Shown: positions 1 through 64,000 of the stretch, piece after piece | How the letters are laid out: each line of letters begins with the position of its first letter | Numbering within the stretch: the first letter of the stretch is position 1 | Assembly (NCBI GenBank): GCA_021234155.1 | Contig: JAJEKV010000051.1 | Coordinates: forward strand, 8,018,105 to 8,082,104 | Direction: 5' to 3' | From: Isoetes taiwanensis | Taxonomy: Eukaryota > Streptophyta > Lycopodiopsida > Isoetales > Isoetaceae | DNA: 64,000 nt | Program-made: the position numbers and the translations under genes | Notes under the pieces: generated by a model | What the model saw: the letters and a program-made list of their open reading frames with translations, nothing else | What the model was told of the DNA's origin: nothing | Databases searched by the model: none

Positions 1-2786
1 CATTGTACTTCGTTCAGTTACACGTATTGCACAGTGCTGGGTTTGGTCCTTTGCACTTGGGACTTGGTGATAAGATCTTGATTGAGCGAGCAAGGGCCCG
101 GCCAGATGGGTTTGGATCGGCACTCTCCGTTGTGGCGGTTAGAGTGACTTTTGCGATGTGAGACATTCCTTAAATTAGCGGTAGATTAAATTCTGATTTT
201 GTCGTGAGGCTTCCTAAGTCGCCGTAACCTCTGAGGCCAGTTTTTCAAAATTCCGGGACAAGGTTTAGATCAAAGTGTTTGCATTAGAGCGGTCAGGGCA
301 GCTTCGTTGGGCAGCCGTGGCACACTTAAATCAAACAAAGGCCTGGCGAGGGACCTTACTTGAGGCCACCTCATTAGAGGGGAGAGTCAGGACCCGAGGA
401 GGCCGAGAGCCAAAGTTTCAGAGGCTGACCTTTCTGGCCAGCTCCCGGTAGATGCAGCTAAAGACCACACTCTGGGATCTCGGTTCCCCTATCCCCAGAT
501 TTGAATCATGCGTTCAAGCCCTGTCTCCGATAAAGGTCCAAAAAACTCCAACATCGCGTCCCGTGAGAACTTATCAAGCATGCGGCGATCTACTTGTGCG
601 TAGTGTAGAAGCAAAGTGTTTTGTTGTTAGGACATTGCGGAGGCTCGAGATAAGCGATGCGACTTAAGCCACATCGTCAGGGAAGCGAAATTACCAGAGA
701 CAGCGAGTTACACGGTCGGTTTGCAAAGAAAAACATTCGTCCCTCACGTTCTGCGGTATTCGGCCGACCACCTCCTGAGCCAATTATTCACAGTGTGTTG
801 GACATGAGATAGTTTAGCCTTCCTACCTCGAGAAGGGGTGGTCTTTTGGCAAAACTTGGTCCCAATGGCGGTAAGGTCCATTGGCGAGGCCGAAATCACA
901 CGATTAGGAGAGGAAGTTGCCGTCCGCGTTGCCGGAGACGGGGGGAGGACTTTTGGGGCAAGCTGCTTCGGGTGGTTTTAGGGTCGTGCTTTCTGGCGTC
1001 AACACCCCCTCTACACGTCAAGAACGGAAAAAGGTCTAGTCGAATCGACAAGGGATAGACCCTCGAAAGCGTAAACCCTATGAGTTGCGAGGGTTCTAGG
1101 GGTTTGCGTTTTGGGTCTTGATTTTGGTCCTTTGCACTTGGGACTTGGCTGATAAGATGCGATTGAAGCAGCGAAGCAAAGAGGGGCGGAATGGAGTTTG
1201 GATCGTACTCCTCCGTTGTGGCGGTTAAGTAAAAGGGCAGCTTTTGCGTGTAGCAAGACATTCATAAATTCGTAATTAATGCATAATCGAATTAAATTCT
1301 GATTTTTTTGTCGGGGCTTCCTAAGTCATCGCCAACATCCTGAGGCCGGTTTTCAAAATTTCGGACAAGGTTTAGATCAAAGTGTTTGCATTAGAGCGGT
1401 CGGGGCAGCTGTTGTTGGGCAGCGGGCGGCACACTTGCCCAAGTCAAACAAGGCAGGACCTTGCAAGGCCACCTCATTAGAGAGAGTCAGGACCCGGAGG
1501 CGAGCCCAAAAGTTTCCGGCGGCCTTTCTGGCGGCGCTCCGGGGCGCCGTCGCGGCTAAAGACCACACTCGGGATCTCGGTTCCCTATCCATTGGTTGAA
1601 TCCTTGGTTCAAGGGCCTGTCTCGATAAGGTCAAAAAACTCCAACATCCGTCGTGAGAACTTATCAAACGCGAAGCGTCTGGCGGCCAGGTGTAGAAACC
1701 AAAGTGTTTTGTTGTTGGGACATTGCGGAGGCTCCGGGAATGGCGATTCGACTTAGCCACATCGTCAGGAGGCGAAATTACCCTAGAGACCAAGTTTGCG
1801 GTCGGTTTGCAAAGAAACACTTCGCCCTCGTTGCGGTATTACGGCCGACCACCTCCTAGGCCAATTGACTACAGTGTGTTGGACATGAGATAGTTTGGCT
1901 ACCTCGAGAAGGGGTGGTCTTTTGGCCATGAAACTTGGTCCCCGGGGGGCAATGTCGGCGTTCAGGAGTCCATTGGCGAGCGAATCGATTCGGGGAGGGG
2001 AAGTTGCCCGTCCGTCGCGGGCCCGGGGAGAGGACTTTTGGGGCAAAGCTGCCGGGGATGGTTTTAGGGTCCGTGCTCTGGCGTCAACACCCCCCTCTCA
2101 CGTCAAGACCGCGGCGCAAAGGTCCTAGTCGAATCGACAAGGATAGACCCTCCGGCGTAAACCCTATGAGTTGCGAGGTTCTAGCGGGGTTTGCGTTTTG
2201 GGTCTTCAGTTTTGGTCCTTTGCACTTGGGACTTGGCTGATAAGATCGGTTGAAGCGAAGCAAAGAGGCCCGGCGGAATGGAGTTTGGATCTGTACTCCT
2301 CCCGTTGTGGCGGTTAAGTAAAGGCGGCTTTTGCGGTAGCAAGACATTCATAAATTCGTAATTAATGCATAGTGCGGAATTAAATTCTGATTTTTGTCAG
2401 CAGGCTTCCTAAGTCATCGCCAACATCTGAGCCGGTTTTCAAAATTTCCGGACAAGGTTTAGATCAAAGTGTTTGCATTAGAGCGGTCAAGGGGCACCTG
2501 TTGTTGGGCAGCGTAGGGGCACACTTGCCTAAGAATCAAACAAGACCCAGGACCTTGCAAGGCCGTCTCATTAGAGGGGAGAGTCAGAACCCCAAGAGCG
2601 AGCCCCAAAAAGTTTCCAAGGGCGACCTTTCTGGCGGCGCTCCCCAGGGGGACCGTGCGCTAAAGACCACACTCCGGATCTCGGTTCCCCTATCAGACCA
2701 TTGAATCCTTACCGTTCAAAGGGCCCTGGATTCGATAAGGGCCAAAAAAATCAACATCGTCAGGAGAACTTATCAAACCGCCACCC
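1..2786. repeat. ~1.09 kb tandem repeat, about 2.5 copies
   Basis: Two anchor words recur in order. TTGCACTTGG starts at 51, 1132 and 2220, and AGGTTTAGATCAAAGTGTTT starts near 261, 1368 and 2455, giving a period of 1,081-1,107 bp. The last copy stops near 2,786, where GCCACCCGGG-CTCAAACAT is itself repeated twice. Copies agree well in A/T-rich stretches but differ by short G/C-rich insertions and deletions. The short ORFs are not conserved in frame between copies, so I see no gene. It could be a satellite or part of an intergenic spacer; I cannot tell which. Confidence 0.9.
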
Positions 2787-3295
2787 GGGGGCTCAAACAT
2801 GCCACCCGGGCTCAAACATTCGTAAGTAGTAGCAATAGAAGATTGGTTAAATCGAATGTGATTTTATTTGCATATATGGCTCGGGAATGTCCAAATTAGC
2901 ATAAGGACAAACTTTCATGACCATCGGATGAAAAAAAGGCGCAAAAAATTAAAAGTGTTAGGCGTCGCTATAACAAAATCGTCAGCGGACCGTCGCATCG
3001 ACGTTAAGCCGATCGATTTTTGAAATCATATATCGATTTTAATCGTATATCGATTTAAAATCGTATATCTGATTTCAAAACTCGTCGCATCTTTGACGTC
3101 GCGTGGCGTATCGTGACGCCGTGTATTTCTGATCCGCGGGCGTCTTTTAGGGACCATTCCTAGGCTTCCTTCTATCGACTATTTTGGGCGATGTTATTCT
3201 CGACCTTGAGCGACTTGCAAGCACTCTTTTTAAGGTTAGTAGATCATGGTTTTGGATTGAATGGTTTTGGATTGAATGATTTAGTGTAGATTTCA
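2787..3295. other. Gene-free AT-rich stretch with CGTCG-rich patch
   Basis: No coding signal is visible. Around 3,010-3,080 the word ATATCGATTT or TCGTATATCGATTT recurs three times. Around 2,960-3,125 there are several CGTCGC/GACGCC words, similar to the denser patch at 4,783-5,010. Confidence 0.6.
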
Positions 3296-3660
3296 AATTT
3301 TTTTTTTTTTCTATCTCTTTCCTTCTTTTTCTTCTTCTTGTTTACGCATTCTTCTTCTTTTCCTTCTTTCCTCATTTCTTTCTTGATTCTTCCCTTATTT
3401 CCTCTTCCATTCTTCCATTCTTCTATCTTCTTCCATTTCATTCTCTTATTTCTTCCATTCTTCTCTTTCTTCCCCTAATTTCTTTTTCTCCTCTTTCCCC
3501 TTCTCTTCTTTCTCCCACCCTTCTCTTCTTCTTTGATTCATTCATTTTTTTTCTTTCTTGTTTTACTATTTCTTCATTTTTTTTTTTTTTTTTTTTTGTT
3601 TCTTCTTCGATCTTTTTTTCTGTTGTTCTTATTCTTCTAACTCTTTGTTGCTTTCTATTT
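3296..3660. repeat. Polypyrimidine (T/C) low-complexity tract
   Basis: About 360 bp made almost only of T and C on the plus strand (TTCTTC, TTTCTTTC, long T runs). The lysine/glutamate-rich ORF on the other strand is an artefact of this composition. Confidence 0.9.
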
Positions 3661-3762
3661 CGATTTGGACTGTCGGGAGTCTTGTTACCTGCGATCCTTC
3701 TTTTGGTAAGTTGATCGCTTGCATTTTATTTTTATAATTTTAAGCGGGGTTAAAAAATTGAT

Positions 3763-4060
3763 GGGTGGCTTGTTCAAGAAACGCGAATTCGGCTCCACCT
3801 AGAGTGGGGAGGGCCATGTGCCGGGTTGAAGAATCCACTTCACTACGATCATATATGTTTCCTAGGTTAAGGGTGGCTTGTTCAAAGGACGGTAGGCTCC
3901 ACCTAGAGTGGAGAGGGGCCCGCGTGCGGGTTCAAGTCCTGACCACTTGTTATTTTTAGGTTTAAAATAAAATTGTAGTGGCTTGTTCAAGAACGCGGTA
4001 GGCTCCACTACAGTGGAGGCGACCGGTGTTAGGTCCAAAGTCGACTTTTCTTGTAATTCT
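3763..4060 (+). repeat. Three ~107 bp tRNA-like tandem repeats
   Basis: Units start near 3,763, 3,871 and 3,977 with GTGGCTTGTTCAAG. Each continues with GGCTCCAC-(C/T)A-(G)AGTGGAG, which folds into a short stem like an anticodon arm. Each then has a segment like the pol III B box; in the middle copy it is GCGGGTTCAAGTCC. The middle copy ends with GACCACTT, able to pair with its GTGG start. This is what I see; calling it tRNA-derived (a SINE head or dead tRNA cluster) is inference. The A box is weak, so these are unlikely to be working tRNA genes. Confidence 0.45.
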
Positions 4061-4709
4061 TAGGTAGGGTGGCCAAATCTAGCTTATAACCCTAAAGCGT
4101 ATGTTAGCCAACTCTGGCTTTTATCCGACTAATCCATTTTGGAAGGGGCTCATTTTCGATGATGGGAGGGCTGCTTGAAAAAGAAGGTACATGACCTAGT
4201 CATAGTCTTATTTTTATTCTTTTGTTTTGTGTTAATCTATCGATTTATAGAAAAGGCAAAAGTGATTGCAAAATTGAAGTCGAATGCCAAAAATTGGGGG
4301 CGATTGGTCAAAGGTCCCTAAACCACTTAATCATCCCATAAGGAAGATATCAAGGTATTTGTTATTTGTTGCCATTAGTTCAATTCGAAATAAGACATTT
4401 AACTTGTCATGTTGTATTCCTTGCAATCGGATCACTTTCGAGCGTGCAAAGGATTCCAAGAAAAACATCGCCTCACAGTTTGCCAAGGCAACTTCAAACA
4501 AAGAATTAGTCTCACTTGGGTTACGGCGGTAGAAATAGATTCGTAAGTGCTATAAACTCTTAGTTCACGTTAACTTTCAATGTCATTGTCTAATATTGGT
4601 CGTATTGTTATAGAATTGGCTATCGGGTTTTCCCCTAACGGGGAACACGTAAAGATAGCCACTACTAGCCTCTTGCCTCTTGTATATGATATTGTGGCGA
4701 CTATTAAAA
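4061..4709. other. Gene-free stretch
   Basis: AT-rich sequence without recognisable coding or repeat structure. The 82-codon ORF near 4,284 has no recognisable domain and I do not support it as a gene. Confidence 0.4.
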
Positions 4710-5010
4710 TTCTTTCCTTTTTTTTTTTTTTTAAAATTTTTTTTTAATTTTTTTTTAATTTTTTTATTTTTTTTTTTTTTTTCGTCCACCCGTCGCCCAG
4801 CGGCGTCCGTCACGTCTGCTTGACGTCGGCGGCGTCGAGTCCGCGTCGAGTCACGTCTGCAGCGGCGTCGGCGATGCCTCGGACGTCGCATCGCGACGCC
4901 GCGTCATATCGGCGATAATGCTAACGGCGTCGGTAAGGCGTCGTGCGGCTAGCCGTCGGGCGTCGCATAGGCGTCGCTTCGAGCGTCGCTATAAACGTCG
5001 CTAAATGACC
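4710..5010. repeat. Poly-T tract followed by CGTCG-rich low-complexity DNA
   Basis: 4,710-4,782 is almost pure T. From 4,783 the sequence becomes a run of imperfect GGCGTCG/ACGTCGC words, including the inverted pair CGTCGC-AT-CGCGACG near 4,885. The word GCGTCGCTATAA near 4,985 also occurs near 2,964, so the two patches may share an origin or bound one repeat. Confidence 0.7.
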
Positions 5011-5019
5011 CTTTTCTTG

Positions 5020-5860
5020 TTGTGAATCCTCGGTCCGACCATCAAATTGGGTTGGTTTGGTTTCACGCCCGGAACCGGCGTCCGTCCCTTAACCATTATT
5101 CTAATGGCCGCATAAACTTTGCCTTTGCGGTCGACACCATTCCTCATGAAAGAAGAAAAAAGGTTCACTTTGCGACTTGGAGAAACTCATGCATGTTATG
5201 CCTAAAGTTCGCCAAAGCATTTTGAACCTCATGCAAAGGCTCTTGAAGGCCGCCGCGTTGGCTAATGTTCATGCCACCACTAGAGGCTCAACAAAGACAA
5301 GAAGCACCTTCCCGTCTCAACCTCCGCGCTCTCGGACATATCAAATATAGGCTGCGAGAGGTTGACCTACTCAAAAGAGGTTCTTTGCTTTATTACCCAC
5401 GCCTCCGGCACACTTTGTGGATCCAGCCAGATCCTTTTTCTCATGTGCCTTTACGGAACTCCAAGAGGGGTGGCAAAAATCAAAATTCCTTTAAGTTTGG
5501 CAACAATTTTGAAACTACGTCACGCTCTCAAGGACCCGATTACCACTCCAGGCCGTTTTGGTTTGGGGCTTTGCTACCTCTACACCCACGGTCCATGCCA
5601 CGGTGGGCAATCAACAAGTCAACCATGTTCAAATTGGCGGTAAGCGCGGTTAATCTCATCGCGAATAAACTCGCCTTAAACAAATGGGCATCAAACAACT
5701 CTATCGTGCCCCATATGACATCAAATTGGCTAATGGCCATATCCGCGACCTCAAAGCGTCGCGCCTCTTCTTCACATCAACATTGGTGATCTCAGATTCC
5801 CCTTGGAATTTGGTGTTTGGAAGGCTGGAGAAGATCCGGTGATTATGAAATGTTGGTGTG
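5020..5860 (+). pseudogene. Ty3 gag/protease region, heavily broken
   Basis: Around 5,130-5,260 the reading ERRKKVHFAT...FAK resembles gag linker sequence. From about 5,640 to 5,850 the reading SANKLAL..., VPHMTSNWLMAIS and SHQHWxxLRFPLEFGVW looks like a retropepsin region that has lost its frame several times. No intact DTG/DSG active site can be read in one frame. The assignment rests mainly on position upstream of the clear reverse transcriptase. Confidence 0.4.
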
Positions 5861-6599
5861 GCCGGACTTTTCTCCGCTTGGGCCAAGAGTATCCATTCTT
5901 GGGCCCGCGGATCAATTAGTCATCGGATGGTCACCTCAATGCCACCATGGACTTGGAAGCAGGCAAAATCATTTCCGTTGACAATCTTTGAACCCCTCTC
6001 TCCGAACCATAGGAGATTCGAGGGCCCCGGAGAATATCTATCAAGATTCGGGCTCCACTGCCGGGGATGCGCCTCGTCATCCCTAGGAATATAATGGCGG
6101 GAGAAATGACTCTTGATCGGGACCCGGTTTGTGGCTGCCTTGCTTGACCCTTACCTAGCTCCTTGCAATGCATCCAGCGTGTTGATCACTTTTGGATGCT
6201 GAACCTCCTGCTGACTCAGCCAGATGTACCCGGTTGTCATGAAGCAACCTGCGCTGATGAAACTTCGGCAACCTCTCTTCTTCACCACAGTGAGTGCCCC
6301 GCCTCTGTCATGCTTCAACCTCACGCTCATATTGTCGGACCGCGGAAGTTATCCCACATATTGAGACTCACGAAGTTGAATTGTGGGCGTGGGCAGCAAT
6401 CGGCTTTGTCGCATTCTTTTGCAAATCTTAGAGCGCCCTATCGTAGCGGGGCGTCCGCGCTCTTCAAAAAGTTCAAACACATTTTTGCTGGAGCTCTGAG
6501 GGAGAGACCGGGGGAATCAACAAAACCTTGGGGGAACTCACCATTCCTACCAAATCGATGCGTCTGTTTATAGCGGCGATGCCGGCTCAACCCCAATTA

Positions 6600-7060
6600 C
6601 CGTGATCGCGTCAAGGCGAGAAATTGACAAACTCCTTCTTTGCGAGGTTTGATCTATGAGGTCAAACATTACGAATGGGTGAGCCCCATCGTCATTGCAC
6701 TCAAACACAATGGGAAGATCCGCGTTTGCGTGGACTACAGAAAACTCAATCGGGGGCTTCAGGGGCGTGATCATTTTCCACTTCCTTCCACCGACCCGAG
6801 GTTACGGAAGGGTTCTTTGGACATGAGATGTACTCCTTCATGGATGGTTTTACGGCTCAATCGGATCTCAATCAAAGAATCGATCAACTCAAGACTACTT
6901 TCACCACCCAGGTAAGTCACTTTTTTACCTACAAGGTGGTTCCTTTTGGATTATCAAACTCTCCATCCCGTTTCAGCGTATCATGCTCTCGATTTTTCAT
7001 GATTTTATGAAGGAAAATCCCTTCTTACCAAATTTTTCAAGATGACTTCTACGCCTCTGA
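6600..7060 (+). pseudogene. Ty3 reverse transcriptase remnant
   Basis: Two frames give RGLIYEVKHYEWVSPIVIAL, then KIRVCVDYRKLN and DHFPLPSTD, followed by MYSFMDGFTAQSDLNQ and QLKTTFTT, then VVPFGLSNSPSRF. These match the fingers and palm blocks of Ty3 reverse transcriptases. The catalytic YxDD block is not intact: after FGLSN the frame is lost near 7,010-7,060. Several short gaps and shifts make this a dead copy. Confidence 0.85.
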
Positions 7061-7229
7061 GTTCCATGGCTGACCATTTGGATAAGTGGAACTTCGTCTT
7101 TCAAGAAATGTGATGAGTCAGGCATTAGTCTCAATCGGAGAAATGCACCTTTTGCGTCGCCGGGTTACGTTAGGGCGCGTAGTCGACCAAAGCGGTATCA
7201 CCACGGATCTGCCAAAATCGAGTTGTGTG

Positions 7230-7905
7230 CTCAAGGCTCAAGCACCGGCCAATATCAAGGAGACCGCTCTTTCTTGGGTAAAGTCAATTATTACTCCACC
7301 TTCATTCACGGACTTGCGACCATTGCAGTCCATTCATAAACTCATGGGTGATGAATCCACACGGGCTTGGAATTCCCGGCGGAAGCTGCTTTCAACGGTT
7401 GAAGCTTTTACTTACTCGGGCCCGGTTCTTGTTCCTCCTCAATGGGACAAGCCCTTTCCGTCCATGTAGATGTCTCGGCGTTTGCTATTGGAGCTGTTCT
7501 TTCTCAAGAATATGATCGCTGCCCGACAAACCAAGCGAATCGCCCGGTAGGAAACTCAATTTTGGCGCGCAACTACTCTGCCCGCAGGCGTGAAGCCTTG
7601 GGTTTAATTTTACGTTGTCCAGCGCTTCCGTCACTATCTTTTGGGCGGTCGGATCAAATTCTTTGTTGACCACCAAGCACTTCTTTATTTGATCAACAAA
7701 TCCAGCCCGCGGGCGCATTGCTTTCGTTGGGTCCTCCTTCAAAAAATTTGCACCTTTTGAAATTGTTCACAAAGGCGGGCCAAATCTCATGTTGTCGGAT
7801 TATCTTTCGCATCCTGAGATGGTCCCTCCTTTGGAGTCTCGGGCGCTTTCACGGCGGCTCAACTTTTTAAGGTCGGCAAGCACCACATTGGTTCCATGAC
7901 TTTCA
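7230..7905 (+). pseudogene. Ty3 RNase H remnant
   Basis: Readings in shifting frames include PPQWDKPFP..HVDVSAFAIGAVLSQE and EREALG-like text (RREALGLIL), then a degraded FRHYLLGG-IKFFVDHQALLYLINK and LSDYLS. This is the usual tether/RNase H order after a Ty3 reverse transcriptase. At least four frame changes are needed to follow it. Confidence 0.75.
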
Positions 7906-8129
7906 GCGATATCTCCTCGCGGAGCTCTTCCGCGAGGGCCCCACGGCTCTCTCAAGCCAGCGACAATCGAGCGACATCAATTTCTCGGTGAGGTCGGTGA
8001 CTACACCTTGGTTCTTGAGGCCATCTTTACAAAGGGGGTAAGGATCACAGATCGCCCTTGGTGTGTTCTCCCTCATGAGGTCCCGGATATTGTTCGAAGC
8101 CCATGAAGGGCACCGGTGGTGGTCATTTT

Positions 8130-9180
8130 CATGGTGACACCCGCGACGCATAAAATCCTTCTTGCTGGTTATTTTTGGCCGCGCTCTTCAAAGGCGGCTC
8201 ATGCACCGCCCGCCCGCGTGTGATGCTTGCCCGGTGTGTGGGAAGGCCCACGGCCCGTGGCGCTCTTCCCTTGGCCGCGGTCGCCCGCCCGCCACTTCAC
8301 TTCAGCAAATGGGGGATGGATTTTGTGGGACCCATCGACCCTCTGCGGCGGCACACCCGTGTGCGCTACGTCAGTTCTCGCGACTACGCTACCAAATGGG
8401 CGGGAAGCTTGCGCACTTCCGGAACAACAACTGCGGCAAACACGACCAAGGTCATCTATCAACAAATCATCGCGATTTGGCTGCCCCCTGAGTGATCGGT
8501 GATCATGGTGTCCATTTTATCAATCGTACCATCAAGGGCGGCGGATTATCTCGATACATCATCACAAGAGCACACCTTACTATCCTCAAGGGAATGGTTT
8601 GGCGAAAGCACCAACAAAACTCGGTCACCATTCTCAAGAAAATTTGTGGCGCTTCTCGCTTGGCCCGGCAAACCAAGCTTCCCTCTTTGTTCTTTGGGCT
8701 TACAATACTTGTTTTTCAAAATAGCTACTGAGGTCACCTCCTTTCAAATTGGTTTATGGTCAAAAGCTCTCATGCGGTTTGAATACATCCTTCCAACTCT
8801 CCGTTTTCAAGCGGCTACCGCCCATAATCCCTTTCTTTGCACTCAAAGAAAGGGTTTATCAATTGGAAGCAGTTGGATGAACTTAGAAGGGATGCTTATA
8901 TTCGTGTTCTTCATGGACAACGGTTGCAAAAATCTTTACATGACAAACGTCTGAAGACAAAAACATTCAAAGAAGGAGATTTGGTTCTTCTTTATGATTC
9001 TCGGTACAAAAATTTTAGGGTAAGCTAAAGTTTTGATGGCTTGGCCCTTATCAATTGTTCAAGTGGTTCAACCGGTACGTTTTCCGGTGGTGAGTTAGAT
9101 GGAACTCCATTACCTACTTTGGTTAATGGCTTTCGCCTCAAAACATTTCATACCACGAGAAAGTGAAAATCAACCAGCGG
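8130..9180 (+). pseudogene. Ty3 integrase remnant
   Basis: Starts with the zinc-binding end (CDACPVCGKA in one frame), then the core: FSKWGMDFVGPIDPLRRHTR, DYATKWAG, IIAIWLPPE/GDHGVHFI and NKTRSPF in three frames. The C-terminal part is HDKRLKTKTFKEGDLVLLYDSRYKNFR at 8,938-9,025, followed by GPYQIV-like and NGFRLKTFHT text to 9,160. First Asp (MDFVG) and second Asp (GDHG) are visible; the Glu helix is frame-shifted. No chromodomain follows. Confidence 0.85.
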
Positions 9181-9269
9181 ATCTTTGTTCGGGGCCTTAA
9201 ACACAACAGATAGTGACTAAACCAGTGGCATATTTATATTATAGGTGGAATTTTTTTACAAAATGTGGG

Positions 9270-9890
9270 CACAGCCCAGCATGGAATAATTTAAGGGCTA
9301 AACTTAGCTATTTGGCGATTTTTTAGCACATTTTCAAAAAAATTTGGCTAAAGTAAATGGAAAAAATTGGGAAAAAAATAATAATTTTAGCTTAACTTTT
9401 TCCGGGACTGCACCAACCCTGGAGCTCTTTAGCCAAATGCTAGCAAGTAAGAGAGCGAAATTTTATATTGTTTAGCCAAACCATAGAAAGTTTTAGAATG
9501 AATTTCGGGCTAGTTTAGCTAACATCATTCTAGTTTATATGAAATATATGATTAGTAGTTTAGTTTCTAGCATTATGAATTAATTTGAGTCCTAGACTTC
9601 GCTAGTTAACATTATTTTAGAATGTTTTCACAAAGAAAATGACTAAAATAAGTGGAAACGATTGAAAAAGGGTATAGTAATTTGGCTTAATATTTTCTGT
9701 TTGCCACACTATAGAAATTTTTGGGATGATGTTTGGGTTAGTTTAGCTAAATGCTAGAAAGTATGAGAGGAAAAATGTATATAGTTTAGCTAAACCATAG
9801 AAAGTTTTGGGATTAATATCGAGCAAGTTTAGCTAAAGTCATTCTGGCTAATAAGAAATATGTGATTAGTAATTTATTCCCTGCAGCCCA
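9270..9890. repeat. ~314 bp tandem duplication, AT-rich, possibly LTR-derived
   Basis: AGCCAAATGCTAG at 9,431 and AGCTAAATGCTAG at 9,745 head two aligned segments. Each has TAGCYAAACCATAGAAAGTT, a GTTTAGCTAA word, and GAAATATRTGATTAGTAR. The region opens and closes with the word CAGCCCAGC (9,272 and 9,884). It lies just downstream of the Ty3 integrase, so it may be part of a 3' LTR. A TATA-like CCTATATAC follows near 9,913. Confidence 0.7.
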
Positions 9891-12800
9891 GCTATTTCCG
9901 CTATGGGCACTGCCCTATATACAAAAACGGGCTCAGAGCCCTATCTACTAAGTCCTAAGAAGAAAAACCCTCTACTCCGGGTTCGGGGGAGGAGGTGATC
10001 GCGCGGATGTGGTAGAGATTATGCTCGGGTCAGTGAAGGTGCGAGAATCACCTCCATCCCGTTGGTCGCCGGATCGGGATGCACCGGCCATCGGCACACC
10101 ACCCGTCCATCGCCATAGCCCCCGCGGTTGGCGGCGGCGCCCGAAGGTCGAACAATCCATCTTGCGGGTAATCCACTCCAAAGCGGTTTGAAGGCATGAA
10201 ATGCGGTTACCATGCAAACCGGCGGACATTCACCGGCGCCATCCGGATGTCTTAGCTTCACTCGGTTCGTCTTATATAGCCAGCAAGGAACTCCTTGTCG
10301 GCGTGGACCAATCGGAAAATTCGCCAGCGTGGTTGCAATGCAAAATTTTGTTTCTAAAGGAGAATCTTTTCTCCGTAGCATATCTAGCCATGGTACCGCC
10401 GACACCTTCGTTTTAATGATATCCCGCGTCGAGGTTACCCGGCATTAAATGCCATTCCTTCTTTTCACGCCCGTCGAACATTAATGTGTGTCCTTTTGCC
10501 TTTTGTCCCATCGGATCATTCCCTTCGTCTCGCCGCCGCAGTTCATTGCTTCCCCCCTTTACCATTTGGGAACTTAGCCAAAATTTTGCCTTTCAATTGC
10601 CAACCATCACGTAAGCCACACGGCATCATCAGCGGTTCGCGGTTTAAGCCCTCATCATGCCCCTTCGCCTCCACTTGCGGCCCCCCTAAACCTTTTAGTC
10701 TATCTGCGCCGGGTTTTACGTTCTCTACTCGCCTTCTCCGGATAGTTCATACGTTCCGGCGGCTTCGCCATGGCGCCCCAAACTTCCTACACTTCAAGCT
10801 TACGCTCCCAGAGATCGCGACTCTTTTTGGATGCGTATCTTTCTCGGCCCACCTTTCATTGAAGCCCTTCTTGGTCGGTCGGGAAGTTGGACGCATACAA
10901 ACTACAATTATGCCAAATGGAGCTCGGGCCCCAATCCGGAGCAATTGCAGCAGTTCATCGCTCACATCGTCAACAGCCGGGAGGGATTTGCTCACGGTGG
11001 TCGATGCTTCCACCATTTACTTACACAACATTTGCTTTACGAGGTATTCCGTATTCCCTTGCAAGAACCTATACATCTCTTGGGCTGCTTCTGGGACATG
11101 GGCGTCACTTTCGATTTGGTGCTCATGTTTATCAAGCCAACCAGCATCGCCTCACAAATATTGCCAACCACATGACACTTTTGTGAAGTTTACGTGGCGC
11201 CAAATTGCTGGAGGTATTCCATCAATAACACCCATATCAATAAACGTTTTATAATATGGTCATCTTTGCCATCCACTCCAATCTCCATGTTGATTGGCCA
11301 CGGATATTGTTTCTCGCCTTCTTCAAAAGTAGGCCGCGTCGGGCTACCCCCTCCTCTGTCTCGACATTTCGGTGGGTGGCCATCTTGGGGCACTCATTCG
11401 TCATTATCTTCCTGTTCACGAGAGCCCTTCCACTTCCCATGCCTCCCTTTCGGCGCTCTCGGCATTCCCGGCGTCAAACCCAGCGAGGTTTGTACCTTCC
11501 GCCCGGACTTCCCCACACCGGACCATGCATGTCACTGTATCCTCTTCCTCCCTCACGAGCCCGCGCCTTCCAATTCCGTCATGCCTCTCAACAATCTCGG
11601 ACAAAGGCAGCAGCGGGGGCTGCACCTCCACATCCTCGGCGGCTCTGTACAAATTCCGGCCAAGATGTTCAGCCGTGCCATGCGGCTTCCAAAGCATCCG
11701 GGGAGGCTCTCATGAATGGTGTTCAGGCATCACGGAGGCTTCGATGCTTTGTCAAAAGACCTTCAAGCTGCCCTTTGCCCACGTTCAAACTTTGGAGGCC
11801 CAACTTCAAGAAAAGCCGCGGCTCTAATACAGGCCGTATAGATCTCAAAAGTGCTCGGGATCGGACCAGCCTACTTTGAGATCGCGGGCTTAGCTCCAAA
11901 CCACAATTCAGGACTTATTGGAGCGAGAACAAGTCCAAAGATACCCTCACAGGTGACAAGGAGAAAGATATTGCTAAGCTAGGCGCCTTGTACTTTCGAG
12001 CTTTGTGACAATTCTGACACTCAAGTTCAAAACCTCAGCGGCGTGGCCTTCGACTCACCTCCCTTGAAGCTCGGCTTTCCCGCGGTGACCCGGTCGGTTA
12101 ACATCCCTCCAGATTTCGGCTTTTGGAGGCTGGAAACAAAAGGTCATCGATGGCCGGAGATTGCCGCGCACCGCCTCAATACTCGGGCAATCCTCTTCAC
12201 ATACCCGCTTCTGGTAAGCGGGTCCGTGATCAGTCCGTCTTTTTGTTAGAAAGGAGAATGGATCCGTGACACGGAACATCGGCTCCGACAAGCGGTTCAA
12301 TCTGGCTGAAGAAGCTAAAACAAGCGGAGGGCTATATTGAAATTGCTACCAACATTCTGTGGACTTCTCTACTCCTTCCAGCTATCTTGACTATGTGGTG
12401 GCCGGCGGCACCTTTTCCTTTTGAAGTAGTGCGGACCAATGGCAATGTTCATCAACTGACCACTCAAAAGTGCGGATTTTCTTGGATCTGGCGGGGATCT
12501 CTCTGTAGAAGACAAGGGTTTATTTTGTGCACTCTTAGTCTTTGATAAACTTCTTGTTGAAGATCTGAATTAGTCATCTTCGAGTTGTTGACCAATGGCT
12601 TATGTTTTCATGACTTCTACGGCGGATCTCCATGATATAAATTAGAGATGAGGCCCATTGTTTTTTTTTCGGCAACTCAATCTTTGCTTGGTTGTTGTCA
12701 CCAACCAACCCATCTTTCAAGGATCACCTTTCGGTCTCGGACTTTTGGCGGGGAGTACATCTTTGAACGCTTTCGGCCTTACCTCTGTGGCGGCTGAAAC

Positions 12801-13930
12801 CTTGGAGCAGGTAAACAAAATTTGGCGCATCGATGATCTTGAGTTTGCCCAAATTTATATGCGACGCGGGAGGCTACAATCAACTCGTGGCCTTACGGAA
12901 AGCAAGACCATCCCAACAGGTTGGGTAAATCCTCATCTATCAATTACTCTCTACTTGAGAATGGGACCATTGGTGTCGTGCTCTTGATCAAGATCTCGTT
13001 CGAGCATTCGAGGGGACATGGCTCACGCAACCACGCTACGGGCATGCTTCCTTCTCCATATGCTTCTCTAAGGAGTCCCTCCCGTCCAAAGTTTCTCTCT
13101 TCTAGCGGCGTCTCCCCTTTTTGGACAAAGGTCTGGATGGCCCTTGTTGGGGTGGACTCCGCCTCCCGGATCTCGGCCGGATCTCCGGTGGGATCCCGAT
13201 TTGTCGGGCGGCTCAATTGGGAGGATAATGCCACCTTGGACACCCTTTGAGAATTGGATTTATATCGGTAATGGCGTGGTTGGCAGCGGCCTGGCGATGC
13301 TTTGCATGGTCTTGATACCTTCTTGCGAGAATGCGCCACATCACCGGACCCTTGGTCCACCGTCAAGCTGGTTTACGTCTTTGCTCTCAAATGCATCTGC
13401 TTTCGGCTCTTTAATCCGGCGTCAATCTTTGCAATCCGAATGCGGCGTCGGTGCGCCGGTCTCGACAGTTGCCTTCTCATGGAGTGCGGTTTGTTCCTTG
13501 GGCCTGGCGCCACGGAAGACATGGTGCGCTCTCACTTCCTCATTGATGCGATCACGCCCTTGGGCTCAACACTCGGCGCTCTTCAAACCGCCGGGGACCT
13601 CATTGCTCATTACCATAATGGTGCCGTCCTACTTTCAGGCTTCTGGCGGCTTCAGCCCTCGAAACACTTCCTCCTTTTCTTCACCACGAGTGTCGTTTGG
13701 TGGGGGGTGTTAGTGATCTGTGCCTCACAGTACGGGACTATTCATCATTCCGCGGACCAAGTCAAGGCCAAGGATCCACAACCGGGAGCGGGTCATCAAA
13801 GGCTCGTGAGGAAGACCAAGCGGCCGGACCCTTGATCAAAGCTGCGTCCGGATCAACAAGAGGCGCCGGACAAGTGACGGCCCGTCACCGCCGCATTGCA
13901 TCGGCATGATTCTAGGCACTTCAAGAGAGC
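9891..13930. other. 4 kb GC-rich stretch, no recognisable gene
   Basis: Short ORFs occur in every frame of both strands, the longest 256 codons at 10,484-11,254 (+). None shows a domain I recognise, and the longer ones overlap each other in different frames. The base composition and dense frame loss resemble the preceding Ty3 remnant, so this may be another decayed retroelement interior. That is inference only. Confidence 0.4.
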
Positions 13931-13959
13931 ACTTGCCATTCATTCCTGCAAATGGGGCC

Positions 13960-14215
13960 TCCTTCGGGGTCGACGCGAGATCGGTCAGTGTCTATATTGG
14001 GCCAAAGGCCAGCGTACTATATATATGAGTAGAGCTAGCACATGAGTTTTTAGATGAGTTTTGAGTCTTGTCTCATTTTAGGTCTTCTCGATTGCGAGAG
14101 CTTATGTATGTTCATCATTGATATCAAGGAAGCTTATCATTTTCCTCTCATTGTTCTCTTTTGTTCTTTTTTCTCCTTCTTGTTCTCTTCTTGCAAATCC
14201 CGCGTGACATAGTCC
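13960..14215 (+). repeat. LTR-like sequence (U3/R end)
   Basis: A TATA-like run ACTATATATATGAG at 14,016 is followed by GTCTTGTCTCATTTTAGG, then TTGATATCAAGGAAGCTTAT and a pyrimidine-rich tail. This arrangement is common near the promoter and end of plant LTRs. No partner copy was found in the window, so it may be a solo or truncated LTR. Confidence 0.4.
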
Positions 14216-14330
14216 CCCGGATTCTGCTGTTAGATCCACGGGTCCTCACAGAGGGCTGTCTTGCAGGAGTTCCCGAACCCAGACCCCAAACACAGAGCAT
14301 GTAGAGCTTGAATCGGCCTGCCAACAGATA

Positions 14331-15106
14331 TTGATGGAAGAAACAAATCAATGTGGATATAAGAAAGCGGGAAACAAAGAAGGGCAAGCATTATTGGGAA
14401 GACAGGATGGCATGGAAAGTAGAAAATGTTACAACTGTAACAAAATTGGTCATTTAACCAAAGACTACCCTGAACCAGATCGCAGGAAAAGGAAGCACAA
14501 GGTTAATGAAAAGGAACAAAATAAAAAGAGAGGAGGCCACGCACAGGGTCATAAGGCTTCAAAGGCAAGTGATATGGATAGCTCCAGCAGTAACTCCATG
14601 ATCTAAGAGCTAAGGCCTTTATGGCAAGTTCAGAAGTAAGTGGAAAAGATTTTTGTTTTAAAAATCCTTGCTTTGCACTTTGGTGGCTTGCAATGTATGC
14701 CTGACATCTCTTGTTCTGTGTTGCCCAGCTTGCTGTGAATGCTTTTCAGGATACACAAGACTCGTGTTGTAGTCCTGATATCTTGAGTTCTATTAGTCTA
14801 TTGGCAGACATGGCTTAAGGTACTTGGTACCTAGATTCTGGAGCCAGTGACCACATGATTAGTAATAGAGAGTTGTTCAAACAACTCAAACTGCTGCCTG
14901 AAAATAAGAAGGTGAATATTGGAAAAGGAACTCTTGCAATAAATGGGTTAGGGACAGTCAATTTGCAACTTGCAGCAGGAAGTGTACAGTTGAAAGACAT
15001 CCTATTTGTTCCCGAACTAGAAGCAAATCTCATATCTATATCTAAAATGGATGATGCTGGGTTGTTTGCTACCTTTGGAAATAGGCAATGCTTGGTCAAA
15101 GATAAA
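14331..15106 (+). pseudogene. Copia gag end and protease
   Basis: The zinc knuckle CYNCNKIGHLTKDY lies at 14,424-14,465; its last zinc ligand, normally Cys, is Tyr, so zinc binding is probably lost. Protease starts with WYLDSGASDHM near 14,825-14,860 (active-site DSG present). It continues through LKDILFVPELEANLISISKM, a typical copia protease end, to VKDK at the insertion point. A TAA lies just before the protease. The stretch 14,636-14,728 has GTAAGT...CCCAG borders and contains a stop; removing it keeps the frame, so it could be a small intron. Confidence 0.85.
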
Positions 15107-15602
15107 TAACAATGTTTGAATTGAAACGCACTTATTTAAGAAGTGCGTTTGAAAGATTCCCTCAAAAAAATTGGAAATTTTTAAAAAGAGCAAAAAATAG
15201 AGGCATTCAAGTTTTTTGGATATGATTTTTGCAAAGCCATCATGAAAATGACACTTTTGAAGAGAAATACTCTAAAAGCATAGGACCAAAAAAAAAAGGA
15301 AGCCATTTAGGGGGGTCAAGCAGAATTTCACGGGAGCCATAGAATTTCCATTGCCAAAATACATGCAATTGAAGTAGGTTGTGTTGCAAAGCGTGCATGA
15401 ATACTCTCACGGTAGCAGAACACATCGTTTAGCAGAAATAAATTCTTTAAACTTTTAACAGAGAAGAAAGCATTCGAAGTAAGTATTCATATTAAATAGT
15501 GTTACCAAAAGTTGTTACATAGCACTATCTGTATAAGGTCTTTAAATAACAGGGCATCTGTGTTGCAGAGAATGTTTCAAGTAAGAAATAGTCAGGTGCA
15601 GC

Positions 15603-15658
15603 GGTATAAATTTATACCGACAGGTTGAAATGAAAACCCAACGGTATAAATTTATACC
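15603..15658. repeat. Two perfect GGTATAAATTTATACC palindromes, left subterminal
   Basis: GGTATAAATTTATACC occurs at 15,603-15,618 (18 bp palindrome if the flanking C and G are counted) and at 15,643-15,658. Both lie about 500 bp inside the left end of the TIR element. Confidence 0.9.
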
Positions 15659-17873
15659 ACAGGTGGTGGGTCCACCCAGTCCACAAGACTCTCATCACCT
15701 TGAGATTTTGTTTTCCTTGATGTCTCAGTCGTTCTTACGTATGCATTCGCCGGTATGCATTTGTTTGATAATTTGAAGTACTTCAGCCTGCTTATTGTAT
15801 TTAGCACTTTTTGGAGCTTGTGAAAGACATCTTGAATTTGATTAAATCTTCAAGTTTAATATGAATATTTTCTAGCTACCAATTAAGCTACTTTTGAGAA
15901 CTTAATGATAAATTCGAATTTGGTCAATCCAATCACAATCAAAGCTTGAAAGACCAAAGTTTACACAAAATTATCAAATCGACAATCAAGACATGCAAAA
16001 AAAGTTCTTGGCGACAAAAGAGCTTACCAGAAACTACAATGGAAGAACCATATTAAATCTTACGTAGTTTTTTATTAGAAAAGGAACCTTAACCTTTTCT
16101 TACAAAACCCAACACACATATTACTTTGAATCAAAAGAACATGTGATCGTTTTCAATTAGTGCCAACTCCTTGGCGATTTGCGGTGTTCTGGAGAACCTT
16201 GAATAAGCACATAACACATGGCGTAACACTTTTGCGAGATGGGCCATGCTTCCTTTTGGCTAGCATATCGCGAAACTTCTAGATCTGGATTGTACCATTG
16301 TGCCACGGTGAGATGAAGGTTTACACTAGGATTGAGACCATTATTACACCTTAAGTAACTTTAGAGTTTTTGAAAGTAACAACATAGTTACATCGTTCTC
16401 AATCTCCTTGCGTATAATACGTATAAGTGGAACCTTCTTGAATCTTCAAAAAGCCAATCTCACTTCTTTGCCAAGGTCTTTCTCTGAAAAGTTAAAGCTA
16501 TTTTTTGTTGATCCATTTCTCAATGGAATCTCTCTCCCTCTTGCCAAGAACTAATGGGCGGTGAGATGAGAACTTTGTAAAAAATTTACCTCGAGCAAAG
16601 TTTTTATCTCAGCCAAACTTGGAAGGAGTTGGCGAAGATGGGGTTTCATCTCGGGATCTTGCATATCAAAGTTGGTTAATGAGATTCAAAATGATCTTAA
16701 TCTAGGCAGATTTGGTGCAAGTATAGAAACAAAATGATCTTAATCTAGACATATGTAGTGCAAGTTTAAGAGACATACCCTAGCATAGGGAGACAAAGGT
16801 CTAGGGGCGAGAGAGCACCTTTGCTGCATCGTTTTCCTTTGGTGTCACTTGGGCGGGGCTCTTCAATGGGCCAGGTGCTTCAGCAGGGGCTTGTGCACCT
16901 TCCACAACTGCTTCAACAGGGAGCTACTTCCACAAGCTGCTACTTCTCTGGGTTACGCATATGCCTAAACTTGAGGAGGGGCGGTGCACTACAAAAAAAA
17001 CATCAGAGCTTTTTTACCTTTAAGTAGAAAAAGGCTCTTCTCGGGGCATTACGGAGCTCTTAGCTATGGTGGATAGTTGTCTTAGAAGGGCTCTTCTCGG
17101 CTATTTGCCAAAATGTGAACTCAGCCCTTGAGAATATACTAGCAATAGTCTCCAAAATGAGCAGACATAAAACAAGAAAAAGCTCCTCCTATTCCTGAAG
17201 CATCATTGATCCGTAGAGCAGCACCTCAACACATGGTTGCGCAGGGTTCCAACTATTCAAATTTCCAGTGGCCTTTTGTGAATCTTCGGCTATTCTAATG
17301 TTATTTCTTCTCTATATAACAAGAGATCCATGAATGGGCAGGAACTAAACTCAGGGTTGTGCCAAAACAGAGCCAAGATGCAAAACTCTTATAAACTGAT
17401 GGAAGATTTGTAGGCATGAAAAGGAACGTTTAGTAGCTATGAGAAGATCTAGGAGCAAGCAACATTACTTTGCTACTCCATCTCTCATTCTGATCCAGCG
17501 CCTCCGTCCCTCATATGCATATGCACGAACCCTAAACTGGCCGCATCAACAAAACCCTAAATGCTTTTTTCTTCCACTTTCAGAAGAAACTTATGCTCTA
17601 AGAAACTCCAGCATCAAGAAACTCCTGCATTCGTTAGAATATAGAAATCCCAAAGCTTCCTTCACAAAAACTTTTCCTAGTCTCGGTATAGATTTATCTC
17701 AAGTCAAAAACGAGATGTAGAACATATTTTGCCTTGTTTTAACCAACCCGTGGCATGTTATATCTATGCAATGTCACGTTATAACCATGAAGATAGTTTT
17801 ATATAAATGATTTTTTGTGTGTTATAGCATACTAGAGTTGTAGTAAAAGCGTTTCTAAAAGAGCTTTCTGTGC

Positions 17874-18060
17874 GGTATAAATTTATCACAAGTGGCTTCG
17901 ATGTAAAAAAAAATCGGTATAAATTTATCTTTGCTCAGCTCTTTTCTGTGGGGTGATGGTATAAATTTTATCCGCTTTCTTCTACGGTATAAATTTATAC
18001 TGCTTTCGAGTTGTCTCTCAGGTGCCTTTGCTTGAGCTCACGTGGTATAAATTTATATTT
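17874..18060. repeat. Five GGTATAAATTTAT motifs, right subterminal
   Basis: The same motif, with degenerate 3' halves, starts at 17,874, 17,916, 17,958 (one extra T), 17,986 and 18,044. These lie about 465-650 bp inside the right end, mirroring the left pair. Such clusters in DNA transposons are often transposase-binding sites; that role is inferred here. Confidence 0.9.
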
Positions 18061-18534
18061 TTATATGCCTCTTGAGCTCACCTATGCTTCAAATTCATAT
18101 CGTCCAACAAATGTGGGGAAATTAAAGCGCATAAAATATAACTTTGTTCAGAATGTCAAATGTATTACATTTTTTACAATTTTGTTTAAAAATTTGTAAT
18201 GGTTTCAAAAACTTTGAATATTATATGCTTTTGTTGCTCTAGTGGAATTGCTATTTGTTTCAATGTCAAATTTTTTATTGTATTTAGATTTGTTAGTATT
18301 TTTCATACCAAACTAGGGGGCCAAAACGGGGCAATAAACAATTTCGCATGTAAGCTAAGTTCAATTACCCCCTTAAAAAGGGTACCTAAAATGTCCAAAA
18401 TGTCACGCTTGTCACAAATAGATCGTGAAAATGGACCTTTTTTGGGGAATTTTAGGGAATCTTTTAAAGATTCCTTTTGAAGTGCGTTTGGAGCAAATTA
18501 GTGCGTTTCAATTTAAACTTTGTTAAATGACAAA

Positions 18535-19340
18535 ATATATTGGCCCGTGTGGAAAGGAAAGGAAGTTTGTACAAATTGAGTTGGTACAAAAGATAGTCCA
18601 CTGCCCTAGCTGTGGTATCAACTAATGAGAATCAAATTTGGCATGAAAGCTGGGGGCATGCCAATTTTGATATTCTGAAGAAAATGAAAGAACAAAACTT
18701 GGTGCTTGAAATGCCTATAGTCAAAGCTCCTTTAAGAATATGTGAGGGTTGCGCCCTCGGAAAACTTAGCAGGAAGGCTTACAAACAATGCAAGGGTTCT
18801 CGTGCAAAGCATCCTTTGGAAATTGTGCACATGGATGTATGGGGACCAGCGCGTGTCACCTCTATTGGAGGATCAAGGTATTTCCTGTTATTAGTTGATG
18901 ATTTTTCAAGGAAAATTTGGGTGTTATTTTTGGCCTATAAATCTGATGTTTTTGGTCAGTTTAAAACATGGAAGGCCATGGTAGAGAACTTCACAGATAA
19001 GACCATAAAAACTATCAGAACAGATCAAGGAGGAGAGTTCGTTGGAGGGGAATTTTCTGAATTTCTCCAAAGCTTTGGCATTATCCATGAGACATCAGTG
19101 GCACATATCGTAGAGCGCAAGAACCATATTGTCTTGGAGTGTGCCAGGGCTATGCTTTTGTCCAAAAGCATTGACCACAAGTTCTGTGCAGAAGCCATCC
19201 ATACAGCAGTCTACATCATAAATCGGGTTGGCTTAGTAGACATCAATGAAGTGTTTGCAGGTTTCTTTTGGTGTGTTTCTAAATGTTGTGTGCACAGGTG
19301 GTTCTATAGAATAATGATTGGTTGTTGTAGTTTGATATAG
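18535..19340 (+). pseudogene. Copia integrase, truncated
   Basis: From 18,612: NQIWHESWGHANFDILKKMK and CEGCALGK give the HHCC zinc module (GAG_pre-integrase), followed by the core. HMDVWGP supplies the first Asp and RTDQGGEF the second. The Glu block is altered: the usual NGxAERKN reads VERKNH here, just after a short deletion (SVAHIVERKNH). The frame stays open to 19,340, but copia similarity ends near 19,215 (AVYIINRV); the remaining ~40 codons are foreign 3' sequence. Confidence 0.88.
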
Positions 19341-19514
19341 TGCTTTGCAGGTTGGATATGCCTTTGAGCAGTTTCTTAGGTTTTTAGATAGTTGTATGGG
19401 CTGTATATTTTTTAAGGGTAAGACTGTACTTTTTGTGCAAAATGTTCTAGCTTTTATATATACATTGCTGGATAGCGTAATTATACTAGAGTTATAATCT
19501 ACTCTAAGGGAGGG

Positions 19515-19850
19515 TGCTAGTGATAAGGTCAATATACTAGTATACTTGGCTCTTAAGTTTATATAGTGGATGGTGTTTGGTGCAAGCACAACAAACGTAC
19601 ATGAAATGTACATCAGATGCACCAAATGTACACTATGTTGTTTTAGGTCAATTAATGTACAACTATAGTACATTCAATATACATAAGTAAACATCAACAT
19701 ACATAGATATACATCAAGAATATCACAAAACAATGGTTCGTCGTGCAAAATGTACATTTATACAGCCATATTGTTATGGTTTTAATATGGTTTAGAGCAT
19801 GTAATTAGTTTGACATATGAAAGGTGTATTTCTAGAGCGTGCACATACTG
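19515..19850 (+). repeat. Probable 3' LTR of the copia fragment, end uncertain
   Basis: It begins with TGCTAGTGATAAGG directly after the purine tract at 19,506-19,514. The sequence is unusually rich in the palindromic word TGTACA/GTACAT (near 19,597, 19,607, 19,629, 19,655, 19,664 and 19,752). Without a 5' copy the right border cannot be fixed. Confidence 0.45.
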
Positions 19851-20700
19851 TTAACTTGCTTATAATATTCTATAATATTTGCATATCCTAATATTAATAT
19901 AGTTATATCGCATGAGACGGGTTTGTTATGCCCCCTCATGCACAACCCAATGTGCACGCATACCCCATGGACTCCCTTGAATCCCCGCCGTCTGGTTAAG
20001 AGCCAATGGTCCAGATGATGATAGGTCATGGGGGATTTATGTATGCATCATGTGTTGCAGGTGTATGGGGGCATAGGCCATAGTTGCGAACCGTTGGATG
20101 AAAATATTGAAGCAAATCTTGGCGGTTGGTTACGGCGGGGATGTATGGGGTGTTTGGCGAGGGGACCCAAAGAGGGGTTTTGATATTGGCCGTTGAGATT
20201 GGATGTCAATTTGGGGCTTTTCATCTCGATCGTTGAAGATGAAGTTCGAGGTTAGGGGACAAGGAACGAGGAGTCAAAGTTTCGTGGTATTTCTTTGTGC
20301 ATTGTTCCTCCTCGATATACGAGCACTCTGTGTTCCTAGATTGTGATCTCGGGTTTTAGTTATGGTGGTCGGGGCGGGACGGTGTTAAATGTGGTGCATT
20401 GCGTGGGTGGAAGGGGAATGAGGTAAGCAAAATTTTGTGGCTTCTTAAATGGGTGTGTGTTTTAGTGTTCCAGGGGTTTGTTGGGCTCTTTTGTGATAAC
20501 TCTGTTGTGGTGATTGAAGGTCTTCGCATTTTGGCGATTGAAGGTTTGTGACTTGAATTGAAGTTTGTTGGAGTTCAGGATGAAATTAGCAGTAGCATGG
20601 CATAGAAATATAGACTAGTGGGGTAGATGACATTGTAGGAAGCTTGAAAGTTAGTTAAATTTGTGAATGCTAAAGAGAAAGAAAGATGTTGGTAAGATTG
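19851..20700. other. No gene recognised; possible Helitron 5' flank
   Basis: The stretch has G-rich plus-strand composition and phrases such as AACCGTTGGATGAAAA that recur in many plant repeats. No ORF with a recognisable domain is present. It may be the promoter side of the Helitron remnants that follow. Confidence 0.3.
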
Positions 20701-20710
20701 CATTGAAATT

Positions 20711-20965
20711 GTGGACATGCAGCTGATGATCAACAAAATTCAATTAAGGAGTATTGAGATGATCTACTTACTAGATTCGAAGGATTATATGAGAGTTTAT
20801 GCAGATTACAAAGGAGTAATGATCTTCAAGCATATGCTATCTTCTAATTCGAGTGCATATTGTTCCCTGGGAAGAATTAGTGTAGGCAGATGTGTTGGAT
20901 ATATGGGTGGCATATACCATGATGCCAAAAAAATATGTTGGTGCTGTTGTATCACATTTTCATAA
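20711..20965 (+). pseudogene. Possible Helitron N-terminal domain remnant
   Basis: An 84-codon ORF reads MDMQLMINKIQLRSI near its start and VGYMGGIYHDAKKIC near its end. These resemble the QYLVDxxxxIExxRLxxIR and GGPRYMxxxYQDAMxI blocks of the Helitron-like N-terminal family (Pfam Helitron_like_N). The middle is out of frame: in another frame the same DNA gives NDLLTRFEGLYESL. Its position upstream of clear Helitron sequence at 25.9 kb supports the call, but the similarity is weak. Confidence 0.4.
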
Positions 20966-21238
20966 GGAAGGGGAAAAAAAAGAGGGAATTGTGCAGAAGT
21001 GAATCTGTTGTGTTTGTAAGTACTTCCTTACGGAGTCTGATTGAGTAATCGTGAAACTTGCCATATTGGTTACGGATTTCTTTCATATGGTTGTCAAGTT
21101 GTCCTGTTTAATGTTCTCGTATATTTGGAAGTAGTGAAAGTTTGAAACTTAATTATAGAATTGATCTAGTTACCAGATTCGAAGGATTATATGAGAGTTT
21201 ATGCAGATTACAAAGGAGTAATGATCTTCAAGTTCTCC
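20757..21238 (+). repeat. ~75 bp direct repeat
   Basis: The segment GATCTA-CTTACTAGATTCGAAGG...GGAGTAATGATCTTCAAG at about 20,760-20,830 is repeated almost exactly at about 21,163-21,232. A second pair, GTATATTTGGAAGTAGTGAA, occurs at 21,119 and 21,253. Confidence 0.85.
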
Positions 21239-21630
21239 TGTTTAATATTTTTGTATATTTGGAAGTAGTGAAAGTTTAAAACTTAGTTATAAAATTGTGA
21301 GGGCTTAAATTTAAGGGGATTATTTATATATTGAGCAGTTTGTTTGATGTTGGTGTCGCTTTGTATGTGTAGGGTACGGATTCGAGAATAAGGTTTCGTG
21401 AGTAGTCTTTGGGCGTGATGTGCGGTGGAAGGTGGCATTATTTACATTGGTTGGTAAGGTCATGGTATTTTTGGATTGTCATGAGGAAGGTTGTCTGGTG
21501 AGTTTCTTTGGTGTGTTAAACATTCTAGGATTTGGGTAGCGAGGTAGTAGGTTGGATATTTGTGTGTGTATGCGTGTTTGAAAAAATTTGGAGTGTGAGG
21601 TTGTAATGCGAAGGTCTAGAGTACAGATTG

Positions 21631-22262
21631 ATTCAAGTTATATATACTTTGCTGATGATGTTAGAAGATTGAGGCAAAACGAGTATAGGTGGAGATGGTA
21701 TGCAAATTTGGCTTATGATACCTTTCAGTGTCGACGATGGGAAATGTGTCCATTTGAAAGCTACAAATCCTTGCACTTAGGTATCGAGCCCGACCCAGAG
21801 TCTTGCAGGTAGTCAGCCCGGCTTTCTCGACGGGCGAGTCAAGAATGCCTCAGCTTGCCAACAATCAAGAAAGTACAGGCCTTCTTTCGACTTGCGGTCG
21901 AGAATTTCTCGACTTCGCAAAGGCGAAGAGGAGTGTACATTTTGGATTGTTGGCTGGTTGAGGGATTCTTCACTCATGAGTCAAGAATGCCGAAGGCTGC
22001 TGACAAAAAAAGAATGCGAGAAAGCGATGTCGGCTCTCTTGCATTCTTCGGTGTGTCTGGCGATAGTCGAGAGACTCTCCTTGACATATCTTGGTCAAAC
22101 ATTGTGAAGGGAAGTGTACCTTTGTCTGCTTGGGCCTGCAGGTCGGGCTTGCTATCTGTAAGTTAGATATACTTTGTTCATGAGCTTAGAAGATTGAGGC
22201 GAAATGAGTATAGGTGCAGATGGTATGCAAATTTGGCTTAGAATACCTTTCAGTCTTCACGA
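21631..22262 (+). repeat. ~100 bp direct repeat around a CTCGACTT-rich spacer
   Basis: AGTTATATATACTTTGCTGA...CTTTCAGTGTCGACGA (21,638-21,738) matches AGTTAGATATACTTTGTTCA...CTTTCAGTCTTCACGA (22,159-22,262). The shared ORF text is RRLRxNEYRxRWYANLA. The spacer contains several TCGACTT/TCAAGAATGCC words and the inverted pair GTCGAGAA/TTCTCGAC near 21,898. Confidence 0.8.
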
Positions 22263-22610
22263 TTGCTGACACCACGGTTGAGTTTAAGAGTGGCGAGAAT
22301 AGATATTTCTGCTTGATTTTTTAAGTTCAAAGATGAAAGCAACGGACTAAGAAGACGTGTAATTCACTAGCGGATTTATAATTGGGCAAAGATGTGAGAT
22401 GGGATTAAGATCGAAAGTGTATGAGTGATGAATATACACTCCATACGTTTGGAGACCTTGCTTTGCAAAAACATGGCCTTTCTATCATTGTAAAGGAGCA
22501 AACCTCAATGCTTGGTCATAGTTTTGTAGCTACTTGATGAGATCATATAGATTTTGGCATAAAACCTAACGGTTCGTATGTGCGATGGTTCTTGAAGTAT
22601 ATAAAATTAT

Positions 22611-25373
22611 GCACTTCTTGAAATTTACTTAAATTTGTGACACCTTAAATTCTGGGGACTATTTATATATGTTGAGTAGTTTGTTTCTTTGTTGATGTTA
22701 CTTTGTATGTAATGCGAGGGGCGGCTTGGAGGGTTTCGTGAGTGGATTTGGGGGAGCGGGTGCATGGGAGGGTGGCTGGGTGGTTCATCATCGTTGTCGG
22801 TAAGGTTATGGTATTTTTGGATTTGATGATAAGTAAGGTTGTGTTGGTGAGTCTGGCTGGTGTATTAAGTATTCTAGGATTTGGGTAGTGGTAGTAGGTT
22901 GAATATTTTTGTGTGTATCGTGTTGAAAGGATTGGAGTGTGAGGTTGCAATGCCAAGGCGGCGGATGATATCGGGCTCGTGGTTGCTTTGCGATTACGTG
23001 GGTTCATTGGATGTTAGTGATTGATGAGTTCAAGCATCGAGACTTCCCAATCTTTCTTTCCCCTCCTTTTTGGGCAATGTAGCTTAGTTTACATGCTAAG
23101 TTCCATTGTCAAAAGAGGGGTGAAAGCAAGGTTTGGGAAGTCTCGATGCTTGCACTCAGGTCGATTTGGGAATTCGCGATGAGTTCAAGCATCGACACTT
23201 CCCACTCTTTCTTTTGCCTCTTCTTTGGGCAATGTAGCTTGGTTTACATACTAAGTTCCATTGTCCAAAGAGGGTGAAACAAGGTTTGGGAAGTTTCGAT
23301 GCTTACCTCAGTCGAATTGGGAATTCATGATGAGTTCAAGCATGGAGACTTCCGGTCTTTCTTTCCCCGCCTCTTTGGGCAATGTAGCTTAGTTTGCATG
23401 CTAAGTTCCATTGTCCAAAGTGGCGATAACAAAAGATTGGGGCGTCTCAATGCTTGCACTCGATGCTGGCTTAGTCTCTTTTGTTTTTGTCTGTTTGTTG
23501 TATCTAAAGTGCAATGGTTCTTGAAGTACATAAAATTATGCACTTCTTGAAATTTACTTAAATTTGTGGCCTTTAAATTCTGGGGACTATTTATATATGT
23601 TGAGTAGTTTGTTTGTTGTTGATGTTACTTTGTATAAATGGGGGGCGGCTTGGAGGGTTTCATTGAGTGGATTTGGGGGCGTCTGGCGTGCATGGGAGGG
23701 TGGTGGGTGGCTGTCATCATCACGTTGTCAGTAAGGTTATGGTATTTTTGGATTGTGATAAGTAAGGTTGTGTTGGTGAGTCTCTTTGGTGTATTAAGTA
23801 TTCTAGGATTTGGGTAGCGGTAGTAGGTTGAATATTTTTGTGTGTATGCGTGTTGAAAGGATTGGAGTGTGAGGTTGCAATGCCAAGGCCCTTGAGATGA
23901 TATCGAGGGCTTCGTATGTGGGTTCATTGGATGTTAGTGATTGATGAGTTCAAGCATCGAGACTTCCCAATCTTTCTTTCCCCTCCTCTTTGGGCAATGT
24001 AGCTTAGTTTACATGCTAAGTTCCATTGTCGAAAAGAGGGGTGAAAGCAAGGTTTGGAAAGTCTCGATGCTTGCACTCATGTCGATTTGGAATTAGCGAT
24101 GAGTTCAAGCATCGACACTTCCAGTCTTTCTTTTCGCCTCCTCTTTGGGCAATGTAGCTTAGTTTACATACTAAGTTCCATTGTCCAAAGAGGGGTGAAA
24201 GCAAGGTTTGGGAAGTCTCAATGCTTGCACTTTCGAGGTCGAATGGGGAATTCATGATGAGTTCAAGCATGGAGACTTCCGGTCTTTCTTTCCCGCCTCT
24301 TTGGGCAATGTAGCTTAGTTTGCATGCTAAGTTCCATTGTCCAAAGTGGCGTAAAAAGCAAAGATTGGGGCGTCTCAATGCTTGCACTTCGATGGCTTAG
24401 TCTCTTTTGTTTGTCTGTTTGTTGTATCTAAAGTGCAATGGTTCTTGAAGTACATAAAATTATGCACTTCTTGAAATTTACTTAAATTTGTGGCCTTAAA
24501 TTCTGGGGACTATTTATATATGTTGAGTAGTTTGTTTGTTGTTGATGTTACTTTGTATGTGCGAGGGGGATGGCTTGGAGGGTTTCGTGAGTGGATTTGG
24601 GAGTGTGGGTGCATGGGAGGGTGGGCTGGGTGGCATTTGTCATCGTTGTGCGGTAAGGTTATGGTATTTTTGGATTGTGATAAGTAAGGTTGTGTGGGTG
24701 AGTCTGCTGGTGTATTAAATATTCTAGGATTTGGGTAGCAGGTAGTAGGTTGAATATTTTTGTGTGTATGCGTGTTCGAAAGGATTGGAGTGTGAGGTTG
24801 CAATGCCAAGGCCGCGGATGATATCAGGCTCGTGGTTGCTTGCGATTCTGTGGGTTCATTGGATGTTAGTGATTGATGAGTTCAAGCATCGAGACTTCCC
24901 AATCTTTCTTTCCCCTCCTCTTTGGGCAATGTAGCTTAGTTTACATGCTAAGTTCCATTGTCGAAAGAGGGGTGAAAGCAAGGTTTGGGAAGTCTCGATG
25001 CTTGCACTCAGGTCGATTTGGGAATTCGCGATGAGTTCAAGCATCGACACTTCCCAGTCTTTCTTTCGCCTCCTCTTTGGGCAATGTAGCTTAGTTTACA
25101 TACTAAGTTCCATTGTCCAAAGAGGGGTGAAAGCAAGGTTTGGGAAGTCTCGATGCTTGCACTCAGGTCGATTTGGGAATTCATGATGAGTTCAAGCATG
25201 GAGACTTCCCAGTCTTTCTTTCCCCTGCCTCTTTGGGCAATGTAGCTTAGTTTGCATGCTAAGTTCCACTGTCCAAAGAGGCGTGAAAGCAAAGATTGGG
25301 ACGTCTCAATGCTTGCACTCAGTGGTTGGCTTAGTCTCTTTTGTTTGTCCTGTTTGTTGTATCTAAAGTGCCC
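22611..25373 (+). repeat. Three ~925 bp higher-order tandem repeats
   Basis: Units start with GCACTTCTTGAAATTTACTT at 22,611, 23,540 and 24,464 (periods 929 and 924); the third is cut at about 25,373. Each unit has a ~420 bp body (TTATATATGTTGAGTAGTTT, TAAGTATTCTAGGATTTGGG, TGGAGTGTGAGGTTGCAATG) and then three long hairpins. A diverged copy of the body lies at about 21,300-21,610. Copies agree well except at short G-rich spots. Confidence 0.92.
23031..25315. repeat. Nine ~120 bp long-stem hairpins in the array
   Basis: Each begins near CAAGCATCGAGACTTCCCA and ends near TGGGAAGTCTCGATGCTTG, perfect complements in the best copies. The arms continue inward through CCTCTTTGGGCAATG / CATTGTCCAAAGAGG, giving ~57 nt arms with few mismatches and a short TTTACATG loop. 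Approximate hairpins: 23,031-23,153; 23,186-23,305; 23,337-23,456; 23,949-24,073; 24,100-24,225; 24,261-24,384; 24,881-25,005; 25,037-25,165; 25,191-25,315. Confidence 0.88.
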
Positions 25374-25430
25374 ACTAGGATGAGATCGCTCGCTCATTTT
25401 AGGGGGCACTTTAGATATATACAAACAGGA
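25349..25430. repeat. 25 bp inverted repeat closing the array
   Basis: CCTGTTTGTTGTATCTAAAG-TGCCC at 25,349-25,373 pairs with GGGCACTTTAGATATATACA-AACAGG at 25,405-25,430 with one 1-2 bp bulge. The ~31 bp spacer carries TGAGATCG-CTCGCTCA. It sits exactly where the third tandem unit stops, so it may mark a recombination or rearrangement point. Confidence 0.85.
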
Positions 25431-25879
25431 TAATTGAAAAGGGAGTAAGCCTGGAGCGTGACCCTCTTGAATGGTTGTCAACTCACCAGGCTTGATATTG
25501 TTCGCGGCAAACAATATAGACTTCTCGAACCCATTAGGTATGTAGAGCACGTGCCACCCAAAGGAATGGAGTATAGAGTATACAATCCTGATGGCATTCA
25601 AATGCTGATTTGGCGTACCGGAGATACGCCTCACCTATCCAGTGGTTGGGAGGATGTGGATCATGTACTTTTCAAACCTTTTGATGGATCAGATCCGTCC
25701 CAGTTGGTCCATGGCTGTTTGGCCCCTTGGCATGCATAGATTACTTCTCATCAACAAGATTCTGTGGCATGCAAAGAGGTAAGCAGCAACGGAAGTCGAG
25801 ACGGGTCTGATCCGAGGAGAGTTCTGAAGGCACTACGGTTGACGGAGATAATGGAACACGGTGAACGGAAGGGGTAATC

Positions 25880-26943
25880 ATCAACAGTGGACCGTGCCTC
25901 TTGCGAGACTTCATCTCCATCGAAATCGTTTCACAGAAAAGTATCCTGGTGTTAAGTGTCTTCCACTTCATTGTCAACAAAGAATGAGTAGATCATATAG
26001 GAGGCCCAACAGCGCTTCGTTGCTTGATCGTTATTTCTTGAGGCCTCCTGCTATAGAATTCTCGGAGCTAACCTATCTTCAGTAGCATGAACAGTACAGC
26101 TTTGTATCCTGTAGAGATAGAACGTATACTGATGGTGATCACCTTGAACTACCTAGGCCGCACCTTCCTAGGAACATAGTTCGGAAGAGAAGTAAGCAAA
26201 CCCTTATTTGTAGAATAAGGTTGGTGATGCCACGTGAGGGGGAGCTATTCTATTTGCGATAGTTGCTGCTGCATACTCCAGCGAGGTGTTGGGAAGACTT
26301 AAAGAAGTATAATGGGACTACCTATGATACCTATCAAGAAGTGATAACTGTTATGGGTTTATTGCATGATAGATCAGAGCCGGTTGTGACAATGCAAGAG
26401 GCAGTGTTGGCGTTGCAAATGCCGTCGCAATTGCGTTTCCTTTTTTCATTGCTTATCCTTGATGGTGCTCCGGCAAGTGAGTTGTGGTCGAATTTTCATG
26501 ATGAGCTGATAAAGGAGTTCCATGATATTTCAGAGACAGGCACTTTGCTTGCAGAGCAGCAAGCTCTTTTGTGCATTGAAAATGTGCTTGTGCAACATGG
26601 CTCTAGTGTTGCTGGCTTTGGGCTGCCTGAAATCCATATTCGGTCACAGCTAGTGTTGCAAGAGTTGTCAAAGTTTCCTCACCATAGATCTTACATAGAA
26701 GAGTCAAAAGTAATGTGGAAAGGACCTTTAGGAGAGTTTGAGAACAGGCGAAGACCAGGCAAGGGGAAATTGCTTAATGTGGAGCTAAGAGACAAGGATG
26801 TATGCAAATTTGAGTTGATTGGATTCTTACTTCCCTTGCTTTATGAATATTTAGAGAGTCGTCTTAATATATACAGGGAACGGAAATTCAAGCAACAATG
26901 TTTGACGAGGCAGCTGACAAATTCTACAACAGACTTGAGTTGA
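25880..26943 (+). pseudogene. Helitron RepHel remnant: linker before the helicase
   Basis: Across two or three frames the reading is VKCLPLHC...ASLLDRYFLRPPAIEFSELTYLQ, then REGELFYLRLLLLHTPARCW, EDLKKYNGTTYDTYQEV, MGLLHD and ALQMPSQLRFLFSLLIL. This follows the conserved Helitron order LTYxxFYxxY - GExFYLRLLLxHxxxxxxEDLRTVNG - TFxEAxxxxGLLxDDxE - MPxQLRxLF. From 26,263 the frame is open for 226 codons. The expected Walker A helicase start is missing: similarity fades after about 26,700. Upstream HUH nuclease motifs were not found. Confidence 0.8.
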
Positions 26944-27479
26944 TGAAGGTAGGTTATAGGTTGATGCATAAATTGGGGATTATGTCATGAATAGAGGTAG
27001 TCGTTGAAGTTCTTTGTAGAGATGTAGGTGTATTACATCTCTAAAGGAGTTGTTAAACTCTTGAACAAAAGCGATATACAACCGTAAACCATGACTATCG
27101 GATAGCGCTTGATGCACAGTCAATAATTGAAGTTGCCAGTGATGGGACTGCGGAGGTGGGAAACTCAATGGGCGAAGTTTGCAAAAGTAGATGAATTGCA
27201 CAAGTACCTTGATGGGAAAGTGGTCTTTGGTACATGAAATACTTTTCGATTTGTTTGTTATGGTATTGAGATAGAATACATTGTATAATTTCTCACCGCT
27301 ATGGATGTCATTGGAATTGTTTGCTCGGTCTCGCGGTCGAAACTGTTAGAGTAGGAAATATGATAAGCAAGATGTTTTTAAAACGTACCATCAGCCTCCT
27401 TGATGAAAGGTATTTTATGAATACAACACGGCGTGTGGATATTTTCTAACAAAGGAAACATATTCCGGTGGAAAAAGTG

Positions 27480-28545
27480 TAAAGTGTGAGCCTATGGGGA
27501 GATCTTCCGCGTGAATGAAGGAGAGAAGTCATCGCAAATGTTGTGTGACATTCCAATAGTATCTTGACTTCGTGTTCGAGCTAGCAAATTCGAGGTTCTA
27601 CTAATACTATTGATTGAATTAAATTGCTGATTGAAACTGGCGATTAGATAGTGTCTTACGCAGGTGTGTCTTTGTCAACAACAAATAAAACAATGATGGA
27701 ATTAAATCCAAACCTTTGTTACACGCTTGCCTTTATTACATGGTATGGGTTACGTCACTTCCCTTTAAATATTGTAGCATGCTAATTCAACCACACTAAA
27801 GGTATGAGCAAGAGGGACAGAAGTGTACAACGACGCCGGCCGGTACATTGCATGATCGTGCATTTGTATCGGACATATTACAACCTTTCTCGTTGGGGAT
27901 GGGCGGTAGGTTGTTAGTATGAGGTATATTGATTCCTCGCTTTTTGCGGTTGCTTATTCTAAAAGCTGCTTCTTGTGAAGATTGAGTATTTCAATGTTGG
28001 CGTGCATAACGTTTATTGATCCAAACCAGCCAATGTGGTATGAGGCATGTCTAAGATCAAGATGAAGAAGGTAAGTGCGAGAATCGAGAATTTTGGTGCG
28101 AGAAATGTGGGGCTGACTCTTGAACCATTAAAGAGGTGAGAGAGCTCGATTTACCAATTGGTTTGAATGGATGTGTGATGTCATTATTATGATCGGTATA
28201 TATTCCATGCAACGTTGGGAGATGCAACGGGAGAAATTGTAGTTACTATCTTCAATAATGAAGGAGAACAAATCTTAGAGGCGGTATCGCAAATGAGATG
28301 TCAAAAATGAGGGATAATGTAAGATAAGATTGGGGTGAGATTTAGCGATGATTTTGTGATAGAAATGCTTGAGGTTATCGATTGCGAGGAGAATAATCAA
28401 CAAGAATATTATTCTCTCTTTATGGAGCACCTTTGGATTAGCAAAATATTCCGACTAAAGCGTAGTTCGAGATTGAGAATACAATGGATTCAAGAGTCAC
28501 GAGTTGTGGTTCGTGAAGTCACGACTATAGATTGGGAAATTTGAA
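27480..28545 (+). pseudogene. RPA70-like single-strand DNA-binding protein, broken
   Basis: Near 27,486 the reading VSLWGDLP followed by VIANVV and SKFEV resembles an RPA70 DNA-binding domain (LWGDxA...VxVSxFxG). At 28,091 FWCEKCGADS gives the first half of the RPA C-terminal zinc ribbon; then HATLGDATGEIVVTIFNNEG matches its OB-fold strand (ETGxxxxTxFNexxExIL). The tail ORF runs 28,335-28,545. At least three frame breaks separate these blocks. RPA-like genes are known companions of RepHel in plant Helitrons, which fits the position downstream of the 25.9 kb remnant. Confidence 0.65.
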
Positions 28546-29091
28546 TGCGAGGTTGTCATAGGCCCGGAATAAAGAGGTCTAAAATAAGATTGGGAGGAGA
28601 GTTTAATCAGTTCAGCTTGGAATATCCAGTGGACAACGTATAGTTATCGTTTGCATAAAGGAGCTGCAACTCTGCTGTGGTCGATCTAACTAAGTAGTTA
28701 ATTTGAAATTGATATTATGTCATCTATTAGAAACTTTGACTTTTTGTTGTGAAGTTGTCTTTGTGTTTGGGATTTTGTTCTCAAACCCTATGTGTTTTCT
28801 TTATGAAATTTTGCTTCCATGGTACATGGAGATTTTGGTTAATTAGTAATAGCGAGAGGTACTTATATGAAGTGATTTGGATGATAGTATTCGGTCGTAT
28901 CCATGATTAAACTTACGCGTGAAACTTATTGCTAATATTTGTTACTGAAATGATGTTTAACAAGTGATAAATCTATTGATGGCATGACAACTGGTAAATT
29001 TAGTGGTGGTATTTGTCAACGAAGTGATGTGTATGATAACGTGTTTGAGAAAAAGACTGGTAAGTTATAGGTTAGTTTTGGACGACACGTC

Positions 29092-29871
29092 TTGAGATTC
29101 TTGGTATGCTTGAATAGTGAAGAGAGGGCGAGAGAAGGTTCATATGAAGGCAGGATTACGAATGACATAGCTGGGGTCAGTAAGTTGGAGGTGGAGAATA
29201 TATTGCTGAAGGCAAAGGTGGCGTCTATTATAGCGATGCTTTGGAGTTTACACGTTGAATATGAACCTCGGTACATGGACCATATTGAAGACGGAAATGC
29301 TGAAGCCCAGAAACAATTTTCGAGTTCTACGGTGGCACAGAAATCTGCTGAGGCTTTGCAGTCGAAAGATGACGACATGGAACACTTGAATAAGTTACAA
29401 AATAGAAAGTAGTTACAATGTCATTGTTATCAGAAAAGAACAAGGGAATTTGAACAGAAACTGACTGATTAACATTCAGGAATGAATAATTTCTCTGGAA
29501 ACAATAGTGAGAAAGATCATGGTGCAATAAATGCAGAGTATGATGACAAGGTGATTCAAGATTCAGGAACATTTGATTGTAGTAACAAAGTGAAAGGGGA
29601 GAAATTGCTGGTGATAAAAGAAATGTTATTAGAGGAATGTCTAACTTCAGAAGATAGAGCAAACTTCAAAATTCCATCTGGATTACTTGTGAAGAGTTTG
29701 TTTTTATTTTGCTTTTTCATGGCCATTGTATCTTGTGGTTTTGGTGGTAAGAGTACATTAAATATGTTGCATACAATTTCAAGCGTATTACGTGTGGGGA
29801 AACCTGTGGGAAACTCTAAAGCGTGGGAAACTCTAAAAAAAGATGCTAGTTATGATGGTGTATTCCCTTAG
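29092..29871 (+). pseudogene. ATG11-like host gene fragment
   Basis: One frame runs from 29,092 to 29,871 with only two in-frame stops (near 29,411 and 29,469). The text LEVENILLKAKVASIIAML, EVEYEP-like HVEYEP, SAEALQSKDDDMEHL and QCHCYQKRTREFEQKLTD closely recalls the plant autophagy scaffold ATG11 (AEALxLKDEYxxHL...QCxxYEKRIQELEQRLSD). ATG11 is a large coiled-coil protein that links the ATG1 kinase complex to membranes. Only the middle coiled coil is present; the last ~60 codons (hydrophobic stretch near 29,695-29,745) do not look like ATG11. Its place between Helitron pieces suggests gene capture. Confidence 0.5.
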
Positions 29872-30340
29872 ATTGAACTCACTGCGAAAGTATATCTTTG
29901 CAATAAAGATATTGTATGGATACAAGTTCTAGCCAGGGATTTGATCTAATATAGGATAGAAAAATATAGCGATCTCGTGCCTCTATGTGATTTCACAGCT
30001 TCAAATCTCTACATATTCTTTACATTTCATTAACTACTTGGCATATATTCTCAGTTTTTATAATGGATATCTGGTTATTGTATCATAGTGAGCAATGGGT
30101 CTATTGGGTATGCTATATGCATACACAACTATTAGGATGCCAGCACAAAGGGGGGTTTGAATGATATTTAGTTCTTTAACAAATCATTTAAACATTTTAA
30201 ACATTTAAACACATTATGATAGTTGCCTTTTTGTATGGAATAATTTGATGATATGGGATCTTAGTTTTTTGCTTTATGAATGTTTTCTACCTTATGTTTG
30301 CAGGGCATAAAGTTCGCATAGAGTTGCAAGGCAAAGTCGG

Positions 30341-30763
30341 GTGATCATAGCTGTGAATGAAGTTATTTCCGCCAAGACCGCTTGTGTGAATTACTTGCTC
30401 GTCTTCAGCTATGGAATCTTGAGAATAATATCTCGTTTCAAGACGTCGCATACGATCAAGAATGCTTTCTTCTTATGCAAGGTTGGTCTACAAACAATGT
30501 CTGTCGAGTATAAGAATTCCCGTGCCTTTTCGATACATGTTCTTGTGCAAAACAAATCAAATGTCACAATGTTTGTATCAAATCTCATTCTGGGACACCA
30601 CCAATGTTACTAACTTTGGGTCCGCAACATTTCCAACCGATTCATTTAACTTATGAATAATAAATGCTCTGCAAATCTCAGATGATTTAATAGAAGTAGC
30701 TATTGTTGCACTTCTCCCTGCAGCTGGTACTATAAATGTAAACAAATAGACATGTTCGTCCAA
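30341..30763 (-). pseudogene. Helitron helicase fragment, opposite orientation
   Basis: On the minus strand 30,763-30,578 reads FIVPAAGRSATIATSIKSSE, then AFIIHKLNES, resembling the Pif1/Helitron block QTLPVxPxGxRAxIVxASIxxSYLW...LxxNMR. After a break, ESILDRMRRLETRYYSQDSI (about 30,470-30,390) resembles the later block NDxVLxRLxGExRTYxSxDSI. The order is correct for one minus-strand helicase with a deletion between. It points opposite to the other Helitron pieces, so it is an inverted part of the same element or a second copy. Confidence 0.6.
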
Positions 30764-31468
30764 TTCTTATGTATTTATCCAGTCCATTCTCTAAGAAATG
30801 TTCGAGTTTCCCATACTAACAAGTGTATGAAACTAGTTAGAAACAGTATTACCTGGCCTTTAGGTTTGTTGTGATGATTTGAAATAATGCCCAATGTGCA
30901 CAATAAGGACGTGATATATTTGAGAAAATTTCTTCAGTGCACACAATATTTTAGGTCTATAACTAACTGATCTTACTCTAAATTTAAAAAGGATTTTGGT
31001 GGCACGGAATCCCGATGCTTGAATAGACTTGGCGGTCAACTGCTCCTGTTCCATGGTTGGACTTGGGGAAAATTGGGATAGGGATCTAATTTGCTGGTTC
31101 ACATTAGCACCCTCATTCTGGGCAATCGAGTTTGGCTAGGTGTATCCTAACTAATGAATTAATTAGCTTAATTAACTTACTTAGGTAATTAACCTTTAAT
31201 TAAACCCTTATTAATTTAGCATAGCTAAATTAATCGTTTATGGTTAATTCCGTAGGTTAGATACCCCCATGATGGCATATCCTCAGCCCGTGACGTGTCC
31301 GTGTATTTATACATACACTGTATAAATATGTGGAACATCACAACATCTTTAGCTTCTTATTAAAAAAAAAATTCTTTTTCAGAGTAAGAGTTGGTTTTAT
31401 CATTAATTATAAAGATTCAAGTACAAAGCATCACACATGGTTGAGAAGACTGTGTCATGATGAGAAAA
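30764..31468. other. Gene-free AT-rich stretch
   Basis: No supported ORF. 31,140-31,250 is built from repeated TTAATTA/TAATTAA words. A perfect 9 bp inverted repeat, ATTTATACA-TACAC-TGTATAAAT, lies near 31,306-31,328. Confidence 0.5.
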
Positions 31469-32397
31469 TTATAGTGAGAGATCGCTATAGGAAATACATA
31501 GCATAGCATCACTATCTTCAAAATGCCATAGTATAAGCTTATGGATCATGGAAAAAGATGGAATTGAAGTAGGTATTGAAGGGCTCAGCAGTCCCAAAGA
31601 TATAGCAATTAGCAGGCCAGTTGCCGAGGTAGAGTAGACGGAAATAATCATCATCTCCCAACAGAATAATGAGCCATATAGATCTGCAATCTGTCTATGA
31701 TTGTAGTACATCGATCTGTATCTAGAGAGCTGTCTTTCTGTTAGGCTGAAGTGATAGTTCCACAAGAACCACCATAAGCAGTGAACCTGGATAACCTCTC
31801 TGCAGAAGATTGCTGCCCATAACTCTTCACTATCCTTCTTTTGTGCTAGCTTACCAATACGCATCAGATACTGTTCCTCTCGAGATGCCATATTGTTCTG
31901 AAACACACCATCAATTATTGGATCCCGAAAGGGAGAATGTTTGAGAAGCTTCGTTTTCCCCTCTCCCCTTAAAAAGTCAAGGTATCCTAGGATCATCAGA
32001 GAATAAAGTATTAGAATCCAGTAGGTCCAGATTAGAAGGAAACATATCAAAAGATCTTTAAGGAATGAACAATAGGTAAGTTTACTAAAATACCATTGTA
32101 GAGCTTCATTTTCTGGTGCTGTAGAAGCGGCACTCTCTGCTTCAGTATCTCATCCAATGTTGCATCAGAGCGGATTTCAGCATGAGGATGAGAAACCCCA
32201 TAAGGAATCGGCATTTGTGTAGCAGGATCAATATTATGGTAGTGTCCACGATGATCCGGATCAGCAGAAAGGTTGTCCCACATGGCAACTTTATGGCAGA
32301 TAGGGTCCATTGGGCAGTTTTCATGAAGGAAGGAGGCTGAATCAGAGGACAGTGATGCAGAGCTTAGGAGATTTGCAAAAGTGCGAAGAAATGCCAA
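31469..32397 (-). CDS. Hypothetical protein, probably two exons, C-terminal membrane segments
   Basis: Two long minus-strand frames adjoin. The first (32,397 to about 32,100) starts MAFLRTFANLLSSASLSSDS, which could be a short organelle-targeting leader. It continues with CPMDPICHKVAMWDNLSADP and PIPYGVSHPHAEIRSDATLDEILKQR, which looks like real coding sequence. The second (about 31,965-31,469) contains MASREEQYLMRIGKLAQKKD, EELWAAIFCREVIQVHCLWW and two hydrophobic stretches. A GT-rich junction near 32,095 and the hydrophobic, unlikely text at 32,050-31,970 suggest an intron between them. I do not recognise the family. Its neighbourhood of Helitron debris means it could also be a captured fragment. 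Confidence 0.4.
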
Positions 32398-32423
32398 ATT
32401 CTTAGGGTTTAAATGGTGATATC

Positions 32424-32510
32424 ATTCACCACATAATTCACCACATGCATCACATGTCACGACATGATTCACCACATGTACGACATGTCACCATATGATT
32501 CACCACATTA
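32424..32510. repeat. ATTCACCACATG short tandem repeat
   Basis: ATTCACCACAT occurs at about 32,424, 32,436, 32,467 and 32,498, spaced by related CATCACATGTCACGACATG words. Confidence 0.85.
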
Positions 32511-32724
32511 GTACACCTTGCAACAAACATATCAGGCGTCACATGGGATAATTAATACCTTAAAATCTACGAATTCATCTTGCATAGATTAAAAATTCTG
32601 GTCTCTTTTGTGTATTGCCTTTATTTTAGAGAATAGACGTTTGAATCCATATCCCAAGTTGGCTTCTTCTATGGAGATATTTGATGTCTGACTCAGTCAA
32701 ATAAACACATATGTTGTTTAAATC

Positions 32725-32872
32725 GTCGTTTCTCATACGCGAAACTAAAAAAAAATAAAAAAAAGAAACATTTCTCTTCCTTTTTTCCCCCGCGTAAATG
32801 AAACTTTGAGTTTCGCTCACGCGAAAAAAGTTTCGCCTAAGCGAGCCTGAAGGTTTCGCTTACGCGGAAAAC
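32725..32872. repeat. TTTCGCTYACGCG motif cluster, partly inverted
   Basis: GTTTCTCATACGCGAAAC near 32,728, TTTCGCTCACGCGAAA near 32,812, TTTCGCCTAAGCGA near 32,832 and TTTCGCTTACGCGG near 32,854 are variants of one inverted-repeat word, TTTCGC...GCGAAA. An A-rich and a TTCC-rich tract separate the first from the rest. Confidence 0.75.
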
Positions 32873-32879
32873 AAAAAAA

Positions 32880-35100
32880 AGAAATTTCCAAGTGGTGCAG
32901 GAATAGGTTATGATGGACAAAAGGATCATCGACTGAGTAACAAACAAAGGTCATGGACAAGAAAGAGAGGCAACATGAGGAAGAAAAAATTCGAATAACA
33001 TAATTAATTTCTTAATTATTCAATTCTTCAAGACTTCTTTGTAGTTAGTTCTTGAATTGGACTTCAACTTCCTTTTCCTATTAAATGGCATCCTTTCAAA
33101 TAATAGATCACACACGAATTTGAAGAGCTAAGATGGTATATGGTGAATTAAAACCCGAGATTTTGCGTTGTATACTTTCACATTCCATAATGCCTTAGGA
33201 TTGCTTTAAAAGATTTAGAAGATAGATTTGAGATTGTCTATCGACAATGCAAAAGCAGAATATTTCTTGACGGCACAAACTATATAGACGGATTTATGTC
33301 TCCGTTTAACCTCTTAGATGTCTCAAATGGATGTAATTAAGATGTGCTTCAATTTCTCATATATTAAACCTACATTTCACATCGGAGGCCTAAGAACAAA
33401 CCTAGTTATTAGAGTCAGAGGATATTTCATTTAGAGCCAAGATGCAATATAAAACTAATTATGAGAAGGTTTCATCAGATTTCTTATGTAACTTCTAAGG
33501 AACTTTTCGCGTTTATGTTGACAAAATCGTAAGGGAATAATAGGGAACTTACATTAGAGAATTCCGCATCTTCACATACATGTCTATTTGACGGAGTCGA
33601 TGACAGAGAACGCATCGCAAGGCAACAACCTCCTCGACATGGATTTCCCGGTCCATAGGGTTCATATGAAAAATGTAGGATGTCGTTTTTAGTGTTTTAC
33701 TCATGCGGCGACTCTCAGGAAGAGAAGCTATATGACGACCTTTGATTATCACAAGATATTCATTGTTTCCTTTTGGTCTCAAAACAGTGCGTTTTATCAC
33801 TCTCGGAGAAAATTTATGGGAATTTAATAAAACAGTGAAGATATCTAGGCCAAATTACTAAAACAAAATAAAATTATGAAACTATCATGCTGATGTAGTG
33901 GTAAATTAAATAATGACCCATAGGCATATGTGAACGCAGGATATGCCAATAGTAGCAATCTTGCTATCATTTTTTTGTATGCCAATCAGAATTAGGTAGA
34001 AATAATCAATCATACGTGTGCAACTACTCGTGGTTCCTTCCTGTTCAATCCATAATCTTCCCCACATTTATGGTCATAATCTTTTAGGGTAAAGTTTTGA
34101 AGGCAAACATGATTACGTCTCTGTTTATGATGATAACCTTCTAAGATAAGGTTTGCAAAACAACAATGCTGAGGTCTATAAAACAAGTTCACTATTTAGA
34201 CATAAGAAGTATTATCGTTCCCCCTAGCCATTTGTTTCAATCTTATCTTGCTTTTCCTTCTATGTTTCTTTACGATTTAAGGGGCCTAGGTCGCCCAAAC
34301 TCAAGGAGCTTAAATTTGTGTATTTAATCCCGTTTTTGATATATGAGATAACAGCTACATAACCTAAGATGTTGTCCCAACTTTTTTTGAGGCATCTTTT
34401 GACACACACCATGATCTCCCTATCATAGAAAACAAAATGTGAGAAAATGATCTTTGAATTTTATAAATGCTACTTATAGAGCTCTAGCTTTATTTGAAGT
34501 CAAATATGTTAATGGAATAAGGATAAATAACATTACATCCTAGACATTGCATGCCAGGTTCGTAAGGTGCATATAAGTGTCTATTGAGTGCAACCTTGCC
34601 CAATTAATCTTACAATGACCATTGACAAATTGTACACCACTAATATTTTGAGACATATACAATTAAATTCAGGAATTAAGAATTGCCTGCTCAAATTAAA
34701 AGGAAGATCGGATACAATTACGATATCCATTCTGCTTCAAATCATCGCTTAAATTCAAGCTAAAGTAGCTCTTCGCATTTATGATAGACAGCTTATAGAA
34801 TTTCCTGATGCTATGAATACCAATGGGATGCATGATTTCATGCATGTACGTCTGATCTGTGTTCGACTTCTTCCTTTCCTCTACTGTTCTTGCTCAATTG
34901 CTCCAAGGTTATTTGCAAAGAAAATTCTCAAATTAAAGAATAGAAAGTGAACTCGTTTATGGATTAGAGAATTAGGAAACATGCACTTTTAACATCTGCA
35001 AGCTAATCCATGCTTTCTTGCGAGATAACTTTGGCTTGATGTCGGATCAGGGATGGGCATTCGAGTCTTAGCTGATGTAGTGGTCAGATCACCCCCAAGC
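32880..35100. other. 2.2 kb AT-rich stretch without a recognised gene
   Basis: The only longer frames are 83 codons on the minus strand (33,549-33,800, with NPMDREIHVEEVVALRCVLC) and 60 codons (34,010-34,192, with an internal LxxYxHKxxxxxxCLxN duplication). Neither resembles a family I know. The first could be an exon or fragment. Confidence 0.35.
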
Positions 35101-35103
35101 ATT

Positions 35104-35180
35104 TGGTAAAGCATAAGTCAACAATTTTGGTGAAGCGTAAGTCAACAATTTGGTGAAGCTTAGGTCAACAATTTTGAAGT
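35104..35180. repeat. ~27 bp minisatellite, three copies
   Basis: GGTRAAGCRTAAGTCAACAA recurs starting near 35,106, 35,133 and 35,152, ending with AATTTTGAAGTCAACAA. Copies differ by single bases. Confidence 0.85.
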
Positions 35181-35683
35181 CAACAAGCAATTTACATTAA
35201 CTAATTATAATTACAATTACTAAACAAGTGCCAAGTCAACATAACATGATTGGTGTCCAAAAAAGAATGGCCATTTGAGGATAGATATTTTTTTTTAATG
35301 TTTTTAGAGAATAAAATTATGGTCATTTCGAAATAATTACATTTCACTTCGTATCCTACTAAATCATTACGATTAAGATACTAATGGTACGAAAATCCTA
35401 AAATCGTAGGGTACGAAATTAATTTCACGCCAACTTTTATATGGTCGTGAAGGAGAAGGATCGGCCAATTCTGCCAAACAGAATGCCGAAGGCTCCGCTC
35501 AGCTCTCCTTCCCACCCCCGCCGCCCTTGAAACACCGGGAATTAATTTCCTTACCTTTTCGAGCTCTTAGCCGGTTATGGCATAGGTTCTTGGCTAATTC
35601 TGTCGCGAGGAGCCCAAAGAAGACCTTCATGAAATTTCGAAACCAATTACATTTGAAAGTCAGGAGCCTTCGATGATTCGGCG

Positions 35684-35977
35684 GTGATTACTCTTCTTCC
35701 GAGCTTTCTTACGAGGTGGATTCTTGAAGTGGATTCCTCGGCGTGGATTCTTAGAGATGCGGCCAGTATGATTGAGAAGATGAGGTGCGGAGGCGAATCT
35801 TCGGGAACCAGCGAAGAAGTAGACCCGGACCCAGAAGAAGAAGAGAATTTTTTTGAATTTCAAAATTGGCTGGAAAGTAAGTAGCATGCTTTTCATTTTT
35901 TGCTTTCTTTTCGATAGAGCTCTCTAACTTTGTGAATTTTTGTTACAGATGAGACCTCAAAACCCTGCAGCTCATGA
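35684..35977 (+). CDS. Small spliced ORF, 73 residues, function unknown
   Basis: ATG at 35,684 opens a frame with a hydrophobic start (MITLLPSFLTRWILEV) and an acidic end (SEEVDPDPEEEENFFEFQNW). A strong donor AAA|GTAAGT at 35,877 and a pyrimidine-rich acceptor TTTTTGTTACAG at 35,948 would remove a 72 nt intron. The frame then adds NETSKPCSS and stops at 35,977. Without splicing the frame stops at 35,884. The splice signals are convincing, but no family is recognised. The following 270 bp look like a repetitive 3' region. An alternative is the 5' exon of a non-coding transcript. Confidence 0.4.
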
Positions 35978-36028
35978 AGACAGGCTTTGCTTTTTCTTTC
36001 TTTTGATCAAGTTCTTGAGAAATAGGCC

Positions 36029-36255
36029 TTTTGTGCCTTTGTAATTTTTTGATCCACAGATGCTATAGGCCTTAGTGCCTTTCTTTGTAATGGCCTTGTG
36101 CGTTTGTAATTTTTTGAAAAACAGATGCTATAGACCTTAGTGCCTTTCTTTGTAATAGCTTTGTGCCGACCCTTCTGTGAAACAGGCCTTAGTGCCTTTG
36201 AAATGTAATGCCTGTGCCGACCTTTCTGTAATACAGGCCTTAGTGCCTACTTTAA
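36029..36255. repeat. Alternating GGCCTTAGTGCC / TGCCGACC short repeats
   Basis: RGRCCTTAGTGCCTTTSTTT recurs near 36,068, 36,132, 36,188 and 36,236. Between the copies lie a second word, CAGATGCTATAG (36,058, 36,123), and later CTTTGTGCCGACCCTTCTGT / CCTGTGCCGACCTTTCTGT (36,161, 36,211). This is a composite microsatellite in the presumed 3' region of the small spliced ORF. Confidence 0.8.
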
Positions 36256-36273
36256 TATATAACTAATAATGGT

Positions 36274-36924
36274 GCCCAGCGTTGCTGGGCAGAAGTTGTT
36301 AATGCATGGTGGCATATTAGTCTTTCAAAGTAGTGTTATATGCAACTCCCACTCTTTAATGTCTTCTAAGTAATATCTTATGGCCAAGACATAAGGCAAG
36401 ACTATAAGAAATTTATGCGCCTAGAAATTACTCTCTATGAGAAGGTGAATACTTTGTTGTCCTATGAATTGAACTCGCAACTTTGGAAATAGTTCATTGA
36501 GCTTTGCATAGACAATGGTACAACCACATCCCTTGAAACACCCCTTCGTGGGTTCAATTTTGTTGCTTTTCATGCAAGTTGCTTTTCAATTGTTTATCTT
36601 TTTCTTTCTTTGTCAACACATTGTAAAGAATGTTGGAATATTAGAGATTTTATGTCAACACAATTGTAAAGAATGTTGGAATATTATAGATTTGTCCTAA
36701 GATGGTGGGCAAGATGAGGCAAAATGTTATTTTAAGCAATAATTGTCTTTATTCATGAGATTGTTGGAATATTAGCGATCATGGTGGGCAAGCGTGGCAA
36801 AAATGCAATGCCTTATGGGATTCACATGAAGAACTTTTTTTCCAGCGCTGAAACAGCGCTGGGCAGTTTATCAGCAGCCTAGAAAACTCTATTCAGCATC
36901 GCGCCGCTCACGGCGCGAGCGCTG
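36274..36924. repeat. Three short GC hairpins sharing GCTGGGCAG
   Basis: GCCCAGC-GTT-GCTGGGC at 36,274-36,290. CCAGCGCTG-AAA-CAGCGCTGG at 36,842-36,862. CAGC-A-TCGCGCCG-CTCA-CGGCGCGA-GC-GCTG at 36,894-36,924. The first two are each followed by GCAG. Between them, a ~40 bp unit with GTAAAGAATGTTGGAATATT is duplicated at about 36,609 and 36,651, and a GATGGTGGGCAAG word at 36,702 and 36,780. Confidence 0.8.
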
Positions 36925-38215
36925 AGTCGAAATTTTGTGCCTGGCTGAGGCAGTGCTTAACACCTCGGGTGAATTCAGCAGACCAGACAGAAAAATTTTC
37001 ACACAAAAGAAGTCAGCAGCATGTGAATGGCTGCGGGGTTCGGGAGTTCAGCGCGGGTCAGCAAGGCTTCAGCCCTCGCAGATAGACTTACTCAGATAGA
37101 CTTACTCATGTGATCGCTACATTATATTGTGTTTATTTATATTGAAATTCTTTTTGATTGAATGCAGTAAAGTTATATTGAGATAATGTATGCAAAATAT
37201 ATAAAAGTGCATGTAACAAATATAAGTACATCAGATAATCCATTTTAGATAATCCATCTAGCTAAATGGATGTTGCCTAATGTTGGTAAGGACTAGGGGA
37301 TGGTTGTACTATACCATAATACTTGGTAAGAAATAAAGAGAAAAAGTAAAAATGGAACATAAATGACAAAAAGTTTGCATAACTTTGTGATAATATAGCT
37401 TATCTGACTGGCCTCTAGTGAAAAATGTCAAATCTGTCATTAAATGGGAAGAAATAAATGGGCTTCAGACAAAGGCATATCTTTATTATAACTACTACTA
37501 TTATTGTAGATGGGAATTTACTTACTGAAGTCATTTTGTATATGTATATGATAAGCATACATGCATTTGCGAGCAAATCAATGTGAAAGAAGAGAAATCT
37601 TAATTGTTAATGCTTCAACAGAGATTACTTTTGATACAAAGGTGTTTGTTACATGGTAAATATGGTAAATAATGTAACTTTTTGTTACATGGTATATAAG
37701 GTGTCTGTTGGCCATATTTCAGGGCAGTGCCATTGCAAAAGCTGAAAAAGAGAGAGAGAAGAAATATCATACCTCTCTGCATAGCCAGGGACCATGCCAT
37801 TATCCTTGACCTTTTGAGGTCTTGAATGACATGAAATTTAGAAAATGGTGATAAGTACTGCTATTAAAATTATGATAAGTTCTGCTACCTGTTAAAGGTT
37901 ATTCAAGCTGCAAAATAGGCTCATGGAAGCATTTCAAAGTAGACACTATCTCAGAATTTTAAATACGAATCCCAAGACATTTAGATATGGACCTGGGTGC
38001 ATGCCTGGCATTTCTGTTAAGTTCAAGTATTTAGCAGATCTATGAATGGCATCAAAGTCACCTGCATAAGCTCGTTGCATCTGAGTGATGGATACCCGTT
38101 TGCTCCTTTGTATCTTAATATCGCCAATGCTAGTCTTTCCTGCCCCCTAAGAGTGATGATCTTTGATATGGTGACATAACTATGTAGTAATGGCAGTATT
38201 TAAGTTGTCTGTCAC
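36925..38215. other. Gene-free stretch
   Basis: AGATAGACTTACTC is duplicated in tandem at 37,081-37,108. On the minus strand about 38,090-37,930 an open frame gives QMQRAYAGDFDAIHR and MPGMHPGPYLNV, possibly a lost exon, but it is too short to assign. Confidence 0.35.
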
Positions 38216-38412
38216 TATGCAACTTCGCCATAGCTAGCATGTTGGGTCTTCACATCCAGCTATAAAGGTTAAGCGCTAGCCCCTGTTAGAAACAACAACA
38301 ACTCTATGATTCTGACCATGTCTCCGATGTCTTCTATGCAACTTCGCCATAGCTAGCAAGTTGGGTCTTCACATCCAGCTATAAAAGTTAAGAGCCAGCC
38401 CCTGTTAGTAGA
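38216..38412 (+). repeat. 78 bp direct repeat, 119 bp period
   Basis: TATGCAACTTCGCCATAGCT through AGCCCCTGTTAG at 38,216-38,290 is repeated at 38,335-38,409 with about four differences. A ~41 bp spacer separates the copies. Confidence 0.9.
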
Positions 38413-38653
38413 GAGTGTTAATTGCACTAAACAAATGGTGGAGGAGAGCAGCTCATTCATATCTTACACTGTTGGATCAAGCTCCAGAAGTCTATAATCA
38501 TCGCCGGATTTATTCCACAGATCTGCTCTTTATAAGTCGTGCAAACAGCTCTGTCGTACAGCTCCATGCTATGCTGCCATGCAAGCCAATGACATGCTCT
38601 GCCATCCCTGCTAGAATTGAACCATTAAGAAATTATAATAAACCCTAAGTATT

Positions 38654-38800
38654 TTAAAGCTTAGATAAACACCCAATCCATGCCAGAATCGAGCCTGTGA
38701 ACTCGTCATTGGAGAAAGTGAGCTTTTTTAGAGAGGTGAGATTTGCAATGGAGCTTGAAATTTTGCCGGAGAAGCCACTCTTGGCAACAAAGTTCCTCAT
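38654..38800 (-). pseudogene. Leucine-rich repeat fragment
   Basis: A 48-codon minus-strand frame reads FSGKISSSIANLTSLKKLTF, then SNDEFTGSILAWIGCLSKL. This is about two plant-type extracellular leucine-rich repeats (LxxLxLxxNxFxGxIPxxIGxLxxL) as in receptor-like kinases or proteins. The usual P after I is S or L in both repeats. No kinase, signal peptide or further repeats were found within about 1 kb on either side, so it is a small fragment, perhaps captured by a transposon. Confidence 0.6.
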
Positions 38801-40566
38801 AAAGTACACTAATAAACTAAAACCATACACTAAAACTCATAAAGTACACTAAGCTAGAACCAGAAAAATCAAAACTTACAGATGGATGAAAGCCCTTTCT
38901 TGTAATACCAAAGTAGCAAGCTGGTGCTCCAGGCCTAGCTTTGGCTATGGCAGATCGAGCTTTATCCAAAGGTATAAAAGACATGAAAATGAAGAACCCT
39001 AGAACCGTAGTCCTTTACGATTGGGCAAAGCCAATCTTCATTATCCCTGCTTCTACTTCCATCATCCATTCTTCTTCTCAACCAGCCTTTGCATCATGCA
39101 ATTCCAGATGCAGATTTTTTGCTATCAGAGCATCTTCTGTCGCTAAAAATTGCTGGAACTCCATCGCCGCAGAGAGAGAGAGCAAGATTCTAAAATGAAA
39201 ACTTAGAGTTCTTTGTGCTCTGCTACCGTAAGCTCGAATGGCAAGAATAACTGTTCCCGTTGAAGGTCGCCATAGCCAGAGATGCGGCCGCCGGATCCAC
39301 ATTCTTTTTTGACTGTTTAAGCATAGAAGAAAGCAACAGGCAACCATTTCTTAACGCTCCTGCAACAATATTATAGGCATCCTTCTTTCATGGATGCATT
39401 ATTCACTACTTGAGTCTCATCAAGAACTATATACTGCCATATTCTTACCTTCAACAAAAAAGAGTATTCCAAAATTATAGCTGTACACTTTAACATCTAC
39501 AACCTTAAAGCAAAAAATACAGAGGCCAGCAGCATGCAAGTGTCAGCGACAACAACACCATTGCAGTTGTGGACTACACAAAGGTAGATGAACAATGAAT
39601 TGTTCCTTAACTACTTCATAAAAAAAAAGGCAGCACCAAAGAAAGTTACATACAATACATATGGGATCTGGAAAATAGATGCCATCCTACCAGTCACATG
39701 CTGTTAAAAACCAATGTTAAAATCCAGGAACACAACATTCCTAAGAATGAATCACAAGGCAAAGGATGGGGTGATATGATTTCTCACATTGAAACAAAAG
39801 AAAAAGGATCTGCAGATGGCAATTCTCACAAGAAAACAAAATAAAAGTGATGGGATAAAAGTGTTTCTGATAGTGATGTAACAGAAATAGGAACTCATGA
39901 TACAAATGACCGAACCAACTACAATATGCCTGTAGAGTTTGTGTTGCTTTACATCAAATACAATATGGTTGTGAAGATTGTGTTCCTTTCTTCTTCTTCT
40001 ATATTTGAATACCTATATAATAAAGTGCACTTTGGCAAAAATCAAATTGGGAAGACTGTTGAAGCACACCATGCAAAGTTCATAGAAGATAAACTCCACA
40101 GAATATTTTCTGTTTCCTGCACAGTAGTAAAATTCGACCTTAGATTGCTTATGCTATTTTATATACTGTAAAATTTGACCACCGACAGTTGAATAGTTTT
40201 ATTGATTTTGAAGATAAATTGCATCAAAAATTATCTATGTATACACAAAATTAGACTCTTCTTCAAAAAGATAAGTAGTAAATTGTATTACTTCCTACGA
40301 TTACAAAGGATGAACAGTCAGTATATAGTCATGTTAATAGTTATAAGTGGAAAACTCACAGAGGCAACAAAATATCTATTAGATAAAAGTAAACATTCAG
40401 AACTTCTTCTGGTCATGCTGTGCTCCACCACGATAGATGTTCATTGTCCATTCAACCTCACCTACGACTCGGAATTCCAATGTATCACCAACTTTAAGAG
40501 AATAGTGGCTGACTAGCAGATCCCAATTATGACTCAAATAATATCGACTATGATAGTTGAGTTTTT
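38801..40566. other. No gene recognised
   Basis: AT-rich sequence with short ORFs up to about 100 codons on both strands (for example 39,078-39,347 minus, and 40,202-40,516 plus). None shows a recognisable domain or supporting splice structure. Confidence 0.35.
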
Positions 40567-41156
40567 TGTTGGATTAATAAAAAAAACAATTCCTTGCAAG
40601 GATGTAAGCTCGACACAATGATTTACTTGTACTTTCAATCTAGCAATATTAAATCAATAAAACATCTTCAAGTACAAAAGCATCTAGTATCAAGAAAGCC
40701 AAGTTATGGTCATTCATTCCTTGATATGCTCAAAATCATTTCATCACTTTTACTCTAAGCAATGAGTACTTCCTAAGCTCAAACTATAGATCATCATCAT
40801 CGAGAGCTCCACACACCTCAAACCCGGCACCCCATTCCTATGTATCTCTTGCACGACGGTTACGGCTAGATCTCAGTGACTCAGAATAGAAACCTCATCT
40901 ACAGCTTATATCCCACATGCCAACAAAAGGAATATAGCGTTTTCATCAAGCACATAAGGCACATAAAGCACTTAAAGCACATAAAGCACTTATATGCATA
41001 AAGCACTCAGTTGTATACGAATCTTCAACTGTAAGACCATTACAACCCATCGCCACTTTGCTTCTCATAGGTTGATCTTGAAAGTAAAAATATATTCACT
41101 GCCACTGCTTCTCATGAATATAAGATGCATATAATATAACCTGATACACACTAACA
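40567..41156 (-). repeat. 3' LTR of the copia element
   Basis: On the element strand it starts TGTTAGTGTGTATCAGG and ends ...AACA. Near its centre the words GCACATAAAGCACTTAAAGC form a short tandem stretch. Compared with the 5' copy I see changes mainly around CATCGCCACTTTGCTTC versus CACTGCCACTGCTTC and one C. Confidence 0.97.
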
Positions 41157-41165
41157 TCCTCCTTC
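41157..41165 (-). promoter_or_regulatory. Polypurine tract of the copia element
   Basis: The element strand reads GAAGGAGGA directly before the TGTTAG start of the 3' LTR, the normal site for plus-strand DNA priming. Confidence 0.8.
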
Positions 41166-41274
41166 ATGTTATACTTATATGCATTATTTTCCCTTTTAGA
41201 TAGCTAAATCTTGTCTCAGCTAGAGATTTTGTAAGCAAATCTGCTAACCGATCTTGATCTGATATATACCATAT

Positions 41275-43252
41275 TTACAAGGTCTTTTCTAATGACCTCC
41301 CGATAAAGTGCATTTCAAGTTCTATATGTTTAGTCCTCTCATGTAGAATTTGGATTCTTTGATAAAGCAATGCGGCTTGTACTATCACACCAAATGTTGG
41401 TAGCCAATGATTGTTCAAATCGGTTCTATGATTAACCTTCTCTCCCAAATAATTTCCTTTGAGCATAAAGTAGCAGCAGCATATTCTGCCTCAGCACTGG
41501 ACATAGCTATGGCAGTTTGTTTTTTGCATTTCCAAGATATAGGGGCTCCTCCCAGCATGACAAGATATCCTGAAGTTGACTTCCTTGTATCTATATCTCC
41601 TCCCCAATCCGCATCACAAAACCCTTCTAATTCCAAGTTATTAGTTTTGTATGCAACTCCTTCTTCAGCAGTACCTTTTAAATATCTTAAAACTCGTTTT
41701 GCTGCAGTCCAATGTTCTCTGCCAGGATTAGTGTTGTACCTGCTTAACATGTTAACACTATGTGCAATATCAGGCCTTGTGCAATTGGCCACATATGCTA
41801 AACATCCAACCAGGGATCTGTAAGGTACTGACTCCATATCTTTTCTCTCACCTTCATTTTGTGGACACATACTTTCAGTCAACTTACACCCAGGTACAGC
41901 AGGAGTTTTACATACTTTGCAGTCTTGCATGTTAAATCTTTTCAACATGTCATATATTTGTTTCTTTTGGGTGAGCATTACTATACCCTCTGCCCTATTT
42001 CTGGCCATTTCAACACCAAGAAAATTTTTCAACTCTCCTAAGTCAGTCATTTCAAATCTTTGTCTTAGCAAATCTTTACACATATTCAAGCAGGTTGTTC
42101 CTTTAGCCACCATTATATTGTCATCAACATATAAGGCTAAGACACACCATTCTTCTCCATCTTGAAACTTGTAAAGATTACCATCATTATCTAATTTAAT
42201 AAATTTTTGCTCTCTTAAAAAGCTGTCCATGCACTTGTACCATTCTCGGGGGACTGTTTCAAACCATACACTTTGCTCTCCGAGCTTCCAAACTTTGTTA
42301 GTTCCTGCTCAAATCACGGGGCCTGCTTCATAAATATTTCTTCTTCTAAAGTTGCATTCAAAAATGCGGTCTTAACATCCATATGATGTACTTCTAAATC
42401 ACATGCATTTGCAATTGCCGATTAACATTCTCACACTATTCATTTTGACTAATGGAGAAAAAGTTTCATCAAAATCCCGGCCTTTTTTTGTGAGAATCCT
42501 TGTGCCACCGGTCTAGCCTTGTATCTAGGTGTCTTTCCATCCACACTGTTTTAATTACGAATAGCCACTTGTTTCCAACAATATTCTTTCCACAAGGAAT
42601 ATCAACAAGTTCATATGTGTTAGTATTGTGAAAAGAATCCATTTCCTCATTCATAGCATTTATCCATTTATCCTTATCTCGCTGAATTTAATACATCCTC
42701 ATATGTACTTGGAATATTTGGATCTAGATGAGTCGGGATCTCAAAAAAATACTATCCAGCTCTCCTTCTATATCTTGAAGTCTTTTACTCTTACCTCGAG
42801 TTGTTCTACCATGAATTGATGGATCAACCTTGATATTTGCTTGCCGCAACCTTTCTACTTTGATTGATTTTTTTTTCTCGATGGTATGACAGCACTGGTT
42901 GATGACTCTGATGGCTCAGCTGAAACACCTTGATTTTGGACTTGTGTTTCTTCTGAGTCACCTACTTCTTCATTGGTGTTCTCCTCAATTTCTGCATTTA
43001 TATTCTTAAGGTCATCACGGAGCATCATCATCATAATCAACCACTTTAGTACTTGACCTATTATTTTCAAAGATTATCAACATTCGTTATGTTCTCAATA
43101 ACTTCCTTTTGCTTGTTTTCCTTTATCAGAACTTTATACACTTGTGTTTCATCAAATGTAACATCCCTACTCACCACTACTCCTCTTGTGCTTGGATTAT
43201 ATAATCTGTAGGCTTTGGATTGTTTATCATACCCAACAAGGTAGGTAATCAT
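41275..43252 (-). pseudogene. Copia reverse transcriptase and RNase H, broken
   Basis: From 43,252: YLVGYDKQSKAYRLYNPSTR and VVSRDVTFDE (integrase C-terminal linker). At about 42,650-42,470 TNTYELVDIPCGKNIVGNKW begins RT with frame breaks. A 271-codon frame (42,230-41,415) then holds LALYVDDNIMVAKG (catalytic YVDD intact), FLGVEM, PYRSLVGCLAYVANCTRPDI, CDADWGGDIDTRKSTSGYL and KQTAIAMSSAEAEYAA (RNase H). The final block LHERTKHIELEMHFI lies in another frame at 41,275-41,466. The first RT third is degraded and stops recur, so it cannot make a full polyprotein as read. Confidence 0.93.
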
Positions 43253-43389
43253 GGCCTGTCATCCAGTTTCCTCCTCGGTTCTTTCCGGAATGTGTGTGTA
43301 GGCCAAGCATCCATACAATCTTAGCCTACTATAATCCGGTGTCTTCCCCGACCAAAGCATATCGGGAATTGCACCTTGTATGCTCACCG

Positions 43390-44356
43390 AAGGTAGGCTA
43401 TTTTGAATCATGGCAGCGGCTTATGCGGCCTCTTCCCATAGGAAATTTGGAAGCCACGAAAATTTCAACATACTTCTACTGACATTAAGCAAGGTTCTGT
43501 TCTTTCTTTTGCAATCCCATTCGTTGAGGCGTGTATCCGCAAGTAAGTTGTCTTTTATTCCTTTCATTTTGCAATATTGTTTAAATTCCCCTGACAAAAA
43601 TTCTCCACCTCTGTCAGACCTCAAGCATTTGATCTTCCTGCCAGTTTGAGTCTCAACTTCATTTACATATTGTTTGAACACTTCCATTGCCTTATGTTTT
43701 GTTCTCAAACAATAAATGTGAGTATGTCTACTAAAATCATCAATCAGGGTCATGAAATATCTTTTTCCAGATAAGCCTGTTACATTCATAGGTCCACATA
43801 AATCAGTATGTACAAGATCTAATAACCCTTGTGCCTTTTTGTTGGACCTTTTGAAAGCTAATCTACTATGTTTGCCAAGAGCACATCCAGGACATACAGT
43901 TTTTCCAGTTTCATTCAAGTCTGCTTCAATAAATCCTTTTTTGCATAAAAGCTCAATAGTTTTTGAATTTACATGACCAAGTCTTCCATGCCATGTATCA
44001 ACTGATGGCATGGTTATAAGATTAAGACAAGCTGGTTCACAATGTATAGCTTCAAGTCCAAATAGATTTCCAATCCTTTTTCCAATAAACTTCACTTTAT
44101 TTCCAAGTAACACATTACATTGCAATCTCTCAAACACAACCTTATAACCAAGGTCTACCAATTGAGCAATAGAAATTAAGTTTCTAACAAGTCCAGGTAC
44201 ACACAAAACTTTTCTTAACACTACCTTCTTTCCTTGCAAATCAAATAACTCGAGCATCCCACTATCTTTAATTTGCTTGAGTTCTCCATTCCCAAACCCG
44301 AACATGTCACCGGCTTCACCCTTACAATTTTTCAATAGCCTTGAGCTGGACGCCAT
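43390..44356 (-). pseudogene. Copia protease end and integrase
   Basis: A 311-codon frame starts within protease (LRKVLCVPGLVRNLISIAQL). It passes through WHGRLGHVNSKTIELL and CPGCALGK (zinc module), then TDLCGPM with the first Asp, DDFSRHTHIY, and RSDRGGEFLS with the second Asp. The Glu block reads RLNEWDCKRKNRTLLNVSRS where ...NGVVERKNRT is expected, so the catalytic Glu segment is damaged. It ends FLWEEAA-stop; the next codons continue the family in the same frame, so this is a nonsense change. Confidence 0.93.
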
Positions 44357-45438
44357 CTGATTTTTCAGCTCCTGAATCTAAAATGAGAACACCCTTGTCA
44401 TGACATTTTTCCTTTGAAAAATAATTATTTGAGATGTTTACCTCAATATCTTCATCCAGCTCTTCCTCCTCGGATTCTTTAACCATATTTAAGCTTGGAC
44501 TGTTTCTTCCTCCTCTGTTTTTATTCTCAGAATATTTCTTATCTTGTGCTTTATTTCTTTTTGGACTAGGGCACTTATTTGCCATATGACCCTTCCCTTC
44601 ACAATTATAGCATACTATTTCTCTGTCTATCTTAGGACAGTTTCTCTTCAAATGTCCATAACTGTTACATTTAAAAGCAGGGGACCTAACTTTTCTTTAT
44701 CAAATAATTTCTTACCTCTTTTGCCGGCATATAGAATTTACGCTTCATCATCATCGCATCCTTCCCTTGCTCAAACTCGCACGAATCATTTTGATAGCAT
44801 GCTCCTTTGACACGGCAACATTTCTTAAAAGAGTAGCAAGTTGTGAGTTATGAGATCTGACTCTAGAAATGGCAGCAATTGGTAATCTTCATTCAAGACA
44901 ACTCCCGCACCCTCAAGGTCAGCAATAATAGACTCAAACTTCTCAAGAAATTCAGTGATGTTGTCTTTTTCATAAAGTTTTAATCTTCTCAAACTGTTTT
45001 TCCAAAGACATCAATTTGAGAGGATGATTTAACCTCAAAGTTATCAATCATATACTTCCACATGTCTGCTGGAGATTTACCTCTTAATTTTAACTTTATC
45101 ACAGTTCCAACCTTGTTACTAATTATTGATTGTGCTTCCATAATTTTCGTTTTCTCTTCTGCACTTGTCCCTCTAGTACTTGTACTACCAGTTCCTCTTA
45201 CATCTGCAGTTTCAGTTTGTGCACCACCACCTGCAACAGAACTAGCACTGGCACTACCACTAGCTGCTCCAGCACTTCCACTACTTGCTCCAGTACCAGC
45301 AGTATTTGAATCACACAAGTACCATAAGTTCTCAAACTCCAATACTTCCTTTATTCCTTGCTTCCATAACTGGAATCCGCTATCTCCCTTAAACACCTCT
45401 ATGGAATTAAGGAGATTAGCTCCAAACCGTGTTGACAT
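44330..45438 (-). pseudogene. Copia gag, zinc knuckle and protease start
   Basis: Gag starts at 45,438 (MSTRFGANLLNSIEVFKGDS, then FQLWKQGIKEVLE), with a serine/alanine/glycine-rich spacer and LRGKSPADMWKYMIDNFE. It breaks at 44,989. The zinc knuckle CYNCEGKGHMANKC at 44,612-44,571 is intact. Protease begins VLILDSGAEKSD, where the usual SGASDHM is altered and followed by a frame change at about 44,335. The start codon lies ~20 nt downstream of the primer site, as expected. Confidence 0.92.
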
Positions 45439-45458
45439 CCTGCAGTTGGAATTTTATG

Positions 45459-45470
45459 GCTCTGATACCA
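45459..45470 (-). promoter_or_regulatory. Primer-binding site, initiator tRNA-Met
   Basis: The element strand reads TGGTATCAGAGC one base inside the 5' LTR, complementary to the 3' end of plant initiator tRNA-Met, the usual copia primer. Confidence 0.95.
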
Positions 45471-45471
45471 A

Positions 45472-46060
45472 TGTTGGATTAATAAAAAAAACAATTCCTT
45501 GCAAGGATGTAAGCTCGACACAATGATTTACTTGTACTTTCAATCTAGCAATATTAAATCAATAAAACATCTTCAAGTACAAAAGCATCTAGTATCAAGA
45601 AAGCCAAGTTATGGTCATTCATTCCTTGATATGCTCAAAATCATTTCATCACTTTTACTCTAAGCAATGAGTACTTCCTAAGCTCAAACTATAGATCATC
45701 ATCATCGAGAGCTCCACACACCTCAAACCCGGCACCCCATTCCTATGTATCTCTTGCACGACGGTTACGGCTAGATCTCAGTGACTCAGAATAGAAACCT
45801 CATCTACAGCTTATATCCCACATGCCAACAAAAGGAATATAGCGTTTTCATCAAGCACATAAGGCACATAAAGCACTTAAAGCACATAAAGCACTTATAT
45901 GCATAAAGCACTCAGTTGTATACGAATCTTCAACCTGTAAGACCATTACAACCCACTGCCACTGCTTCTCATAGGTTGATCTTGAAAGTAAAAATATATT
46001 CACTGCCACTGCTTCTCATGAATATAAGATGCATATAATATAACCTGATACACACTAACA
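45472..46060 (-). repeat. 5' LTR of the copia element
   Basis: 589 bp, almost identical to 40,567-41,156. It begins TGTTAGTG and ends AACA on the element strand and is followed on the outside by TTTTT. Confidence 0.97.
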
Positions 46061-46065
46061 TTTTT

Positions 46066-48170
46066 GTGTACTTTTGGAATATTATTTCGTACCATCACAA
46101 ACTATTATACAATTTCAAGAATTGCGAAATTACTTCTCGAAGTTCAAGCGTAACATGTGGAAATGAACGTGAGATATCCTCTATTACCAATGTACTAATT
46201 GCAGGCATCTCATGAGATAATGTATTAAATAACATCTTATGGAAATCTATATGTAATTTGAACATTTTCACCCTTTTTTATCAAGATAATTATATCAAAT
46301 TACTCTTCCTTATAAACATCTTCTTTATATTCATAGCCATCCATTACTATTACATGCAAAGTCAAATATTTGGTCCAAAAATATTTCTATTTAGTAACTC
46401 AGTCCATTAAATTTAAACGAGTCAGAAAAGAGAAATCTTCATGGCAAAATGAGAACATCTCTAAGAGAAATGTTCTTATAGAGTGCCCAAGATCTGTAAA
46501 TTATGAACTGCTCCTACATGATGTTAAGGCAATTCATATATATTCATTCTAACTAACATAACCAGATCTGGAACCTTGAACATTCCCACAAAAATAAGTC
46601 TAAGGAAAATTTATTCGTACAATACACAATTCATTTTGCACAGACCTTAAATAACAAGGGACTTGTACTATAACTATGGTTTATATAGGTATGTGTTTTG
46701 ATGGTACATGCAAGGTATTTTTTCCTCTTCTTGACTTCTACTTTACATGCAGGTCTCGAGCGAGACCATTTTAGCACTTATAACGACTTCCTTAGCTTGC
46801 CAGGAAGTCAGAAAGAGTCGCCATGCTTGAGCACAATGGGATTAAGATTGAGGTGGGCGAGGCCAGATTCAAATCCCTTGGGCCCCAAATAGGTGGAGAA
46901 TGGATGCGGAACAGAGATCTTTAGAACCTGATTGGCTATAGATTATCCTTAAAGACCTTGGTTGTCTCCATGTATTCCAAGTATGACAATGTGTTTCTTC
47001 TGATTCTCGTGATGAGGACTCGCGATATACGCACACTAAAACACCGGCCAATAGATAGGCTTTTCATTCATCACAGCAGCAGTATATGTTGGGTTTTAAA
47101 TGTTGAAGTGAGCGGGTAGCCGACCATAGACACAATATCGGACTACCCCATATAAGGAAAAAATGATAATAACATCATGGTAGGGCTAGGCAAAAGGTCG
47201 TGGTTGATGAAGAGCTGATGGACGTTTTGGTGGTGGATGGATGCCACTCTATCAATATCCATGTATTGTTCACATGCATCTTCAATTTGCTCTTGCGATA
47301 TCTGAATCTCAAGCAGTCTTAACATTGTGAGGGAGCTGCAACTGGAAGAGTTGGGGGGGTGGGGGGGTGGCTAGTCACAGGAGTATGAGAGACATCCATT
47401 GAGATGGGAGCTGATCTAGGAACATAGAGTGCCTGATTGATGGAGGCCAAGCTATTTTCCACAACCCTCATTTACGTCTCTTCCACAACTCCTCATCAGA
47501 CCACTTCAGCACAAGGAATAGGCTAAGGGTCCGGCTATGGCAGGGGATCGCCAAATGTGCTCCGTCTCCATAACTTAGAATATTCCCCAGAAAAGTATGC
47601 CAGAAATATGTACCCAGGTAAAAGAATTGTACGCGTCGCCAAGATAATAGAGCGCAAAAGAATCGAATGCTTGGAAAATGAATTATATATGTGCAGATGG
47701 CATCAATGTACAAGAAATTTGTTAATTAAGATCGAGAAGATTTCAATGTGCTTTTGGACTTGTATTATTGGAATATGCAATGTCTGGGCTTGCATTACAG
47801 AAAGAAAACGTGAACTACAATGAAAATAAATTGTATCAGTGAACCTTGCGATATTGAACAAAGATAAGGGTTTTAGGGAGCATGAGGGCTAGCTCAGGAC
47901 CATTCAACAAGGACAGCTTGAATGGAAAAAACATGGGCCAGCTTTCAACGACAATTGTTTGAGGTAGTTTAAACATATGTAGTTGGAAATTAGAGACAAA
48001 TTGTTTCTTTTGCCCCATCAGACAGTTCTATATATAAGCAATCAGATATATCCTCAGCAAATCCATTCATTCATCTTGCACAAGATATTGTTGAACCCTT
48101 CCTCTTCATACATTTTGACCATACTACTGCTTCACATTTTCTTAGTGTTCTGTCTGCGGTTTGGCCTTTT
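46066..48170. other. 2.1 kb without a supported gene
   Basis: AT-rich. On the minus strand about 47,471-47,143, two frames give MRVVENSLASINQALYVPRS with a proline run, and then LLEIQISQEQIEDACEQYMD. These read like coding text split by one frame change near 47,320 at a G/C homopolymer (GGGGGGGTGGGGGGG). The family is not recognised. Confidence 0.35.
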
Positions 48171-48762
48171 TTAGTGCATCAAGGTTCTTAAGGCATCCAC
48201 ACTATTTTCTATGGCCCTAAAGGCTAGCGTGATAAAGCTTAGAAAGAGCAGGCAGCTGATTCTTCTTCCTATGAGGTTCCAGCATAGCTTAAAGCCATAG
48301 AGGGCAGGTTTGGAAGTCAAGATAAGCAGCTTGAATGGCGTATTAGAGAGCATGTTGCAGGCTAAATTAGACGATCTTAATGGCTCCAAGGCAGAAATTG
48401 TTGTGGCATTGGAATCCAAGATCTCATCTCTGCAAGAAAAGATTCAACGAAAGAACAAGAAACCAAGAACCCCTGTCTTAATGTTTCAAAAAAATATCAA
48501 ACAATTTGATTTCTTGAATCAATTGGAGGACTCCTTTGCCGATTTAGAATGCCATTTGCAGTTACACAAGACCCTGGATGCAGCAGCCAAGAACATCATT
48601 GACAAAGGTAACTCTTTAATTTCTAACAGGAAAAATATAATCTGCATCAGAGATAGAGAAGGGCCAAGAGTTGCAGAATTCTCTGAGATGGGGGCTTTAA
48701 CACTTTCTGATGTAAAGAACAGCCATAATGTGAAGATTTTACTCTGCGAAATGTCTCGCTAA
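48171..48762 (+). CDS. Coiled-coil ORF, function unknown
   Basis: The 150-codon frame from 48,310 has heptad-like text (SLNGVLESMLQAKLDDL, VVALESKISSLQEKIQRKNK), then a basic patch and KTLDAAAKNIIDKGNSLI. The same frame is open upstream from about 48,171 (ALKASVIKLRKSRQLILLPM) except for one TAG at 48,299, so this may be a longer protein with one nonsense codon. Downstream 48,763-49,070 is T-rich and could be a 3' UTR. I do not recognise it; a retrocopy of a host coiled-coil gene is possible. Confidence 0.35.
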
Positions 48763-49284
48763 AAAATATTTGGTTTCAGTAACATTTGGCAAGAAAAGAC
48801 TTGCCAAATCTCAATGTTTATGATCCCTAGTCCTATTTATTTTAATAATCAAAGCCCTTTCCCTGTATTTCACGTGATTCTTTCCATCTCTGTGTTTCTT
48901 TGCATTTCCTATCTAAGCCTTTGGCAGCCTTGTAATTTAGTTTGCAGCCTTCAGATCATAGCAAGAATCATGCCAGGATCGGCGGTCAGACCTTCAGCCT
49001 CGGCAAGACTTAATTGGTCTTTTGGTCTTCTTTTCCATTGTAATGCATGTTGCCTTAGTAAATCAATTTAGGGCATATCAGTTTCTGATCTTTAGCCCGA
49101 TTAGATTCCATGTTAAGAATGAGGTAGTGGTGACTGCTATAAGTAGTGGTGATTTCAAATCAATGTGGTGAATTAACCTATGGAGACCTTATAATCCGAT
49201 ATTGGTATAATTGGTTTATTTGCTAGTTATATGATGTTTGGGCTCGATTGTTGTTTTGTGGCTATCTATGGTCGATGGATGTGC

Positions 49285-50744
49285 CAAAACATTCTGGGGG
49301 ATGCAAAGTTATGGCTACTTCCCGAGTCTATCAGGACTATGAAGGACTTGGCCTTGGCCTTCCCTACTGTGGAAATTACCTTGTACTGGCTCTCTGCTTG
49401 CTCTGTGTCTATTGCGGCAAAGATATGACACTCACCCTGGAAGTAGTCGCGGGCTGCCTCGCCGTCGTCGTCAGACATAATGTCCCAATCTCCCAACTCC
49501 GCTAGTGCCGCACTCATGACGTAAGGGCAGTTCGCTGTCCTCCTATGGCCTGGCTGGAAGCACCTGAAGCAAAGCTGCTTTTCTATGCACTCCTGTCTCT
49601 TTTCCTTGGGCATAGCCTGCAAAAAGGATCGCACTGCTTTGGAGTAGTTTGACCCCTCCTGCTTGTCCTTGAAGGACACCTGCTTCTTTTCCTGCTGCTT
49701 CCCCTGGTTGCCACCATATGGGGCTCTAGTTGGGCCTGGGCTGGCTGCCCTAGGGCTATAACTCCCTGTTGCCTTGCCTTTGTCCTGATAATACTGCTGC
49801 CTCTGCCCGCTATTCTGAGGCCCTGTTCCTTGCAAACTTATTGCCTTGGACTCTGCTTCTGATACTGTCTTAGGGTTTATTGCCCTTACAAGCTTGCGGA
49901 TCTCATCATTCAGCCCTTCAATATAGCTTTCCACTGCATGCTTTTCACCCAGCTTTGGCACATAAAGCCTTAGCCTCATGAATTCCTCTGTATATTTCTG
50001 GACTGATTTGTTTCCCTGTTGCAACCTATAGAACTGCTGCATCATGCTGGACTTGTGCTCTCTTGGGACGTAATGGCGCTTGAAGGCTTTAGCAAACTTT
50101 CTGAACCTGCAAGCATCCCTGCTCAAGCCATGGGCCTTTGCATACCCCTTCCACCAAATGCGTGCTGCTCCTTTCAGGTTGGCTGTTGCCACCCTGCCTT
50201 TATCCTTGTCCTTCATACCATAAGCGTTGCCATATTCACTCATCTCATCGAGCCAAGCCTCTGCCTCCATGCCTGACCTGTTCTCGCCTGAGAATTGCTC
50301 GAGCTTCCTGGCCTTCCAAACATTTCCCAATGCAGAGTCTACCTTCTTCTGGTAATTAGAGGTTCTTGTGTCCTTTTGTCGTCCATCTGTGGTATCCCTC
50401 TGCCTTCCATCTGCAGTGTTCCTCTGCCTTCCATCTGTTCGGACCTGGGCCTGCTCTTCCTCTTCCTCGGAGTCGGAGTCCGAATCGGAGCTTGAGTCGG
50501 AGGATTTCGAGCTGGAGGACCTCCTTCTCTTGCGCCTCTTCTTGTCCCTTCCTGTTTTCCGAGCTGATGCTTGAGGCAACTGAGCATTGCCCACCGAACC
50601 CACTCCTGCTTGTGCGGCCAGCAAAGCCTTTATCTGCTCAAGGTCTGTTCTCATCTGTGATATTTCCTCTTCTGGGGTCATGGGTCCAAATTCCTCAAAC
50701 AGGTTCCTTGCCGGGGGTGGCCTGGGCGGACTCTGTTCTTCCAT
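49285..50744 (-). pseudogene. Ty3 gag and start of protease, truncated
   Basis: The likely start is the Met at 50,744 (MEEQSPPRPPPARNLFEEFG); in-frame text upstream follows a CAG|C that could be a splice acceptor. An acidic/serine stretch (SSSKSSDSSSDSDSDSEEEE) precedes the Retrotrans_gag domain (EAEAWLDEMSEYGNAYG, GAARIWWKGYAKAHG, FKRHYVPREHKSSMMQQFYR, SVQKYTEEFMRL). The zinc knuckle CFRCFQPGHRRTANC is intact. Protease begins FIVLIDSGSSHNFASPRM with its active-site DSG, then similarity stops at about 49,295 and the frame ends 7 codons later. The ~485-codon frame has no internal stop, so the loss is a clean break, not decay. Confidence 0.92.
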
Positions 50745-50962
50745 GTTGTCTCGGCGTTGTCGTTCCCCTGAGCCTAGGCCTCTAGCTGCATACACAAGTA
50801 ATTCATGGCTATATGGTTAGTTTTACTTGTTCTCTTGCATTATATGTGGTTTGTTGGCATAGTTGTGGAACAAAATACATCAACAAAACATTTAAGGTGC
50901 AAAAGAAATTATATTTATATTATATAATATTTTAGTACAAAATCTCCGGGATCAAGAGTCTA

Positions 50963-52485
50963 TTAATCTTGAAATCGCCGGTAAGATGGGTTGTCCTCAA
51001 GGAACTTCTTAACTTGGGCCGTTCCTATCGAGCTTCCCAAGTTCCTAAGGACATTGGTCGACGTCCCGCCCTGCAAGGCCGTCACCAACTCTTCCACCCT
51101 GCGGTCGGAGGTGTAGGCCGCGGTTACTGCCAATCTTCCCTGCCGTCGGTAGGGCACGGCGAAGTCAAAGAGGTCAAGTGCCATTGCTCTCTTCACTAGG
51201 ACAGCATAGTCGACATTTGCCGCTATTCGAGCATGCCTGCCGAAGCCTGAGAGTGCAATAAGCATGAACACTCCTTCTTCACCTCGTGGGCTGAATTTGC
51301 GGTGTATTACCGCTATTCTCCCATCCAGAGCAGGGGCAGGTAGTACCTCAGCAACCTGTCGTTGTGTGTCGCAGATGATTCTCCACTTGTTTGGCCTCCC
51401 GCTCTATGCCGTCCAGCGTAGTCGTCGACCTCTATCTCAGTCAGCTCTCGGTAGTCTGCAATTGTGGAGTCGACTCGCCTGATGTCGATTCCTGCTCCTC
51501 TTGCTGGAGGTGGTGTCGAGGGGCTCGGCATCAAGATGCTGGTGGTCTTGCCTCTGATCCCCATTCGTTCCTGAATGGCGAGGAACTCTTCTTCCGATGG
51601 CAGGTCTCCGGCCTCCATAACCTGTCTTATGTTGCTGTAGGCCTGTATATCAGACGTCGACTCCCCTGTGTAGGTGTCGGCTTCTCGCACTTGAAGCGGG
51701 AAGTCTGAGGCTCCCCGGACGATGAAGTCGTCCATTTCTGGTTGCCGTAGTTGGTGCAGCAACTCATCAAGTCTGAGCTCCCTCTCCCTGCATTCAGGGA
51801 GGTTCTGGATGTCACTGAGGAGTAAATACTCCTCTCCGTTGATGATGATGGGGGCTAGGCTTGTGATGCCTAGCCCGAGTGGGGGAGCAATTCTGAGGGT
51901 CTGCCGGCTCCGCTCCATGTTGGCCAGCTCCTCTTCTGCTTGGCGCCGTTCTTCGTCTGAGTTGAGCTCCGTGTACTCTTCGTCGTCCGACTCCTCTTCT
52001 TCTTCTCTTCCTTCTTGCTCCTGCTGGTACTGCAAAAGCATCCGCTCTGCTGCTTGGGCTGCTATGGGGTCCACCTCCATCGGAGGGATAGAGGTTGCCC
52101 CCATTGGGTTTTCGGCGCGGTGGGATAGGAAAATAGCTAGGGCGGCGGTGTAGGAGAAATACTTGGTCCTGTCAACTGTCAGGACCATGTAGTCTGGCAG
52201 CCTCTGCGCCTTGTTAGTCAAGTACTTGGCGATGTTGGGGACATCACCCAAGGCTGCTTGAAGGGATGGGCGGGGAACAAAGTAGCCTATGCAAGGGGGG
52301 AGCTGAACTAGGGAGGGTCCTACCCTAGCTTGGAACTCTGCTAGAACTTGTCTATATGCTAGGGTTGCATTTAGAGTGGCTTGGACATCTATTTCTTTCC
52401 CAAAGACTCGGAAGATGTCATTGACATCCGCCTCGGCAGCATGGGCACTGGCGCTGTACCATCGCCTGAAGTCAGCAGTGGCCAT
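50963..52485 (-). CDS. Leader gene 2: unknown ~500-residue protein in the Ty3 leader
   Basis: The first frame (52,485-51,313, 390 codons) starts MATADFRRWYSASAHAAEAD. It has a folded-looking N-terminal half (LAYRQVLAEFQARVGPSLVQ, VPNIAKYLTNKAQRLPDYMV, FSYTAALAIFLSHRAENPMG), an acidic middle (EGREEEEESDDEEYTELNSD) and a variable C-terminal part. A second frame, offset by -1, continues from about 51,320 to 50,963 (HRKFSPRGEEGVFMLIALSG, RIAANVDYAVLVKRAMALDL, FLEDNPSYRRFQD). The two look like one protein split near a CCCC run. A TATA box lies ~115 bp upstream. I recognise no family; a capsid or nucleoprotein-like role is only a guess. Confidence 0.6.
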
Positions 52486-52598
52486 TGATCTAGCGAAGAA
52501 GAGACTATCAAACAGATACAGAAGCGCCTCAGGGAGCTGGGAGATCGCCTAAGCAGTCGAGAGCAAGCTTGTAGGGTGCTAAATGAGAAATGGGGGAT

Positions 52599-52608
52599 CT
52601 ATTTATAG
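52599..52608 (-). promoter_or_regulatory. TATA box of leader gene 2
   Basis: CTATAAATAG on the minus strand, about 115 bp before the ATG at 52,485. It is followed by ATCCCCCATTTC, nearly the same context as the TATA box of the H3-like gene. Confidence 0.65.
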
Positions 52609-52798
52609 AAAAGGGAAAAACCCTAATTTTTGGATAACCTAGAATTTACTGGGATTGGGTGATTCTGATCTATTAAGAGGTGCAATTGAGAGTTTGAAGA
52701 CTACTTTTAGGGTTTGAGCATGCTAAGATGGACTAATGAACCTATTGCAAGAAACTGGAGATGATTTGGATATGGCATGGTGAAGAAAATGCTGAGAG

Positions 52799-52865
52799 GT
52801 CTCACACGTTGCGCCCAGACCGATAATGAAAAGTTCATTTTCTGCCCTGGCGCGACGTGTGAGAC
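52799..52865. repeat. 67 bp palindromic element, copy d
   Basis: Arms GTCTCACACGTTGCGCC and GGCGCGACGTGTGAGAC pair with one mismatch (a U-G wobble in RNA). The loop contains the inner inverted pair ATGAA-AAG-TTCAT. It lies ~190 bp upstream of the TATA box of leader gene 2. Confidence 0.93.
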
Positions 52866-53000
52866 ATGGGCTCTAAATGGGTTAAACTTGATCAATTTGG
52901 GTAATCTAAGGGTGTAATTCTACTGGACTTATCGAGATAGGCAGAATTGACCCCTTATTTGGTCGATTTGGAGCTGTTTTGGGCATTTTTGGGTACCATG

Positions 53001-53049
53001 GTCTCACACGTGAGATTCTCATTTTCTGTCCTGGCGCGACGTGTGAGAC
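53001..53049. repeat. Palindromic element, shortened copy c
   Basis: GTCTCACACG...CGCGACGTGTGAGAC with an 18 bp internal loss compared with copies a and d. It lies between the end of the H3-like gene and copy d. Confidence 0.9.
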
Positions 53050-53193
53050 ATCGTCTCAATTTTGCTCAAAAACTCCAATTTGATCAAAACAAAAGCTAGA
53101 ATTCAATATTTTAACCTAGTTAAGCAAGATTGGACACATTATTTACACAAAAATTCTTTATATTAACAAAATTTTTCATTATTTACAAAAAGT

Positions 53194-54365
53194 TCAAGGG
53201 CGTTCTCCCTTGATGTGTCTAGCCAGATGCATATCCTGTCTCATGAGTGTGACCCTCTTCGCGTGAACTGTGCAGGCCGTCGAATCTTCAAAGTGCTGCA
53301 CCAGTTTTTGCTCTGCTGCCTCCTGTAAGCACAGCAACATTTCGTCGGTCACCCGCATGTCTGTGTTATATTTCTGCATAACCTCTCGGACCAAGCGTTG
53401 AAACGGTGCCCGGGGGTTCAAGAGTCCGTAACTTCGCTGGAAGTGCCGGATTTCCTTGAGGGCTCTCTGCTCCTTCTGCTTGCTGTTGGTCCGCTTCTTT
53501 CCTGGTGCTCTGGGAGGCTTGGGCCTGGGTGGCGACGGCTTCAGGGTCTGGCTTTTTGTCGGGCGTCCGCCTTCTTCGGATAGACCTTGACGGGGTCTAT
53601 CACGTACGCCTCCCGTTGTGGCCGTGGGGCTTTGACCCTATCCCACGTCGGGAATGGTGGGGGCTTCGGCGCCTGCCCGGGCTGCTCCTGCTCAGGTGCC
53701 ACCTGCTCGGGTACTTCCTTCTCCACGACCGGGGGTTTCGAAGAGCTTGCCCCCCCAGTGTTGGGGATGTAATCTTCGTCCGAGTCGTCGGTAGAAGGCG
53801 GGGTCTGCTCGCCTGATGGCTCATTGATGACGGGACCCTGCGCTCGCCTACCAACCTTCACAACTGTTCTCTTGCCCGCCTTAATGCCTTTGGCCCTCTT
53901 CCTCTTCGGCTCGCCGGCTGTGGTTGGCTCGTCCTCCCGTCTTTTTGTCCTCCTCTCTCGGCGGCGCTCTTTGGCTTCATACTTGCTGATGAACGCCGCG
54001 AGGTCTTCTTCTTCAGCAGGGCTAAGCTTCGGCTGCCGCTGCTCCTCTCTCTCTTCAGCTTCCTGCAGACGGGCCCAAGCTTCGAGTTGTTCCTCGACGG
54101 TTGGCTGTCCTTTCTGCTCCCGTTCCTCCTTGCTCCTCCTTTCCTCCTCGGCGATTTCTTCGAGGATCTGGTGCATGACATCCAGCTGCTCCTCCCCTAT
54201 GACCTCTGTTCTGTCGCTTTGGTCCGAGTGTGCCTCCTCACTGGATGAAGATTCGCCTTGCCGAAAAAGGCGTTCTTGAAGTATCCTCTGTATCAGGGCG
54301 GGGTCACTAGCGCTGGAAGATTCGCCTCGGCGGGGCTTCCTAGCAGTCTGCTTTGTCCGGGTCAT
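53194..54365 (-). CDS. Histone H3-like protein with long acidic/basic insert, carried in a Ty3 leader
   Basis: The start at 54,365 is chosen because a TATA box lies ~100 bp upstream; the in-frame Met at 54,518 would precede transcription. The N-terminus MTRTKQTARKPRRG mimics the H3 tail (ARTKQTARKSTGG), keeping the K4, R8 and K9 equivalents. Then come ~270 residues rich in Glu/Arg coiled-coil text, a basic PKRKRAKG nuclear signal and proline stretches. The C-terminal ~85 residues are an H3 fold: ALKEIRHFQRSYGLLNPRAP, FQRLVREVMQKYNTDMR, LQEAAEQKLVQHFED and CTVHAKRVTLMRQDMHLAR-IKGER. Loop 1 has canonical H3 length, not the longer CENH3 one. Tail and fold are in frames offset by -1, changing near an AAAAA run at about 53,557. 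That is a real lesion, a programmed shift or a base error. Confidence 0.8.
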
Positions 54366-54465
54366 ATTCGATGGTTCGTCGATCGGAGCTATGCGCCAGA
54401 AGATCGCCTTTGCAGCCGAGAGCAGATTTTCTAAGGAAGGGACGCGGAAATGGGGGTGCCTAAAT

Positions 54466-54475
54466 CTATTTATAG
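54466..54475 (-). promoter_or_regulatory. TATA box of the H3-like gene
   Basis: CCCCTATAAATAG on the minus strand, ~100 bp before ATG 54,365. A CCCCCATTTCC word follows, shared with the promoter of leader gene 2. Confidence 0.65.
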
Positions 54476-54551
54476 GGGTCGATTTTAGGTCAAATTTCAA
54501 ACTACCTTTTTGGGTCATCTGGAATACCTAGAACACCTAAATTCAAGCATG

Positions 54552-54567
54552 GTCTCACACGTTGCGC
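54552..54567. repeat. Palindromic element copy b, left part (split by hAT)
   Basis: GTCTCACACGTTGCGC, the left arm of the 67 bp palindrome. Its remainder continues at 58,360-58,418 on the far side of the hAT element. The last eight bases, CGTTGCGC, are the duplicated target. Confidence 0.95.
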
Positions 54568-54650
54568 CATAGTTACCCGGAACGGGAACTTTTTGGGAAC
54601 TTTGACCCAAAATCCGGAACGGGAACGGGAACGGATGGGAACGGGAACGA
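54568..54650. repeat. hAT left TIR and subterminal GGGAAC repeats
   Basis: After the ~16 bp TIR the word GGGAAC (or CGGAACGGGAAC) recurs about six times within 80 bp. The right end (58,190-58,359) has a denser set of GGGAAC and GTTCCC in both orientations, including AACTAGTTCCGGAAC twice. Such clusters are typical binding sites for hAT transposases. Confidence 0.9.
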
Positions 54651-54994
54651 CCAACATTCAAATTTTTCATTTTTGAAAATGGATTTGAAGTTCCCTTTGC
54701 TTAAAGAACATCTTAGAACACTTAGAATTAAAAAATGTTTCAAGGGGAGTGAGTTGCAAGCCTAAACATCTATAGCTACTCCGTAACAATAATATTAGAA
54801 CTTTAAACAACATTTTCCCATTTAGAACGTATTTTTTTAAGTTAACATATTGTCATTTATCAAAACATACAAGTTGAAATATTTATAAAGCATAAAGAAC
54901 ATAAGTCACATAATATAATAAGTTCTTATAATTTCAAACCTTCTATTTTCATGGCCTTCATCAACCTGCAAAGTAAAATTAAATATGTTTTAAA

Positions 54995-57148
54995 TCACAT
55001 AATAGCTAGAAAGTAGGAAATAGTACATATGTGAAATAAAAAAAGAATATTACCTTCATTTTGTTCCCCTAAACCCTCATCCTCTTCATCCACTGAATCT
55101 TCTGCATTTGCATGACTTGTGTCTTCTCCATTTTCATTCCCATCTTCCACTATAGGTGGAATAGTTTCTTCTCGGTGCAGCCCAATAAATCTTTCACTTG
55201 CATTATCCAACATCGAGGAAAGCTCAATTAAGCGCATATTTGCAGCAACAAACGCTAAGTCATTGGTTTTTTGAGTGCCAAGACGATTTCTCTTCTTCGT
55301 TGCAATGTCTCCCATGGTGCTAAACAACCTCTCCATGGAAGATGAGCTGCAAGATTGTGACAATATCTTAATGGCCAGTTTTTGCAAGTTATTCTTTTCT
55401 GCCCCATTCTCTTCCCACCACAATGTGGCATTCACATGAAAGCGATCCTTCTTAGCATCTCTTGTTCCAAACATCCCTTCGCCTACCCTATACTTAGACC
55501 ATGCAGAACGTACATCTCTTCTTATATCCTCATCAGGAACTAATTTTTCAAGCATTTGATTCCATCCAATCATGACAAGCCTTTCACTTTCTTGATCTTG
55601 CCCTTGGAATTCAGGGTCAAGTATATAAGCGGCCGCATGAATAGGTGAATGATATTCCATCCATCTATCATTAATAAACCCCACCAACTCTGAGCGTATA
55701 TAATCATCATGCTCAACATTCTTCACGTGCGCAATCAAGGAATGCATACCCTCAAATATCTTGCCAATGCAAGGAAAAGGGCCATCCACAAGTCTAAGCA
55801 TCAAAATTATTGGCTTTACAAGAGCTAAAATATGAGCAACATCTTCCCAAAAACTCTCATCAAATAAAATATCAAAGCACAATTTGCTTGCCTTTGTACG
55901 AGACTCCTTAAGATTCTTGAAACTTGGACTCACAAACAATTGTTGCAAAGGTGTCAAAAGCTCATGAAGGCGTTCCAACATAATGAAATTGTAGCCAAAC
56001 CTAGTATCTGAATACTTCAAAAGCTTCTTATAAGAATACGTTTGCAATGAAGCGCTTACCTTGGAATGGTTCTTCACAAAAGTTACAACCTTGTTCCCTT
56101 TCTCACATTTGCAATGTGAGGTAGCTTTGTAAAATCCTTCAGCAAGTTATTAATGCAATGTGCCATACAAGGTGAGAAGATAATGTGAGGAAACTCTGCC
56201 ATAATCATCTTGCCTGCGGAACGGTTAGCTTGCTCACCATCTCCAACAATTTGAATAACATTTTCAGCACCAACTTCTGCCCCTGCAACACGCAATAACT
56301 CCATGTATATGCCTCCCTTGAGTGTCGGACCAGCCATCAACAATCAATGAGACACCCCATTTTACCCAATGCCCACGCAATGTGTCAAGAGTCATTGTTA
56401 CCTCTTTCTTCTCCCTTGCTACCAAAGATACTCTCAAATCTTCATACTTAGGGAGTTCCATATTTGGACCACATTTCCCTGCTTCTGCCATCATGTATTT
56501 GAAGTGATTATCTCTAATAACATTGAAAGGAATCTTATTGTGGATAAAGTGCCTTGCAATGGACCGCCAGAATCTATCTTTTCTTTCTGGATCAAGACTA
56601 TCCTGAATATTCTTTTGTCTCTTTCTTGCTGCTGGTGGTGAGAAATAGCTTTCTAGATTTGAAGTGCATCCTCCGCCAGATGAACCGGACATAAAGTTTG
56701 TAGGTGGAAGTGTAGGTGTAGAAGCCATAGGACTCACCAGGGCTGCTGCACATCTTGCAGCATTCAGCCTACTATTCTTGCTTGCCGTAATGCCATCTAA
56801 AATTCTAGAAAAGTTTTGAAGGCGCTCCTTAGTACCATCATCAATTGCGGTGCAATCCCTTGATCCTGTCCCTTCTCCAGTCAAATGTTTTTTCACTCTG
56901 TCAGTTCCTCCAGTTGTTTCATATGAACAATACCTGCAACGCCACTTCCTAGCACCACCACTAGTAGGAGGAGGACCAACCAAAATAACTTCGTCCCACC
57001 ATTGTGAAGGATTGGGCCCTTTTTTTCGGGCTTTTGCTCTCTTAGGAAGTACGGATGATGCAATTTCCTCACTCTCCTCATCGGGTTGTGGAGCATAATT
57101 CACATCACGGTCTTGATCATCCATATTTGATTGATTGATTGATTGCAC
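54995..57148 (-). pseudogene. hAT transposase, nearly complete but frame-broken
   Basis: From 57,148: BED zinc finger (WRCRYCSYETTGGTDRVKKH, then a distal Cys), a linker with SNLESYFSPP, and the start of the DUF659/RNase H-like domain (GVSLIVDGWSDTQGR). Here ~25-30 residues of the domain appear lost and the frame changes (about 56,330). The next frame gives VIQIVGDGEQANRSAGK and PCMAHCINNLLKDF. A further frame change near 56,085 leads to the last 360 codons, which end with the hAT dimerisation region: LAIKILSQSCSSSSMERLFS and KTNDLAFVAANMRL. The first Asp (VDGWSD) and second-Asp region (GDGEQAN, usually TDNAAN) are visible; the second is altered. Confidence 0.93.
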
Positions 57149-57689
57149 CTAAAACAAGAACAATAGAAGAATGCTTAATACAATAGACAAACAATAGATA
57201 AATAGAAGCAAGAACGTAGCAAAAAAAAAGAAATATACGAAGCTATAACTTACTTGGAACTTGGAAGCGCTGAAGTTCTGATCAAGAGCTTTAATATTTC
57301 TTCTCTATTTCCGCCTTATTCTAGCAGCCTGAATCAAAAGCAAGCAATATAAGAATTAGCAAGAGCAAATGGGCAGTCATTTTCTGCCAAATAGGAACAA
57401 ATTCATTGAATGCCCCTGTTGGCAGCACATCATGATGAAAGCAATGAAAAAAAGCTGCTCTAACATAACCACCAGGTTCTTTATTAACAGTTTTTTTTGC
57501 TTAATCAAAGCTTTTTAACTGTCAAGACCTTCTGACTGTTAAAATACTGCAAGATCTAAGCTAGTAGTAGAAGAAAAAATAATCTCATGCAAGGATTCAT
57601 GATATAATGCAGACAACCAAACATAGAAAACAGTAATAAAAACATGGTTCAATCAAAAACTTACTGTTCTGGTGGTCCTGAGTCTGGCA

Positions 57690-57995
57690 TGAGAGCAGCT
57701 CAGCAGGTAGAAGAGTCGGCAGCAGAGTGGGTAGAAAAGTTGGAGCTGGAAGCTTCTGTGCAAGATGAACAGGCTGATCGATGCAAATGAAAAGAAATGA
57801 AAATGCAAATGCAAGATGAATGCACAGGCTGATCGATGCAAATGAAATGCAAATGCAAATGAAATGAAAATGCAAATGAAATGAAAATGCAAACCTTTTT
57901 GAGTGATAAGAGTCGGTAGCAGAGCAGCTCAGCAGGTAGAAGAGTCGGCAGCAGAGCAGTGAGGTAGAAGAGCAGACAGGAGAGTCGGCAACAGA
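57690..57995. repeat. AATGCAAATG microsatellite flanked by a duplicated GCAGCTCAGCAGGTAGAAGA unit
   Basis: Inside the hAT element upstream of its transposase. AGCAGCTCAGCAGGTAGAAG-AGTCGGCAGCAGAG occurs at about 57,694 and 57,923. Between the copies, GCACAGGCTGATCGATGCAA is duplicated and followed by a run of AAATGAAATG/CAAATG words to 57,890. Confidence 0.85.
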
Positions 57996-58359
57996 GCCTC
58001 TCCTATGATCGATCCTCTCCTATGATCGATCCTCTTCTTTGACAGACTGGCAGACAGTCTTCTCTTCTTTGACGGGCAGACTGGCAGAGGCGGGAACGAA
58101 GAACAGTAGCAGCAAGCAACGTAGAAAAACCAAAAAAAAGGAATTTTGTTATTGACTTTCTTGAATTATTCGAAACAATTGGGGGTTAACAATTTCTTTA
58201 CCGGGAACTTGGTTCCCAGAAAATGGGAACTAGTTCCGGAACTTAGTTCCCGGTAACAGGCCAAATGGGAACATCCCCAAGAGTTCCCGGAACGTCCGAC
58301 CCCCGGGAACTAGTTCCGGAACGGGAACGAAGTTCGGAACTTAGTTCCCGGTAACTATG

Positions 58360-58418
58360 CGTTGCGCCCAGCCCGATAATGAAAAGTTCATTTTCTGTCC
58401 TGGCGCGACGTGTGAGAC
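58360..58418. repeat. Palindromic element copy b, right part
   Basis: Starts with the duplicated CGTTGCGC and continues CCAGCCCGATAATG to GGCGCGACGTGTGAGAC. Together with 54,552-54,567 it makes one full element. Confidence 0.95.
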
Positions 58419-58553
58419 ATGGTGGGTCCCGCTGCTAAATTTTATACTTTCTAAGCATATAACATGCTAATTCTACTACTTCTTAGCTCAAATTTAGAAT
58501 TATCATGTTATTTTTCTGTGATTTATAACTTTTTAGTGTGTTTTAAGCTGAAT

Positions 58554-58620
58554 GTCTCACACGTTGCGCCCAGCCCGAAAATGAGATTCTCATTATCTGT
58601 CCTGGCGCGACGTGTGAGAC
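58554..58620. repeat. 67 bp palindromic element, copy a
   Basis: Arms GTCTCACACGTTGCGCC and GGCGCGACGTGTGAGAC with loop CAGCCCGAAAATGAGATTCT... . It lies ~190 bp from the primer-binding site, the first copy in the leader. Confidence 0.93.
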
Positions 58621-58812
58621 CACCCTACTTTTTGAAGGTTGGCTCACCAATTTTAGTCTTTTTATGTTTTCATTCATTTTAACTGGTTACTAGCTTAGCA
58701 TAACTACAAAAATGAGAAAAAAAAATTCCCATTTTTCGAGGCTTAAAGATCTTATCAAGTTAGTACTACTGGGAGCATGGCCAGTGCTTTGCTCTTGGTC
58801 TCCAAGAACATT

Positions 58813-58824
58813 GCTCTGATACCA
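58813..58824 (-). promoter_or_regulatory. Primer-binding site of the Ty3 element, initiator tRNA-Met
   Basis: TGGTATCAGAGC on the minus strand, one base from the LTR end. It primes minus-strand synthesis of the element whose leader and gag lie at lower coordinates. Confidence 0.93.
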
Positions 58825-58825
58825 C

Positions 58826-60495
58826 TGTGACGTCCCCTACTCATATACGGTGCACCCACCGTATACAAACAGGAGTTCATCCCCCATACCAGCTCCATAC
58901 TGATACAGGGCCCTCCACAATCACTGCACCCGTAAAGAGTCCCAGTGGGAAGAGTGAAGGGGTCATTTCACTCCGTCTCCCTCGGGGCCTACCTAGCTGC
59001 GGAAGCGTAAACATACATGTCAGTATACAACATAAACACATATCCACCTCGAAGGGTGGGGCATCAACATCTGCATAGACAACGATCAACATCATACATA
59101 GGGTCCTACCCAAGGCTCAGACTCGAAGGGATGACTGACGGCTTGGGTCTCCATAGTTCATTGCAGACAGAATTCATGGCAATGGATTTGGCTGGCATAA
59201 GAACATGACCTAGGGTTGTCCACTCCATCCGCCCCTCCTGTGCACACTTTGCAGAGTAGGCTGAAAAGTGTTGGGACCTGACTGTAGCCCGCCGGGTGCA
59301 TAGCCAAAGGGGCTATTCCTGGGTTGCATCTCCCCAGTCCCGATGGGGCAGGTAGGGATCTCCCCCTCCAGAGATCTACATGCTGACTCGAGGAGACTAG
59401 AGGGCCACTGCCCTTCTTCGACTTGAACCCACTGGAGAGTGACGCATCACCCCACGGGTGTCGAGCCCATGCCTTGCCCACACTCAGTGGTAAGCCATTA
59501 GACCTAGTCCCAATGATCCCCGGTAGACATTACACACCAGAGGGATCGTTCAAGAGTCAGAACACGAACCTCTTTATAAGCCAGTCTGGCCCCTTCACCC
59601 ACAACCCGGTGTGGCTCTTGTGCACAGGCCGCATCTATAGTGTGCTAGAGAGGCTAATCTAGGAGCATCTACTACCAAGCTTTAGGTCTCTTCCCCCCTT
59701 CCCAATACACGGAGTTCATAGAGATACATCAACCATATACATCACAGAAGAACTAAAGAACTAGACCTAATCTATATCATAGATTTAGGTTCTTTAGTTA
59801 GAGTCTGGTATCTAGAGATCTAGAGGGCTGCTATGGGCAATTTAATAGGCTAAACCTACTGATTCGAAGACTAGAAGATGGTTTAGGCTATTAAATTGAC
59901 CTAAATACCCGATCCTTGAGTTCCTCCTCGACTGAGCTCAACCATCACGCCAAACCGCTTTCGAATCGAGGGAAACTAATGGGGCAATTCGCCGCAGGGC
60001 CAGTGCTGGGGGGCGGTTTTGACCCACAGGGCGATCAAAACAGAGCTCTAAAATCCTAGAAACGAAAAATGGGCAAGTTAGGGTTTCCTTTCTTAAATAG
60101 ACAAGGGGGTTGGCTAGGGTTTCCAATTATCCCCCTTAGGCATGTGGGATAATTGCGAATGGGCCCACTTGCCTTTAATGGCTAGGTGGCAAAATGTGCC
60201 CACATGGAAAGGTGTGCACCTTAATAAATGTGCACATTGGTAAATGTGCACATTAATTGCACACTTGGGTATGGCCCACTTGGCATAAAGTGTCCACATG
60301 GGAAAATGTGCATCTAGATAAATGTGCACATGGTTAAATGTGCACATTAATAAATGCACACTCCTTGCAAGTTGCCCCCCTAGGGGCTACCCGCCTGGCT
60401 ACACATCGGCGTACACGTCAGTCGGGGTGGCGTGTACGCGTGACGGGGCAGTATAGTATACGTCCTGGGACCGTATACTGTGCTGGAACGTCACA
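58826..60495 (-). repeat. 1,670 bp Ty3 LTR shared by pol and gag halves
   Basis: Starts TGTGACGTTCC after the purine tract and ends GGGGACGTCACA before the primer site; TGTGACGT/ACGTCACA form a perfect terminal inverted repeat. Internal inverted repeats include TATACGGTG-CACC-CACCGTATA near the 3' end and AGTATACG...CCGTATACT near the 5' end. The ORFs inside are not convincing. No second LTR is present in the window. Confidence 0.92.
60180..60365. repeat. TGTGCAC tandem motif within the LTR
   Basis: AAATGTGCACATTAATAAAT-like words recur about eight times (AATGTGCCCACATGG, GTGTGCACCTTAATAAATG and others). The palindrome TGTGCACA lies at the core. The position corresponds to U3, where such repeats can act as enhancer-like sites; that role is inferred. 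Confidence 0.85.
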
Positions 60496-60508
60496 TTCTC
60501 CCCACCTT
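60496..60508 (-). promoter_or_regulatory. Polypurine tract of the Ty3 element
   Basis: AAGGTGGGGAGAA on the minus strand directly before the TGTGACGT LTR start, the expected plus-strand primer site. Confidence 0.88.
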
Positions 60509-60848
60509 GAAATGATGCTGTCCGCAGCATCGCGGGTCTCCCCCCCTTGGAAACTTCCTAACCTACAATCAACCTGATACATACGATATACTACTATAAT
60601 ACTTACACATTTACTGAGATTACCTTAAGGTAATATTTTTAAAACATTATTACGCCCTTAACTTATAAAATAACTTATCAATCTATAACATCGTCAAACA
60701 AGTTACTCAACAATTCACTTATCACAACAATTTAGTTTATCAAAATTTTAAATTAACGTTTGAGGTACTCTTCATTCCTTGCAACACATTCCAACAAAAT
60801 TTGTGTTGCAAGTCTTCGTAGCTCGACCTTTTTGCCCTCCGGAGCGTT

Positions 60849-62455
60849 CTATTGGCCTGAGCCAATTTCTTCGGAGATGACCTTGCCGTCCCATTGCTCC
60901 ATAAACTGTGGGTACTGCTTTAATAGATCCTTCTTGAGTACCCATGTCGCGTCTTCCACTGGCAAGTGTTTCCACTTGACCAAGTATTGGAGAAACTCTG
61001 ATCTCCTTGTTTTCTTGAAGGCTTTATCAAGAATTAATTCTGGAACTATTTCCAGCTGCTCCTCCGTCATTTCCAACAACGTTGGAGTGTCTAAGACTTC
61101 GTCTGGATTTGGAGTGTGCTTCTTCAACAAACTCACGTGGAAGACCTTATGAATCTTTAGGTGTGCTGGCAAGTCTAGCTTGTAGGATTGACTACCTACT
61201 TTCTGGACTATTCTGAAAGGTCCAGCCCACCTTGGAGCAAGCTTCTTGCAATTCCCGATTGTGAGCTTCGCCTGCTTTACCTTGATCTTCAACCAAACAT
61301 AGTCTTCAACTTGGAACTCTCTAACTGTTTGATGCTTGTCGGCGATGCTCTTTTGTCGACTCCTTGCCGCTAGGAGATATCCTCGAACTTGCTGCATATC
61401 AGCCAACATCTGCTGCGAAACTTCTACTTTTGACACGGGATTGTGCCAAGTGTCTGGAGTTAGGCATTGATAGTCGTAATTGATCATAAACGGCGACATT
61501 TGGGACGATTCCTGCTTGGTGCTATTATATGCAAACTCCACCAAGTGAATAAATTCTTCCCACATACCTTGCTTATTCCAGACATAGTTTCGTAGCATGT
61601 CCTCCAAAATTCTGTTGGTCCGCTCCGTTTGGCCATCCGTCTGAGGATGATACGCCGTGCTCATTGATAGCTTCGTCTGAATGGTCGCAAAGAGGTCTTG
61701 CCAAAAGGCACTCATAAACTTCGGATCCCTGTCGGAGATAATCTCCCTTGGCATGCCATGAAGCCTGAAGATCTCTTTGGTGAAGAGCTTTGCTGTATCC
61801 ATAGTCGTATCTGTGGTCCTGCAAGGCACAAAATGTGCCATCTTCGACAACTTGTCGACCACTACCATCAAGGCATCTTTCCCTCTTACCGTAGCCCTGT
61901 TATAAAATCCATGCTAATGACCTCCCACTTAGCGTTTGGCACCGCTAATGGCTCCAAGGCTCCTGGGATTCGAAGCTGCTCTGCTTTGGTCTGCTGACAC
62001 AGCTGGCATTCCCGAATGTATCTAGCTATCTGTTTCTTCATTCCTGGCCAGAAATAGCTGCTTCGAATCTTGAAATAGGTCTTCATAAAACCCGCATGCT
62101 CGGCTATTGGACTGTTGTGCGTGTCATGAAGAATTAGCTTCCTTACCCCTGATGATTCGGGCACGCACAACTTATGCTTATGATACAACAGGTTGCCTTC
62201 CTTCTTATAATGCTTGAAGGCTTCCCGTTCTTTATCTGTTCTAGCCTTCCTAGAGAGGCTTTCCCATGCTTCCTTGAATTCCGTGTCTGTTGGCAGAGAT
62301 TCTTCAATCTTCTTCCCAAAGTCGTTGGAGAGCGTCGAAATTGCATTGCAATGCACTCTAGTTGTCAGGGGATGCCTTGAAAGCGCATCTGCTACCACAT
62401 TGAGCTTCCCTGGCTTGTAGACTATATCAAAGTCATACTCTTCCAGGAACGCCAT
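60849..62455 (-). pseudogene. Ty3 RNase H end, integrase and chromodomain
   Basis: 62,455-61,886: [20 protein letters not shown] (RNase H end), then the zinc module (HDTHNSPIAEHAGFMKTYFK, CQLCQQTK) and WEVISMDFITGL with the first catalytic Asp. A -1 frame change at about 61,880 leads to a 340-codon frame: VVVDKLSKMAHFVPC, IISDRDPKFMSAFW (second Asp), DGQTERTNRILEDMLR (catalytic Glu). It continues with the GPFRIVQKVGSQSYKLDLP and HKVFHVSLLKK blocks and a chromodomain (FLQYLVKWKHLPVEDATWVL) at about 61,050-60,895. Chromodomains target chromovirus integration to marked chromatin. Only one visible lesion breaks this part. Confidence 0.95.
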
Positions 62456-62459
62456 CTAC

Positions 62460-64000
62460 CTCTCTGCCTCAGGTTGAGGTGTGGTTGTTTGAATACGTAC
62501 TGGAGGCTCTGATGGTCTGTATCCAATTGGAACTTCCTTCCCAAAAGGTAATGCCTCCAAATTCTTAATGCCCTGACAACCGCAAGCAATTCCTGATCAT
62601 GCGTGGGGTAAGCGTTTGGCGTCGTTCATCTTCACCGAGTCATACGATACCACACGGTCTTCCTGCATGAGCATGAGCACTGTAGCTATCTTACTGCGCA
62701 TCCGTGGCTACAAGCTTATCTTTTTCTGGGTCTGGCAAGGTCAAGACAGGGGCGGTCGTCAGAGCTTCCTTCAACAATTCAAACCCCGCTTGGGCTTTCT
62801 TGTGCCAATGCTCGCCCAATCTTTCACCTTTTCCGCCCTTTGTCAGTCTGTTGGCGGGGCGCTATCTTGGCAAAGTTCTTCACAAACCTACGTAGTACCC
62901 TGCTAGGCGAGAAAACTTCGACCTCATGCACATTCTTGGTTGCAGGCCCTTTGAATGGCGACGACCTCAATCTTGGCGGGGATCCGTCGATATTCCTTCC
63001 TTTGAGATCATATGACCCGGTATTCTACTCTCCGTTCTGGAAGTGACGCCGACAACTTGGCATGCATAACCGGTGCCTCTTCAACTTCTCCGGCCTCTCC
63101 TTAAGTGTTGTAACGTGTTCTTCAAGGGATCTCGCTATACACCAAAATGTCATCAAAGAATACTATCACAAAGGTGTCCAAGAACTCCACGAAGATGTCG
63201 TTCATGAGCCTCATGAAGCGTTCTTTGGGGGCATTCGATAAGCCGAAAGGCATTAAAAGGAACTCATAGTGCCCATACACGGTCTTGAAAGCCGTCTTAT
63301 GGATATCTTCCTCCTTTATCGGATCGATGATAACGACCTTAAGTCAATTTTGGAAAAGACCTTTGCACCACTGGAGCTGATCCATCAAGTCATTTGATCC
63401 GGGAGCGCATACTTGTTCTTAATGGTGTGCTTATTCAAGCGCCTATAGTCTATGCACATCCTTAAAGCGCCATCCTTCTTCTTAACAAGCGGAATGGGCT
63501 CGAACGGGCGAGACACTAGGTCTAATGAAGCCTAGGTCGAGCAACTCCCGCAATTGCTTCTTTAGCTCTGTCAACTCTGGCGTCGTCATTACGTATGGAG
63601 CCTTACTTGTCGGCTTTGTTCGGCTCGAAAGTGCTATCTCGCTTTTCGACTCCCCTATAAGGAGGGAGCTGCTTGATCTCATCTCGAAAGAGATCATGGA
63701 ACTCGTGATCGTTAGCTACCGCTTAGGTAACTTCTTTGAGCCCTTCATCCTCCTTACCTTCTTCTGGCTCAGGCTCTTGGATCTCAAGCTTGAAGATATA
63801 AGCTACCTGCTCACTCCTTATGCACTTGAGCATCCGTTTAGAAGACATACACTGCATGATGGGAACAACTTCTTTACCTCTGATCTCAATGATCTTGCCG
63901 TCGGGCGTTGGGAAGGTCACTTTCCGCTTTCCACAATCAACGATGGCCCCTGCTGGTCCAAGATACTCCATTCCTATGATCAGGTCATACTTGCCAATGC
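62460..64000 (-). pseudogene. Ty3 protease end, reverse transcriptase and RNase H, broken; runs off window
   Basis: At the edge MEYLGPAGAIVDCGKRKVTF is the protease C-terminal part. RT follows: [20 protein letters not shown], then out-of-frame [35 protein letters not shown] and [12 protein letters not shown] (catalytic DD present). After about 63,100 the frame changes often, and several K/S codons are replaced by G/C-rich triplets, until RNase H text resumes near 62,470. The contrast with the almost intact integrase next door is striking. The element continues beyond 64,000. Confidence 0.9.

What the first reader, a model, noticed from the sequence alone, without database searches (positions are those of the whole stretch)
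53194..54365. Histone H3-like gene carried inside a Ty3 retrotransposon leader
The predicted protein starts with an H3-tail look-alike (MTRTKQTARK) and ends with a clear H3 fold (FQRLVREV, LQEAAE, HAKRVT), separated by ~270 residues of acidic/basic sequence. It lies between the primer-binding site and gag of a chromodomain Ty3 element, on the same strand. I know of no described plant retroelement carrying a histone H3. One idea: the protein enters nucleosomes or competes for H3-tail readers at element copies, matching the chromodomain of the same element's integrase. The sequence shows the similarity; the function is inference.
Basis: partly seen in the sequence, partly recalled or inferred. 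Interest (0 to 1): 0.95.

Follow-up and report, generated by a model that had tools for sequence, protein, structure and literature searches.

The report
Jumping gene carries its own histone
A retrotransposon family present in many copies in one (probably plant) genome carries its own version of histone H3, the protein that packages DNA, and selection has conserved its sequence, which suggests that a genomic parasite may supply part of its own chromatin.

Summary
The finding holds and is larger than reported. The gene is on the minus strand (54365-53194). Its end is a genuine H3 fold (Pfam Histone E 1.4e-28). This copy is broken: tail and fold lie in different frames after an internal deletion. 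The neighbouring copy, sharing the LTR at 60493-58827, is a 12.6 kb element with two LTRs, PBS, H3 gene, ORF X, gag and chromodomain integrase. The gene is multi-copy: 150 scored matches at 85% or more identity in the window's family B (capped list), and 419 places matching a DNA pattern for MARTKQTARKP. A second family, A, carries a fold 84% identical to host H3 behind another N-terminal part. Order is PBS, H3, ORF X (not always), gag, pol. The fold shows strong purifying selection (median dN/dS about 0.05; 0.10 in a sample not chosen by H3 score). My paper searches listed no retroelement-encoded histone. Best reading: an element-made H3 variant that pairs with host H4 and enters chromatin, probably to shape the chromatin of element DNA. 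Pairing and purpose are inferred; neither transcripts nor structures could be tested.

The parts
53194..53571 (-). Histone H3 fold of ORF1 (window copy), up to stop codon at 53194
   Evidence: PF00125 E 1.4e-28; PDB H3 E 4.5e-27
53542..54365 (-). N-terminal part of ORF1: H3-tail start MTRTKQTARK, then acidic/basic region; different frame from the fold in this copy
   Evidence: 274-aa open frame; 169 matches from 141 scored candidates genome-wide
54466..54474 (-). TATA box TATAAATAG, 109 bp before the ORF1 start codon
   Evidence: at 109-111 bp in 6 of 6 B loci examined (this copy included)
50963..52485 (-). ORF X (second extra ORF): 52485-51313 open, rest in another frame in this copy; no Pfam match for its main part
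   Evidence: 106 scored genome matches, many with open frames of about 529 aa
52599..52607 (-). TATA box before ORF X (122 bp before its start)
   Evidence: at 119-123 bp in 7 of 7 B loci in which the ORF X start was recognised, of 10 examined
49266..50795 (-). gag and start of protease, breaking off near 49290
   Evidence: PF03732 6e-18, PF19259 4.7e-16
52791..53057 (-). Two palindromic repeats (arms GTCTCACACGTNGCGCC / GGCGCNACGTGTGAGAC) before the ORF X promoter; of these two only the 52865/52815 unit keeps both recognised arms here
58360..58620 (-). Same two palindromes in the leader before the ORF1 promoter; the second is split by the hAT insert (its other arm at 54568)
   Evidence: DNA fold z-score -8.1 for 58547-58622
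54568..58359 (-). hAT transposon inserted in the leader, a secondary insertion
   Evidence: PF05699 1.7e-12, PF04937 6.9e-9; 8-bp duplication CGTTGCGC at 54560-54567 and 58360-58367
58813..58824 (-). Primer-binding site TGGTATCAGAGC (initiator tRNA-Met type, recalled motif)
   Evidence: exact match
58827..60493 (-). LTR shared by the window copy (as 5' LTR) and the neighbour copy (as 3' LTR)
   Evidence: 96.5% identical over 1671 columns to the LTR at window-scale 69814-71468 (locus L041)
60849..62455 (-). Integrase with chromodomain of the neighbour copy (whose H3 fold lies outside the window at window-scale 68079-68453)
   Evidence: PF00385 1.5e-10, PF24626 9.6e-22, PF17921 1.5e-19

Best explanation
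This is the first ORF of a lineage of Ty3 chromodomain LTR retrotransposons. The lineage captured a histone H3 gene and keeps it as its own protein: an H3 fold at the C-terminus behind a long extension. Most likely the protein pairs with host H4 and enters nucleosomes as an element-encoded H3 variant. By placing nucleosomes with a replaced or displaced tail on element DNA (new cDNA, replicating copies), it would weaken host silencing or mark the DNA for the element's own machinery. Shown: the fold, the position, the copy number, the purifying selection and the conserved TATA boxes in family B. Inferred: expression, H4 pairing, chromatin entry and the purpose.
For: Fold: PF00125 100 bits in the window copy, 147 bits in A-type L022 and 98 bits in B-type L038. 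Carried by the element: the neighbour copy has LTR-PBS-H3-ORFX-gag on one strand, with a chromodomain integrase and the second LTR downstream. Of 20 A/C-type loci, 17 have gag downstream on the same strand and 14 have an exact tRNA-Met PBS upstream. 38 of 106 ORF X matches have an H3 match 647-787 bp upstream on the same strand, 17 more have only an N-terminal match there, and 0 have either within 3 kb downstream. Selection: dN/dS median 0.05 (B) and 0.04 (A) for the fold; 0.10 in 20 loci found by the N-terminal part and absent from the best H3 list. Tail A1-K9 ratio 0.046 in 20 B loci. Residue roles are recalled: A keeps R49, K56, R63, R69, R72, R83, K115, R116, T118, C110, H113, A114, D123, L126 and R129 (K64 is R); B keeps R69, R72, R83, K115, R116, T118, C110, H113, A114, D123 and L126. 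B has a TATA box before ORF1 in 6 of 6 loci examined and before ORF X in 7 of 7 with a recognised start.
Against: B changes R49, K56, R63, K64, K79, K122 and R129, so its nucleosome could be unusual or not form. A long N-terminal extension could hinder assembly. Of 20 loci not chosen by H3 score, 14 have a broken fold by my strict criterion, two of them only a piece of 15-20 residues; many copies are dead. The two main samples (L009-L028 and L029-L061) were picked by H3 score, which lowers dN. The tail ratio comes from loci found with a tail pattern, which hides strongly changed tails. None of 8 A loci has a TATA box within 220 bp.
Confidence: 0.5

Rival explanations
1. Tether for integration: the H3 fold docks into nucleosomes (or the displaced H3 tail is methylated) and the element's own integrase chromodomain binds it, so that new copies are led to chromatin marked by the element.
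For: A pattern for the H3 start MARTKQTARKP matches 419 places in a genome whose B-type lineage has a chromodomain integrase; about 300 residues of charged sequence lie between tail and fold in B.
Against: Family A lacks the tail start at its N-terminus but has a chromodomain too (L016). Whether this chromodomain keeps the aromatic cage for K9 methylation was not tested.
Confidence: 0.17
2. Particle or cDNA condensation factor: the histone packages genome or cDNA in the virus-like particle, as is thought for histones of some DNA viruses.
For: Element gene upstream of gag; several DNA-contacting residues kept; histones of DNA viruses are known (PMC9145170, search listing and found passage).
Against: Conservation of the recalled H3-H3' and H3-H4 surfaces fits pairing with H4, which was not seen in the element proteins scanned. 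TATA boxes before ORF1 suggest a separate mRNA rather than a gag-linked structural protein.
Confidence: 0.13
3. Tail decoy: the protein soaks up H3K4/K9 writers and readers and so blunts silencing, without entering nucleosomes.
For: H3 start at the N-terminus of B, kept at protein level with many synonymous codings: at least 32 different strings among the 84 matches printed.
Against: Does not explain why the fold is the most conserved part (0.05 against 0.24 upstream); family A lacks the tail start.
Confidence: 0.12
4. Passenger: host H3 sequences caught by retrotransposons without function for the element.
For: TEs do capture gene pieces (recalled); many copies are broken.
Against: Same position in divergent families; dN/dS 0.04-0.10; conserved TATA boxes in B.
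Confidence: 0.03

Closest known systems
Plant Ty3/gypsy chromoviruses (Metaviridae)
   Same: LTRs, tRNA-Met PBS, gag with Ty3 capsid, integrase with chromodomain
   Different: Extra ORFs between PBS and gag, the first with an H3 fold and, in family B, its own TATA box. In Neumann et al. 2019 (PMC6317226, found passages) the word histone occurs once, as chromodomain target
Ty3/gypsy elements with extra ORFs (eORFs; Ogre, Tat, Athila) and the orchid AlkB-carrying Gypsy elements (PMC9289625)
   Same: A captured host-type domain kept in a separate ORF of the element
   Different: The domain is histone H3; of the 15 extra domains reported in 121 angiosperm genomes, the nine named in the section that I read include no histone
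Histones of DNA viruses (giant viruses; bracovirus H4)
   Same: Histone encoded by a mobile or viral genome; bracovirus H4 joins host nucleosomes (PMC5423620, start of abstract in the listing)
   Different: Those are DNA viruses; here an LTR retrotransposon, with an H3 fold behind a long N-terminal extension. In the viral-histone review PMC9145170 a term search found no 'retrovir', 'retrotranspos' or 'reverse transcri'
Centromeric H3 (CENH3)
   Same: Family B (L038) shares 12 of 40 residues at which a recalled Arabidopsis CENH3 differs from host H3; A (L016) shares 2 of 40. An unrooted tree puts B and CENH3 on one side of a branch with 87/86 support, below the tool's star
   Different: Loop 1 has the length of canonical H3, not the longer CENH3 loop; no host CENH3 was recognised among the 150 scored matches

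Membership tests
Histone H3 | Histone fold scoring as core histone | tested here: met
   PF00125 100.1 bits against cut-off 26.4; the 60 best PDB sequences shown are H3
Histone H3 | N-terminal tail ARTKQTARKS next to the fold | tested here: not met
   ARTKQTARKP stands at the start in B, about 300 residues away from the fold; A has only a tail relic before the fold
Histone H3 | Pairs with H4 and forms nucleosomes | not testable with these tools
   Recalled interface residues largely kept in A, partly in B; structure prediction off
Ty3/gypsy chromovirus | LTR pair, PBS next to 5' LTR | tested here: met
   Neighbour copy: LTRs 96.5% identical, PBS at window-scale 69799
Ty3/gypsy chromovirus | gag and integrase with chromodomain | tested here: met
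   PF03732, PF19259; PF00385, PF24626, PF17921
Ty3/gypsy chromovirus | Reverse transcriptase between protease and integrase | tested here: inconclusive
   RVT_1 2.4e-30 after gag and protease in A-type L020; the stretch 62455-63723 of the window was not scanned
CENH3 | Longer loop 1 than canonical H3 | tested here: not met
   Same length as host H3 between the flanking motifs (sequences); the CENH3 compared is recalled
CENH3 | Located at centromeres | not testable with these tools
   No chromatin data

The most novel reading that the evidence does not exclude
A retrotransposon lineage makes its own chromatin label. The ORF1 histone builds element-specific nucleosomes, and in family B carries an exact H3 A1-K9 tail on a long arm that the element's own chromodomain integrase can read, closing a self-recognition loop. 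Family B's H3 may moreover stem from, or have converged on, centromeric H3, separately from family A.
Probability: 0.15. Interest if true: 0.97.

Novelty: new variant of a known kind. Interest (0 to 1): 0.92.

Why it matters
Retrotransposons are silenced through H3 methylation. An element lineage that has kept its own H3 under strong selection, in many copies, would be a direct test of whether a genomic parasite can manipulate the nucleosome itself rather than only read it with a chromodomain. It also offers a natural H3 with a displaced tail and many altered modification sites.

Tried and rejected
Chance resemblance: rejected by profile scores. Unique host-gene insertion: rejected by copies at the same place. 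H3 gene part of the hAT transposon: rejected, because the insert with its 8-bp duplication ends before the gene and copies such as L036 and L038 have palindromes, promoter and gene within 1.4 kb without it. ORF X identity: no Pfam match, no confirmed relative in viral contigs. H3 relatives in viral contigs: none confirmed. Host CENH3: not recognised; the best matches to the recalled CENH3 lie at the places of ordinary H3 and, further down, of long element-type frames. RNA families in the window: none at gathering score. One origin of all element H3s: not rejected (p-AU 0.076) and not shown. Host identity: the held genome (1,658,258,908 bases) fits 11 chromosomes of 150.9 Mb given for Isoetes taiwanensis in PMC10541799 (found passage; the number 11 is recalled); this is a lead, not a test.

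Full report
Observation. The gene lies on the minus strand. From ATG 54365 a frame of 274 codons begins MTRTKQTARKPRRGESSS and ends at 53541. The H3 fold is read in another frame and ends at the stop at 53194. Pfam Histone scores 100.1 bits against a cut-off of 26.4 (E 1.4e-28); the best solved structures are H3.3 and H3.1 (E 4.5e-27 and 6.2e-27). The fold is therefore real. The two parts are not one open frame in this copy. In relatives such as L036 and L038 one frame runs through both parts and holds about 27 further residues between them, so the window copy carries an internal deletion.

Surroundings. In minus sense: LTR 60493-58827, PBS TGGTATCAGAGC 58824-58813, palindromic repeats, a hAT transposon (54568-58359) with 8-bp duplication CGTTGCGC (Pfam hAT dimerisation 1.7e-12), the H3 gene, more palindromes, ORF X (52485-50963), and gag (50795-49266; PF03732 6e-18), which breaks off inside the protease near 49290. 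Below that I recognised no further part of the element (self-comparison; reading).

One element, shown by the neighbour. The LTR at 60493-58827 is preceded by a chromodomain integrase (62455-60849; Chromo 1.5e-10) and a purine-rich stretch. I fetched the 9.5 kb next to the window (L041). It holds, on the same strand, gag, ORF X, an H3 fold 96.8% identical to the window's, a PBS, and an LTR 96.5% identical to the first. Thus a 12,642-bp element (window-scale 71468-58827) carries H3, ORF X, gag and chromodomain integrase between two LTRs. Its LTR distance is K2P 0.030, about 1 million years at a recalled rate of 1.3e-8. The window copy is a second unit sharing its LTR. The neighbour's ORF1 is itself broken in its N-terminal part.

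Copies. A Pfam Histone search of the 1.66 Gb genome gave 8705 first-look candidates, of which only 150 were scored. Eight of the best 15 were read: all eight are ordinary 136-residue host H3 (L001-L008), plant-like as far as I recall. Of the other 135, 20 were fetched with flanks (L009-L028). None of the 20 is an ordinary H3 gene: 19 have a fold of one type (family A) and L026 another (family C). In complete frames, such as L012, L016 and L022, the fold ends a protein of about 450 residues that begins MPRFKLTVDLKK or the like. In 17 of these 20, gag lies downstream on the same strand (not in L019, L022, L028). In 14 of 20 an exact PBS lies upstream. In 7 of 20 ORF X is recognised, at about 22% identity; in L016 and L017 gag follows H3 within about 650 bp, which leaves no room for it.

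Family B is the window's own. The H3 fold gave 10191 first-look candidates and 150 scored matches, all at 85% identity or more. The N-terminal part gave 169 matches from 141 scored candidates of 7902. In 33 loci searched with a tail pattern, 21 rows matched and 16 of them read MARTKQTARKPR; L030 and L041 are one place, L029 is the window copy, strongly changed tails are missed, and some stretches began beyond the tail. A degenerate DNA pattern for MARTKQTARKP matched 419 places and its reversed control none; it would also admit two serine codons in place of arginine. With one mismatch allowed there are 795, which includes ordinary H3 genes (serine for proline).

Position. 38 of 106 ORF X matches have an H3 match 647-787 bp upstream on the same strand; 17 more have only an N-terminal match there; none has either within 3 kb on the other side. 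46 of 119 integrase matches have an upstream-gene match 3-14 kb upstream on the same strand, against 1 on the downstream side and 2 on the opposite strand. These are lower bounds, because the lists are capped and only partly typed.

Selection. Pairwise Nei-Gojobori dN/dS of the fold: median 0.05 in B (496 pairs of 32 loci) and 0.04 in A (171 pairs of 19 loci); upstream of the fold 0.24 and 0.18 (432 and 153 pairs; pooled ratios 0.08, 0.06, 0.36, 0.34). Both samples were chosen by H3 score, which favours low dN. I therefore took 20 B loci found by the N-terminal part and, checked by eye, absent from the 150 best H3 matches: 20 of 20 have an H3 match in the expected stretch (two only 15 and 20 residues long), 6 of 20 are intact by a strict criterion, and the median ratio is 0.10 (pooled 0.23; 125 usable pairs of 129). 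For the tail residues A1-K9 the pooled ratio is 0.046 in 20 loci (pattern bias as above).

Promoters. In B a box TATAAATA lies 109-111 bp before the ORF1 start in 6 of 6 loci examined and 119-123 bp before ORF X in 7 of 7 loci where its start was recognised (10 examined); none of 8 A loci has one within 220 bp. Each B promoter is preceded by two palindromes with arms GTCTCACACGTNGCGCC: of five B loci scanned, L034, L036 and L038 show all four units, L041 misses one recognised arm, and L035, whose 5' part is a piece of LTR, shows the second pair only. Four A loci have none. One palindrome folds as DNA far better than shuffles (z -8.1). By reading, the leaders after both TATA boxes also resemble each other.

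What the fold can do. A (L016) is 84% and B (L038) 57% identical to host H3 over 90 residues. B keeps R69, R72, R83, K115, R116, T118, C110, H113, A114, D123 and L126, and changes R49, K56, R63, K64, K79, K122 and R129; A changes only K64 among all these. The roles of these residues are recalled. A changes positions 86, 87 and 89, B 86-89, the region recalled to steer chaperone choice. These facts fit pairing with H4 and entry into chromatin, better for A than for B, but do not show it. Structure prediction could not be run.

Origin. An unrooted tree of 23 folds puts A and C near host H3, and B on one side of a branch with a recalled Arabidopsis CENH3 (87/86, not starred); one clade of all element folds is not rejected (p-AU 0.076). 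B shares 12 of 40 residues that separate CENH3 from H3, A 2 of 40. A single capture with fast change in B, or two captures, remain open. Integrases of A (L016, L017) are 67-83% identical to the neighbour copy's and the gags 28-63% by stretch, so the two families are related.

Literature. My searches listed no paper on a histone encoded by a retrotransposon. They cover open-licence PMC papers by terms, and for the larger result sets only part was listed (25 of 80, 15 of 242, 10 of 340 and 8 of 41). Extra ORFs in plant Ty3 elements are known, mostly without recognisable domains (PMC6317226, found passages). An orchid Gypsy lineage carries an AlkB domain; that screen of 121 angiosperm genomes names no histone in the section read (PMC9289625, found passages and one section). 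DNA-virus histones are reviewed in PMC9145170 (listing and term search).

Verdict. A chance match or a lone inserted gene is excluded. It is an LTR retrotransposon lineage with its own conserved histone H3 gene. The element class is known and the cargo is new as far as searched. The mechanism is inferred.

Noticed in passing
window 52791-53057 and 58360-58620; L034, L036, L038, L041: Pairs of about 67-bp palindromes stand before both TATA promoters of family B and were not found in four A loci; possible operator, insulator or hairpin. Some arms contain TGTCTC, recalled as an auxin-response core.
   Followed up: partly
window 50963-52485: ORF X, a conserved second extra ORF (open frames of about 529 aa in many copies), has no Pfam match; distant homologs at about 22% identity follow H3 in 7 of 20 A/C loci.
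   Followed up: partly
window 54568-58359: hAT transposon with 8-bp target duplication inserted in a palindrome of the leader.
   Followed up: yes
window 40567-46061: Separate Copia-type element with two LTRs of about 590 bp, 99% identical, PBS at 45459.
   Followed up: no
window 21300-25634: Array of repeats with a period of about 920-930 bp containing sub-repeats of about 155 bp.
   Followed up: no
L028 8428-8772: A second H3-fold match on the opposite strand, 35% identical to the window's fold: another family or an old copy.
   Followed up: no
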